Below are positions 1 to 64,000 of a stretch of 64,000 nt of DNA, piece after piece (positions within the stretch are counted from its first letter, which is position 1; each line of letters opens with the position of its first letter). This stretch comes from Artocarpus heterophyllus. Taxonomy: Eukaryota > Streptophyta > Magnoliopsida > Rosales > Moraceae. The notes beneath the pieces were generated by a model. That model was not told where the DNA came from. It saw nothing but the letters and a program-made list of their open reading frames with translations, and did not search any database. Where the stretch lies: the NCBI GenBank assembly GCA_025403435.1, contig JAJQZP010000253.1, positions 434,001-498,000 of the forward strand. The letters run 5' to 3'. The position numbers were made by a program, and so were the translations under genes.

Positions 1-452
1 TGCGTTAAATTATTTTTATAAAACATAGTCCTACTGAGCCTTTCGCTCACGTTTTATTGTTTTAAACTTTCCCCTTCTAGGTGGTTTCCCATTTAGGTTT
101 GGAGAAGATTCTTCAGACCGAACTCAGGAGCAATAGGAGAATTTATTTATATTCTGTATTATTAATCAAGGCATGTAAGACTTAACTTTATTTGTACTTG
201 GACTGTAATTGTATTTATGATATTGTTAGAACCATGTGTGTGCACAAGTTGTGGGTTATGAAACCCATATTCGCGGTTTTTATTTAATTTTTATTATCTG
301 CTTAATATTTATAAATTCTTTTATAAAATGTGGTGGAAAATCTTCTTAATTTTTATTTAATTTGATTCTCAAACTCTCAATTTTTAATTAAATTCTCTTT
401 TAATTAATCTAAATATTTCACCACGTCACCTCCTGTACTCCGGGGCGTGACA
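1..452 (+). repeat. 5' LTR, 3' portion only
   Basis: This stretch matches 6890-7341 almost base for base and ends in GGGGCGTGACA directly before the primer-binding site. Differences from the other LTR are mostly transitions. The first part of the LTR lies outside the window. Confidence 0.95.
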
Positions 453-455
453 GAA

Positions 456-467
456 TGGTATCAGAGC
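456..467 (+). other. Primer-binding site for initiator Met tRNA
   Basis: TGGTATCAGAGC lies three bases after the LTR end. It is the standard complement of the 3' end of plant initiator tRNA-Met used by many Ty3 and Ty1 elements. Confidence 0.92.
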
Positions 468-557
468 TCAAGGTTATGAACCTTGGGAATTGTGCACACA
501 TAGGTTTGACAATGAAATACCTCTGACAGTCTAAATTTTGTTTTCAGAAGTGAGAGA

Positions 558-1709
558 ATGGCACCTAGACGTCGTTCGACTGCTGACGCCGAGTTCGGAA
601 ATGATGAGAGCATGATGAGGTCTATGTTTGCGGCTTTCCGGCAGATGGCAGCCAGGGCTAGACCGGAAGACTCCAGTGTTGGTAGTCGGCATGCTTTCTT
701 TAAGGAATTCCGGCGGGCGTCTATTTCGACTTTTGATGGCAATGGGGATCCGCAGTTAGCAGAGTATTGGTTGGATTCGATCTTGAAGCATCTTGATACC
801 CTTGGTGTGCCTGAGGAGTATCGTGTGGAATTCGCGGCGTATAAGCTCGAGGGTGGCGCCAACACCTGGTGGAAACAAACTAAGCGTCTGGAGCGCGGTG
901 GCGATATTGGTTGGAACAAGTTCGAGGAGCTGTTCTATGATCGGTATTTTCCGCAGGGATATAGAGACCAGAAGGCAGCTGAGTTTTATAGATTGCAGCA
1001 GGGTGATCTTTCAGTTCGGGAGTATGAGGCAAAGTTTAACGAGTTGGCTAGGTTTGCTCCATCAGCTGTGGCATCAGAGCGTGAGAAATGCATCAAGTTT
1101 CAGGAAGGACTCAAGGCTCCTATTCGGCGGCAGTTGGTTGCTCTACGGCTTAGGAGTTTCGGAGAGCTTGTGTCATCGGCGATCTCCGTGGAGAATGATT
1201 ACGTGCAGTGTTGTGAGGATCGAGCCAAGGCTTCAGGAGGACCGCAGAGGAGTGGCAGGAAGAGCACCAGAAGTCGTCCAGCTCCGGGGAAAGGCAAGCA
1301 AGGCGGTGCGACCAGTGGTAGTAGCAGTTCGTCTGGCAGCGGGCGCAGCAATCCCTACAGCTTTCATTGTCATTTCTGTCAGCAGCCCGGACACATCAAG
1401 AGGAATTGCCCGATCAGGAGTGCTCGTCTTGGATCGCAGACCGGGGAGGATGCCAGCCGTTCATCTCAGCCTCAGCCTCAGACCCTACCTCTGCCTCCGC
1501 AGTACCTGCAGTTGCAGTATTCGCAGTTTTCTCCTCAGCAATTCTCACATCTAGCACGGGGGCAGCAGCCGCAGTATTTTCAGCGCAGTGTTCCTCAGTA
1601 TAGAGCACCGAGTACAGGTAGTGTGCAGTCGTCTCCATCTCAGCAGCATCGGCCGAGTAATCCAGGACCCAGTAATGTCGGTAGAGGAAAAGGAAAAGCG
1701 CCAGTGTAG
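558..1709 (+). CDS. gag: gag polyprotein of the Ty3 element
   Basis: The 383-residue protein starts at the first ATG after the primer-binding site. Residues about 60-210 form the retrotransposon gag (capsid) domain, with the typical run of W, Y and F positions around YWLDS and WNKFEELFYDRYFP. A low-complexity R/G/S linker follows. A CCHC zinc knuckle (C271, C274, H279, C284) serves RNA packaging, and the tail is rich in Q, P and S. Gag forms the virus-like particle in the cytoplasm. The frame ends in TAG at 1707-1709 but stays in phase with pol. A second TAG at 1743-1745 lies 12 codons on, where I would expect a continuous gag-pol. Both could be CAG-to-TAG changes, or the first could be a genuine gag stop. 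Confidence 0.92.
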   Translation: MAPRRRSTADAEFGNDESMMRSMFAAFRQMAARARPEDSSVGSRHAFFKEFRRASISTFDGNGDPQLAEYWLDSILKHLDTLGVPEEYRVEFAAYKLEGGANTWWKQTKRLERGGDIGWNKFEELFYDRYFPQGYRDQKAAEFYRLQQGDLSVREYEAKFNELARFAPSAVASEREKCIKFQEGLKAPIRRQLVALRLRSFGELVSSAISVENDYVQCCEDRAKASGGPQRSGRKSTRSRPAPGKGKQGGATSGSSSSSGSGRSNPYSFHCHFCQQPGHIKRNCPIRSARLGSQTGEDASRSSQPQPQTLPLPPQYLQLQYSQFSPQQFSHLARGQQPQYFQRSVPQYRAPSTGSVQSSPSQQHRPSNPGPSNVGRGKGKAPV

Positions 1710-1769
1710 GTTCATGCAATGGCATCTGGAGGGTCAGATTCTTAGACTGGTAACGCGGTTGTCGATGGT

Positions 1770-4700
1770 ATGGTTTTGGTTTCTAGATCTCTAGCTCGCG
1801 TTTTATTTGATACCGGTGCCTCTCATTCTCTCATTTCGAGTTCCTTTGTACATGCCTTAGGATTAGAAGTAGAAGAGTTTAGGGAACCCCTAATCATAAC
1901 TTCTCCCTTGGGGCGGGTGTGTGTGAATTGTATGTGTAAATCATGTAAAATAAAGATTGGGGATGAGATTTTGAAAAGTGATTTGATTATACTCCCCATG
2001 AGCTTCTATGATGTGATTTTAGGGATGGACTGGTTGTCCAGGTATAGTGCAGTCGTGGACTGCCAACTTAGAAAAGTGACCCTAGTGTCTGATAGGGGGA
2101 CGGTAATCACTTACCAGGGTGGTGGTGATTGGCTAATGAGTGAGCGCCTTATAAAGTCGTGTCTAGGAGGGCGAAGGAATCTAGATTGTTTTGCTTTTCT
2201 TGCCAATCTAGATTGCGAGCCCTATGTTTCGAAAGGTAGTGCAGTGATTCCGGTGGTTGATGAGTTCGAGGATGTCTTCCCCGACGAGTTGCCAGGATTA
2301 CCACCGCATCGGGAGATTGAGTTTGGTATCGAGTTGTTTCCAGGGACATCACCGATTTCTATGGCACCTTATCGGATGGCGCCAGCAGAAATGAAGGAAT
2401 TGAGGAAGCAACTTCAGGAGCTTGCTGATAAAGGATATATTCAGAATAGCACATCTCCGTGGGGAGCACCTGTTTTGTTTGCTAAGAAGCACGATGGGAC
2501 TCTCAGGTTATGTGTGGATTATCGGCAGCTAAATCGTGTTACGGTGAAGAACAAGTATCCCTTGCCTAGGATTGATGAGTTGTTTGATCAGTTGGGAGGT
2601 TCGCGATACTTCTCAAAGATTGATTTGCGTTCAGGTTATCATCAGCTCAGGATCAAGGAAGAGGATATTCCCAAGACAGCTTTTAGGACTCGGTATGGGC
2701 ACTTCGAGTTTCTGGTTATGTCTTTTGGGTTGACGAATGCTCCGGTAGCTTTTATGGATCTGATGAACAGGGTATTTAGGCCGTATCTGGATCAGTTTGT
2801 GATCGTGTTCATCGATGATATTCTTGTGTATTCTAAGACTTGGGAGGAGCATGAGCAGCATCTTCGGATCGTGCTTCAGACTCTGCGGGAGCACCAGTTG
2901 TATGCTAAGAGGGAAAAATGTGAGTTCTGGTTGACTGAAGTCAAGTTTCTGGGTCATGTCATCTCGGAGCATGGTATTTCAGTGGATCCGTCCAAGATTG
3001 AAGCTATATTGGAGTGGGAACGACCAAGGAATGTAGCGGAGATTCGCAGCTTCTTAGGTCTTGCAGGATATTACAGGAAATTTGTAAAGGACTTTTCGAA
3101 GATTGCAGCTCCGTTGACGAGATTGATCAAGAAAAATGTCAGGTTTGAGTGGGATGAAGATTGTGAGCTTGCTTTTCAGGAATTGAAGAACCGGTTGACT
3201 TTAGCTCCAGTGTTGATTATTCCTAGCAGTGATGAACCGTATGAGGTTTATGCTGATGCTTCAGGGCGTGGACTTGGATGCGTGTTGATGCAGGTTGGAC
3301 GTGTGGTTGCGTATGGATCGAGACAGCTACGACCTCACGAGCGAAATTATCCTACTCACTATTTAGAGCTTGCAGCGGTGATTTACGCGCTAAAGTTTTG
3401 GAGGTGTTACTTGTATGGAGCATCGTTTCACGTCTTCTTCGATCACAAGAGTTTGAGATATTTGTTCACTCAGAGGGATCTCAATCTGAGGCAGCGCAGA
3501 TGGGTAGAGTACATGGAGGATTATGATTTCGCTTTGCAGTATCATCCCGGGAAAGCTAATGTGGTAGCGGACGCGCTTAGCAGGAAGTCTTCAGGGATTC
3601 TCGCTTGTTTGATCTTTGAGGACTGGAGCAGGGATGCGACAGTGAGTGAGTATCGGCTACTGTATCATGAAGATGGTGATCGAGTTTCGTTATATCATGT
3701 GGAAGCGACTCCAGCTCTTGTTCGGACGGTGAAGCAAAGTCAGTGGCAGGATCGACATTTGCAGGGGATTTGGTCGCGGATTCAGAACGGGGAGCAGTTC
3801 GAGGAATGGAACGTGCATGCAGATGGATCGTTGTACTTCCGGGAGCGTCTTGCAGTTCCAGTTATCGCCGAGGTGACGAAAGCCGTTCTAGACGAAGCTC
3901 ATAGGTCTCAGTTCGCTATTCATCCGGGGAGCACCAAGATGTATCGTGATTTGAAGAGACAATATTGGTGGAGAGGCATGAAGAAAGATGTTCGAGAGTA
4001 CGTGGCCAAGTGTTCGACGTGTCTCCAGGTGAAAGCTGAACATCAGAAGCCTGCAGGTCAGCTTCAGCCGCTTCCTATTCCAGGGTGGAAATGGGAGCAT
4101 GTGACGATGGATTTCCTCACAGGTTTGCCGAGGACGGAGCAGCGGCATGATGCAGTTTGGGTTGTGGTCGATAGGTTGACGAAATCGGCGCATTTCATTC
4201 CGTTTAGGTCGACGTGTTCCAGGAAGATTCTCGAGGAGTTGTATATGCAGAACATTGTGAGGTTGCATGGAGTTCCTTTGTCCATCACCTCTGATCGAGA
4301 TACCAGGTTTAATGCTAAGTACTGGAGGAGTTTTCAGGAGGCTTTGGGTACAGATTTGAACTTCAGTACGGCGTTTCATCCTCAGACTGATGGGCAGTCT
4401 GAGCGGGTTATTCAGGTTCTCGAGGATATGTTGCGTGCTTGTGCGTTGGACTTCGGCGGGAATTGGAAGCAATGTTTGCATTTGGCGGAGTTCACGTACA
4501 ACAACAGTTATCAGGCGAGTATCGATATGGCACCATTTGAGGCGTTGTATGGGCGACCGTGTCGGTCACCTGTGTGTTGGGCCGAGCCAGAAGATAGAGT
4601 TATTCTTGGGCCAGATGAGATTCGTGACAGCAACGAGAAAGTCACGGTGATTCGGGATCGGTTGAGAGCAGCTCAGAGTCGGCAGAAGAGCTACGCGGAT

Positions 4701-5150
4701 AGGAGACGTAGACCCTTAGAGTTCGCGGTTGGAGATTTTGTTCTCTTGAGGGTGTCACCTCGTAAGGGAACTATGCGGTTCGGAGTGAGTGGGAAGCTCG
4801 CGCCGAGGTATATTGGGCCGTTCGAGATCACTCAGCGAGTTGGTGTGGTCGCTTATCGGCTTGATCTTCCGCTCGAACTTTCTCACGTTCATGATGTATT
4901 TCATGTGTCGATGCTTAGGAAGTGTCCACCTGAGCAGGGTAAGATAGTTTCGTTTCGCGATGTGCAGGTTCAGAAGGATACGACGTACGAAGAAGTGCCG
5001 ATTCAGATTATCGACCGGAAAGTGATTAGCTTGCGTCGTCGTGAGATACCGTTGGTAAAGGTCGTGTGGCAGCATCACGGGGTTGATGAAGCCACTTGGG
5101 AATTAGAGTCGAGTATGCGGGAGCTGTATCCGCATTTGTTTTGTTTTTGA
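1770..5150 (+). CDS. pol: pol polyprotein: protease, reverse transcriptase, RNase H, integrase, chromodomain
   Basis: The open frame is 1126 residues. The aspartic protease motif DTGAS starts at residue 14. The RT core carries FIDD at 347-350, the Ty3-type equivalent of YxDD, and RNase H follows with a YADASG motif. Integrase has an HHCC zinc site (last cysteines about residues 747 and 750) and a DDE triad near residues 781, 841 and 878 in the contexts MDFL, SDRD and SERV. The last 60 residues form a degenerate chromodomain (WxxHGxxEATWE-like), which in chromoviruses guides integration to heterochromatin. All catalytic motifs appear intact. The ATG at 1770 is simply the first after two in-frame TAG codons. 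The natural product would be a gag-pol fusion in the same frame, so production now would need stop readthrough or reinitiation. Confidence 0.93.
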
Positions 5151-5180
5151 GATGAGTTGTAAATTTCGAGGACGAAATTT

Positions 5181-5198
5181 CTTTTAGGGGTGGAGAGT
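5181..5198 (+). other. Polypurine tract of the Ty3 element
   Basis: A purine-rich run (AGGGGTGGAGAG) lies directly before the TGTAACG start of the 3' LTR. It is preceded by TTTCGAGGACGAAATTTC at 5164-5181, a motif that recurs in the LOG-carrying element at 41360-41400 (minus strand). Confidence 0.85.
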
Positions 5199-7341
5199 TG
5201 TAACGTCCCGAAATTTATTTAATGTTAAGTGTAATATAAATGATGAATTAGTGTGCCATAATTAACGTTTTAACATTTATTAGACTATTTGGTTGGATTT
5301 TTAAATTTTTGGTTGTTTTGTTAAATTAATGAATTCGAAGGATTTCTTATTGTTTTAAAATAATGCTTTGAGTTTTAAAACACAACAATTTGTAAAATGT
5401 TAAAAATACTCCGTTTTGTAAAACCGTGGGCGGCACATGGTTTTCGCACAGTAAAACCGTCCACCGATTTTCTCTATTTATTTCCTTCCTTCCTCTCTCT
5501 CTCCTCACTCTCCCGTGACATTCTCTCTCTCCTCTCTCTCTCTCTCGGCAGCTCTCTTTCTCTCTCAATTCTCTCTCAAATTTTGAACTCCATTTTGAAT
5601 CCAAGCTTTGGGTTAGCAAGGAGGAAGCTCGGGGACGTGATTCGGCAACCGAGATCGCGGATTGAAGCTTCGATTCGAGGTTAGATTCGAAATTTCTAAA
5701 CTTTTTACAAAATTTTCAATTTTGTGTGTTTTTGAAATCTAAGTTTGTTTTAGCTTAGAAAACCGTGGATTTGTGTTAAATGAGCTTAGAACAACTAGAA
5801 TCTAAGCCTAGATTGAAGAAAAACGGATTGAATTCAAGATTTTTCATTTTTCTCCTCTTTTTCTCATTTTTGGATTTTTGAGGATTTCGAGTTTAAATGT
5901 TGTTTAAATGATTCCAAACATGTTCTAGAATGTTTTTCTATCAACTATAGTTGTTTTTCATGCCTGGGATTTGAGAAAAACAGGTTAGAAACAAGATTTG
6001 GATTTTGGGGATCGAGAAACCCGTGGCTGAGATTTCTGGGTTTTCCTAGTTCGGCAGGCCGAAGTTCATGTTCGGCAGGCCGGAGTGATGATCGGCAGGC
6101 CGGTGTTCTTCCGACCGGCAGGCCGAATCTGGGGAAATGTTCGGCAGGCCGAACTGTGCAGTTCGGTAGGCCGAAGCAGGGCGTCCGGCAGGCCGACCGA
6201 GGCATGGAAAATTTTGTGATTTTTACCCGTTTTCACTGTTTTGAACCCTGATTTAAATCCCAACCTTATAGGATGATTTTAAAGTTACAAATGGCACACT
6301 AGGACATCATGAAATGATTTAGTAACATAGAATGTCTCAAACTAGATATTGATCGACTTAGTTTGTATCTAGGATCGTTCGTGGTTCCGTGGAGCTAACG
6401 TATAGCGGACCGGGATTACGGTGTGGGGTACCGGCACGAGTATTGAGGTAGGACTTCTATCCTATTTCTTTGGTAGCCTGGTTTTGAAATGATTTGGCTT
6501 TGAAAATGATTTCTATCAAAAATGTTTTCAACGGTTGTTTGAAAATGGTTTTATCGGTTATATTTTAATATACCGTGAACTGAAATGAATTTCATAATGA
6601 ATGTAATTGACAACACTCGGTAATTGGGTTTTGAATGATAATGATAATAAACACATAGGCAGGATGCCATATCAGAGATCGGGTCGTGTAGCGATCGACC
6701 TTGGGGGCAGGTCTCGAAACCCAGCTCGGCCACTACGGTGGTGTTATCATGGTTTGCCTAGGTAAAAGTAAATTGGTGTTTTGATTTGACGAGTAGACTG
6801 TTCTGTGTCAGGACGGTTTTACTCAAATTGTTTATCTATTTATTTATTTAAGTTTCCTTTGAATAACTTCTAATAAGGCTGTGTTTCTTTGCGTTAAATT
6901 ATTTTTATAAAACATAGTCCTACTGAGCCTTTCGCTCACGTTTTATTGTTTTAAATTCCCCCCTTCTAGGTGGTTTCCCATTTAGGTTTGGAGAAGATTC
7001 TTCGGACCGAACTCAGGAGCAATAGGAGAATTTATTTATATTCTGTATTATTAATCAAGGCATGTAAGACTTAACTTTATTTGTACTTGGACTGTAATTG
7101 TATTTATGATATTGTCAGAACCATGTGTGTGCACAAGTTGTGGGTTATGGAACCCATATTCGCGGTTTTTATTTAATTTTTATTATCTGCTTAATATTTA
7201 TAAATTCTTTTATAAAATGTGGTGGAAAATCTTCTTAATTTTTATTTAATTTGATTCTCAAACTCTCGATTTTTAATTAAATTCTCTTTTAATTAATCTA
7301 AATATTCCGCCACGTCACCTCCCGTACTCCGGGGCGTGACA
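5199..7341 (+). repeat. 3' LTR of the Ty3 element (2143 bp)
   Basis: It starts TGTAACG and ends GCGTGACA. A CT-rich microsatellite lies at about 5490-5580, a cluster of short GC-rich palindromes at 6050-6200, and a conserved block at about 6678-6745 (GATCGGGTCG through GGCCAC) that recurs in the solo LTR at 31909-34022. No gene is present; short open frames inside it are noise. Confidence 0.95.
6050..6200 (+). repeat. Array of seven near-palindromic GGCAGGCC units inside the LTR
   Basis: The core TTCGGCAGGCCGAA or a close variant (CGGCAGGCCG) occurs seven times, spaced by about 20-27 bases of less conserved sequence. The block is GC-rich in an otherwise AT-rich LTR. A decayed version is in the solo LTR at about 32710-32862. 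Confidence 0.9.
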
Positions 7342-7676
7342 CCGTGTCTATATTTTTAATTTTAAGTCTTGTTGTGTACTTTTCGGAGTCTGCGGTAATT
7401 AGTGCAGTGGTTTCCCCACTAGCAAACTGGTTTGTTTTTGTTTTTAATGTTTGTATGCTATTGCAGGTTGTGTTATATGTATAGGATAGTAACCCCAAGC
7501 CTCTTGATACCTCGAGTTAGGTTTGGGCAATGGTTTGCCCTTTCTTTGTGGTCTTTGGAACCACAGATTGTAGGAGTACATCTCTGTATAGGGTTAGGGA
7601 CATAGATAGCTTCGTTGATTGGAGTACAAAGTCTTTTGTAAGTTTTCTGAACCAGCGTATACACCCAGCGCTAGGT
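7342..7676. other. Spacer between two retrotransposons
   Basis: This is the remainder of the original locus between the Ty3 3' LTR and the copia target site. I see no gene, RNA gene or repeat. It is T-rich with one pyrimidine tract followed by TTGCAG at about 7460, which could be a chance splice acceptor. Confidence 0.5.
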
Positions 7677-7681
7677 CCTCA

Positions 7682-8376
7682 TGTTGGGAAATTAGGCATC
7701 TCCTAATTCCAAAGACCGCAAGAACAAATAATTGCAAAAAAAAAAAAAATTAGAGAAAAAAAAAGAGAGATACCAAATTTTTATGCAGGTTCGTCTAAAT
7801 TCGAGACTACGTCTTGTTTCTGCCCACTACAGATTCCACTATGATGAAAAAGATTACAGATTACAAAAAAAATTTATCACATTCTCAATAGTGTTTCTCA
7901 AATTTCTCTTCTACCTAGCACCCTGTGGGAATTTTTTCTCTCTCAAGGATGGAGCTCTCACAAAATATGCTTCACACAAAATAATGCCACTATCTCAAGG
8001 TCACACACAAGTCATACACCCTCACAAGGTCACACATACAACCCTAGCCACCTTATGTCTATTTATACACCAAAGAAGAGAAAAATAGTAACCAAGGAGA
8101 AACCCTAGTAGTTTTTCGTTTTTGGCTTAAAAAAACCCGTAAAAAATCACGCATCACCGCACCCTAGCACCACAGCGCTCTTCAACCAGCACCGCGATGC
8201 TCAACTCCCAGCGTCTAGACTCTCTTCAACCCGCGTTGCAGCGCGCGATGCTGCCTTGCTGCTTTATAGGCACTACGGTGCCAAATTTTGGAGTCGCGAC
8301 GCCTAAGCTCTGCCTCCTCTCCTTTTTCTTTCTTTTTACTAGGTCGTTGACTTGATTTGGCTCTACACCTACAACA
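7682..8376 (-). repeat. 3' LTR of the copia element
   Basis: Starts TGTTGGGAAATT and ends CCTACAACA on the plus strand. It contains a GC-rich patch of repeated CAGCACCGCGATGCTC-like phrases at about 8150-8330. It aligns with 11116-11778. Confidence 0.93.
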
Positions 8377-8393
8377 ATCTCCCACTTGGAGAC
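8377..8393 (-). other. Polypurine tract of the copia element
   Basis: On the minus strand it reads CCAAGTGGGAGAT directly before TGTTG of the LTR, the common polypurine form of Tnt1-like plant copia elements. Confidence 0.88.
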
Positions 8394-8434
8394 TAATCAA
8401 TCAACATGTCTCCAACTTCAATGATAACAACTTC

Positions 8435-9628
8435 TTACGCCTCATGGAGAAGTCCAACTGAAGTTGCAGACAACTTCAGTTTCTCGATCGAAACTGTCTT
8501 GGTGAGCATATTGTTGGATTCTTTTACCACCAGCCTTGCCTTATACCGTTTGCTGCCATTACTTTCGTATTTTATCCGGTATACCCATTTATTATGTAAG
8601 GCCTTTTTACCCTGTGGTAACTCTACCAATTGTCATGTCTGATTGGACTTTAAGGAATCCATCTCATCCCTCATGGCTAACTCCCACTTGACTGAATCTT
8701 CAGCCTCCATGGCTTCATCATAGCTCTCTGGCTCACCTCTGTTGGTCAACAAAATATAATGCAGAGAAATGGAGTATCTCTGCGGCGGTCTTATAGTCCT
8801 GTTAGACCTCCTGACTGATGTGACAGGAGTATTCTAGTTTCCTTATGGAGCAATATTTTCTTGGTTTTCAACCTCTGAATTTTTCACTTCCACTTCAGGA
8901 AGATCCTTCAATGGAATTACCTCAGGCTTCTTGTCTTTAGAACCTGAACCTCTGGAGTCAGTACTGTCTCTGTCCTTGTACAGAACACCTTCATTGAAGA
9001 TTACATCCTTGCCCCTAATAATCTTTCAATTTTGGTCATCCCAAAGATGATAACCAAACTCAAGTCCATCATAGCCAACCAGAAAACACTTCTTAAACTT
9101 TGCATCAAGTTTGCTTCTAACAGCAGGATCAATATGAACAAAAGAAACACACCCGAATACTCTAAAGTAAGAGAGATCAACCTTTTTACCTCTCTAGACT
9201 TCTTCCGGTAGCTTAAACTTCAGCGGTGTGGATGGATTTCTGTTGATCAGATTAGCTGTTGTATTAATTACCTCAGCCCAAAACGACTTTGGCAGCCCCG
9301 CATGCAACCTCATGCTTCTGGCACACTCGTTTAAAGTCTTGTTCATTCTCTCAGCTACCCCGTTCTGTTGTGGTTTTTCTGGAATGGTTTTCTTCATCTT
9401 TATTCCATTCTCAACACAATACCGCTTAAAGTTATCATCTAAATACTCTCTCTCATTGTCAGACTGCAAGCACTTCACCTTTAAATCTGTCTCGTTCTCC
9501 ACTATGGCTTTCCATCTCTTGAAAGCACCAAAGACATCAGATTTGTTTTTCAAAGAGTAAACCCATACCTTCCTGCTTAAGTCATCTATAAACGTCACAT
9601 AATAAGTTGCACTACCAAGGGAAGTCAC
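8435..9628 (-). pseudogene. copia pol remnant: integrase, then RT fused to the RNase H tail
   Basis: The 9628-9194 part encodes integrase core sequence with the DDE context residues visible (FIDDLS, LQSDNE, NGVAERMN), followed by a stop. Translation in the same region then continues through the integrase C-terminal linker with further stops to 8629-8435. There the N-terminal RT motif ([16 protein letters not shown]) runs straight into SNNMLTKTV, which belongs to the extreme C-terminus of copia RNase H. The catalytic RT core and most of RNase H are therefore deleted, with a junction near 8516-8522. No functional product is expected. Confidence 0.9.
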
Positions 9629-9974
9629 CGTCGCAGGCCCCTATACATCAGTATGAACTAGCTCCAATTTTTTGGACTTGGGCTCTCTACCTGTTGTTGA
9701 GAAGCTAACTCTCTTCTGTTTACTAAAGATGCAGGCTTCACACAAACTACGATCAACAGTTTTTAATCTTGGCAGTTTTCCTTTACAGTGAAGCACCTTC
9801 ATTCCCTTCTCCTCATATGACCAAGCCTATAATGCCCTAGCTCGACATTGGTAGTAAAATCAGTAACTGCTATGGTATCTCTGCAACTAGAGTTCATGTA
9901 GAGAGTTCCAGCCTTGCGTCCCTGAGCAACAACCATCGTTCCGTTAGTGACTTTCCAACCTCTACAATTGAAGG

Positions 9975-10343
9975 TCACTTTATGTCCTTATCATCCAAGT
10001 GCCCCATCGAAATCAGGTTGTGCATAAGTTTAGGAACATGTCTCACCTTATGAATCTTCCACATATACCCATTAGGCATTTTCAAACTGACATCTCCAAT
10101 GCCAACAATGTCCAATGGTTCATCATCTGCAAGGTAAACCTTACCATGATTTCTAGCAACGTAATTCTTCAGGACATGACGGTGTGCAGTGGTGTGGAAT
10201 GATGCTCCTGAATCTATCACCCACGAATCAAAAGAATTGTCAACAGACAAGATTAAGGCATCTTGTGCCTCTTCCGTGGCGGTGTTAGCGGTGTCATTAT
10301 TCTTGTCTTCATTCTTCCTTGGAGCCCTGTAATTCTTTTTCAA
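9975..10343 (-). pseudogene. copia protease region
   Basis: A 122-codon open segment in frame with the upstream gag remnant carries WVIDSGASFH, the aspartic-protease active-site motif of copia polyproteins (D-S/T-G-A). It is preceded by the second half of the gag zinc knuckle. It ends at a stop before the GAG-pre-integrase domain, which lies at about 9700-9960 in broken frames. Confidence 0.85.
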
Positions 10344-10364
10344 GTGGCCGGTTCTTCCACAATT

Positions 10365-11081
10365 CTAACACTCCATACTCCTACCGTTCCTTAACTTGCT
10401 TCTCTCATTCCTCAACTTGCCTCTCTTGCCATTATCCCTGTTAGAATGTCTCTCAAGTTTCCTACCCCTATTATCAACATTAAGGGCTGAGTTTAACATA
10501 GAGGCTTCACCTGAATCCTTCCTGTGAACTTCTTCCGTTAAAATAAAGTTTCTGACATCAACAAACTTCAGTTTTTCATTCCCAATTGAATTGGTAATGA
10601 CCACCCTCATGGGTTCCCAACTATTCCGTAACGAGGCCAAAAGGATTAGGGCATTGATCTCATCATCAAATTTAATCTCTATCGAGACCAATTGGTTCAG
10701 GACGGTGTTAAAATTGTTTAGATGCTCTACCACCGAGGCATCTTTAGGCATTTTTAAATTAAAGAGCTTCTTCATGAGATGTACCTTGTTATTGGCTAAG
10801 GGCTTCTCATACATCTCTGACAGAGCCTTCATCATCCCTGCTATAGTATTCTCCTTCGCAATGTTGTGGGCCACGTTCTTTGATAGAATCAAACGGATCA
10901 CACCCAGTGCCTGTTTATCAAGGAGATTTCACTCCTCATCCTTCATGCCTTCAGGCTTATTACCCAAGGGCAAGTGCAGTTTTCTGCTATAGAGGTAGTC
11001 TTCTACTTGCATCCCCTAATAGGAAAAATCTGAACCATCAAATTTGGTGATACCAACTGTCAAACCTTCTTCTCTTGTCAT
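10365..11081 (-). pseudogene. copia gag with stops at Trp positions
   Basis: The natural start is an ATG at 11081-11079 (MTREEG). The frame reads through typical Tnt1-type gag sequence, including VEDYLYSRKLHLPL and EHLNNFNTVLNQL. It is broken by TAG after DFSY, by TGA after KDEE, and by TAG at 10365-10367 inside the zinc knuckle (C-stop-NCGRTGH). All three stops sit where the family normally has tryptophan, consistent with G-to-A changes in TGG. The last zinc-knuckle cysteine is also replaced by tyrosine. Confidence 0.88.
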
Positions 11082-11100
11082 CGTTCTTGATCCAAACCTC

Positions 11101-11113
11101 CTCTCTGACACCA
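11101..11113 (-). other. Primer-binding site of the copia element
   Basis: The minus strand reads TGGTGTCAGAGAG just inside the 5' LTR. It is a slightly mutated form of the initiator tRNA-Met complement TGGTATCAGAG. Confidence 0.85.
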
Positions 11114-11115
11114 GT

Positions 11116-11778
11116 TGTTGGGGAATTAGTCGTCTTCTAATTCTAAGGACCCCAAGAACAAATAATTGCAGAAAAAAAATTGGAGAAAAGAAGAAAAGAG
11201 AGACACTAAATTTTTATACAGGTTCGTCCAAATTCAAGACTGCGTCCTATTTTTGCCTGCGACAGATTCCACTATGATGAAGGAGATTACAGATTACAAG
11301 AAAAATTTCTTACACTCTCAATAGTGTTTCCCAAATCTCTCTTCTACCTAATACCCCGTGGGAATTTTTTCTCTCTCAAGGATGGAGCTCTCACAAAATA
11401 TGCCTCACACAAAATAATGCCACCCTCTCAAGGTCACACACAAGTCACACCCTCACAAGGTCACACACACAACCCTAGCCACCGTATGTCTATTTATACA
11501 CCAAAAAAGAGAAAAATAGCAACTAATGAGAAACCCTAGTAGTTTCCTGTTTTTGGCTTCCAAAAACTTGCAAAAATCACACATCACTGCGCCTTAAGGC
11601 CTCGACGCTCTTCAACTAGCGCCGCGGCGCTCAACTCGTAGCACCTAGGTGGTCTTCAACCAGCACCGCGGAGCTCTCCTGGCAGGGCCGCAACGCTGTG
11701 GCATCCAAGCTCTGCCTCCTCTGCTTTTTCTTCTTTTTTGCTAGGTTATTGACTTGATTTAGCTCCACACCTGCAACA
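11116..11778 (-). repeat. 5' LTR of the copia element
   Basis: A diverged copy of 7682-8376 in direct orientation, starting TGTTGGGGAATT and ending CTGCAACA. The flanking CCTCA at 11779-11783 is the target duplication. Confidence 0.93.
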
Positions 11779-11783
11779 CCTCA

Positions 11784-12048
11784 GACCTTCAAATGTAATA
11801 TGGCCTGTACTAGCATGCTTAATAAATTTTTTGTCATTGGAGAGGAGGAGATTGTTCCCAAATATAGAAAGCTGATAAGAAAATCAATTGGTTAAAGAAC
11901 CCAAAAAAAACAAGACAACAACAACAACTTTGTGATAACAATTATAAAAGTGCAGAAAATAGCAAAAGCATTTATGTCTGAATTCAATATTATAATATCG
12001 ACCCACTTATTATTTATCAAAAAAAAATTCCCAATAAAAAACACATCT
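11784..12048. other. Upstream flank of the HEC-like gene
   Basis: AT-rich single-copy-looking DNA between the copia insertion and the TATA box of the bHLH gene. The copia element therefore sits within about 300 bp of a host transcription start. I see no coding segment. Confidence 0.5.
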
Positions 12049-12056
12049 TATAAATA
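12049..12056 (+). promoter_or_regulatory. Probable TATA box of the HEC-like gene
   Basis: TATAAATA lies about 280 bp before the start codon. The leader in between is pyrimidine-rich and contains no ATG, so 12330 is the first possible start. Confidence 0.6.
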
Positions 12057-12329
12057 GTCGACCCACGAGACTGATAGTCTCTGTTCCCAATATCACTATT
12101 TTATAATCCTCCGCTTCTTTCAATCTCACGCCCTTGATTTCCTCTCCCTCTCCACTCCAGTACTGCAAAATTCTGATAAAACTCACGATTCTATCTCACC
12201 TTTGTTTCATCTTCCCCATCCCTCTGCTACTATTTCAGTTCCTCAGTTGCTCTCAACTGCTTAGCTTATCTCATTTCTTTTATACAACAAACGGAAAAAA
12301 AGATCGAGAGCAGCCAAGCTTACAAAGCT

Positions 12330-13178
12330 ATGGAAAGTACTATTCATGAGCAGTTAAAATCAAACCGCCAGATGGAGATTATGATGACCATGATGCAAAT
12401 GGCCAAGCTCCCCGGCTTCTGTGGACCCTACAATAACGACGTCGTCTCCGCCTCCGCCGCCGAGACGCAGCCAAACTACATAGGAAATCCCCATCAAATT
12501 CACAATGCCTCGCCTCCACCGCCTTTCCTGAACCTCCCTTCCACCGTACCATTCCCCTCCGCAGTTCATGACCAACCGCTGCACGTACCGGTACCGACTA
12601 ATTTTCTCTCCTGTTCCGCCGCCGGAACGGTAGGGAATAATCATAATAATAATAATACTAATAAGTGGAATGATTTCGCGTACGGTAGCAATAACATTAA
12701 TGGTGGCATAAATACTCCGCAGAAGAGGAACGTATCAATGGCGGCGATGAGGGAGATGATATTCAGGATCGCGGTGATGCAGCCGATCCACATTGATCCG
12801 GAGTCGGTGAAGCCGCCGAAGCGGCGGAACGTGAAGATATCGAAGGACCCGCAGAGCGTGGCGGCTAGGCACCGGAGGGAGCGGATTAGCGAGAGGATCA
12901 GGATACTCCAGAGACTCGTTCCCGGTGGGACCAAGATGGACACGGCCTCGATGCTAGACGAGGCCATTCACTACGTCAAATTCTTGAAGACGCAGGTTCA
13001 GTCGCTCGAGAGGGCTGCGGCGAGTAGACCGACGATGACGACGACAGGGATTGGATTCCCTGTGGCCATGTCCACTGGGAGTAGTTACCTTAATCCGATT
13101 AATTGTGTGGAGAAAACTTACCAATTTGGGGCCACATCTGCACCTCAAAATATTGTTCAGCATTTTGGAGATGCTTAA
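12330..13178 (+). CDS. HEC: HECATE-like bHLH transcription factor (subfamily VIIIb)
   Basis: The single-exon gene encodes 282 residues. The N-terminus is variable and low-complexity, with M/Q, P and N runs. A conserved HEC block ([15 protein letters not shown]) lies near residues 137-151. The bHLH domain is at about 170-227: basic region Q175[10 protein letters not shown]185, helix 1, a [10 protein letters not shown] loop, and helix 2 ending at VQSLERAA. The basic region lacks the classical H-E-R code: Q175 and A179 replace His and Glu, as is usual in HEC/INDEHISCENT relatives. In Arabidopsis these nuclear factors act as dimers (for example with SPATULA) in gynoecium, stigma and meristem development and auxin/cytokinin balance. 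The lack of introns and the length fit HEC1/HEC2 better than IND. The first ATG after an ATG-free leader sets the start. Confidence 0.93.
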
Positions 13179-13899
13179 TCAACGGCCCTTATTGCTAGCT
13201 AGCTTGCTCCTGATCATCATAATATTGAAGCATAAATGCTCGGTTTTTTTGAGTATAACTAGTGATTATTGTTTGTTTGGCTGTAAAGGAAAGGTGCATG
13301 AGCACTTTTATTCTCGAGATGTATAATATCTAATTGTCAGCTTGTAATCCATGTTCTGTTGCCGTTAAATATTATTATAGTCCGTTAAAAAGATACCCTA
13401 TAGCCCTCTAGAGATCTCCCCCTTCCTCCATTACCATTCTCTTTTAATGGCCAACCAGAAAGTTATTATTATTATTTTTTTATTAATACAATGACATTGA
13501 AACTTAGTCCAAGGTTTCCGCGTAAGGAAATATGGCCTTCATGAGGGTTTAGCTATATACATATACATATATATATATGTATATGTAGATAGATATATTT
13601 TCTCTGACATTAATTTGAGCTGGTATATTTCTTTTCCTTTTGACAGAAAGTGGACGCGGGACACTTGTGAAATTTCTGATTAGAATAACGTAAGCATTGG
13701 ATCCTTGGAAAACCGAAAAAAATAATGTTGTTTGACAGGCTATGCAAATAATGTTTGCATATATAGTCTAGCGAGAAAAATCTAGAGACATCACAAAAGG
13801 ATATAAGGTTCTTCTCATATAGCATTCATCTTCATGGACTTTCTGCAGGAATAGGCTGCTGGGGAAGTTTCATTCAAGCCTTTGCCTAGCACGTGTGTA

Positions 13900-13930
<31 letters not shown>

Positions 13931-15450
13931 CTGCGTGTGTAAATTATTATTGTATACACTATGTTCTGTACATATAATATATGTGTGTGTATAATAATAT
14001 ATAAAGAATCAAGCTTTGATGAAATAAAATAAAAGGGAGGATTGAATAAAGAACAAAGGTACGTATGCCTAAGAGGACAACCTAACAAAAAATTGCCCAT
14101 TATCTTTCTATTACATCTATCTATCCCGATCCGATCAGTTAAATCCGGAAAATAACAAATATCTTATCTAACAGAAAAAATACAAAAAAAAAAAGGGATG
14201 GTCGGTGTAGGTCCTTGGGCATAGCATAATGACCAACAAATTGTACCGTCCGTGATACAGGCGCAAGCTATTTTTAGTTTAGCGTCTGCTGAATTTGTTT
14301 TAGTATGGTTTGCTTTCCAGTATTTGAAGTAAAAGAAACATAGATAACAACAAATAGAAGTTCTTCGTATTAGAGAGGAGATTACAACTATATTGCCTGG
14401 AAAATTGGGACATTATTTTGTTCAAATATATTGATGTAAATATAGATATAGATAAGTGTATTACTATAGGGCATGAAAAATGTGATAATGTAGCAGTGGG
14501 CGATCGAGAGCGTGTGTTTTGTCCCCGATGGGATGCCAAAGAGAAGAAAGTGGAAGTTGTTTGCAAGGGGAGGCAGTTTCATAGAAAGTGCACGGGAAAT
14601 CCACGTGAAAATCTGACAAAGAACCCCAATTGTGCAATATTACTGCCATTAATTATTAGCTATGTATATATATTAATCCAAAATTCTAAAAGGTAATTTT
14701 GTTTCGATTAATATCTGTGATATTGGTTCCCATTATAGCACATTATCTTTTGATCTTTTGACAATTGTTGCAAAGAAAGAATTGTATTATATGCAAACCA
14801 ACTTTTGAAGGGATCTTATTCTACACACAAACATTATATGCATGTCTACGTCTGTAGCTTAAGCTAATAAAGCCAGTGTTAGGAAAAGCTTATTTATCAA
14901 TTGAGGTGACGCGTCCTATATGAAATCCTAGCCATATTCAGAGTACAAAGTTAAATTAGTCCTATCAAATTAATTTTTTTTTTTGTCTGAAAAAATTGAT
15001 GTCGGTTAGCAGGAGGAAAGTTACCATGAAATGATTAACGCCGTTGTGAATTACTGATCACCGCACATGACGAAATAAATAGAGATGACTAGATCCAACA
15101 CACGTTGTTACTTTGTGTACAATGAGTTGGGCTGTACATACGCATAAACTACTGTTTTCCGCTTAAGCCTTTTGGGCCCGTACTGTACATTTTTTTTGGG
15201 GTAAAAATTGCATCCTCTTACTATTTTTTAAGGAATAAATTAATATTTATTTTTGTTATATAAATATCACTTATATGTTTTTTTTTAAAAAAATTTATAC
15301 ATTCAAAACCCTAAAATACTATCTAACTAAATTTTATCATGTATTTAAATTTTTATAACAAATTTCCTTATTTTTTGAATAGTTAAATTAATGAAAAAAT
15401 ATACACGTATATTTCTTATTTTAATATATTACATTAATGCATTATCATTA
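13179..15450. other. 3' flank and intergenic region
   Basis: The 3' UTR of the bHLH gene probably ends within the first 200 bp. The rest is AT-rich with TA/TG microsatellites at about 13556-13600 and 13890-14000. A few 60-90-codon open frames are present, but none resembles a known protein and none has convincing composition. No gene called. Confidence 0.5.
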
Positions 15451-15770
15451 TCATTTGAAGTCTTAAAAAAATAAATGTCATTAAGTATCATTATCATTAC
15501 GTATCTTTAACTTAATGATATAACAATTATATAACTTATAAGATATACAAAAAGACTTAATAAATACTATATCATTAATTTAATTATATATAACGAAAAA
15601 ATAAGAAATATCATTCACTTGAAGTCTTAAGAAACGAATGTCATTGCGTATCATTATCATTATGTATTATTAACTTAATGATATATCAATTATATAATCA
15701 GTAAGACACATAAAAAGACTTAATAGTACTGTGTCATTAATTTAATTACAATATCCTAATTTCAATTTAT
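15451..15770. repeat. Diverged tandem duplication, unit about 164 bp
   Basis: Two adjacent copies (about 15451-15614 and 15615-15770) share TTGAAGTCTTAA, AATGTCATT, TATCATTATCATTA, TTAACTTAATGATAT and AAAAAGACTTAATA in the same order. A shorter second duplication (TCATTAATTTAATTACAA with CCTAATTTCAATTTATT) lies at about 15741-15825. Confidence 0.8.
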
Positions 15771-15825
15771 TAGTAAAATGATATCATTAATTTAATTACA
15801 ACACCCTAATTTCAATTTATTGGTG

Positions 15826-16710
15826 AATCCAACTTGTCAATAAAAAAATTTCATCTTTTTAGGAAATTTTAAAATCGTTATTTTAGATAACGATTTGAAT
15901 TTGAGCAACAAGCACCCTAATTCTAGGGATTTTTTTAAATATAATAATATCATAATCCATTTGAAATCTTAAATATGTATATTATAGTAATTTTAAAAAA
16001 ATAAATTAAAACTAACAATATCATTATTATGGTCATTAGTGTCTTTATACATATACATTATGACATTTAAAAAATATGTATGAACTATAGACTTATTTTA
16101 ATTCTACAAATAAAAAAAGACCACATGTCTTATTAACCCTTCCTTTTTTACTGATTGTTAAATCACATACACTTTGATTACCTCCGGCCATAAAATGGGT
16201 GGAAATTATGGCCGATTATCAGTTCCACCATGATTTGCGAGATACGTATACAATTCACTTTGTAAAAGATTAGGTGCCATTTCAAAAATATATTGGTGCC
16301 ATTTGGTTTTGTTTTGAAAAATTTTTTGCACATTTTTTAAGACAAAAATTTTAAAAACACTCTTAGCATAATTCTCAAAAATTTTCATTTTCTAAATCAA
16401 AACCATTTTCACCTATTTTGAAAACACTACCAAACGGATCTTTGGGATTGTCTAGCCAGGTAAACCAGTCCCTATCCTTTTTATTCCAAGTCTATATGGG
16501 TGTGGTTTCAATGATTATATTTCTAATGGATACTGTTATTATTAATTGTGTGATATGAATCAGACAGTTGTAATTAATTTACAAGTTGACTAAAGAAATT
16601 TTGTGGTAATTAATAAGATTGAATTATAATCATATCATACCATCAAACGTTATTGAAATATAACCTTATTAAAAATTATAAACATCGAAAATATAACTGT
16701 TAAAAAACAA

Positions 16711-16749
<39 letters not shown>

Positions 16750-17247
16750 AATGGAAACTTTATCGGGGGATCCATTCAACATTGGCTAGACGTATATATT
16801 TATTTGTACGTATCCTTACTTTATGTGTTTTATATGGCTTACGCATCTATGCGTATATATGTGTATACATACATATATATATATATACATGTAATATGTA
16901 GAGAGCTAGTGAGATAAACAAATATTACTATAGATAAATTATTTTTTATGAAAAGAAAATACATAAAAGTATTCAGCAGAAAAGTATATATATATATATA
17001 AATATATATATATTATATAAAATTGAGGGGTGAAGAGAAACCAAAAGGAACTCCTATAATTTCTTGTGTTTCTATTAATTCAAATGGGACAATGCTGGAT
17101 AGATAGAGAAATTAAGGGTAGGTTGCCTCCCAATGCAGGACCTTAAGAAAGAAGTGTTTATGTCTCAAGGATCACTCCATGATTAATTTACATCAAAAAA
17201 GGAAAAGGGAAAAAAAGAAATAAAAAATCAATGTGTTTCCTGTATTC

Positions 17248-17278
<31 letters not shown>

Positions 17279-17304
17279 CCTAATACAACTCAATATATAT
17301 CTAG

Positions 17305-17348
<44 letters not shown>

Positions 17349-18511
17349 TTCATATATATTATTGGCTAAGGGATGAGCATGGAACATAAAGAAAACGAAA
17401 GAAGAAAGAAGAAAATGGTCAAACCAAAAAATCAGAAGACCCATGTGAGAAGTCCCGCTAAGATCTCAACATCCCCATCCTCGAGGTTTCCCTTCAACTA
17501 AGTTTGAGGAGCCCTCTTGTCCTGTGAATATTAGGCAATGGAGTTTTCAAACGACAAGTGCACTGTATATATCTCACAGACATACTTTAAATATGCGCAT
17601 CTTTCATTTGGGTAAATATGCTTTTGTTTTTTTTGAAAATGATATGGGAAAATATGTTGACCCTCATTACAATTTCTCAAAGTAGTACTACCCCTAAAGC
17701 TTTTAATTATAAGCAAACAAAATGCAATAAATGTGCGTGAGAAAATAGGGGAGCAATGTTGTTGTCTAATTGTGATATATTCATAAAACGTCTTTGAACT
17801 GTTCTGAATCGTAGCTTTCATCGGTCAGCACAGACAAAGTATGAATGGGATTTTGCAGTCTTTGTTGATAAGTTCGTCAGAATGAAAAAAAAAAAAAATC
17901 TTTAAATTGAAGAAGTAATTAGAAAATGAAACATCAAGTATAGTAACTCCAAGGATTAGATATGCGTGAATTATTTTTGGTGTTGAAATAATCTTACAAG
18001 TTACCTACTCAAATTAATCTTGAATCCGGGCAAATATTTGCTGACGTTGAAGTTCCATTATTCTCGTTTTCTTTTTAAAACATTTAAAAATCAGGCAACA
18101 TGCAATAAAAGAAATAAAAGAACGAAGATGGTTCGGCAGATTAAGATAAGGCCAACAATAAGGAAATTACTAGAATCCAAAGCATGAAACATGTTAGTTG
18201 ATTGGCTTAGATTTGGTATACTGAGACCCACCGAGAGAATGACACAATCTTAAATACATTGGCCCAATATTCGCCCTTTCCTCTTTTGTCCTTTTTGATA
18301 GGTGGGATGTATTGCAATAAATTCATTTTTTTTCCAAAAAAACAAAAACCTGCAGAAAATTTGTCCTAATTCGGGTTCTAGAAACAAGCATGGAAAATGA
18401 TCTTGCTTGAGGTGCTACCGTGGAGTTAATAAATTATGTTGTAAAATGGCGGGGCAAACTTAAACGCAGTAACTTCGTCTACTATAGCCATATTAAAATG
18501 CAGTAATTTTC

Positions 18512-18550
<39 letters not shown>

Positions 18551-19240
18551 AACTTTTTTTCTAGTAAAAAAAAAGTAGTGTTCTCACGCCCTAGCTCAAC
18601 GGTGACAATTTATAACTGAGATCTTAAATGAAATGGAAAAAAAAAAAAAAAAAGTGAGCTTTATATGCTTTCATCTTCTATATGGTTCGTGAGCCTTTGT
18701 CACATATTAATACAAGTGACCTTCTCGACAAAATGTCTCTCCATAGGGTAAATAAATTTATATAGAAAATTATTCAAATTGCAAATGACGCTTTAATGAT
18801 AATGAAGGCTTGTAAGGTTCCTGATTGTAAGCGTCGGCGCAGTGTGTGTGTTTTTGTTTAACAAAAGCCCTTGACCATTTTATTTACAAATAAATAAATA
18901 AATAAAAGGAGAAAAACAACTTCTTAGTTAGGGATTTAATTTTTTGCATATAAGAGTATTCCGAGGGAGTTAAAAATGCAACTGCAATATTTTTAAGAAA
19001 CGCGGTATTTGCGTAAACTACAAAAAGTTGTGCTTTCTTTCTTTTTTCCCTCCTCTCTCTGTATGACATACTTCCTCTTTTTTTTTTTATTTTAATATAT
19101 GCCTGTTTTTCAATATTTCACTCTTAAAAATCAGACAAATCATTGAATTATCCTAATTAATAATCAATTTATAAAATATTTAGGCCATTTTTAACTCATC
19201 TATTTTAGAGTTGTTTTATCTTCAAAATAAAATGATTTCA
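15826..19240. other. AT-rich intergenic region with TA microsatellites
   Basis: Long (TA)n runs lie at about 16713-16748, 17255-17278, 17308-17346 and 18519-18544. The remainder is single-copy-looking AT-rich DNA. No coding segment, tRNA or recognisable regulatory element was found. Confidence 0.5.
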
Positions 19241-19244
19241 CATC

Positions 19245-19535
19245 TCCTAGAAGTTTATCTCCAACCCATTTACTCCAAACTTTACACTAAAAAGAATATT
19301 CCATGTATATTTTTTATTCTTTTTTATATTCTTTTTTATAATCCCAACAATTAATCCATTTCACCAATTATAATAATATATTAACACTCCATTTTGATGC
19401 CAATGAATAGTAGTACTCCAATTTTGGAGTTGCATTATTCACTATTGTATTTTGGAGTCAAGTTAGAGCCCAAATGTTACTCCATTTTGGAGTTTTACTC
19501 TATTTTGAAGCTGAATTGGAGATGTCCTTGGAGGA
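19245..19535. repeat. MITE-like dispersed repeat (TTTTGGAGT-rich)
   Basis: The block begins near TATCTCCAACCCATTTACTCCAAA, contains repeated ACTCCATTTTGGAGT-type palindromes, and ends near GAATTGGAGATGTCCTTGG. Its ends are inverted relative to each other (ATCTCCAA versus TTGGAGAT). This is the look of a common plant hAT-like non-autonomous element, but exact borders and target duplication are not clear. Confidence 0.5.
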
Positions 19536-20329
19536 GCATAAAATGAAAACCAGGAAAAAAAAAGTTTATAAACACTTTTACAAAGAAAAGTCTGCAATGG
19601 ACCCTCTTCATTTTTTAATTTTGTTGGTAGATGGACACTCATTGTTACACTTTCATAATTTTGACCATGTGAGATGGAATTAGACTCGATAGACCTGCAA
19701 TATTTGAGACAAAAATCATAATAAGATTGATTAACCTTACAGGGACCATAACTTCGACTGTACGTGATAGCTAGTAAACAAAATATTTGCTACATTAATC
19801 GGATTGATGCCTATAATTTCGACTATGTGGGATTGGAATTAGCTAGTCAGCAAAAATCCTGGCTCTTCCTTTTACAAACTTTTGGCAAATTGGGCAAAAC
19901 AAGAGTACTTAGGCCCACTGTCTCCTTAACAGAAATGTCTCAACGCGGGCCAGATCGGCCTATATCTATGTGACCCAGGATAGACCAATGGGGAAACAGA
20001 AAGAATTGGTGCTGACAATTTCTATTATATTTTTAAATTATTTTCAAAATAACATAATTATATGTCGAATTACCATGATGAATTTCAAACTTAACACTGC
20101 AAAATGACCTAGTACTTATTATAATAGCTTAACTTTTATGCTTTTAAATTATTCCAAGTTTTTTGCTATATTTCAACATGGCCAATAAGATTATATTACA
20201 TATCTTTTTTTTTTTTTTCACTCGAGAGGATAAATAAGCAATTCACAACCCAGAAACTCATCTCGATCAATGCAAGTTAGAACTGGTGAAGCCGGCTGTA
20301 GGTAACTGTAATTATGAATTAACTAATAA
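19536..20329. other. Intergenic region
   Basis: No coding or repeated structure that I can support. There is a T-homopolymer run near 20203-20218. Confidence 0.4.
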
Positions 20330-21620
20330 GGTATTTGGCAAAGTTGGTTAGAACTAATTTTTTTTATTCAAAACATTATAACATGTAAGAGCTTTACATT
20401 ATAGTAATTTTTTGCTATAATATAGTTTGTGTGGTGAAAAGCTACAAGAGCACAGAATCATAAACAAGTAATAAAGAGTAAGTAGAGTATTGTTTCTATG
20501 AAGATTATATTAATCTAGCTAAGTATCAAAATTAGTTAACTCTAAAATTATTTGAACAATCAAATATAAAATAAAAAAATAACAAAACAAAAAAATATAA
20601 ATGAAAACCTAAATAAATAAAAAACTACCATATTTGATTTTGCCTAAATTAATCCTTTTAAATTATTTAATTTAATCAACTGATGTTTACTTCTATGCCG
20701 GTAACAAATTTCTCTTAGGTAATCGTTAATCTTTCTTAAGCATTAACCATTTATCCCAGTTAACAAATTTTCTATATCTCTGTGAAAATTTTAAACTTAT
20801 TAAGATTCATTAAAAACAAGAAATTCACAATGTTACACATGTCTCATAGATATCTCTATCCTATGATAATCTCATAGTATTCGATCATAGTACAATTTCA
20901 TTATCGCTTCTCAGCCTCAAACTCAATCACAAATCATGCAAAAGGGTGCACAAACTTTTTACAAGTATTACGATCAAATTAAACACTTAGCATAGATAAT
21001 AAATAAACATCAAATTGAATTAATTTAAATTAAGTGAACATTCATAATCTGGCTACATCGTAGCCCTAGAAAAAGGAAAATGAGTTCCTAATGAAACCAA
21101 AAACAATCCTAAATAATGTCTTCAACATAATGAGCAAAGGAAAAGTGTTGTGTTTGGATGCGAAGATGGGTTCCGTCTCCAGGTTGCACCGTTTTTTTTT
21201 TCTCCAAAGCAGTGAGTTCTCTCCTCTTGTCTATAGTTTTTCTTCGTTAAAAATCGTCCTTCAATCCCTCATAATGTCCTATTTATAAGCTAGGGTTTGA
21301 AATGGACGCCTAGGCTTGATTTTTCTGGCGCCTAGGCTTCGTAGTGACACTTAGGCGCCAAGATTGTAGCACCTAGGCTTCAAAATGGCACCTAGGCGCC
21401 AAGATTGTAGCATCTAGGTGCTACAAAGCTACTCCACCTCCTTGCTCGAAATGACACCTAGGCTCCTAAGTTATAGCGCCTAGGCTCTATGCTCTTTGGT
21501 TTTTGTATGAGATTTCCTCTTTAAGAGTGCCTAGGTACCTATAAGCTGGCACCTATGCTCTATTTCATCCCGAGTCTAATTTTGCTCATTGTTTGATCTG
21601 TTTTGCCCCGCACTTTGTTA
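20330..21620. repeat. Degenerate dispersed repeat, possibly an old LTR or leader fragment
   Basis: A MITE-like start (GGTATTTGGCAAAGTTGGTTAG, 20330-20352) is followed by AT-rich sequence. Then comes a region that reads like plant retroelement noncoding DNA, including GGCTACATCGTAGCCCTAG near 21052, a small inverted repeat, and then a GC-rich CCTAGG cluster (21300-21560). I see no LTR pair, primer-binding site or coding remains, so the class is uncertain. Confidence 0.4.
21300..21560. repeat. Cluster of about ten CCTAGGCGCC-like units
   Basis: Variants of CACCTAGGCGCCA and GCGCCTAGGCTTC recur about ten times with irregular spacing. They make a GC-rich island in AT-rich surroundings. The core CCTAGG is itself palindromic. 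The layout resembles the GGCAGGCC array in the Ty3 LTR but the sequence is unrelated. Confidence 0.8.
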
Positions 21621-23534
21621 ATATATATCTTTTTTCCTCAAAACTTATAATGGAGCATAAAACATTAACAAATTCTTATAAATTGCTCAAAATTGATAAA
21701 AATATTAAATAAGAATCATCTAATTAATTAGCCTAAAACTAACTTCTCAGTTTATCAAAGATTTGAACCTTCTTTAGCTCCCCTACTCTCATTTTTCCAA
21801 GAAAAAAAAAATTAAACAAATGATTTTGTGTCGGTGAAAGCTAAAAGCAAACAAAAGTTCTTCAGGGCTCACCCACCGATTCTAGTTTATAATTTAACGA
21901 TTAAAAGCATTTTTTGAATAACCAAAGAATTATCAATAAGATAATTTTTCTTGTAATCGTTAAATATAATAGTGGTTTAGGATCGCTAGGCGATTCTATG
22001 TATGGTCAAGTCAATGTATGGTCAAGTCAATATAATTAATAATACACGTTTAGAGCAAGTCCAACAAAATGTATGAATACATGCGGATAACTTTCAAGTC
22101 TTATCAACACGTTTCTTTTGAATGTAAGACAGTACGTCCCATTAAATTAATAATAAACACAAAATTAAAGAATAATATTTTGTTGACTGCATATTGAGGA
22201 AAATATATTGTGCTTGAATTATTTTAGTGGCAAACTACGATTATGTCTGTGCTTAATTAATTATTTTTTTATTGGAACCACACATATTGATCAAATTAGA
22301 CTGGGCCAATTTTAGTTGCAGTATGACTTTATCTAACCTATTCGAGCAACCTAATGTTAAAATAAATAAGAAGAAAAAAATCCTTCTCTTAACGAGTAAA
22401 CCCTCTCATACCAGCAGCCTCAGTTTTCTTGTACCCATTACTTTTTTGATTTGATAGTTTTGTTCTGAGGCTCTTGAATGCTTTTAGCGACCTTTTGAAT
22501 ATTCGCTTGTTTTCTTATACTCTTTCATATTAAGGGATTATATTAATTAGAAAAAGTACTTTTATGATGGGAAGACAACGATTCTTAAAATTAGAGTTAA
22601 TAACATCGTATGTCTCTGAATTTTTGAGCTTATGACCATTTGGTTCCTAATATAATTTTATAGGTAAAGATCTCCCTCAATAAATTTTAGTGGAAGTAGT
22701 ATGCAAATAACACAACTCGGTAAAAAAATTTAACGGACCTCTCTATTGCTATTAAAAATTAGTAGAGTAATATTTTGTTCATAACATGATTAGATTGGAG
22801 ACTAAAATGTAACAAACTTAAAAATTTAGAAACCTTATATGCCATCAACTTCAAAATTATATCGACACTTTTACCTTTTGAGATCACCTAAGATAAATTA
22901 CCAGTAATAAATATTATAATTTGAAACCCAGCTTCAATGGATTAAATCTCCAAGCTCAGACAATTATAGTAATAAACATAAACAGCAGAAACAAAGATCA
23001 ACATTTTCCCTCCTGAGACAAATCCCAACTTATAGCTCAAGACAATGAACCAGCCAAGCGGACAACTAAAAACTCTATGGTAATTAAATTATTTGTTTAA
23101 AATGCTAGTCACATGGAATACAATCAAAATCTTAAGAAGATTAATTAATTAAGCAGTATCTCTAGCAGACCACGAAACAATTATTTATTTTACTCTAGCG
23201 ATGGCAGATGGTACGCATGCCAGTTGATGGGTCCTTTTCTCAAGCCTTTTGTTTTTGTTTTTGTTGTTTTTTTCTCTTTACATTTTTTATTTCCAACCAC
23301 ATGCCCCTATATGTATATATAATTATTTCCCTGTTCCTAAATTTTGTGAGGTTGATGAGGAGCAAAAATAGGTTGTATAATATAAAGTAATTTTAAGTAC
23401 AGATTTTTATATGTAATTAATTTTTTTTAGAGTTTAAATAATTATTTCAGCATTATTTAATAATTAGTTTCTCTTTATTGATTTGCGAGTTTAGCTTCCT
23501 ATTCGTTTTAGTTTCTGTGTCTGTTTTTTTCTTC
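21621..23534. other. Intergenic region upstream of the first lipase gene
   Basis: Mostly AT-rich with no gene. At 22596-22849 the ends form a long imperfect inverted repeat (GTTAATAACATCGTATGTCT versus the complement of the end, GTTGATGGCATATAAGGTTT), suggesting a roughly 250-bp foldback or MITE-like element. Confidence 0.45.
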
Positions 23535-23543
23535 TATATAAAC
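23535..23543 (+). promoter_or_regulatory. Possible TATA box of lipase gene A
   Basis: TATATAAAC lies about 275 bp before the start codon. A second candidate, TATATAAT near 23766, is only about 50 bp from the ATG. Neither can be preferred from sequence alone. Confidence 0.35.
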
Positions 23544-23817
23544 CGGTCTAAAGATTGTGATTGTAACATTAATACTTGATTCTTAATTAATAACGTAGAA
23601 AATTGCTCAACCTTTCTCTCATTCTTCTTCTACTCCCTCTCTAAATTCTAAACTCATTAATCTACCCTTATTCCTCTTCTATTTCTCATTTTTCTCTTCC
23701 TTTCTTAGCCCATGTACTACGTCAAATCTACTATTTTTGTGACGTTGACGTAGCGTAAGAATTGGTATATAATTATTATCTACATCTCTTCTTAGCTTCC
23801 AAACCATAATACTAGCC

Positions 23818-26800
23818 ATGGCTAAGGAATGTGTTTCTCACAATTATGTATTGCTTAAGCCAAAAGAAGCCAGTTTTCTTGAGCTAGTTTGTCTATTGTG
23901 TTCATCTGATTTGAAAAAAAGAAGCTTCGTTGAGTGCTCGAAGGAAGAAGGAGATCAATCCATAAACTTTCGCCGGAGATGGATTATCTTTGTTTCCGTT
24001 GCGATGCAGAAGCTCTTTCTTCTCCTCAGAGAGCCTATGGCTCTTCTTGGCGACGCGATAGTGTTGTTCCTCAATCTTCTAGCGTCCAACGGAGGCTTGC
24101 TTGCGCTCTTGAGAAACTATTTTGGAGGTAATTAACTATTAATTAGCTCTTTCTTTATATATTTTGTTAAAAAAAAAAGGTTTCTCTCTTAAGCATCATA
24201 CAAGGTAATATTAAATCCATGTGCTAAAAGTGAATTGAATTGATCTCACTCTGGTGCATGCAATTGCATGAATCTGTTCATAATAATTAACTTCATTAAT
24301 TTACTTATCTTTTTGATTTGTTGAAGACAAATTGTATATGCCTATTTATCATTACCATGTATGTTTATAGACAGAAGATGGCAACAAAATATGCGTCTTT
24401 TTGAATTTAAGATAAAAAGATTTGAGTCTTCACCTTTTTGTAAAGTTAGGTGTACAATTACCTTTGATAAACTAATTTTAAGGGCATAAAAAATTGCATA
24501 GATAACATTTAATCACACAATATATACATACATGTACATGTAAGTTATACAAACATGGTTACTGTAGGAAACCTGGTGAGGCCAGATGAATCATCGTCTG
24601 CATCTGTGTTGGGAAATCTTGATTGGAGAGTGGAGTTAGACAAGAACATTGAACCTAACGATGAGAAGTATAAAGGATCTCTATCCATGATGGCCGCTAA
24701 ATTGGCATATGAGAATGAACATTTCATCAATAGGATAGTCCAAAATCATTGGAAGGTAAGTAGGTCCAACATACTTCCTATTTTTATGTACAAACATAAC
24801 GTAATGTATAGTTCTTTGCCTAACAATGTGATCGGTTGATTAATATTTTAATATTTTCTCTTCAACACTAGATAACCATGAAAAGAAAATGATAAGATTT
24901 TTTTTTTTTTAACTGCAGATGCGCTTCTTAGGGTTCCACAACTTCTGGAATGGTGAGAAAGCCACATTAATTAATTATTCTTTTTCTTAATTTGGAGTTC
25001 TCTCTAGCTATAAGGCAGCATATGGTGGTAATATCTATTTTAAATTGTCTGTACAAACTGTGAAAAAGCGTAACTTCAGAAAATTGAAGATAACCATTAG
25101 TATTAAAAGGTCAAAATGAAGAATATGGTCTTTTTAAGGGGTATAATAGTAAAATTAAAAACTAGAGTGTTGGATCTATGCAACATGGAAGGCTGCTAAA
25201 AAAAAAGTCAAAAATTTCTTTTTTGGGTCAAAGTTAGGCATCCAAACATATGCACACAACAATGTCCTTATCTTTGATAAATTCTAATGATAAATTGTGG
25301 CAGACTGGAAAATATTTATGTTTCAATACTGACCCGCATAATAGTCAAACATAGAAATTTCCTCTTCCTTTCCGAGCAAAGCTTAAGAATATAACTCTAA
25401 TTAAAGACGTTGCATTAGTCATGATAACTAAATTACTAGAGTGAGGAAACCCTAGGATTGCTTGAATGGAGCTGTCTGTCAGTGATGTGTGATTGTTTTT
25501 AGAGGGAAAATAGTTATATGTAATTAATTAATAATCTTATTACTCAGTTAATTAATAAAGGCTGGAGAAATTTGCATATAAAAAATATTAGAATAACCAA
25601 CATTATATTCCAGGTAGGGGAATAACTTGCGTCCCTGCATTTCAATCATGAATTCTTTTTCGCTTTAACCTTATCTGTCCTGTGGGAACATGATGACAAG
25701 GTTCTGAGTCATACTATGTTTTTGAAGTTTAAACCGCACACTTTTTACATGTTTTTACTTTACACAATAACATATTACAGCTTTATATTATTTATGAAAA
25801 TTCAAACCGTCCTCTTAAGTATCTTTTAAATCTCCATAGTACATGTCATGTGATATAATTGCTTTTTCTCTGTAGAGCAAAAATACCTTTTAAATCTCCA
25901 TAATTCATGTCATGTGATATAATTGCTTTTTCTCTGTATAGCAAAAGTAGAAGACCATAATAGGCAATTACCCAGGGGCGGCACCGACAAAGTAGAAACA
26001 AAGTGCTATTAAAGACTAAAATCATAATTAGTGGGACATGTTATTATATAATGGATGATTAGTATAAACTTTTTCTCTCTTTGATCTGCACACCGCACTG
26101 TTTAACCATGTGCTCTGTTTATGAGTTGAACACAATTTAAATCTTTGTACTGCAGTGCTATCTTTTATATAAATTTGAATATATGTTCAAACTTTCCTAT
26201 AAACCAAATGGACATTATGAATAAGAAATTTGAAAGTAGAAGCTTTTGTCTAAGAAAAGCCGAAAAGGAAACAAGCTGTAGTTTGATTAATTCCTTTTAT
26301 TATTTTTTTTCTCCTTCACTGTGTGACCGTTAAAAAAATTACCATGCGTTAACTTTTCTTCCTACTTCAACTAATTTCTTACATTGATTTTTAATTATAA
26401 AATTATGGCTGGAATCATTGGTGGGAAAAGCCGTGCACATGGACAATTTAATTTTGTGTATCTTAATTTAAAGTAGATTGTATACTTAATTGGACTTAGA
26501 CCAGATTGCTTACTTTAATTATCCAAAATTTAAAGTTGAATGCTAAAAATAATTTTGTGCTTTTTTTTTCGGTGGGTGGGGACAGTTAATAAACCAAAAA
26601 ACATTTTGTGCTGTGATTTTTTTTCCTTCTTTTTCGAACGAAAAAAAAAAACCAAAAACCAGAAACATTACCCCAAAAATGACTTTTACCCCCTTTGAAA
26701 AAAAGGACTTATCATAATTTTGTTGCTTGGAAAAGTACTTCAAAACTTCCATATTTGTTTTACGCACGCCTATTTGCAGCGTTTCACTATACTAGCGAGA

Positions 26801-28030
26801 CAATAACATCTGTACACTCCAAAACCCTTGTCTAATGCCTGGCAGGTTACCTAGAAAAGCCTTCAACACCAACCTTCATATTTCAGGACTCAGCAAACGA
26901 CCCTAAATTGATCGTCGTCGCATTCAGAGGCACCGACCCGTTTGACGCTGATGCATGGAGAACAGATTTCGACATCTCATGGTACGAGCTACAAGGGGTC
27001 GGAAAGATCCACCGCGGCTTCGTCAAAAGCCTTGGCCTACAAGAAGACAACACGTGGCCCGCCGAACTAGATCATGATCGACAAGGAGCCGCCGCCAATA
27101 ATGATCAGCAAAACCAGTCCTACGCTTACTATGAAATCAAGAAAATGTTGAAAGCCATGTTGCAAGAGAACAAGGAGTCCAAGTTCTTAGTGACGGGTCA
27201 CAGCTTGGGCGGGGCGTTGGCGATTCTGTTCGTGGCGGGGCTTGCGATCCACGACGAGGACTTTTTGATGGATAGATTGGAAGGGGTTTACACGTTCGGA
27301 CAGCCTAGGGTTGGGGACGAGCAGTTTGGAACGTACATGAAAAAGAAACTATATGACTTTGATGTCAAGTATAGGAGGTATGTTTATTGCAACGACCTTG
27401 TGCCGAGAATCCCTTATGATGACAAAACACTGTTGTTTAAGCACTTTGGGCCTTGCCTTTACTTCAATAGCTACTACAAAGGAAAGGTGCGTTGTTATAA
27501 ATCTATCTCTTTCTTGCTCTTTATAAAAGTCCATTTAACATCATGATTCAAACTAAAAGTTTTTAAACCTAAAATATATACTATAATAATTTAAATTTTA
27601 TGAGAAAAAATATTATAACAAAATAAATTTAATTCAAAATTTTTTTGTTTAAACCATGTTCCAAAACGGACTCTAATTATCTCTTTCAGTTGTGGATAAT
27701 CATATGCATATAATTAATTTTCTGATTGTGAAAATTCAGGTTCTCTGGGAGGAGCCAAACAAGAACTACTTCTCTTTGTTATGGCTCTTGCCAAAGTATG
27801 TAAACGCTGTTTGGGAGTTGATTAGGGGTTTTGTCATTCCACATATAAAAGGGTCAGATTATAAGGAGGGTTGGTTTATGAGAATGCTAAGGGCGGTTGG
27901 TTTAGTGATTCCGGGATTATCAGCTCATAGTCCCTGTGATTATGTCAATCTTACCCGATTGGGATCGTTGCCTTCAATTCCTAGCCTAGAGATCCACCCT
28001 ATTCGTCAAGGAGATTCTAAATTTGATTGA
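23818..28030 (+). CDS. OBL1: Oil-body triacylglycerol lipase, copy A (OBL1-like, five exons)
   Basis: Exons are 23818-24127, 24568-24755, 24919-24952, 26846-27486 and 27740-28030, all with GT-AG introns; the spliced product is 487 residues. Exon 1 encodes a hydrophobic N-terminal region typical of OBL proteins that sit on lipid droplets. Exon 4 carries the class-3 lipase core: [10 protein letters not shown] (oxyanion side), GHSLGG with nucleophile S297, and the Asp of NDLVPRIP (D361). H454 in exon 5 ([10 protein letters not shown]) is the likely third triad member. The enzyme hydrolyses triacylglycerol and related esters and in other plants acts in seedlings and pollen tubes. Exons 2 (188 bp) and 3 (34 bp) equal those of copy B exactly, which fixes the splice model. 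Intron 3 (1893 bp) contains a tandem duplication. No break is seen. Confidence 0.93.
25821..25949. repeat. Tandem duplication in intron 3 of lipase A (64-bp unit x2)
   Basis: TTTTAAATCTCCATA, CATGTCATGTGATATAATTG and CTTTTTCTCTGTA occur twice in the same order, with only a few differences. Confidence 0.9.
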
Positions 28031-30074
28031 CACAATGTTTTGAGACTTAATTTATAATTTAACCCAGGTCCCAATAAACATGTGTATTTGTTAATCTTTC
28101 CCAGTTAACTGGTCTTCGATTTACTTTATGTTGTCCATGTCTTCAACCTATACGGCTCTTGCATGGTAGGAACTGAGATTAGTCATAGACTAAACAATGA
28201 AATGTCAAAATGTATTTTGCCAAAATTTCCCAGCTGGCTAAAGGTAAACTTCTACATTATCAAAGTAATCTACTAGATGTTGTTGTAATCAACATTAGTG
28301 AACACCAGCCGTTGTCAAATGGTCAGGCATCAGCGTGGCTAGTTGTGAAAGAGTAATCTAGTAGACTATCATGGTAGTCTGTCACATGTCGCGCCAAAAT
28401 CAATAATGATTATCGGTCCTTGTGGGTGTCGTTCGCCTGACTGTAATTTGCTAGATTGTCACTGATAATGTGGTACATTATTTTGCCTTTTCAACACAAG
28501 TTACTAGTCGTCCACGAGACATATTGTCTATATTATTATTAATAAACAGAAAATAATTACGTACCCACGGATTATTATTATGAAATTAAAATTCAATATA
28601 ATATTTAAAATATTTTAAAAATATTTTTAATGACATAACAATTATTTTAATAATATAATTTTAAAACAAATGTAGAGTATATAGAAAAAAATGTGATTCG
28701 GGGAGCCTGTGTGATAAAAAAAAAAAGAGGTTTTAAGCCTCCAAGACTAGAGAAACAGAAAATATATATTGAATTATGACGGCTGGCATAAAATGAACTG
28801 CTCCATATCGTTTTCCAAAATATATTTTCCCGATCATTATATGGTATTGAATGTTAAATTGTAGAGCCTAAATTAATATCTAATAAATTATTGTCCTACT
28901 TTACGCAGAGGATTAAGAGAATTATTGTTCACACATGTAAAATTTAGTTGTCTTAATTTTTATATATGCCAAATAGGTTATTATCAGAGAAGTTAAAGAA
29001 AAATATATGGGTACGATTTTTTCTTATAATTTTTTTTTCATCATTGTTAATTTTCTATAGTGCGTGAAAATGAAAGTACACACTAAAGATGAACTACTAT
29101 AAATTTTATATGTTCTTTTTTCCTCATTTTTGCTCACATTTTTGCTCTATGTAGAATTAAGACATCTAATTGGTAACATTAAAAGCTAATAATATACTAT
29201 TTAAAAAGGGAAAAAAACTAAAAGTACGCAAGTTGAAAGAATTAATGGTCGCCCACTACTAATGATTTGGGTGTGGGAATTAATTATCAGACACAAAAGA
29301 GAATCAGTATGATGTTTTCGAAATTTTGATTGCAATTATAAACCAGGTAAGTTGTCCGCCAATGAGAATATAAAGAAAGATAAACTTTAAAAAAGGAAAA
29401 CTTAAAGAAAAAGATATGTGTCTAAAATACGATATTGTACTTTTATTTTAAAATAAAAAAGAAACTATTGAGTAAGGGAAGACTATCCCTAGCGGACAAA
29501 GAGAAGGAAAAATTGACTTGAGTAGGGGCCTTAAATTAATGAGATATGAGTTTTTGATCGTGCGTGTGTGTGTTTTCCAACTAAAAAAAGAGAAGACAGC
29601 TCCATTATTTAGGCCTCAAAAGTTTGTGCAGGATGAAAGTGACATCCGTGCAGGTATGAACAGATTTAGTTAATAGAATTAGCAAAGTTGTTGTTAATTT
29701 TCACTAGTTCGCAAATATAAATTACACATTAACATTTCATTAAGGTCAGATTACAAATTAACTTAAATGAGTTAATCCAAAATGATCTCCTAAGGTATTT
29801 TACACCAAATCAACTTTAATCCTTGACATCTAAAACATTCCAAAACTTACCTTAAACTTTTAATTACGTATGCGCTAAAATATGAACAAAATAATCAGAT
29901 ACCGTAGCATCAATGTACCATTTAAGTAAAGGGAAAATGGGTGTTCAATAGTTTTTAAAATGAGAAAACTAATTAAGTGTTTGATATGAGTGTTCATATT
30001 CCATCTAGTTTTGTCTTACAATATCTAATAAGAATTGAAGGGTATCCAACCTATCAAATATAACTGAGGTGTTG
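28031..30074. other. Intergenic region after lipase A
   Basis: The 3' UTR of lipase A probably covers the first 100-150 bp. The rest is AT-rich without genes. The segment about 28580-28672 is an inverted, diverged copy of about 53700-53810 (shared core ATGTCATTAAAGATATTTTT), so it is part of a dispersed repeat. Confidence 0.5.
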
Positions 30075-30345
30075 TTTGTATGTGATGTTTTTAGGGCTAT
30101 ATATTTTTTTATATCTTGTATTTTAGGCTTATTCAAACATTATATCTTTTATTTTTAATAAAATCGAATGAATACTTTTATATCAGATTTAATACACAAA
30201 TTTATACCTTTTCTAAATCAATCTTTAATTTTGACCCAAAAATTGCTTAAAATATTCTCAAATTAAAAAATAAGAGAACTTTAAAAACTTAAAAAAAAAA
30301 CTTTATACTAAGGTTTTTGACTTCAAAAACTTATAAAATACCCTA
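30075..30345 (-). repeat. Dispersed repeat, inverted copy of 35560-35800
   Basis: The reverse complement aligns with 35560-35800. Shared segments include TATAAATTTGTGTATTAAAT, AAGATTGAT, TTTAAAGTTTTTAAA-like A/T tracts and TTCAATTTGAG. Identity is moderate with small gaps. No coding capacity; perhaps a MITE or a decayed non-autonomous element. Confidence 0.65.
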
Positions 30346-31204
30346 ATATAAGTGTTTGGTGTGTTTTTTCCTAATTTTTTGTTTTTATTCTCTTTTACTT
30401 AAAGATAATTTGGTTATTTTAAATGTTAAAATAAACTATTGACTAAGGTAAAATATAGATATATTAAATCTAATATGAAGGTATATATTTAATGAGATAA
30501 AAAACTAAAGGTATAATTTTTGAATATTTCACCTAAAACAAAGGGTATAACATGATAAATATTTTATGTTTTTAACATTCAATTGGTGAAAGAAGTGATT
30601 TTGTTATACCAGGATAGATCCACGTGGTATTCAAATCTTATAATTGTCAGGAATTAAAGTGGAATTTGGTATGAACAATACAAGATAGATCGAGATGGTT
30701 TTTGAGATTCATCCAAACTTATCAAAGTTATTGATTGTGATTTCACTTGTCAAAAATAATGCAAATTTGCAACGCGGCAAATGCCAAATGACGACTTATG
30801 AAGCCCGTGCTCTTTGTTTACGTCTACATTAATCCACTCGTTTATTCATCAAAAGAAAAACAATATACTCGTTTGCTAAGAAGGGGCGCCAAACTAGACT
30901 AACATAATAATAATAATAACATGTCAATCGCAAAGTTAGAATTTAATATGGTAGAAGTTCTGATCACGTTAGCAAAACACTTTATATTTACTATTATTTT
31001 TTTCTGGTTCCAGAAAAGGATGTGGACAACTGGTGTATGCAGATAGGTGGTCAACAATTCCCATGCCACATGAAACGTGCACTCTGAGAGTCTACTGAGT
31101 AATTATTGTTAATCAATACCACGTCAAGGCAGATGAAATGCCCTTTTCAAGTGCTTACGATCATCATTCTGACTATAAATATTGTTCCACAAAAATATAA
31201 CACT
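30346..31204. other. Intergenic region
   Basis: No gene or clear repeat beyond AT-rich low-complexity sequence. Confidence 0.4.
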
Positions 31205-31446
31205 TGCAGAGTGTTGGTAAAGTGTGGTTAAGATCATTAAATTAATTTTAATTAAAAATATTATAATATATGTAAGTTTTATATTAATTTTTTATATTTT
31301 GTTATAATTATTAAAAGTTTTACTGCAAGTGTTTGTAAAGTGTGGTTAAGACCATTAAATTAATTATAATTAAAATTATTATAATATATGTAAGTTTTAT
31401 ATTATATTAATTTTTTATATTTTATTATAATTATTAAAAGTTTTAC
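31205..31446. repeat. Tandem duplication, unit about 120 bp x2
   Basis: Copies 31205-31323 and 31324-31446 share GTAAAGTGTGGTTAAGA, CATTAAATTAATT, ATATGTAAGTTTTATATTA and AATTATTAAAAGTTTTAC in order. The sequence style (TGTGGTTAAG, ATAATATATG) resembles the MITE family seen at 35102 and 36055. Confidence 0.88.
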
Positions 31447-31568
31447 GATATTTATTCATCAGAATCAAATTGGTTCTAATTAAAAGCAAAGAAATCTATC
31501 TTTATATAAAAAAAAAGTGAAAAACAAAATTTTGCAAGAGTTAATGATTCCACTGAAGCATGTGTGCT

Positions 31569-31705
31569 AATATATATTTTTCTTCATCAATTTAACAACT
31601 ACGTTTCAAATATGCAAGTAATTAATGATCTTTTTCTTTAACATATATTTTTCTTCATCAATTTAATAGCTAGGTTTCAAACATGCAAGTAATTAATAAT
31701 CTTTT
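31569..31705. repeat. Tandem duplication, unit about 70 bp x2
   Basis: ATATTTTTCTTCATCAATTT followed by TTTCAAA, ATGCAAGTAATTAAT and ATCTTTTT occurs twice in a row. Confidence 0.85.
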
Positions 31706-31908
31706 TTCTGAAAAAAAATACGTTTTTTGCATTTACTTTCTTTGACAAACCAGTACGCTGATCTTGTTAGAGAGAAAACGAAAGAAAGACGAATTTTCTA
31801 AAGAATTTAGAAATTAGTAGATTACTTTTAATTTAATATTTTATCTGCACGATCTCCTAGCATTAGGATGCTTCCAAAATCTGATCTACTTGTTATACAT
31901 CGTATTAC

Positions 31909-34022
31909 TGTAACACCCAGAAGATTTAATTAGGGATAATTGGTGATAAGATGGTTGATTAGTATGCTTTAATGTAAGCTTGAACTTAATCTAAGTATTT
32001 TGTAATATTTTAAATTTATTCCATCTTGATTATTTCTATTTGTTATTTTGAATTTTGAAACAAAACAATTTGTCAAATGCTCAATGTGTCCCAACTGTCA
32101 AACCTTGTGCTGGGAACACGGGTTTGCTTCCCTCACTTTTTTATTTATTTCCCTCTCCTCTCATTCTCCCTCACATTCCCTCTCTCTTCCTTCCTTCTCT
32201 CCCATGTTGCTCTCTCTCTCCTCTCCTCCTCTTGCTTTGATTTCAAAAATTTGAGTTTGAGGCTTGATTTTCAGCTGGATTGGGAGGTGAGGAACACGAT
32301 TTGGACTCCACAAACGTGATTTTTGAGCTTTGATTAGAGGTTTGTTTTCTTAGATTTTAAACTTTTAAATTTTGTCTTAAATCTTTCAATCTCTTTCAAA
32401 TGTTGTGATTTGAGTTTCCTGAGCTTAAGAAACCTCTAATCTAAGTTGGTAGGACTGAAATCATTCAAAATCTAGGCTTGATTTCATGAGATTTGGATTA
32501 AATCAAGTTTTTTTTCCTTTTTCTCTATTTTTGGATTTTCTTGAAAATTCCTATGAAAATCTTGTTTGAATGTGTTTAAATATGTTCTACTATGTTTGTT
32601 TATCATCTATGATCATTATATATGCTCTGGGACTTTAAAAAATAGCTTTTAACTTGATTTTGGGCTTGGGGAGGCCGAGAATCGAAGCCTCAGACCTCCC
32701 ATGATTTTTCAGTTCGACACGCCGGATTCATAGGTTTGGCAGGCCGAATTCATCTGGTCGGTAGGCCAAACCTAGGAGAAGTTCGGCAGGCCAGTCCTGG
32801 TTGGTTGATAGGCCGAATGTGGAGTTCGTCTGGCTGGACCAAGGGTGGTTCCGGCAGGCCGACTGAACCTTGAGAAAAATGACCTTTTTCGTCCGTTTTT
32901 TACTGTTTCAAACCTAGATCAAGATTCCGACTTTATAAAATGATTTTGTGAGCACAAAAAGCATTCTAAGACACCATGAGATAGCTTAGGGATGTAGAAT
33001 ACCTTAAGCTAGAAATTGATGAACATAGTTTCTATTTAAGGTTGTTCATGATTCCGTGAAGCTAACGTATAGCTAGTCGGGACTGCGGTGTTGAACCTTG
33101 GTGCGGATAACAATATAGGATTTCTATCCCTTCTCCTTAATAGCCACGTTTTAAAAAGGGGTTTGAACATAAAGCCTTTATATGTTTTCAATAAATAAAG
33201 TTTATCACTTATTTTCATTATTGGTTAAATAATAAATGATAACAATGAATGAAATGAGAACATTTGGTAAAAAGAAATATGATAATGATGTGACACCGGG
33301 CGTGTTGGTTGGTACCGTCCGGAATGATAAAATAGAGCATGATGTCATGTGTAGAGATCGGGTCGTTAGGAGCGCAACCTTGGGGGGCAGGTCCCGAAAC
33401 CCAGCTGGGCCACTTCGGTGGTGATTCATATGGTTTTGCCTACAATTATAATAATAAGACTATCTATGGATGAATAAATGACTAATCAATATGAAATAAT
33501 TTAATGAGTTCCAATTTGTTACCTGTTATTTACTTGCTTATGTTATAGCTTTGCTTCATATTAAAATATGTGTTTAAACTAAATGTTTTTGAGGCTTAGT
33601 CCTACTGAGCCCTTTGCTCACATTTTCTTGTTTTAAACTCCCCTCGCCACCCCCTTTTCCCCCCCTTCTAGGTGGGATTCAACTTAGGGAGACTAAAGGA
33701 CCAGGAAGGAAACTGTAGGACTAGAACATTATCTTCTAGGGTATTTATAACAAAGCATGTAATATTTTAGTTCATTTATAATCTCTTGGACTGTGTTATG
33801 TATCTTATATTGCTAGTACAAAGTGTGCATGTCAAAGTGGTTCCAGTGAGGCCCAATGGGGTTTGTTTATTTAATGTTTTCTTTTCACTTTGTTCGGTTC
33901 CCTATATTTGATGATTCACATTTTTATAATCACTTCTTAATGTCTTTTATGATGGTGATTCTTACAAAAAAAATCAATTTAATTAATCCGTCACATCACC
34001 TCCTAGATTTCAGGGCGTGACA
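31909..34022 (+). mobile_element. Solo LTR of a Ty3/Tekay-like element (2114 bp)
   Basis: The segment starts TGTAACACCC and ends GGGCGTGACA. It is bordered by a perfect 5-bp target duplication ATTAC (31904-31908 and 34023-34027), with no internal region. It matches the 3' LTR at 5199-7341 in order of features: CT-rich tract (about 32150-32235), decayed GGCAGGCC cluster (32710-32862), the GATCGGGTCG to GGGCCAC block (33357-33423), the CCTACTGAGCC segment, and the terminal CGTCACATCACCTCC. Solo LTRs arise by recombination between the two LTRs of a complete element. Confidence 0.94.
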
Positions 34023-34027
34023 ATTAC

Positions 34028-35101
34028 AATTTTTTAGCTTATAATAAAAGTCACACACTTCCCATTTAGTCTCTATGAATTTCTTATTTATGTACAACTG
34101 TACATGCAACAAAAATGTTTGGATCTTCAGCCTAAGACAGATGCAAAATAAAACACTGAAAGCATGTGAAATTGTATAATTAGGATTCAACTCTCTCTCT
34201 AGCGGGAGAGGGGAAAAAAAAATCCACGCTTTAAATGAATTAAGGGCATGTTTATTTAATTAAAAAAAAGGAAACTTTATACACATTTACGAGTTTATTA
34301 CTTATAAAACGAGAAATATTAATTTAGTGAGACTCAGAGAAGAGAAAATCAATACCAATTGGTGCTAAACGGTAAGTGGGTTAAGGTGGAGGCCGGAGAT
34401 TACATACTTAGATTCTCGAAACAAGCTTTGTATTAAAAAAAAAGGGGGGGAAAATCAATTCTAGGTTAATGTTGTTTGTTTCTCTTTAAATTAATTGGAA
34501 CAAACCACAAAATTATCTTTAAAAAGAGTCCAAATAGATTAAGCGGAACCGTAATCTTATCTATATGTTTCATCAATGTTGATTTTAGTTTGAACTTTCC
34601 ACCATTACTTAGGTAAAATAAATAAATAAACACTAAAAAATTAATTTCAATAACCCCTTTTCTTATTTCTCCTGAGAAAACATGCCCTAACAACTAAGAA
34701 AGAGATGAAAGAGGAAAAAATTCAGCATATTTAGGATAGGATCGATATAAGGAGCGAATTTAATTTATAATTTTACATCTAGTTTGGCTGATATGAATCT
34801 AATTCGAAAGGTTACATCTAATTAATTTGATTGATTGCATTAATATATGTGGAAATTTTACTGATAATTTTACATTATCTTTTTTTTTTCGTTGAACTCA
34901 TCAGCCAATAGGGTAAGAGAAAGAGGGGGAGAGAGAGAGAGTATGTGGAAAACATATACATACAATATTAGAAAAAATAGTACAAAGGATTTTTAAGAAG
35001 AAGGGTTTTTGTCGTATGCACAAGGAGTTCAGAATTGTGACATGTGTAGTTGAGGGTACTAATTGCAGTGAAACCGGTTCGTTCCAAAGAAAAATATAAA
35101 A
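34028..35101. other. Intergenic region
   Basis: AT-rich, with a short GA-rich tract at about 34920-34942. No gene or repeat supported. Confidence 0.4.
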
Positions 35102-35263
35102 GGTGTTTGACAGAGTGGTTAAAAGCATCAGTTAAAACTGTTTTTATGATAGCATATAAGAACTTTATATTGTAGCGATTTTTTTTAATTATTATCGTAA
35201 CACATAAGAGCTTTTTACTATTTATAATTGAGAAAATGGTGTAAATCACTATTGCCAAACACC
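35102..35263. mobile_element. MITE-like element with GGTGTTTG inverted ends
   Basis: The ends GGTGTTTGACAGAGTGGTTA and (complement of the right end) GGTGTTTGGCAATAGTGATT form imperfect terminal inverted repeats around about 160 bp of noncoding AT-rich DNA. The family resembles the better preserved copy at 36055-36220. The target duplication is not clear. Confidence 0.65.
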
Positions 35264-35559
35264 ACCATTAATTACTATATATTTTCATTTGTGTCCCTAC
35301 ACTTGATGCTCGTTAATTACTCCTACATTTTTAAATTTTCTTTGCACTACTTCAAATTTTGAAGGGATATTTATCTTTTTTATAATCTAAGTTAATTTAA
35401 AAATTATATATTTTTTTGTTTTTAATCTCATCGAACGCATACCATTAGTAGTTAACTTTGATTTTTAAAATGACTAAATTATTTTTAAATAAAGAAAAAA
35501 TTAAAATTTTCAAAAATAAGAAGAAAATAAAAACGCACAAAGCTCTCAATTTTATGGGT

Positions 35560-35800
35560 ATTTTATACATTTTTAAAGTTAAAAAAAACTTAGAATATAA
35601 TTTTTTAAAGTTTTTAAAGCTTTATTAGTTTTTCAATTTGAGGGTGTTTTGGACAATTTGTAAAGTCAAAGTTTAAGATTGATAGGGAAAAGATATAAAT
35701 TTGTGTATTAAATCTAATTTGAAGGCATACTTTCGATTAGATAAAAGACTTATAAAGGCATGGTGCTTAAATAAACTTAAAATACATGATATAAAAAGGT
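35560..35800 (+). repeat. Dispersed repeat, inverted partner of 30075-30345
   Basis: See the copy at 30075-30345. Matching segments include TATAAATTTGTGTATTAAAT and AAGATTGAT. The two copies face opposite ways across the solo LTR. Confidence 0.65.
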
Positions 35801-36054
35801 AAATAACCCAATTTTGAATTAGACTCGCTTAACTTTGCATGTTAGAATTTTCGTTATAAAATGAATTATATGCTTAAACAAAGAGGCTAAACAATATATC
35901 ACTATTTAATAAATATAAACTTTTAATTTCAATAAAAAAAAGGGGGATTCGGCTTCTAAGTTGGTACTGTCTGTCCATGGAGTTTTGGGCTTGAGTTTTA
36001 TGAATTGCTAACAACAAAAACTCTATTGTAGAGAGGTTAAGTGAGATTAACTAA

Positions 36055-36220
36055 GGGGGTGTTTGGCAGTGGTGGGAACCACTCAGTTTCCACCACAATC
36101 TCAGTTATAAACAGTGTAAAGCTCTCACATGCTACAGTAACAAATAAAAAAATATGCTACAGTATAAAACTCTCACACGCTACAGTAAAAGTGGTTCCCA
36201 CCACCCTTCCAAACACCCTA
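36055..36220. mobile_element. Tourist-like (PIF/Harbinger) MITE
   Basis: Inverted ends GGGGGTGTTTGGCAGTGGTG and CCACCCTTCCAAACACCCTA flank 166 bp. The flanking trinucleotide TAA on both sides (36052-36054 and 36221-36223) fits the TWA target preference of PIF/Harbinger elements. The interior has repeated GCTACAGTA and AAAACTCTCACA(C/T)GCTACAGT segments and no coding capacity. Confidence 0.78.
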
Positions 36221-36223
36221 TAA

Positions 36224-37325
36224 ATGTTCAGACTAATAAAGTGAGACTTTTTAAGGATGATGAGCAAATGAGAATGAGTGTGAAATTGAAGCTATAAATG
36301 GAAAAAAAAAAAATCAAGAATACAGTTAGGTAATCTGCTTATATATTTTTTTCACTCTTCTTTTACGTAACTTGTATATGCTTCTGAGTAGCTATTTATG
36401 TATTGCCGCAAATTTCTGCCCATTCTGCCAACAAGATTGGTCACAGCCATTAATGTTGGTGGGTGTATTGCCAAACTGGCTAACGGGATGGCCCCCGAAT
36501 TTATTTCTCCAGGTCTTGTACACGATTAGATTGCAATTATTGTCATCCCTCTTAATGAATTTGCACCTTACGGGGGAAAAAAAAACCTCAATTGTAGTGC
36601 TATTAAGAACATACACGTCGTGAAAAAAAATACTATATGAAACTAAAATATAATTTGTCATAGGTAAAAAAAAAAAAAGTTTAGACACAATGGTAAATTT
36701 TGTTTTACTAAATATATAAAATATGATGAATGGTAGTGTGATAATTTTTTGAGTAACAATGTTAAGTATTTTATGAATAAGTAGTAATTTAGATTGTTTC
36801 AGAAATTACTAATTATTAATACAATTTATATTATGGTACATGCTATAATGACAATTAGTGATTGCAATAATAATTTCTGCTTATTTGATGTGAGAGCAAT
36901 GCAAAAGAAAATAGTCAAAATTAATGAATTCATGAAATTTCTGTTTTAATTCATGTTATATAAGAAAAATTAACCCTTACGAATAGGAAAAAAGGAATGG
37001 CATGTGATATATTGTTGATCATACAATTTGCAAAATAGCAAATATGAACATGGGAAATGATTTAAAAGAGACACATATGTGTTTAGGATTGTCAATTGTA
37101 GTTTCAAACCATACAGTTTTAATTATAAACAGTATAATGCTCTTATATACTACGGTATAAAATAAAAATTTATTCTAATATAAAGCTCTGATCATATGCT
37201 ACAATGCACTATTCAAACCATCAAGTTTTAACTTTTTTTAAATATCACAAAATAAAATTTTACTGTAGTGTAAAATTTTCGTATTGTATTACATTCATTA
37301 GGCATGAATGGGGTTTAGATTCTTG
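36224..37325. other. Intergenic region with a MITE relative
   Basis: The segment at about 37085-37235 (CAAACCATACAGTTTTAATT ... ATTCAAACCATCAAGTTTTAAC) resembles decayed members of the same MITE group. Otherwise AT-rich, no gene. Confidence 0.45.
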
Positions 37326-37880
37326 GTCCTCCGCCGATTTCCAAATTGACAAGTCTAACGCCAGCTGTACGCTTTTCTACCAAAAAAACTCATTAAAAAA
37401 TCATTTAAAAAAAACACCCAACGCCACCTAACTCAATGTTTTCCACGTGCGTATAATTTTATGAATATCCAGGACAAACACTATTTTTTTGTTATATTTT
37501 TTAATTGGCAGCTTGCTACCCTACCATACCAGTGCGTACATGTTTTTAAAAGTACATTAGATTTAGTAAAAAAAAAAACAAAATTATCAAAATCTTATGA
37601 AACCCTAAATCCCTGTCCTCCACTGATTTCCAGATTGACAAGTCTAACGCCAACTGTACGCTTTTCACCAAAAAAATCATTAAAAAACAATTAAAAAAAC
37701 CCAACGCCACCTGACTCAATCCTTTCCACATGCATATAATTTTATGAATATTCAGGACAAACACTATTTTTTTGTTATATTTTTTAATTGGCAGCTTTCT
37801 ACCCTACAGGTACATTAGATTTAGTCAAAATAAAAAAAAATACAAAATTAACAAAATCTGATGAAACCCTAAAACCCTAT
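37326..37880. repeat. Tandem duplication, unit about 289 bp x2
   Basis: Copies 37326-37614 and 37615-37880 share, in order, GATTTCC, ATTGACAAGTCTAACGCCA, CTGTACGCTTTTC, CCAACGCCACCT, TATAATTTTATGAATAT, CAGGACAAACACTATTTTTT and ATGAAACCCTAAA. Identity is high. No coding role is evident. Confidence 0.93.
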
Positions 37881-39381
37881 TTTCATAATTTTTTGTTGTA
37901 ATTAATAACATCTGCAACTTGTCTTTGATTAATTAATCTCATATATATTTATATAATCCTTGCATACAACTTTGGAAATGTGGTACTGCTAAGTGCTAAT
38001 TAAAGTACGTAATCAATTCATCAAAGGGATAAGCCAAAAGCCTAGACAAAGACAACCATGACCAAAACGAAAAAGAAAAAAAAAAAAAAACAATGGTCAC
38101 CAGATATTACTAAGCTGGTTCCACACACACAGTAGTTCGGAAAAACATCCAAAGGAACTCCATTTAAATTAAAAAAAAAATTGTATTACTGAACATATAA
38201 GAACCAGAAAATAGTGATTTAATTTATGACCATTCTAAACTTCAATGGCTTTTGTTACAAATCAAAACTGCTAAGAAAGGTAATAGTATAAAAAAAAGTA
38301 TTAATATTTCTCAATAATCGACAGTTACAAATCCAAAATTAATTTGAGATGGAGCGCAAAAAAAAAAAAAATCTAAGACCATGATATAAACTTCGGATAA
38401 AATACAAATGAACGTCTCTTTAAAAAAAAGAAAAAAAAACTAATTTTAAAATATTTAATTTGACTATTGCATAACAAATAAAGTTTCACAAAAGTTATAC
38501 ATAGTTTTAATAATTTTTGCAGTTTTAATTTAGATAATAGATAAATAGTAGGGTAGACTTTATCATAAGAAATTTTGAAAAAAAATAAAACAATTGATGC
38601 TCTGGACTATTATTGTTACTAGATTCTAAAAAAATAAAATAAGAAAAAGAAAAAAGCAAAGAAAGAATTCAAAAAAGTAAAACAAAGAATGGGTTGTTTT
38701 TAGTAACTTGTTAAGCTTTTCCAAAAACAGCAAAAACAAAGAAAAAGGAGAATACGTAATTGACTAACTATACAAGGGAAATTTAAGTGCCTGACCTAGC
38801 TATAGGAAATGGGAACAGCGTAAAAGCTACTGTTATATAGAAAATGAGATGCAGTACATTCAATAGAGGAACGGGGGGGCCCTTAAAAATTATATATTTG
38901 ATAAAGTATTTAAAAATTATATATTTGATAAAGTACAAATAAAATAAAATTTTATGGTGTGCTTGTTTTATGAGTTTAAATCAAAATTAAGTTTTTAGTT
39001 TAAAGTGGTTTTATTATAGTGTTCTCTTTTACAATGTAAATTATTATACTTTTTCAATTCAAATTACTTTCAATTACAACATATGTATTTTACATTATTA
39101 AAAGGAACAAGGGCCAAAAAAAATAAAAGATAATTATTGTTAGGGTGCTTCTATTGATACTCTTATTCTACTTTTCATACACACTTTCTTCAACCACCCC
39201 TTATTCTACTTCTTACATTTGATGAGTCGATTTTTCATACATAATTGGAATGTCTTTAACTTGATATTTTGATGGTTTTTGCTAGTTTGTCACCTTTTTA
39301 TTTGTTTTGAACGAAGATATGTTCAATACTATGTTTTTAGTGTTTTATATGTTAAGTATATTTTTAGTTATATTTAGGTGT
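37881..39381. other. Intergenic region
   Basis: AT-rich with A-homopolymer runs. A perfect 26-bp direct repeat (TTAAAAATTATATATTTGAT plus AAAGTA) occurs at 38883-38908 and 38910-38935. No gene. Confidence 0.5.
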
Positions 39382-39386
39382 GTTTT

Positions 39387-41359
39387 TGTAACGCCCCTAT
39401 ATGGGGGTTAACAGTTTTTAATGAGATAAAATAAAAATAAATAATAAAAGTAAAACCTTAAAAATAAAATTTGCCCGGGACTTAAATGAAAACTCTCAAC
39501 TCAAAAATAAAAATATAAACGATAAATAAACCACAGTTTAATGTAGCACCTTAAATTTAATAATATAAACTGTTGTCATCATCATTTTAACCCTCAACAC
39601 ATTATAATACAGTCACAGAAAGTAACAATTGATGCTTACATTATCATGAAGAACATTCTTTACAATTGAGCAGTCCCAATGTAATATAGTTACATCGCTT
39701 CCTCAACTATATTTCTCGTAGCCACCTCACACTTAGTGAGTCCTGAAAAGATATAAACATAAGGGAATGAGCAACACTATGCTCAGTAGAGAAAACCATT
39801 ACTCACCTTTAGGTTTTTATCATTACCACATTAAAATCTGCATGGTTAGTAGGTTACATCATATTCCAGATTATGAGGTTTATTATGATCACATCTTATG
39901 GATACCGTAGTTAATCATTACCAAGTGTCATAATTACACATTTATACAAATATTACCAATCATCATTGTTCCTAGGTATCCATGTTAAATTGAGTATCAC
40001 TCAACTCATCGAAACCCAAATGGGCGCACTTGATCACCCTATAAACATTCCAAGGGTGTTCCGGTGAGGGGACATCAAGCCCCGAGTCCTCACCAAATCA
40101 ATTCCTGTACAGTGTGTTCTGGGACTTTCAACCCAAGGAAGCGTCATCACCTTCCCCCTATTTTACCTTTTAGGGTATTCATGCCCAAGGACATAACCGT
40201 CGCCCTTTTCATGTCTCACAATTTCTCTATATTAAATCATTATCAATAGAGTTAGTTTTCCTAACCATGCTTCTCAATTTATAACATGTGTCAATTCATT
40301 ATGTTCCTCGCCGTACAATACAAGACGAGTCCATGTCATAGTTTCATATGTGATACTCATATAATATCAGTTCAACATAGATATATATATATATTGCGGC
40401 AAAACAATCAATTTTAATTCTATAAAAACCTCACAAAAGATGAGTAATAGAATCCCTACCTTTCAAGCTTATCAACAGTCTCTTAATCCTGGAATCAATT
40501 AACGTTAGCTCCATACTCCCTTGATCCTAAGGCGTGCATAAGGACAATTAAAACTAAAGCACAACATACAACTACATTCATAAAATTTATTTTAATTTAA
40601 TCTTAGAATTTCAAGAAATAACCACTGCCCATAGAGGTATTATAAAGTTTAACAATATAAATTTTCTGTCTAGGGCATATACACTTAGACTTCATACATA
40701 TGCTCCAAAATAGCAACAAACATATACTTAGGTTTAAGAACGCAAATTTGAATAATCCTTTAGTATAAAAGAAAATTTATAAATGAAAGACTAAATTTGT
40801 TCATAAGATTCTAACCTCGGATTATGGTTAGTTGGAAGCTTGAAATGGCTTCAAAACAGGTTCCTTTACTTCGGTATGACTGAAATTCTTGCTCAAATGG
40901 AGGTGATGGTGGCTGATTTTTATGGCTGCCTTGAAGAAGTTCTCTAAGTATTTTGCTTCAGCAAAGAAATATGAAGAAGAGTGTGGGAACCGTGGAAGAG
41001 AAAGGAAGAAAAGATGAAGTCTTTGAAGAGAAGTGATAGAAACAATTATAGAGGAGACATGTTGAAGCATGTCACGGAGGAAATAAAGAAAATGAGGGTC
41101 AAGAGTAGTTGGAAAAGATATCCTTATGTCTCATCTAAAGACTTTAACACACATAATGCCAATATGACATTTTTGAGATTTATTAGAAGTTCTAAAGCTT
41201 TTTAGTAATCATACTAAATAAATATAGGAGAATTTTAGAAAATTTAAAAATAGATAAAAATAAATATTATAAAATAAATTTAAATGAAGCAATTTTTTTT
41301 ATACATTAAAAATTAATTTAATTACCTCAATACCCGTTAGGAGAATAACGGGTGTCACA
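39387..41359 (-). repeat. 3' LTR of the LOG-carrying element
   Basis: The plus strand begins TGTAACGCCCC and ends GGGTGTCACA. It carries CCCCTATATGGGG at 39394-39406 near one end and ACCCGTTA-GGAGAA-TAACGGGT at 41332-41353 near the other, each an inverted repeat. It appears identical to 45631-47603 at a constant offset of 6244. Short open frames are duplicated in both LTRs and are noise. Confidence 0.95.
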
Positions 41360-41373
41360 GCTCTACTCCCCTT
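41360..41373 (-). other. Polypurine tract of the LOG-carrying element
   Basis: The minus strand reads AAGGGGAGTAGAGC directly before TGTGACACCC of the LTR. It is preceded by AAATTTCGAGGACGAAATTT (about 41379-41398), which is nearly the same as the sequence before the polypurine tract of the Ty3 element at 5161-5198. Confidence 0.9.
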
Positions 41374-42314
41374 AAAGAAATTTCGTCCTCGAAATTTCAA
41401 TTCTAGCAATACTAGTAAAAATTATGATTCCACTATGATTCCAATTCTGAGTCTAAACCGTTAATGTTGTTTGTCCTCCAAATTTAAGTTATCGTATTTC
41501 CACTTATTTACTTGCATAATAAATCTTACTCCTAAATCCCTCAATAAGAGTATTTCTGACAAGTTTCATCTTATAACACCGTATAATAGTCTAAGAATCT
41601 GATCAGGCATACATATTGACCATATCATGATTCCAGTCCTTCATTGTCCATGGACTGTGATTTACAATCACATTTAAGGAGATTGCTAGAGAAATTTTAT
41701 ATACTTCATCTTTAGGTTCCTTTTCCTTTTTGAGTAAGGAAAAGTCAAATATATTTGATTTCATACCTCAACTAATAAACTAAAACATAATCATAAAACA
41801 TATATCACAAACACTTTTATTCAAAACTACACATTAAACTTACTCATAGAGATATTAAACGGAATCTCAGAGTTGCAAACATACTCGACATATTTTTCAT
41901 TAAACAGCTATCCTCATGACACAAACATTCAACCCAAATAATAAACTCATATTTCATATGGAATATCCCCATAACTGACTCTGGTACTTCCACATAATAT
42001 TAACCGAATATTACACATTACAAACATGATACTGTTACATTTCGAGAGTACAAGGCACTCCGTATACCAGCTATCCATATCATGCATGCTTAGAGGATAC
42101 AAAAACATCGATAAACAAAAGATCGGACCTTAAGAAGGATGCGTTTCGAGAGCATCAAGTACTCCGTATCCAGCCATCCCGGCATTAGGCTCAATGAATC
42201 TAAAAGATTGAACAACAACGTACCACAAGAAACACAGAATACAAGGCAAACGGTTATTCGTAACATACGAAATACGGACACACATGCCTACATGCCAAAG
42301 ATAAAACAAAAAGA
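41374..42314 (-). other. 3' noncoding part of the LOG-carrying element
   Basis: About 0.94 kb without a convincing ORF. TTTCGAGAG followed by a CACTCCGTATACCAGC-like phrase occurs twice, at about 42039-42076 and 42145-42181, as an imperfect direct repeat some 105 bp apart. Confidence 0.6.
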
Positions 42315-42965
42315 TTACAGATGGAGATTCAAATCAATTGGCCGCTCCCGGCTTTCCCTTTCCCATTCAAGCTTGGATGTTGCAGTGTCGGATTCTGGAT
42401 GTATGATTTGCATTTTATCTATCAATTCCTCAGCTGTTGAAGCAGTGACAAAGATTTGTCTCTCCGATTCTGTAGTGATGTTTTCTTCCACAGCGTAATC
42501 TAGAAATTTCAAAAGACCGTCATAAAAACCCTTTACATTCAGCAGTCCCAAAGGTTTGGAATAAAAGCCCAACAATTGCCCACAAGCAACTATAAATATT
42601 TCCTCAAGAGTACCTAGACCACCAGGTAATGCTATAAAAGCATCAGAATTATAGATTATGTCTTTAAAATTTCTAGGGATACTCCTGACTCCTTCTCCCT
42701 TACCTATGGCTTCCTTACAAAGGTTTCCTTCAACTGGAATATGAGGCCAAATTCTTACATCAGTAGCGTCGCTAGACCTAGCTGCTAGTGCCATATTTAC
42801 CATCATTTTTATACTACCACCCCCATAGATTATGTTAATCTTCTTGCGTGCTAGGACTTGCCCTAAGTGATTTGCAGCTTCTAAATAAGCTTTATCTTTT
42901 CCAAGGCTGGAACCACAAAAGACACAGACATTCTTTATTTTCTTCGTGGACTGGGAGGTAGACAT
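42315..42965 (-). CDS. LOG: LOG-family (cytokinin-activating) enzyme homologue inside a retrotransposon
   Basis: The ATG at 42965 gives 216 residues in one exon; the reading frame upstream of it has only a GTG. LOG enzymes release active cytokinin bases from riboside monophosphates in the cytosol. Visible family features are the start VCVFCGSSLG, the Rossmann segment IIYGGGS (44-50), and SDAFIALPGGLGTLEE (107-122) with the PGGxGTxxE signature at 114-122. Next come KPLGLLNVKGFYDGLLKFLD and a C-terminal helix, giving nearly the full usual length. Differences are GGGSIKMM where plant LOGs have GGGSxGLM, and R98-N-F-K101 where the family usually has an adjacent Arg-Lys before SDAFI. There is also an extra residue around ACGQLLGF. 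Host LOG genes have several introns; none is here, suggesting a processed copy. No stop or frameshift is present. Activity is unproven. Confidence 0.88.
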   Translation of the reverse strand: MSTSQSTKKIKNVCVFCGSSLGKDKAYLEAANHLGQVLARKKINIIYGGGSIKMMVNMALAARSSDATDVRIWPHIPVEGNLCKEAIGKGEGVRSIPRNFKDIIYNSDAFIALPGGLGTLEEIFIVACGQLLGFYSKPLGLLNVKGFYDGLLKFLDYAVEENITTESERQIFVTASTAEELIDKMQIIHPESDTATSKLEWERESRERPIDLNLHL

Positions 42966-43611
42966 ATTTGGTTTATAGAAGTGGTTGCTTAATGTCTGCT
43001 CCACTTAGACTTCGGGTTCTACATGAGATTTTAAAGATGAGAAATATACAAAAAGGGCTAAAGAGATAGACGAGTAGGTAATGAAAAGGTAATCCAAAGA
43101 TTTAAACAAAATCTTGTGCGGATAAGAAAGTAAGATAAGGTGATTGATAGTTTACAGAAAATCTGATTCACTTTTTGAAAAAGATTAGACTCTAATTGTA
43201 TAACTTTTGACAATTGAGAACAATTCGACAGAAGACCCTCATGACACAACTGTAGACTTTTTGACAAATATACACCAAGTCTAGAAATTTAATATAAACG
43301 ACAAATACTGTAGAACTTTTGAAATTTGAGACACAAATCTTGAAATATCTGGATAAGTTTTTTCAAAATTCAAACATATTACTGTACCGTATGTAACGTG
43401 TCTGATAAGATAATATATTTTATTATATATATATATTTAAGAAAATCATAAATTAAATAAGATATTAACACTTACTGTATCAATCTAATAATCACAATTA
43501 TTTCAAACACAAAAGCAAATATTCTGAGTAAAAGAAAAACACAAACTGTTGAACATCAGCTAAAACTGCTTCAAATAAGTAAAGACTAAATAACCTTTAT
43601 AGTGCGATGAC
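42966..43611 (-). other. Spacer between the two cargo ORFs
   Basis: AT-rich, 646 bp. A 69-codon open frame (43058-43267) has no recognisable features. How the downstream LOG-like ORF would be expressed (spliced RNA, second promoter or other) cannot be told. I see no compelling TATA box. Confidence 0.5.
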
Positions 43612-44133
43612 TTATTCCCTATCCAGTTTTCTTATGGCTTGACAAACAGGATCTAGAAATACCATATTCCTGAGGCGTTGTCTTTCTGTATAAAATTTAG
43701 GCCAGAGTTTAAAAATAGCTCCTTGAACATATCCACTAGGGTGACCGTGGAGAGGAGGATGGATGCTATCCAAGTTCTCCTTTGAAAGTCCATCCCTACA
43801 AAACCTTATTTTATCCTCTCTATTCGTAGACATATAACCAGGTGAAGTACATTTACCGTTACAATTTTGTCTTCCACATTTGTTACAAGTGACCACGATG
43901 GCACGAGCTCTTCTTTTCATTGCACTACGACTGGTACCTGTTCCTGGTAAACCGACATCTTGACTAAAGTCACTCGGACGGATTTTCCCCTCTATCAACA
44001 TTCTCACATCACAAGGGATACCAAAACGCATAAGAATCCACAACCGAGTAATTCTAGCCTTGTATTTCTTTCTAAGAATCTTTTGGGAGAGTGATGGGAA
44101 ATACTTTCTCATGTGTTGGTACTTTGGGTCCAT
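43612..44133 (-). CDS. Basic Cys-cluster protein of unknown function, first ORF of the retrotransposon
   Basis: The ATG at 44133 gives 173 residues. The N-terminal third is strongly basic (K/R-rich, 9-36), and a GLPGTGTS turn lies at 61-68. The basic K73-R-R-A-R77 is followed by four cysteines C83, C86, C91 and C95 (C-x2-C-x4-C-x3-C) and a PGYMS motif. The C-terminal half has GHPSGYVQGAIF and is moderately basic. This is not a gag zinc knuckle: the third ligand is Cys and the spacing is different. Basic stretch plus compact Cys cluster suggests nucleic-acid binding. The arrangement recalls the small cysteine-rich nucleic-acid-binding proteins of plant flexiviruses, but that is a weak pattern match. 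It lies in the position gag would occupy. The open frame is intact. Confidence 0.75.
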   Translation of the reverse strand: MDPKYQHMRKYFPSLSQKILRKKYKARITRLWILMRFGIPCDVRMLIEGKIRPSDFSQDVGLPGTGTSRSAMKRRARAIVVTCNKCGRQNCNGKCTSPGYMSTNREDKIRFCRDGLSKENLDSIHPPLHGHPSGYVQGAIFKLWPKFYTERQRLRNMVFLDPVCQAIRKLDRE

Positions 44134-45604
44134 GATGAGATGAAAGAAGAGTAAATAGAAAGGAAAAATTAAGATAGTAAATTGCAGAATCCTAGAATTC
44201 CTTCTTCTTTTAGAGGAAAAGAAGAATTTCTAATGAAAAAGAAGAGGATTTACGATTTAGAGAGAAAATAACAAATTAAGAGAGAAAAAGTGAACTCGGA
44301 GAAATAAGCTCCTATGCACAGTAAACGTATATGTAAACAATGATTAAACCACTGTATATGACACGTATAGAGACCACGTGGGAGAGACAGTGTGAATCAA
44401 ACTGATTTAGGATTTAAACTAGGCCCAAATGTTCTAAGTTGAAAATGGTCAGGTTGTTTCGGGCCTTAACACATTTAGAACGAGTTAAATAACAAACATA
44501 AAATTGAAAACCAATTTGTATAAATCTTAAACCCAATTCAAAGTCCACTATAGATAAGTTAACTATGAACAACAAATCTAATTTAACGACAACAAGGATC
44601 TTCCTGAATGATATTTAAAATCATTTCATAACAACACAATCTTCCAGCAACTCAAATGATTTTGTTTTAATCAAAACTTTATTGAACAATACATACACCC
44701 ATATGTTATTCATAATACTTAACATCTATCAATGGATTCATCACCATTACTACCAAGGGTTTAGAATGCGACTAACCTTGAAATCAATACGATTTACGTC
44801 TTTCAACGTAGACCATATCAATGAACAAAGACACTAGATGTTACTACTTAAGAACATCTACAATCCCCACAATTCTACTCATACAATATATAATTTCCTC
44901 ATATAACAAAACCTTAGGTAACCAAAAGATTCACTGATACACTTAAATACAATGTACGTAACAAAATATTCCAATTTTGAGATTCATGCATTCTAGACTT
45001 TACACAGTCTCAACAGACCAAAAGTCTAACATTTATCTCTCTCAAGATTCAATACCATGATTCCCAACTTATATCATATTCCTCAAATAAATAGAACTTT
45101 CAAGAAAAGATATTGACACTTATGTGCTCCATCGAATCCACACATAATCATTACTTAGGTTTGAATCAATTACGAAAAATTTGGCATATCTATGTCAAAC
45201 TTTAAAATCAATAAATCAAGCCTTATATATATATATTTTTTTATTGTTTTTCACGAGACAAAAGGCTCTTAAATCCTCGTATCTACACGAATTTCTCATC
45301 GTTTATACGAATTAGATATGCTTATAGATCCTAATATTATACGAATCTCTCATAAGCATTCTACTTATAAACTCATTTCATATAATTATCATTCCCTCAT
45401 AACTATTAATACTTTCCTTCTATATAATTATTGTACTCATATAACCATTAGTATTTTCATTCTATGGCCTTTCCATGTTACATCCTTCTAAACTGTATAA
45501 ATCAATGTGAAGGTTCATTTTGATGATGACAGTGAAAATTCAGCTTCAAAACCATCTCAAAAATATATTTTTTTAAAGTGGTGCTACACTCCCTAGGTTA
45601 ACCG
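44134..45604 (-). other. Leader of the LOG-carrying element
   Basis: About 1.5 kb between the primer-binding site and the first ORF, with no coding remnant of gag or pol that I can see. Long leaders of this kind often contain packaging signals in non-autonomous elements, which here is inference. A (TA)n run lies at about 45223-45235. Confidence 0.6.
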
Positions 45605-45605
45605 A

Positions 45606-45623
45606 ACCTAGGCTCTGATACCA
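45606..45623 (-). other. Primer-binding site of the LOG-carrying element
   Basis: The minus strand reads TGGTATCAGAGCCTAGGT, seven bases after the end of the 5' LTR. It matches the initiator tRNA-Met 3' end over at least the first 13 bases. Confidence 0.92.
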
Positions 45624-45630
45624 AAAATTC

Positions 45631-47603
45631 TGTAACGCCCCTATATGGGGGTTAACAGTTTTTAATGAGATAAAATAAAAATAAATAATAAAAGTAAAAC
45701 CTTAAAAATAAAATTTGCCCGGGACTTAAATGAAAACTCTCAACTCAAAAATAAAAATATAAACGATAAATAAACCACAGTTTAATGTAGCACCTTAAAT
45801 TTAATAATATAAACTGTTGTCATCATCATTTTAACCCTCAACACATTATAATACAGTCACAGAAAGTAACAATTGATGCTTACATTATCATGAAGAACAT
45901 TCTTTACAATTGAGCAGTCCCAATGTAATATAGTTACATCGCTTCCTCAACTATATTTCTCGTAGCCACCTCACACTTAGTGAGTCCTGAAAAGATATAA
46001 ACATAAGGGAATGAGCAACACTATGCTCAGTAGAGAAAACCATTACTCACCTTTAGGTTTTTATCATTACCACATTAAAATCTGCATGGTTAGTAGGTTA
46101 CATCATATTCCAGATTATGAGGTTTATTATGATCACATCTTATGGATACCGTAGTTAATCATTACCAAGTGTCATAATTACACATTTATACAAATATTAC
46201 CAATCATCATTGTTCCTAGGTATCCATGTTAAATTGAGTATCACTCAACTCATCGAAACCCAAATGGGCGCACTTGATCACCCTATAAACATTCCAAGGG
46301 TGTTCCGGTGAGGGGACATCAAGCCCCGAGTCCTCACCAAATCAATTCCTGTACAGTGTGTTCTGGGACTTTCAACCCAAGGAAGCGTCATCACCTTCCC
46401 CCTATTTTACCTTTTAGGGTATTCATGCCCAAGGACATAACCGTCGCCCTTTTCATGTCTCACAATTTCTCTATATTAAATCATTATCAATAGAGTTAGT
46501 TTTCCTAACCATGCTTCTCAATTTATAACATGTGTCAATTCATTATGTTCCTCGCCGTACAATACAAGACGAGTCCATGTCATAGTTTCATATGTGATAC
46601 TCATATAATATCAGTTCAACATAGATATATATATATATTGCGGCAAAACAATCAATTTTAATTCTATAAAAACCTCACAAAAGATGAGTAATAGAATCCC
46701 TACCTTTCAAGCTTATCAACAGTCTCTTAATCCTGGAATCAATTAACGTTAGCTCCATACTCCCTTGATCCTAAGGCGTGCATAAGGACAATTAAAACTA
46801 AAGCACAACATACAACTACATTCATAAAATTTATTTTAATTTAATCTTAGAATTTCAAGAAATAACCACTGCCCATAGAGGTATTATAAAGTTTAACAAT
46901 ATAAATTTTCTGTCTAGGGCATATACACTTAGACTTCATACATATGCTCCAAAATAGCAACAAACATATACTTAGGTTTAAGAACGCAAATTTGAATAAT
47001 CCTTTAGTATAAAAGAAAATTTATAAATGAAAGACTAAATTTGTTCATAAGATTCTAACCTCGGATTATGGTTAGTTGGAAGCTTGAAATGGCTTCAAAA
47101 CAGGTTCCTTTACTTCGGTATGACTGAAATTCTTGCTCAAATGGAGGTGATGGTGGCTGATTTTTATGGCTGCCTTGAAGAAGTTCTCTAAGTATTTTGC
47201 TTCAGCAAAGAAATATGAAGAAGAGTGTGGGAACCGTGGAAGAGAAAGGAAGAAAAGATGAAGTCTTTGAAGAGAAGTGATAGAAACAATTATAGAGGAG
47301 ACATGTTGAAGCATGTCACGGAGGAAATAAAGAAAATGAGGGTCAAGAGTAGTTGGAAAAGATATCCTTATGTCTCATCTAAAGACTTTAACACACATAA
47401 TGCCAATATGACATTTTTGAGATTTATTAGAAGTTCTAAAGCTTTTTAGTAATCATACTAAATAAATATAGGAGAATTTTAGAAAATTTAAAAATAGATA
47501 AAAATAAATATTATAAAATAAATTTAAATGAAGCAATTTTTTTTATACATTAAAAATTAATTTAATTACCTCAATACCCGTTAGGAGAATAACGGGTGTC
47601 ACA
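45631..47603 (-). repeat. 5' LTR of the LOG-carrying element
   Basis: Appears identical to 39387-41359. The following GTTTT (47604-47608) is the target duplication. Confidence 0.95.
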
Positions 47604-47608
47604 GTTTT

Positions 47609-49380
47609 TGTGTCTTTAATATCTCATTTGTGTGCAGTCGGCTAAGACGGCAAGTCTATAAGCAGTATTTGTGTTTATGTGGTTTTATTAGTTTTTGTTT
47701 AGTTTTGTTTTTATAAAATAATTAGTTTTTCTGGTTTACTTGGAAGGAAATATAAAAGCTGAGTCGAAAACGGAGGAGAAAAGTGCAAAGAAAACTACCA
47801 AATGGCGTCAAAATTGAAATAAAACCAAAGAAGAAATCAGCTCTCCTTGTGCATGTGAGCTGGCACCAATTCCATGCCTTTTTCTTCAAAATTTGACGCG
47901 GACCCCACAATTATTTTACGCATTAGAAGACAATTGCTGCTTGCTTTCTTTCCAAGCGTGCATCTCAAAATGTCATTTGGTGCTTGTGCTTAATTACACA
48001 GATTGCATTGAATAGATGGCTGCCGAGTAAGCTCTCATTAGGGATCAATTTTTTTGTGAAAAATTAAGCCTCTTGGAGGCTATAAATGCCGCTTCAGGCG
48101 TCGATCCCAGCTTTCCTAAGCTCTTCAGTAAGTAGTGCTTTCTAAGCTCTGCCGTGGAGCATTCAATGCTCCAGAAAAAAGGAGAGAGAAAGAAGAAGAA
48201 AAGGAAAAAAAAATATTTTTTTATAATGTTTTATAAATGTACTAGTTTGAGAGTTAAACGGTTTTGTCAGAAAGAAGACCTGCTAAACTTGTTTACATTT
48301 CGGATCATTTTTAAACTCTATCTTTCTAATATATTAATGTTTATGTTAATATTTTTGTGGTGTGCTATTATTATTATATTTTAGTTTTATTTTTTGTTGG
48401 AATTATGATATAGCTAAAATATATGAATATTTTATTTAGTTAAATTATATTGTTATAAACCTCATGTTTATATTGAGTATTTATATTGTACTTAATCCTT
48501 CAATTAACTGATCACTAGTTATATGATAACATAAATTATAATAAAACTGAGAGGAGATTTTTGATTTAAGGACATATGTAGAATACCATAAATTACATGT
48601 AAGATAAAGATAAACTTACATGATTTGTGTAATCACAATAAGGATTACCACAAAGCATAATAAACTTAAGCATAATTAATTCATGTGGACATATAGTGTG
48701 TTTTAATGCCTAGATATTTTTAGTGTATCTTGAGAGAAAGCACTGAATAAGATAGGGAATTCGACCATTAATAATATATGAGACAATTACGATAATATGT
48801 TTAATTAAATAGGATTGGATTAATTTTAGTGAAATCATAATTCTTAATATTTTTGAGATTTATTTATTTTCAACATTTTTTCTTTTAAACTTTTTTTTTC
48901 ATTTTCTTTTCTTTTTAGAATTCAAATCTTGGTTATTCCAATAATCTTAGAGTTAAACAATTTTGGTAGTTAATAAAAATTAATGCAATCCCTGTGGCAC
49001 GACATCTAAACTCCGGTATACTTTATTATTTGAAATGATTACGTGCATTACGTATTCGAAATTGTACAACAACATGCTTTCTAAAATGCCAATAAAGTCC
49101 CTACACCTAAATAATAGTATTAATTTTCCGTTTTCCACACACTACTAAATAAACTTATATTTTTTTTAAATGGTTCTCTTTTTTAGCTTATATATTAAGT
49201 GATATTTTTTTTCTTAGTATAATTGTATTTCTTTTTAATAAACCAAAATTTGGATTGTAGGAAATAAATCGATAGTGTGTGAATCGAACAAATTGTACTT
49301 CCTTTACCTAAAAACAAGAAAGAGAACATACTTTTTCTTTTTTGTATATCATGTTCTTTATATCAAACAAAAGTGTGGTT
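47609..49380. other. Intergenic region
   Basis: Between about 48060 and 48180 lie GCCTC-TTG-GAGGC, CTATAAATG and GGAGCATT-C-AATGCTCC, two small hairpins around a TATA-like site. No ORF follows, so no gene is called. The rest is AT-rich. Confidence 0.45.
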
Positions 49381-49505
49381 CCTTTCACTAGGGCACATAA
49401 TTTGTAGGTATTTATGAATCAAAAAATTCCAATGATATAAATACCTACAAATTATGTGCCCTAGTGAAAGGATTTAAATTAGGGCACATAATTTGTAGGT
49501 ATTTA
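49381..49505. repeat. Perfect 34-bp inverted repeat plus a third partial copy
   Basis: The left arm 49381-49414 (CCTTTCACTAGGGCACATAA to GGTATTTA) and right arm 49438-49471 are exact reverse complements around a 23-base loop. A third copy of 26 bases (TAGGGCACATAATTTGTAGG plus TATTTA) follows at 49480-49505 in the left-arm direction. This is a strong hairpin and may be the remains of a nested foldback element. Confidence 0.93.
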
Positions 49506-49827
49506 ATATGTATAAAACAATAATAAAATAAGAATTTGAAAAAGAAATAAACCACACATATTTTTTATGGGAGACTCTTTCACGTTGGAATCTATCTCTA
49601 TTTTTTGAAAAATATACTAATTTTTTAGAAGGGAATGTGTGTGTATTTAAGATAGGATATGTAATAAGTATTTTTCTATAACACTTTTGTCTTTCAGAGT
49701 AATTTATTAATAGGTAATACAATAATAAATAAATTTTATTAAACAGAGGTGCATAAAAAGTAGAATAAATGGTGTCAATAGATTATTAATTTTTGCCTCG
49801 ATGGATTGTTGTTATAGATTGGGTTTT

Positions 49828-49995
49828 ATTAATTATAATAGTGGTGTCAGCAATCAATATTAATTGATAAAATACAAACAAGACATGTAGATCTACTTAA
49901 CTTGTGTTTTTTTATTAATTATAATGGTGGCGTCAACAATCAATATTAATTGATAAAATACAAACAAGACAGATAGATCTAATTAACTCGTGTAA
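49828..49995. repeat. Tandem duplication, unit about 86 bp x2
   Basis: ATTAATTATAAT, GTGGTGTCAGCAATCAATAT (second copy GTGGCGTCAACAATCAATAT), TAATTGATAAAATACAAACA, AGATCTA and TTAACT(T/C)GTGT recur in order. Confidence 0.92.
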
Positions 49996-50092
49996 AAATA
50001 TATTTCAGCATATATTTAATGTGATAGGGATATTTAACATATGTATGATATATACAAATATTTCATGTATGATAGGGGAATGTCAACTATTA

Positions 50093-50221
50093 CGAATATT
50101 GAGAATCTTTCTGTGAAATAAACAATTTCTCTGGCATATGATCTACAGTTTTCGGCGTAAATAGCATACTTGACGCATCACCTTGTTTGGTGTACAACTT
50201 TTTAATCGCGAATACTGAAGG
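50093..50221 (-). other. Possible short gene fragment (43 codons, unrecognised)
   Basis: The minus strand from 50221 reads 43 codons without a stop, with protein-like composition including FAIKKLYTKQGDASSML and TPKTVDHMPEKLF. It is too short for the usual ORF cut-off and I do not recognise a family. Adjacent sequence has stops in every frame. It could be an old exon fragment or chance. Confidence 0.25.
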
Positions 50222-50420
50222 AATCATTTTTTTAATCTAAATTCAAAGAATAAATTTGCTGTTAAAATTTTCATATCAAGATTGCTCACTTCCAGCCACG
50301 AAATCTTCAATTTGTCGGCGAAAGGTTATTCAATCTTTCTCTTAATTAAATGAAAATTGTAATTCTACGACAAGCAGCTAACCTCGCAACAAAAAGTTAA
50401 TTTATTTAAATTTTAGCAAA

Positions 50421-50569
50421 AAAAAAGGTTATTTTTCCCCTTAAAAAAGAGATTATTGGTGTTTATACGCTTCAAGTCCAGTGATCATTTGACAATCTAT
50501 AAAAACCCTAAAAAAAGTTATTTTTCTCCTTAAAAGAGAGATTATTGGTGTTTATACGTTTCAAGTCCA
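50421..50569. repeat. Spaced direct duplication, unit about 60 bp x2
   Basis: GTTATTTTTC, CTTAAAA, AGAGATTATTGGTGTTTATA and TTCAAGTCCA occur at 50421-50480 and again at 50511-50569, separated by 30 bp. Confidence 0.9.
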
Positions 50570-53500
50570 CAAGTGAAACGGAAAAAGACTTGATCTATAT
50601 TTTCGTCATTTTACATCCATGAAATTCACTCAAAGTCAAACCATTGTTTAAGTCATGTTTTACTGTAATGTCACCACGATCGATAAGATTCACCTTTTCA
50701 CCTTTTTCTTTCATTGCCATATGTTATCCTACTTTCTTATCAAAAACAAAATCATATGTAATTGTCTTAATTACAATTACACTGATCTACTCTCTGTAGA
50801 GTTTTATTTTTATTTCTTATTACGAGATTAACTAAAATGCAGTAAAGAAAAAAGAGAAGCAACAAATTTGTCGTCTCCTCCAACCCAAAATTTCATATAG
50901 TAGTAGAAATAAATGTAGAACAAAATCACGAGAAATTTGAAAGGAATTAATAATGCCTCGTTTTCTTTGCTTACTTTCGTTTAATTAGGTGGATTGCTTC
51001 GATTTGCTTTTATGGTGCATCATGCTTTTAGTATAAAATAATGAGTGGATTACTCAAATGGATTAAAAGCTTGGGATAACGTATAAGCTCGTGATCTACG
51101 AGGTCAGACAAAAAACAAGGAAATGGCTAGTACACTAACTGCTAATTTTAATAATAAAAAATGACCCTAATATTTAATATAGTAAACACACACACACACA
51201 CACAGATATATGTATATATATTTAATGAATTGCTTGATGTTAGCAAGTGATGGTGGCTATTTAATTATTGAGAGCGAGAATTGGTTATTGCTGCAAATAT
51301 ATATTTATATATCTATACATGTGTGTGTATACATGATTTCATAAAAAAAAAAAAAAGGAAAAGAAAACCAACCTTAAAAAATGGGCAACATAATAAATAT
51401 TATTATGAAACCTGGATAGAATTCTACACAACCTCATTAAAAATATTATTGAAAATGCCATCAACATGAGCTAGCTAGCTTTCCCCATTATTTTCCTTTA
51501 AAAATCTAAGATAGGGTCTGAAAGACTCCGCTTTGACTATTTCTCTGAACTTCTTCCAAAAAGTTTCTGTTCATCTTCTTTTTCCTGTAGTTTTACAAGT
51601 TACTTTTCCCTTTTTTTTTGGTTATTTGTTATTATTATTATCTTTTAACTTTTCTCCTTCGCCTTTCTTTTGCCCATCCTGTGATCGACTACGGTACCAG
51701 TTTATTATTAGGGAAAAAAATAAAGTGGCACAGATTTTATTTGATATAAATTAAAAAAGAGTTAGAATTCAAAAAAGTTAAAAATATTTTGAATTGAACT
51801 CTTATAATTAATGATAGTATATGACACATATATAATATAGATGTAGACATTGCTTGCAATAATAAATGATTATACATTAATCATAGACATTTCTTATATT
51901 GCAACTAGAGACAAAAATATAACAAATTAATTGGAAAGTGGGAATTGAAATTAGAAAGTACTGTCAGCTAGTCAGCAATACAATAAAATGACTAGTCATG
52001 TTCAATCAAAATAAGCGACCTCTCATGTATTTTTTCATAATTCATCCACATCTACCCAATTTTTTCATTTTTATTTTTTTTGGGCCCTTGCCGAACCAAC
52101 CATCTCTAGTCTCTACCAACACATTATCATATATTCTCCACCAAACTCGTTTAACATCAGCTTAATTTCATGATAGAGAAAAATTACTGTTCTAGAACTT
52201 TTGCGTCTGAATTGATTCAAGCACCACCATCAGCAAAATTCATAAGCAAATGAAATGCATTAATATGGCCCAACTTTTCGGCTGGATATTTGCAGAAGAG
52301 AAGTTTGAAACTTCTACACCATGAGACCTGGTACGTGGTATACTAATTCTACACGCCCAACGCCTATATAATGTATGGATTAGTTATAAAAATTACCTCA
52401 CAATTGTAAAATTTGTAATAGTGCCGGCCCCAATTTTTTAAACATAGCATGAGCTCCTTGATCTATAAAATAGTAACTAAAAATTTTTACCTTACGATTT
52501 TTAACATAAATGACACAATGCGACAATAACACATCAATTTAAAGAACTAGTGCACTGTATACCGCAAGATTATTTTTTTAATCTCATAGATTTTTTATTA
52601 TATTTTTCTTAGTGATTAAAATTTTTAAATTGCATCAACTACTTTTACATTCAATTAGCTCTACACATAATAAAGTTAACAAAATACTCTTGTATTCCTC
52701 AAAAAAAAAAAAAAAAAAACTCTTGTTTATTATATATCAATATCTTGATCAATTATGTGCCAATTTTCATTAAAAATTCTAACAAAAGGAATTACATCAG
52801 GGGAAAATATGTTGTGTTTTAAAGGTCGTGGGTGCATTAATTGTTGTAAGGACTATAATTATTGAAAATTTTTTATAATTAATCCAATGCGAGTTGTATG
52901 CTATTATGAATAAACTAAGTAATTAATTGAGACCTTCTTCAATGTATTGTCTGAGATATCATGTAAACAATAAAACAGGGGGTGTGGTCAATTAGCAATA
53001 AAAAAAATGTTTTCCACAATAAGTGGGCCCACCATATTGCGACTAATATATAATATCAATCTAGTTCTTTTGCCCTTGAGACTAATATATAATCATTACA
53101 TAATACTTACCTTAAAATTTCAGGATAATATAGAACTCGTCGCCAAGTGGACCGCCGCCAGTATAGTATATATACATGCTTTATTTATGTTCTAGCGCCG
53201 CCCACGTCATGAATTATCAAAAGCGAAAGAATCAACCAACTACCACCTCCAGCAGAAGAAACCACATGGTTAATTTTATAAACGCCCCATAATTAATTAT
53301 TAACATTAATTATCTGCCGAACTTTGAAAAGATTTCATTTCATCATAAACTATATAAATTGCTTAAAAAAAGCCCTTGAACCATGTAATTTCATAATGCC
53401 CTTAAGCTATTTATTAAGTTGACGTAATACGCATAGCTTAGGGAACAAATTGACTCAAAATCAATAGTTTGGAGAGAAGTTATGAAACTAAAAATTAACA

Positions 53501-54299
53501 TTACGTCATCATTCTATTAGTTATAAATGGATACAGACATAGTGGGTATGTTTTGAAATATTCCATAGGGTTCAATGTAATGAAAAGAACCCTTATGGTT
53601 AATGAGACAAATGGTCCAATTATGTTTATAAAATTAAAACATAATTTGTAAATATTCTATAAATGTCCTAAAATGACATAATTAAAATAATTATTATTTA
53701 ATTATATAGTACAATATTATAATTTCATTAAAAAAATTACTATGTCATTAAAGATATTTTTAAAATATTTTGAATATTATGCTAAATTTTAATTTTATAA
53801 TAATAATATTTTGGTTATATGTTGTAATTTTTTCGACAATTATTTGATAGCTTAGAGGCCACCCAGTAAAAAGCATATCATATTTTTAGCCAATTAAATA
53901 AATGTGGAATGAATTCTGAAACTTGTGAGCTTTTCATTGGGATTCTTCAGTGAAAGATTTCAAAGAATGATACCTTTTAGATTTAAATTTTTAATTGATT
54001 ACCTTTTTGTGATAGTTAATTGGTTGAAAAAATAGATGTTCTAAGGTTTGTTAAAAAATTCTATCTTTCTTTTTCCTTAAACAAATGAATTATACTGATT
54101 TAAGATTTGTCTATAAGAAACATTATAACGATTACCATTTTGGATATAAATCCAGAAACAAATCCCCATCGGATGTATCATATTATGGCTAGCAGGCATA
54201 GATATAGACATTAAAAAAAAAAAAAGGCAAGCTATTGCTGCGTTTGCCACTTTAGGGAATAAAGTGAGCGTGTTTTCGAGCACCGTTATTGGTGCGTTT
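50570..54299. other. Intergenic region
   Basis: AT-rich, with (CA)n at about 51187-51202, A and T homopolymers, and the inverted dispersed-repeat copy at about 53700-53810 (partner at 28580-28672). No gene found. The last 100 bp may hold a badly decayed 5' part of the RNase H-like fragment that follows. Confidence 0.45.
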
Positions 54300-54640
54300 G
54301 CAATTCAGCAGGAAGGATCTTGCCTTTTATTGCAGAATGTTAAGCTGTGAGGAATGGCCTTTTATTTGCTTTACAGAATGGCTGGGAGACTTTGGAATTG
54401 GAATCGGATGCTGTCAAAGTCGTCTCCTGCATTGATTTCAGTAGCGTGCTCGGTTCTCATGGCAGTTTAATTAAAGACATCTGTAATTTTGTTTCTGTTT
54501 GAAAGGCTTCTTGCATTGTCGCTCTCATATCTGCTAATGGGATTGCGCATCTGCTGGTAAGATTTGGCCTGTCCTTTGTTGGTTCTGTTTCTTGAGTAGA
54601 TTTCAGGCCTATCCAAAGCTGCCCGTATTGTTGTTGTCTC
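54300..54640 (+). pseudogene. RNase H-like (RVT_3 type) fragment, probably from a LINE or related gene
   Basis: One frame reads AVRNGLLFALQNGWETLELE, then SDAVKVVSCIDFSSVLGSHG and onward through ANGIAHLLVRFGLSFVG. This is the C-terminal half of the plant RVT_3 RNase H-like domain found in many LINE-derived proteins. The conserved Glu of AEC and the Asp of ESD are present. Three in-frame stops (54341 TAA, 54500 TGA, 54593 TGA) make it a relic. No RT part or poly-A tail was found next to it. Confidence 0.8.
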
Positions 54641-55993
54641 ATGGTCCGCTTGGTGAATGGATCGAATTGTGTTAATTTAGATTATTTTGATATAAGTTAT
54701 GTGATTTGAATTGTTATTTGTATTGATGTTTATATGTACAGTTAAAATGTTAATCTAAAGAAGGAATATAATTGAAATTTGTGTTTAGATAGATAGTGAA
54801 AAAAGTTTATGATTTATTTAAAAATCTAACAAAATCTTAAAATTTATGATATTAAAAAATATATAATATAGATCTCAATTTATTTCTCTCTTCATTAGAG
54901 ATGTAATGAAAGAAAAATCGTCTCAATCAGATATCAAATAAAGAAGTTATAACTTTTTTTACAAATATAAGAGAGAGAATATAAAGCTTTATTGAAACAA
55001 ACTGATTCAAGTTTAAATAGTTTAATGAGAAATAAAACTCTAAAAACTTAAATTTAAAATATTTGTTTGATTTAAATTTTAGAAAAAATCTTACATTTAA
55101 AATATTTATTTGATTTAAATTTTTTAAAAAATAAATATATATTTAAAGGATTAGCTCGATATACATAGAAACAGACTCTCCTATTAATCAAATACTACAT
55201 TTCCATCTCAAAAAAAAACAAAAAACAAAAAAACAAAAACAAAAACAAACAAACAAACAAACAAACAAGCAAACAAGGCAGCTATGATTGGAGACGTACG
55301 TTGACGTGCAGTAAGCGAGTGGGCCACTTTGTCATTATGATTAATTCTGAATCGTACATGTGGCTTGTTGGCATTGGAGTATCTAACTTTCATTGATCGG
55401 ACGTTAATACAGCGGGGACAACATGGGATGCGGTTGAGAGAATCACGTGGGATGGGCCAGCCTGTGTGGGCTAGACTAGTTTAGTACTTTTTTACCCATG
55501 AATCAACCAATGCCCGGAGCCAAAAAAATGAAAATAAAGATAATGAGGGACTTGAGCACATGAACAGATAAAATAGCACAGATGAAATATAAATTTTATG
55601 AACTTTCATGTATAAAATTAAAAGAAAAGGTCAAGGGGATAGCTACCCAATAGTTTAGTCCTTGTTATAATATAACCACACACTAAGAACATACATTTGT
55701 AGGAGTATGAGAGTCATAAATAAGACTCATTTTCTATTAATTGTAGTTCTTAATGCCGGTTTTTATGTCTCCAAAACATTTTTTATGATAGAATTTTCTA
55801 GTCTTCTTACTTCGTCTAACATGATACAATGTCTCTTACGGCCATAAAGCATGCGGTTGAATATGGTCAATCAAAAACGTTTTCCACAAGCCCATCTACT
55901 TCCAAACGGAATAGTAAAACAAGTCGCGTAACATTAAATAATTAATTATATATTCTTAATTCTTCTATAGCCACTTGATCTTCATTTTGTAGC
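54641..55993. other. Intergenic region upstream of lipase B
   Basis: AT-rich with a (CAAA)n/(CAAAA)n microsatellite at 55207-55277. No gene is visible. Confidence 0.5.
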
Positions 55994-56000
55994 TATAAAA
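55994..56000 (+). promoter_or_regulatory. Probable TATA box of lipase gene B
   Basis: TATAAAA, followed by GG, lies about 200 bp before the start codon at 56198. Confidence 0.55.
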
Positions 56001-56197
56001 GGAGGGACCTTCGTTGTAGAAATATGCAAGGGGTTTGGAAAACAACACCAAAGACATCGAATGGTGTAATATTATAGGGTTGGGGTTTTGGGTAGAGAGA
56101 ATTTGAAAGGGTATAGGTTGGCCACATAAATTCGGTTCTACTTTCATATATCTTTTATTTGCTAAAAAATTTGCCTATCCTTTACAAAAAAAAAAAA

Positions 56198-57055
56198 ATG
56201 GCTTACCAAAAGGGGCCTAAAGTTCGCAATTATCTATTGATTAAGCCAAAAGAAGCTAGTTTTGCTCAGTTCATCCGTCTTCTCTTCTCCTCAAACTTAA
56301 ACAACATAAGATTCATTGAGTTCTCGGAAGAAGAAGGGCAGAAACTCAAAGAGAGCCTTATCTTCAGACTTGTCATAATAGCATCTGCTTTCGTGCAGAA
56401 GCTCCTACTTAAATTAAGAACTCCCATGGCTAAGATTGGAGATCTCATTGAGTCCTTTCTTAATATTTTAACAGTCAACGGCGGCTTAATTGGGCTCTTG
56501 AAAAACTTAACCACAGGTTATAAATTCTCTTCCTATAATTATTTCCTTGTCCCTGACTAGTAATTTTTCATATTAATTTTTCATGCAAGCTACATGATGT
56601 TACTAACTTCTCATGCATTATATCCATATTTCATTATATATGAAATTCATTTTAGTTGTACGTATGCATTTTGATTTTTTGAGGGCATAGCACATGCATA
56701 TATATATATATATATATATATATGTCTTATGTATATGTGTGTGTAATTCATATATATGTCTTATGTAAATATATATATGGATATATAAAATATATATGCA
56801 CACACACACATATATATAAGTAATGGATGGAGGAGTTGGTATGCAGGGAAGGTAGTGTTGCCGGATCCAATAAGATCTGCATCCGTGATTGGAAACCTTG
56901 ATACAAGAGTGAATTTAGACAAGACCATTACTCCCGACGACGATAAATATTTGGGAGCGCTATCTATGATGGCTGCTAAATTGGCGTACGAGAGTGCTGC
57001 TTACGTCACAAACGTTGTTCAGCTTCATTGGAAGGTGATCAACGAAATATATATG

Positions 57056-57090
<35 letters not shown>

Positions 57091-57392
57091 TTACATGTAT
57101 AGAAACTGAATTAGCTCTTTGCTCATTTCAAAATGTTGCTCAATAATATTTTAATCATTTGTACGCACACAGAGATATTTATCTATCTATATATATATAT
57201 ATATATATATTAGGTTTATGATGAAAAGTAATATACGTTGATGAGTTGAACACTAATATACCTTTTCCTGATTTTGTCTGCAGATGCAATTCTTGGGGTT
57301 CTATAATTACTGGAATGGTGAGAATGCAAGCTAACTAACTGCATATTCATCTTCTTATACATTCATATATATGGATATGAATATCCGCATTG

Positions 57393-57436
<44 letters not shown>

Positions 57437-60400
57437 GTTTGGAAAGTGGTGGCTTTCTAAAATCTTAAAAGAAAGAATGCCGTTTGTGGAATTTTCTCTC
57501 TTCGGACAAAGTTGAGCTGACGTGCATACATGAACATAAAAATGGGTCACTAAAATAATGCCAAAAAAAATATAATATAAATACAGCTTTTTCCTCACAC
57601 GCTCACAAAATAAAGTGGGATAAGATTGATGTTTGATGCTTGTTAAACCTGATTTAACCACTTTGTTTCATAATTTATTTATCATGATCATGACTAATAA
57701 TTGAAATTTGTGGAGAAGGTAAAAGCTCTGGTTGCTTCGCAAGATCTCTTTGTAAAATGACCTTAATGCTAAATTATAATTTTTGAATTAGACGTTTTAT
57801 TTCTTTCACTCCAAAAAATTTTAATTTATATGTTTTTGATGGCCGACTATTGAGTTTTTAATGGCCGCTATTCTAAGTTTTTTAGGTGATATTTAATTCC
57901 TTTTGACTATACATATTGACAAAATTATATTATAGCATTCTAGAAATTGTGTTAAATATTTTGCACATCTTATTTCAACATATAATTTAAAATAGTACAA
58001 AGCACAAAACATTATTTCTATGAAAGTAATTTCACACAGGATTCCACCAAAATGTATAAAGTTGAAATTCCTATCTTTAATTTCAAAAAAAAAACATTAT
58101 TTCTCTTTATATCAAAAGAAAAGAAATCAATGTTTTTTTATATCATACTATTTTCTTTCTCTTGAGAAATTTTATTTTTAATACCTCTTTATTTTGAAGA
58201 ATGGAAAAACACATCTGCCCTCTTTTTTTTTTTTTTTTTTCTTTTAAACTGTGCAAGGGAATTTTGAACTCTAAATCTTGTGATGGGGTTTAGTATTGAA
58301 TAATTGTTATGCTTTCAATCACGTATTGTGCAGCTTTGAGTTAGTTCAAGTTACTCAACTATATTATTTTACATTTTGTTTGGTAGGAAGGACAGGGAGT
58401 AGGAGGGGTGGAGAAGAGGAAGGACAGAGAGGATTGTAGTAATTTTTTATATTACTTTGTTAGGATGAAAGGAGAATTAAAAGGATAAATAAAAGTTATT
58501 TATGAAATTATTATAAAGTACATTTATAGTGATTATAATTATTTATTTAGAGGATAAAATAGTCTTTTAAAAATTTAAAGTGATAAATTAGTTGGATCCT
58601 TCCATTGATGGAAGGATCCAATTTGGTGGGCCATGTGGAGGGCTACATCCCTTCTCACTACTCCTTCCTCCTCTCCCTCTAACCAAACAAAAGGTTTAAT
58701 CTCTCCTTCTATCTCTCTCCCTCCACCTCTCTCCCTCTCCCATCTCTCCCTCTTATCAAACATAGTGTTAAAGAAATTATGACTTCCTCTATTTTTATTA
58801 TTTTGCCCCCTCTCTAAATTTTTCTTTAAAAATTTCCATTCACACATTTAGTTATTTATAAAGTATAACAAAAAATTATAAAGACAACTGATATTAAAAC
58901 AAAAAATGTTCAAAAAATAAATAAAAAAAAGATTATGAGATCTTTAGCATTTATTATACTATTAATTTTATTTCAAGTATGTGTCCCCGCATGTTTCTAT
59001 GTTAGAGATCCAATAGAATAATAATTGAAAAGAATGTGATGAAACCATGAGATATTTTAATTACTAATAAAAATATTTATTTATATCCCACCAAAAATTA
59101 TCCTAATTAACTCCTCTATCGAACTACCAAACTTACATTTACTACAGTCTACCATCCTTTCCCTTGTTTGTCTCAAAAAAAACAAATAACAAAAAGCAAA
59201 AAACCTTTTCTTTGCAATTACATGACAAAAAAGACAACCCTAATTAAAACCCTTGTCTCCAATGCATCTGCGCAGATTTCCTTGGAACATTTTCCACACC
59301 AGTTTTCCTGTTTCAAGACGCAAAGATCAACGCCAAACTAGTAGTGGTGGCCTTTAGAGGCACCGATCCGTTTAGCGCCGATGGGTGGAGCACCGACATC
59401 GATCTGTCATATTACGAGATCGAGAACGTCGGAAACGTCCACCGCGGATTTGCCAAAGCCCTCGGCATAATCCAAAACGACAACACTATGCCCTCCCAGT
59501 TGTTGGAACAAGGCAAAGACGGCATTGACTTGAAACCCTATGCTTACTATGAGATTGTGAAGCAGCTCAAGAGCATACTTCTTCTCAACCCCAATGCCAA
59601 GTTCATAGTGACGGGGCACAGCTTGGGCGGTGCATTGTCGGTGATGTTCGCGGCGGCGCTGGCGATGCACGGCGAGGCAGATTTGCTCGGCAAGTTGGAA
59701 GGTGTTTACACTTATGGACAGCCTAGGGTTGGAGATGAACAGTTTGGGACATACATGGAACAGAAACTGTCAAAGTACAATTTGAGTTACAATAGGTATG
59801 TATACTCCTTCGACATAGTGCCAAGGATCCCCTTTGATGACAAAAGTTTCTTGTACAAGCACTTTGGGAAATGCCTCTTCTTCAACAGCCAATACAAGGG
59901 GAAGGTAAATTTTTAAGTCACTCTTTCACTCTTTAGATATATTATCTTTACATCTCAAAAATTTAGGATATATATTCAGATATCAATACTTTAAATAAAT
60001 AAGTAAATAACATTATGGTCAACTGACTCAGTGTTTCCTTTTAATAATTCAAGTTTTTATTAACCCAAGGATCATGACTAAAGTGAATTTTATGATTGAA
60101 ATTCAATAGGGCATCAGTACAGCTAGCTAGAGGCATAGCTATCCATGGATGAGAGTAGGCGGTCCTTTTGATTTTTTTTTTTTCATTTTGCATATAAAAT
60201 TTTATAAAATTTATATTTTGCTCCATTAAAATTGTATTTCGTGCCTCTCAAAAAGGAAAATTTATATATCTTTATTTGCATCATCTTATTGGTCCGTTCA
60301 CATCCTTGTTTCTCTTACTAATTTTTGTGGTTTCGCTCCTATTAACAATATTATCACACATTAACAAAAGATGAATCATGTAATTATATAGGACCCACAA

Positions 60401-60792
60401 ATAGCACCTAGTTATTATTAATTCCATGGAGCTTAAATTTTTATTTAGCTTGTTTTTTTTCCAATATTGAAGGTAAGTCTCTAATTACAAGATATGTATG
60501 TTTGCAGGTTCTTGACGATGCACCAAACAAGAACTACTTCTCTTTGGTATGGTTCTTTCCCAAGCTTTTGAACGCGGTGTGGGAGTTGATTAGGAGCTTC
60601 ATACTCCCACGAACAAAGGGTGCAGACTATAAGGAGGGCTGGTTTCAGATACTGTTTAGGTTGTTTGGTATACTGATTCCAGGATTATCAGCTCATGGCC
60701 CTCAAGATTATGTCAATCTTACCCGCTTAGGAACCATGCCTGCACTTACTGCGCCTAATGATGAACCCATCAAAATACTACTCAAGCCTTGA
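56198..60792 (+). CDS. OBL1: Oil-body triacylglycerol lipase, copy B (OBL1-like, five exons)
   Basis: Exons are 56198-56516, 56847-57034, 57284-57317, 59276-59904 and 60508-60792, with GT-AG introns; the product is 484 residues. The start is the ATG after an A-run (MAYQKGPK); the frame upstream has only TTG. Organisation matches copy A exon by exon. The hydrophobic lipid-droplet region is in exon 1 (RLVIIASAFVQKLLL to GGLIGLL). [16 protein letters not shown] with S296, and FDIVPRIP with D360 are in exon 4, and H453 (SAHGPQDYVN) is the likely triad His in exon 5. Same expected role as copy A: triacylglycerol hydrolysis at lipid droplets. Introns have grown by TA microsatellites and a 319-bp MITE. 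The proteins differ throughout, most at both ends, so the duplication is old. No defect is seen. Confidence 0.93.
56698..57433. repeat. TA microsatellites in introns 1-3 of lipase B
   Basis: (TA)n runs at about 56698-56722, 57052-57090, 57186-57211 and 57398-57433. One lies only about 15 bp after the donor site of intron 2. Confidence 0.85.
58374..58692. mobile_element. MITE-like element in intron 3 of lipase B
   Basis: The left end TTTTGTTTGGTAGGAAGGAC and the complement of the right end (TTTTGTTTGGTTAGAGGGAG) form imperfect inverted termini of about 30 bp around 319 bp. Near the right side is an exact internal palindrome TTGGATCCTTCCAT-TG-ATGGAAGGATCCAA (58593-58622). No coding capacity. 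Confidence 0.7.
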
Positions 60793-63348
60793 TATTGCTC
60801 GGCCGAGATTCCAGAATTTCATGTGATTACTGTCTCTATGGCCAGTGCTCCTTTCGTGTTACGATTACAGCAACTTTTTTTATATTGTCCACCATGTTGG
60901 TTCTGCTATAATAAAAAAAATGGTTCGTTGTGAATGAATTGCTGCTTATTATTAAGTTATGTTGGATTTTCTGAAAAGAGTTCTTGTGGCTCAAAAAGCA
61001 AGTACTTTTGAGTGTTTGGTTTGGTTTGGTGCCTCATAAGTTGAATTTTGTAGATAGACATCTTTTTCTAATTATAAATAAAATGGACCCCGCGGGAGGC
61101 TTGGGTGTTAATTTCAAAATGATGTATGTTTACCCATTTGTTAACTGTCATTTTTATTCCTTTATAGAAAACAACTTTCATAATTCATGCATGATAATGA
61201 CAATTTATCAGATTTTGAAATTTTAGATTCTTTATAAATTTCCTCAACAGATTTTGAAAATTTTGTCTAATAAGTGAATATTGGGGGCATGGGATCTAAA
61301 CATATGTAAGATTAGTGCTGTCAATTTTAGTCCGGCACACATGCCAAATTGAATGTGCTGTGGTTAGTAATTCCAGTCGTAATCAATCTTGATTGGGAAA
61401 ATAATAAAAATATGTCTTTAAACACATTTAGATTGATGACACTTCTTTCTTTCTTTTCTTTAATCAAATTAAAAGGAGCGCTATTTTACACCAAAAAATG
61501 GAAGTACAAAGCATTAAAAAAAAAGATATTAAGGGATGTAAATTCCTTAATTTTCTAATTCTGTGTTCTTGTGATACGTTTGGTAATAAAAATAGAAAAT
61601 AGGTAAGAGAAGAAGCAAAATACCGAGATGAGAAAAAAAATATAAGGGAAGGAGTGAGCTTTTCTTTCATATTGTTTCGTAGAAGAGAAAGAAAAGAGAG
61701 GATAAAATGTCTAATCTAGTTTTTTTTTTTTTTTCTAACAATTACACTCATATACAATTAAGAAGATGAAGATAGATTAATGTCAAAATGTTTACTTGAG
61801 ATACTATTAATTATTAAATATTTTCTCTACTTAAAAAGAATTTTAAAACGTTGGTCCCATGAATTTTTTTTGTTCTCCAAAACTTCTCATTCAAAACGTA
61901 TTTGGAGAAAGGGTTTCAACTCTAAAGCTTAAATCGTATACTATAACACGTGATATCTTTATATATTAATATATTTTACTTTAATTATAATATATAAGAG
62001 CTTTACACTGTTTTACTCCTATCATCCCCTAAATCACATTATCAATTATTTCCTACCCTTTTCCACCCTACGAAACATAGGCCTAGGTTGGATCTCTTCT
62101 ATCTTAGGCCCAATGGTGGGCAGGCGAAAGCAAAGGATTGAGACGCCTAAGTGGGTAAACGACATATGACAGGGCAGGCTCTATTTCATTATACTCCAGC
62201 GTCAGAGACGAAAAATATTTTCTAGATTCAGGAAAAAGAAGGTAAGGGACTCTAACCTAAATATTATATATCACGTGAAATGAGAAAGAAATAAGAATTT
62301 GGCCAAAAAAAAAAAAACATGGATAAAAATTATTTGGAAATTTAAGATTGAGAACTGTGCCTTGCGTACTTCTCAAAATCTTATGTTTAGGAGCTGGTTC
62401 ATGAAATAATCTGGTCAAAATCAGATTTCACAAAACTAAACTCAACTTTGATTATTTTTGTTAATATAGAAGAACAATCCGTAAGAGCACCCTCGTAATG
62501 TGTAAGAAGTCATTTTTCTATATATATATATAATTTTTTTTATACAAAGCCGGAAAATATTTTTCTTTTCCTTTTATTTCATCCGGTGTCGTGACGGCAA
62601 TACAATGTGCCCAAATTAACTAGCATTGCTTTTATTTGAAAAGATCAAAAATAAAAATATTATGCTTCTCATTTTATAAGGGTCTAAGCTCGGTGTTTGC
62701 TCCAGCCCCCGGGTAGCTGATATATTGGTGACAGTTCGTAAATATCAAAAAGAATTAACAAACAATCGTGTACAATACCCAGAGGGGGAACTCAGTACGT
62801 AATCTTCACTGCTGTAATTAATATAACTAAAACCCCTTAATAGTTTCTTCAATTTGCTGAACCAAGGCAGAAAGCTATAGTGGAAAAGATATCGAAAAAA
62901 TAAAAAGGTGTAAATCTCAATATTCTGATTTACATAATACATACGTACATGCATTGTTTGACTCTCACTGCAAAAGCGCTACTGGGTAGTCTTTCTGGTT
63001 TCTTGCTCACGCGGTTGCTGATTCTAGTCACACCAAAAATCTATATCGACACTGATTTTGTGTCACAATTTTAGCTGCTTACTGCTTATACATCTTTATT
63101 ATTGCACTCATTCTCTAAACCTCCTTTTCCTTAACCTGTAGTGATGTGTAACTAACCTTTCATTAGCATAAGATCATGGAGCACTAGAATTGATTTATAG
63201 TTCTTGAACATGTACGAATTCTCAGTTATACATTTCTGTTGACCAAAACGACATTATTTTTTCTTTTCTTTTTTTGTAGAATAAAAATGATGAGATAAGA
63301 TACCTGGCATTAGAGGTCAAGTGGAGCAACAGATCGCTGGCTGCGGAA
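60793..63348. other. Intergenic region between lipase B and the remorin gene
   Basis: The 3' UTR of lipase B probably ends near the AATAAAAAAA at about 60910. Convergent with it, the remorin 3' UTR lies just before 63348. Between them is AT-rich DNA with no supported gene. A segment at about 61575-62080 has loosely inverted ends (ACGTTTGGTAATAAAAATAG versus the complement of CCACCCTACGAAACATAGG) and may be another small element. Confidence 0.45.
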
Positions 63349-63986
63349 TTAGAAAGCGTGGCAAGTAAAACAACCACTCAAAGAACTCATCTGTCGAGTT
63401 CTACGAAATGATACAGCTTTGTGGGAAGAACTCCTGGTGATTTGATGAGCCTGGTTGGCTATCACTGAGCTTCTCATTTCTTGAGCTCTCTTTTGAGCCG
63501 ATCTCAGCTTCTTCATTATCTTATCCATGGATGATGATCTCTTTTTCTCCAGCTTCATCTGAGGTGCATTGATGCATTTTATAAGACAGAATAAAGTAAA
63601 ATTTACGCAGTAAAGCATGATCCAGACAGCAGAATAATGCGATGTCTTTCTTTTTTCTTATAGAGACAATCTCCACTGGCTAGGAGGACATACACTAAAA
63701 TAAAAAATGTACACCTTGGAGCATGGGGTGACAAAAAGCCTAAAATCTGTGGAACCAAAAAAAATTAAATCCAGCAAATCATGAAAATTTATCTTTTCAT
63801 TTAATTATTTATTTATTTTGTCTAATGAGAGGATTGGCAACTCATAAATATACACCAAAAAAATACATAAAAAATGGCGCAGAAATATGTAGCAAGTAAA
63901 GAACCTCTAGCTTCCTTATTGCTGCCTCAGCTTTTGCCTTCTGCAGGTTCTCCCATGCCGTGATTTTGGCTTCCTCTCTTTTAGCC
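63349..63986 (-). CDS. REM: Remorin, last two exons (gene continues beyond the window)
   Basis: Minus-strand exons 63986-63905 (82 bp, acceptor TTTTCAG) and 63558-63349 (210 bp, ending TAA) are joined across a 346-bp GT-AG intron. They encode AKREEAKITAWENLQKAKAE followed by AAIRKLE and then MKLEKKRSSSMDKIMKKLRS and onward. This is the conserved Remorin_C coiled coil. The C-terminus ends SGCFTCHAF, with two cysteines typical of the remorin C-terminal anchor (often S-acylated), placing the protein at the inner face of the plasma membrane in nanodomains. Remorins act in pathogen and symbiont responses and plasmodesmal control. The variable N-terminus lies outside the window, so the group cannot be assigned. 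Confidence 0.92.
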
Positions 63987-64000
63987 CTGAAAATAGAGGA

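What the first reader, a model, noticed from the sequence alone, without database searches (positions are those of the whole stretch)
39387..47603. LTR retrotransposon in which two cargo ORFs replace gag-pol
The element has every cis-feature needed for retrotransposition: twin LTRs, tRNA-Met primer site, polypurine tract and target duplication GTTTT. It has no visible gag or pol. Its interior instead holds a Cys-cluster ORF and a LOG-like ORF, both intact and both in the sense direction. Non-autonomous LTR elements with captured genes are known, but one carrying a full-length cytokinin-activation-family enzyme plus a second conserved-looking ORF is not something I know to be described. If the pair is found together in other copies, it would be a gene-carrying retrotransposon family rather than an accident.
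Basis: partly seen in the sequence, partly recalled or inferred. Interest (0 to 1): 0.9.

Follow-up and report, generated by a model that had tools for sequence, protein, structure and literature searches.

The report
Retrotransposon carrying virus-like and hormone genes
This is a young, many-copy plant jumping element that has no genes for its own copying machinery but carries two genes, one resembling a plant-virus nucleic-acid-binding protein and one resembling a hormone-activating enzyme, and the two stay together in the young and old copies examined.

Summary
Observation confirmed: an 8,217-bp LTR element (39387-47603, sense = minus) with identical 1,973-bp LTRs, TSD GTTTT, tRNA-Met PBS and PPT, no gag-pol, and two sense ORFs. 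It is a family. In the window's own 985-Mb genome, 52 of 52 other distinct loci examined carry the pair in the same order and strand: 14 of 14 chosen by LTR, 28 by the Cys ORF, 10 of 10 diverged ones by the LOG-like ORF. Eight copies with both ends found have 5-bp TSDs and 0-0.2% LTR divergence. The Cys ORF belongs to a large plant family (855 hits) resembling flexivirus Carla_C4/Viral_NABP proteins. The LOG-like ORF falls in a clade apart from the five host LOGs sampled, mostly with an EAR-type LxLxL tail. The Cys ORF is under purifying selection; LOG was over deep time, but here residues 58-117 are heavily altered and the catalytic Arg column is Asn, so it is probably not a normal cytokinin enzyme. 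LOG (YgdH) domains in LTR elements are already in print; the viral-type partner, the pairing without gag-pol and the EAR tail were not found. Function is inferred.

The parts
39387..47603 (-). whole non-autonomous LTR retrotransposon, 8,217 bp, sense on minus strand
   Evidence: identical LTRs, TSD, PBS, PPT; other copies
45631..47603 (-). 5' LTR, 1,973 bp
   Evidence: identical to the other LTR
39387..41359 (-). 3' LTR, 1,973 bp
39382..39386 (.). target-site duplication GTTTT, left copy
47604..47608 (.). target-site duplication GTTTT, right copy
45611..45623 (-). primer-binding site TGGTATCAGAGCC (tRNA-Met type)
   Evidence: tRNA-Met PBS usage in PMC6317226 passages
41360..41373 (-). polypurine tract AAGGGGAGTAGAGC; 37 nt at this end match the window's own Ty3 element at 5161-5197 (92%)
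43612..44133 (-). ORF 1, CRP: 173 aa, Carla_C4/Viral_NABP-like protein
43903..43917 (-). basic cluster KRRAR (residues 73-77), nuclear-localisation-like
   Evidence: nearly invariant columns in A3; [KR]3A[KR] in 101 of 125 proteins
43849..43887 (-). C-x2-C-x4-C-x3-C cluster, CNKCGRQNCNGKC (residues 83-95), zinc-finger-like
   Evidence: C..C.R..C...C in 100 of 125 family proteins
42315..42965 (-). ORF 2, LOG-like: 216 aa from its ATG (frame open from 43004)
42654..42833 (-). altered patch of LOG (residues 58-117 of the 229-aa frame): GGGSIKMMV, catalytic Arg column = Asn, high dN and dS against older copies
42318..42341 (-). C-terminal EAR-type tail PIDLNLHL (LxLxL)

Best explanation
Shown: a young, multi-copy, non-autonomous LTR retrotransposon family in which the only coding content found is a virus-type cysteine-rich nucleic-acid-binding protein (CRP) and, downstream in the same sense, a LOG-like protein with an EAR-type tail; the pair is older than the young family. 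Inferred: a foreign element, most likely of the Tekay (chromovirus) type, supplies Gag, RT and integrase in trans, using the element's tRNA-Met PBS, PPT and LTR ends. Inferred: the CRP is the conserved accessory factor that counters host small-RNA silencing or binds element RNA/DNA in the nucleus, as viral CRPs do, so a copy pays for its ride by making the cell permissive. Inferred: LOG-EAR acts on cell state, originally by making active cytokinin and/or engaging the TOPLESS co-repressor; in the young subfamily the nucleotide-binding half has changed so much that the enzyme is probably dead and any remaining role is non-enzymatic.
For: Anatomy. Pair, same order and strand: 14/14 LTR-selected, 28/28 distinct CRP-selected, 10/10 LOG-selected diverged loci, the last with CRP 66-96% and LOG 61-73% aa identity to the window (best stretch); an old relative (L078) has LTR remnants (75-81%) around the pair and no gag-pol hit. 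Recent activity: LTR divergence 0-0.2% and 5-bp TSD in the 8 of 14 copies where both ends were found. Selection: 14 LTR-selected copies plus window, CRP N/S 0.25 (p 1.6e-4); deep pairs 0.16-0.28 for both ORFs; 0 indels in 1,173 bp of ORF against 18 distinct in 3,098 bp non-coding (P 0.001). CRP: Carla_C4 hit by 15 and Viral_NABP by 13 of 16 members at E<=0.1, best 1.9e-7; viral CRPs as silencing suppressors and a transcription factor: PMC12172455 passages. Tail: LxLxL in the last 20 residues of 94 of 120 LOG homologs against 46 of 2000 shuffled; old copies keep DLNLx. Helper: PPT match and LTR/PBS likeness to the window's Ty3 element; tRNA-Met is used by most chromoviruses, not by other Ty3 elements (PMC6317226 passages).
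Against: No function was tested. The window's CRP is below both Pfam cut-offs (16.4 of 23 bits; 13 of 20.9), and the viral structure matches are not significant (E 0.94, 1.2). LOG selection inside the young family is weak: N/S 0.53, p 0.20, one inner stop in 15 copies. Of the ten diverged loci, five have inner stops in LOG and three have a broken CRP frame, as old insertions would. tRNA-Met is also the primer of copia lineages, so the PBS alone does not fix the helper. In the one other plant-like locus (L001) the CRP follows a Ty3 integrase frame and no LOG was found in its record, though that empty answer had no positive control. There are 37 ATGs between LTR and CRP, so how CRP is translated is unexplained. 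No transcript evidence.
Confidence: 0.5

Rival explanations
1. The two ORFs are passengers: a LARD-like element that lost gag-pol and happens to carry leftovers of accessory ORFs; its success comes only from good cis-signals.
For: LOG in the young family shows weak constraint (N/S 0.53, p 0.20) and an altered nucleotide-binding half. Cis-signals are complete.
Against: CRP purifying selection, no indels in either ORF in 14 copies against 18 in non-coding DNA, deep dN/dS 0.16-0.28 for both ORFs, pair kept in an old relative.
Confidence: 0.2
2. CRP is a mobilisation or packaging factor (nucleic-acid chaperone in the particle) rather than a silencing suppressor, and LOG-like is a structural partner.
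For: CRP is a basic, Cys-cluster protein of nucleic-acid-binding type; an element without gag must be packaged by a foreign Gag. Other plant Ty3 elements carry accessory ORFs with unknown roles (PMC7264820, part 1 of 3 read).
Against: A helper Gag would bring its own nucleocapsid (the window Ty3 gag has a zinc knuckle). CRP also occurs after a Ty3 integrase frame in L001, though whether that element is complete is unknown.
Confidence: 0.2
3. LOG-EAR works as an ordinary cytokinin-activating enzyme that makes host cells divide, so germ-line or meristem cells with active copies multiply.
For: LOG fold (2a33, TM 0.86 to target), PGGxGTxxE intact; older copies keep GGGSLGLMG exactly or with one change, and the Arg. 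CVB p12 induces hyperplasia (PMC12172455 passage).
Against: In the amplified subfamily the catalytic Arg column (R in 41 of 43 others) is Asn and GLMG is lost; 23 of 83 conserved columns depart, median of rows 4; low model confidence at residues 81-110.
Confidence: 0.15
4. The LOG patch came by recombination: residues 58-117 were replaced from another, unsampled LOG copy, so the protein may still be functional in another way. (This can be true beside any of the others.)
For: Sharp patch with dN 0.48 and dS 0.50 against L077, whose residues 118-229 are at dN 0.05-0.07 and dS 0.07-0.12.
Against: dN is nearly equal to dS in 6 of 10 comparisons, unlike exchange between working LOG genes (0.16-0.28 here); residues 14-57 also have raised dS (0.29 against L077); no donor was sought.
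Confidence: 0.35

Closest known systems
Plant Ty3/gypsy elements with additional ORFs (aORF/eORF; PMC7264820 part 1 of 3, PMC6317226 passages)
   Same: Extra ORFs of unknown origin kept in most copies of a family; L001 shows the same CRP family right after a Ty3 integrase frame.
   Different: Here no gag-pol is seen and the extra ORFs are the only coding content found.
LTR retrotransposon consensuses with a YgdH (LOG) domain in Citrus and Populus trichocarpa (PMC9289625 passages, citing Steinbauerova 2011, not seen)
   Same: A LOG-type domain inside Gypsy-type elements; Populus LOG proteins are among the nearest relatives here.
   Different: That screen started from the reverse-transcriptase domain, so RT-less elements would be missed; no viral-type CRP (term 'carla' absent), pairing or EAR tail in the passages read.
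LARD (large retrotransposon derivatives; recalled)
   Same: Long LTRs, several-kb interior, no gag-pol, trans-mobilised.
   Different: LARDs are defined as non-coding (recalled); this one has two conserved ORFs.
Carlavirus/allexivirus/vitivirus cysteine-rich NABP (PF01623, PF05515)
   Same: Basic cluster followed by a Cys cluster; significant Pfam hits for family members.
   Different: 173-182 aa, longer than the viral proteins (recalled), encoded by retrotransposons; the window member itself is under the cut-offs; activity unknown.
VANDAL VANC anti-silencing proteins (PMC13317346 passage)
   Same: A TE-encoded accessory protein that counters silencing of its own family.
   Different: DNA transposon, unrelated protein; anti-silencing is only inferred here.
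Host LONELY GUY enzymes (LOG3, LOG8)
   Same: Fold and PGGxGTxxE motif.
   Different: Separate supported clade, mostly with an EAR-type tail; active-site half altered in this subfamily.

Membership tests
LTR retrotransposon, non-autonomous | twin LTRs, TSD, PBS, PPT | tested here: met
   5-bp TSD in the 8 of 14 further copies where both ends were found
LTR retrotransposon, non-autonomous | no gag-pol | tested here: met
   (three gag/pol probes, no hit at 1e-4 in loci L016-L078)
LARD | interior without conserved coding capacity (definition recalled) | tested here: not met
   two ORFs under constraint
Tekay/Del chromovirus lineage | tRNA-Met PBS and PPT/LTR ends like a Tekay-type element | tested here: met
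   PMC6317226 passages (copia lineages use tRNA-Met too); the Tekay label of the window Ty3 is recalled
Tekay/Del chromovirus lineage | RT/INT phylogeny | not testable with these tools
   no RT in the element
Ty3 elements with additional ORFs | gag-pol plus aORF | tested here: not met
   no gag-pol here; in L001 an integrase frame precedes the CRP
Viral CRP/NABP (PF01623/PF05515) | profile match above curated cut-off | tested here: inconclusive
   window member below; L001 member 33.9 bits against 23 for PF05515 and 20.8 against 20.9 for PF01623; 15 and 13 of 16 members match at E<=0.1
Viral CRP/NABP (PF01623/PF05515) | basic cluster plus Cys cluster | tested here: met
Viral CRP/NABP (PF01623/PF05515) | same fold as viral members | tested here: inconclusive
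   best BFVD hits are named RNA silencing suppressors of two plant viruses but E 0.94 and 1.2
Viral CRP/NABP (PF01623/PF05515) | RNA-silencing suppression | not testable with these tools
   bench assay needed
LOG phosphoribohydrolase | LOG fold and PGGxGTxxE | tested here: met
LOG phosphoribohydrolase | catalytic Arg and GGGSxGLMG loop | tested here: not met
   Asn at the Arg column, GGGSIKMMV; older copies have it exactly or with one change
EAR-motif protein | LxLxL at the C-terminus | tested here: met
   DLNLHL; LxLxL in 94 of 120 homologs
EAR-motif protein | TOPLESS binding | not testable with these tools
   bench assay needed
Recent transduction of a host gene | close identity to a host LOG | tested here: not met
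   clade apart from LOG3/LOG8 and Solanaceae LOGs (97/98 support); only five host-type LOGs in the tree, and this genome's own host LOGs were not looked for

The most novel reading that the evidence does not exclude
A long-lived lineage of 'satellite' retrotransposons that have given up their own replication genes and live by supplying a borrowed virus-type silencing suppressor, together with a LOG-derived, TOPLESS-recruiting protein that resets host hormone or repression state, to themselves and to the autonomous elements that copy them: a counter-defence package spreading without an engine.
Probability: 0.3. Interest if true: 0.9.

Novelty: new variant of a known kind. Interest (0 to 1): 0.72.

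Why it matters
Non-autonomous LTR elements are usually read as parasites that only need cis-signals. A young many-copy family that keeps two accessory proteins and no replication genes suggests that an accessory function can matter more than the engine, and it points to a plant-virus-type CRP as a widespread plant protein family (855 hits), retrotransposon-borne where context was seen. It gives a direct test of whether plant retrotransposons encode silencing suppressors, and the EAR-tailed LOG clade gives a second, separate test. A domain screen that starts from reverse transcriptase (PMC9289625) would not see such elements.

Tried and rejected
IMG/VR searches with CRP and LOG queries gave no plant relatives; 14 distant viral LOG-like loci (L002-L015) were not used. 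The prokaryote genome collection gave one plant-like contaminant contig (L001); no LOG was found in its record, without a positive control. Rfam at gathering thresholds: nothing in 39000-48000. A compensated frameshift was considered for the LOG patch and rejected: other frames are full of stops and the alignment stays in register. Whole-ORF neutral decay of LOG is unlikely: 25 of 500 neutral simulations kept an open frame at only 30% aa change. Exact contig-length coincidences between 120 LOG and 124 CRP rows: five. A LOG (P0081) and a CRP (P0141), both on JGI contigs of 4,511 bp, are a hint only (expected by chance 0.05 above 3 kb, same source); two (905, 734 bp) cannot hold both genes; one (1,309 bp) joins different sources; one is a Xanthoceras chromosome with distant locus tags. 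The first tree, without old copies, put the window LOG on a branch of 1.39; with old copies its end branch is 0.36. Copy number was not obtained: the pattern search did not complete. The Fisher p rests on hand-tallied blocks (16/24 against 7/59) and is not used; the plain block counts are 15 of 23 at residues 60-119 against 8 of 60 elsewhere. The indel and dN/dS samples are small, copies share ancestry, and AT-rich non-coding DNA may gain indels faster, so P values are rough.
Full report
WHAT IS THERE. The window holds an 8,217-bp LTR retrotransposon at 39387-47603 whose sense strand is minus. The two LTRs (1,973 bp) are identical; the flanks carry GTTTT on both sides; the sense LTR begins TGTGACACCC and ends GGGCGTTACA; PBS TGGTATCAGAGCC lies 7 nt inside the 5' LTR and the PPT AAGGGGAGTAGAGC abuts the 3' LTR. 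Probes for Ty3 gag and pol and a copia piece found nothing in it. The interior has two ORFs of note, both in sense: 173 aa (43612-44133) and LOG-like, 216 aa from its ATG (42315-42965).

ORF 1 IS A VIRUS-TYPE CRP. On its own it hits Viral_NABP (E 0.009) and Carla_C4 (E 0.1), both under cut-off. Its relatives make the case: of 16 aligned members (window included), 15 hit Carla_C4 and 13 Viral_NABP at E<=0.1, best 1.9e-7; a profile search finds 855 proteins at E<=1e-3 among 2,380 candidates, the 120 listed including Populus, Xanthoceras, Acer, Hibiscus, Rhamnella and Orobanche genes. A basic cluster [KR]3A[KR] is in 101 of 125 and C..C.R..C...C in 100 of 125 of the proteins fetched. The model (mean pLDDT 75.5, pTM 0.41) has as its two best viral matches proteins named RNA silencing suppressor (Cowpea mild mottle virus, Helleborus mosaic virus; carlaviruses by recall), but not significantly (E 0.94, 1.2). 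Viral CRPs are described as silencing suppressors, and CVB p12 also as a transcription factor that induces hyperplasia (PMC12172455, passages). In one other plant-like contig (L001, a contaminant of a MAG record) a CRP ORF (50% identical) follows a 496-aa Ty3 integrase frame in sense; a stop precedes that frame and the contig begins 103 nt before it, so whether the element is complete is unknown. The Athila label for that frame is recalled.

ORF 2 IS A LOG RELATIVE WITH AN EAR-TYPE TAIL AND AN ALTERED ACTIVE-SITE HALF. It matches Arabidopsis LOG3 (2a33) by sequence (E 2e-43) and by fold (E 6e-17). Of the 120 homologs listed, 94 have LxLxL in the last 20 residues against 46 of 2000 shuffled ends; the five Solanaceae host-type LOGs in the list do not. 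That this is a TOPLESS-binding EAR motif is recalled knowledge. In trees the clade that holds the EAR-tailed proteins (and P0019, a shorter record without the tail) stands apart from LOG3, LOG8 and three Solanaceae LOGs. Against the clade, the window LOG departs at 23 of 83 columns conserved at 85% or more (median of the 45 rows 4): 15 of 23 such columns at residues 60-119 and 8 of 60 elsewhere. The Arg column (R in 41 of 43 others; Arg and Glu are held critical, PMC8234997 passages) is Asn and GLMG is lost, while PGGLGTLEE is intact.

IT IS A FAMILY. The window's genome (985,004,640 bases, 334 contigs) was searched with 601 bases of LTR: 40 hits were scored of 872 candidates. They contain the window pair, 14 other LTR pairs and 10 single hits. 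All 14 pairs were fetched: 14 of 14 hold both ORFs full length; of the single hits only L018 and L019 were looked at. A CRP search scored 150 of 5,808 candidates, all 150 at 98-100% identity, 149 without a stop; of 29 such loci cut out besides the window, 29 hold LOG too, one of them (L067) being the same element as L033, so 28 distinct. A search with a Populus-type LOG (P0028), which favours copies with a more ordinary LOG, scored 150 of 5,817 candidates; 10 of 10 loci cut out have CRP upstream, with CRP at 66-96% and LOG at 61-73% aa identity to the window; 5 of the 10 have inner stops in LOG and 3 a broken CRP frame. Order and strand are the same in 53 of 53 rows, 52 distinct loci. One of the ten, seen over 9.8 kb (L078), has LTR remnants of 75-81% identity around the pair and no gag-pol hit. 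No locus of L016-L078 hit the three gag/pol probes at 1e-4. These samples are chosen by similarity and are not a census.

IT IS YOUNG AND THE ORFS ARE KEPT. Both LTR ends were found by motif in 8 of the 14 copies: 8 of 8 have a 5-bp TSD and LTR divergence 0-0.2% (4 without a mismatch); the other 6 were not measured. In the 14 plus the window, variants give N/S 0.25 for CRP (p 1.6e-4 against neutral) and 0.53 for LOG (p 0.20, one stop). With the CRP-selected copies added the pairwise ratios are 0.12 and 0.34, but that set is biased to intact CRP and holds one duplicate; two of its LOGs have a 1-nt length change. Neither ORF has an indel in the 14 copies, against 18 distinct indels in 3,098 bp of non-coding interior; 6.8 were expected in the ORFs. 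Between deep relatives (L069 and L072 against the window and seven other loci) dS is about 0.7-1.05 and dN/dS 0.16-0.27 for LOG and 0.17-0.25 for CRP. Against nearer old loci (L070, L074, L075, L077) the non-coding parts are 88-95% identical, CRP 95-97% and LOG only 79-83%. These loci were picked for a P0028-like LOG, so part of that contrast is built in by the choice; what it shows is that two LOG types exist on nearly the same backbone. The excess sits in residues 58-117, where dN is 0.40-0.51 in all 10 comparisons and dS is 0.48-0.54 in 6, 0.76 in 3 and 0.22 in 1, while in L077 residues 118-229 have dN 0.05-0.07 and dS 0.07-0.12. The loop reads GGGSLGLMG in L069, L070, L073 and L074 and differs by one residue in L068, L075 and L077. 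So the amplified subfamily carries a LOG whose nucleotide-binding half was either replaced by recombination or drifted freely for a time.

HOW IT MOST LIKELY WORKS. Transcription from the LTR, priming by tRNA-Met and integration by a foreign enzyme follow from anatomy. The helper is probably a Tekay-type chromovirus: tRNA-Met is used by most chromoviruses and by copia lineages but not by non-chromovirus Ty3 elements (PMC6317226 passages); the last 37 nt before the 3' LTR match the window's own Ty3 element (92%), whose LTR end and PBS (GGGGCGTGACA-GAA-TGGTATCAGAGC) are alike too. That element has open gag and pol frames, but nothing shows that it is the helper. CRP as silencing suppressor or nuclear nucleic-acid-binding factor is inferred from homology. 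LOG-EAR as a regulator of cytokinin or of TOPLESS-dependent repression is inferred; for this subfamily a non-enzymatic role is the better guess.

WHAT IS KNOWN. Extra ORFs in plant Ty3 elements are well known (PMC7264820, part 1 of 3 read; PMC11963269, outline and passages). A YgdH (LOG) domain has been reported in Citrus Gypsy consensuses and, with a looser filter, in Populus trichocarpa (PMC9289625 passages); its source, Steinbauerova 2011, is not held, so nothing of it was seen and it may hold more. The PMC9289625 screen took reverse transcriptase as its marker, so it would not list elements like this one. A search for Carla_C4, Viral_NABP, PF01623 or PF05515 gave two papers, both on glyoxalase-type gene families by their titles; searches joining retrotransposons with LOG, EAR motif/TOPLESS, carlavirus CRP, YgdH/aORF or anti-silencing terms showed no description of the pair in their listings. 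The 2026 review of gene capture has no occurrence of 'viral' or 'cytokinin' (PMC13317346, passages). Only open-licence papers were searched. Hence: a new variant of a known kind.

Noticed in passing
456-5197 (+): A Ty3 element with open gag (397 aa) and pol (1,134 aa) frames, tRNA-Met PBS at 456 and PPT within 5161-5197; its cis-signals resemble those of the studied element, so its type is a helper candidate.
   Followed up: partly
42654-42833 (-): Sharp 180-nt patch of the LOG ORF with raised dN and dS against older copies while the rest is closer; recombination from an unknown donor or a spell of free drift.
   Followed up: partly
L027, L029, L030, L032, L037: Copies with a longer LTR start-to-start spacing (6.6-6.75 kb instead of 6.2 kb), apparently a longer LTR, but the same two ORFs.
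   Followed up: partly
L001:104-2347: Plant-like contaminant contig in a Candidatus Nomurabacteria MAG record: Ty3 integrase frame followed by a CRP ORF.
   Followed up: yes
9194-10928 (-): Pieces that look like copia gag and integrase in several frames (label recalled, no call).
   Followed up: no
12180-13178 (+): Long open frame that looks like a bHLH transcription factor (HEC-like; label recalled, no call).
   Followed up: no
23773-27546 and 56117-60792 (+): Two copies of what look like class-3 lipase genes with similar exon pieces, possibly a tandem duplication (label recalled).
   Followed up: no
42070-42165 (-): Weak similarity (E 0.99) to the CRP tail downstream of LOG; perhaps a relic, perhaps chance.
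   Followed up: no
L002-L015: Distant LOG-like proteins on 14 IMG/VR viral contigs.
   Followed up: no
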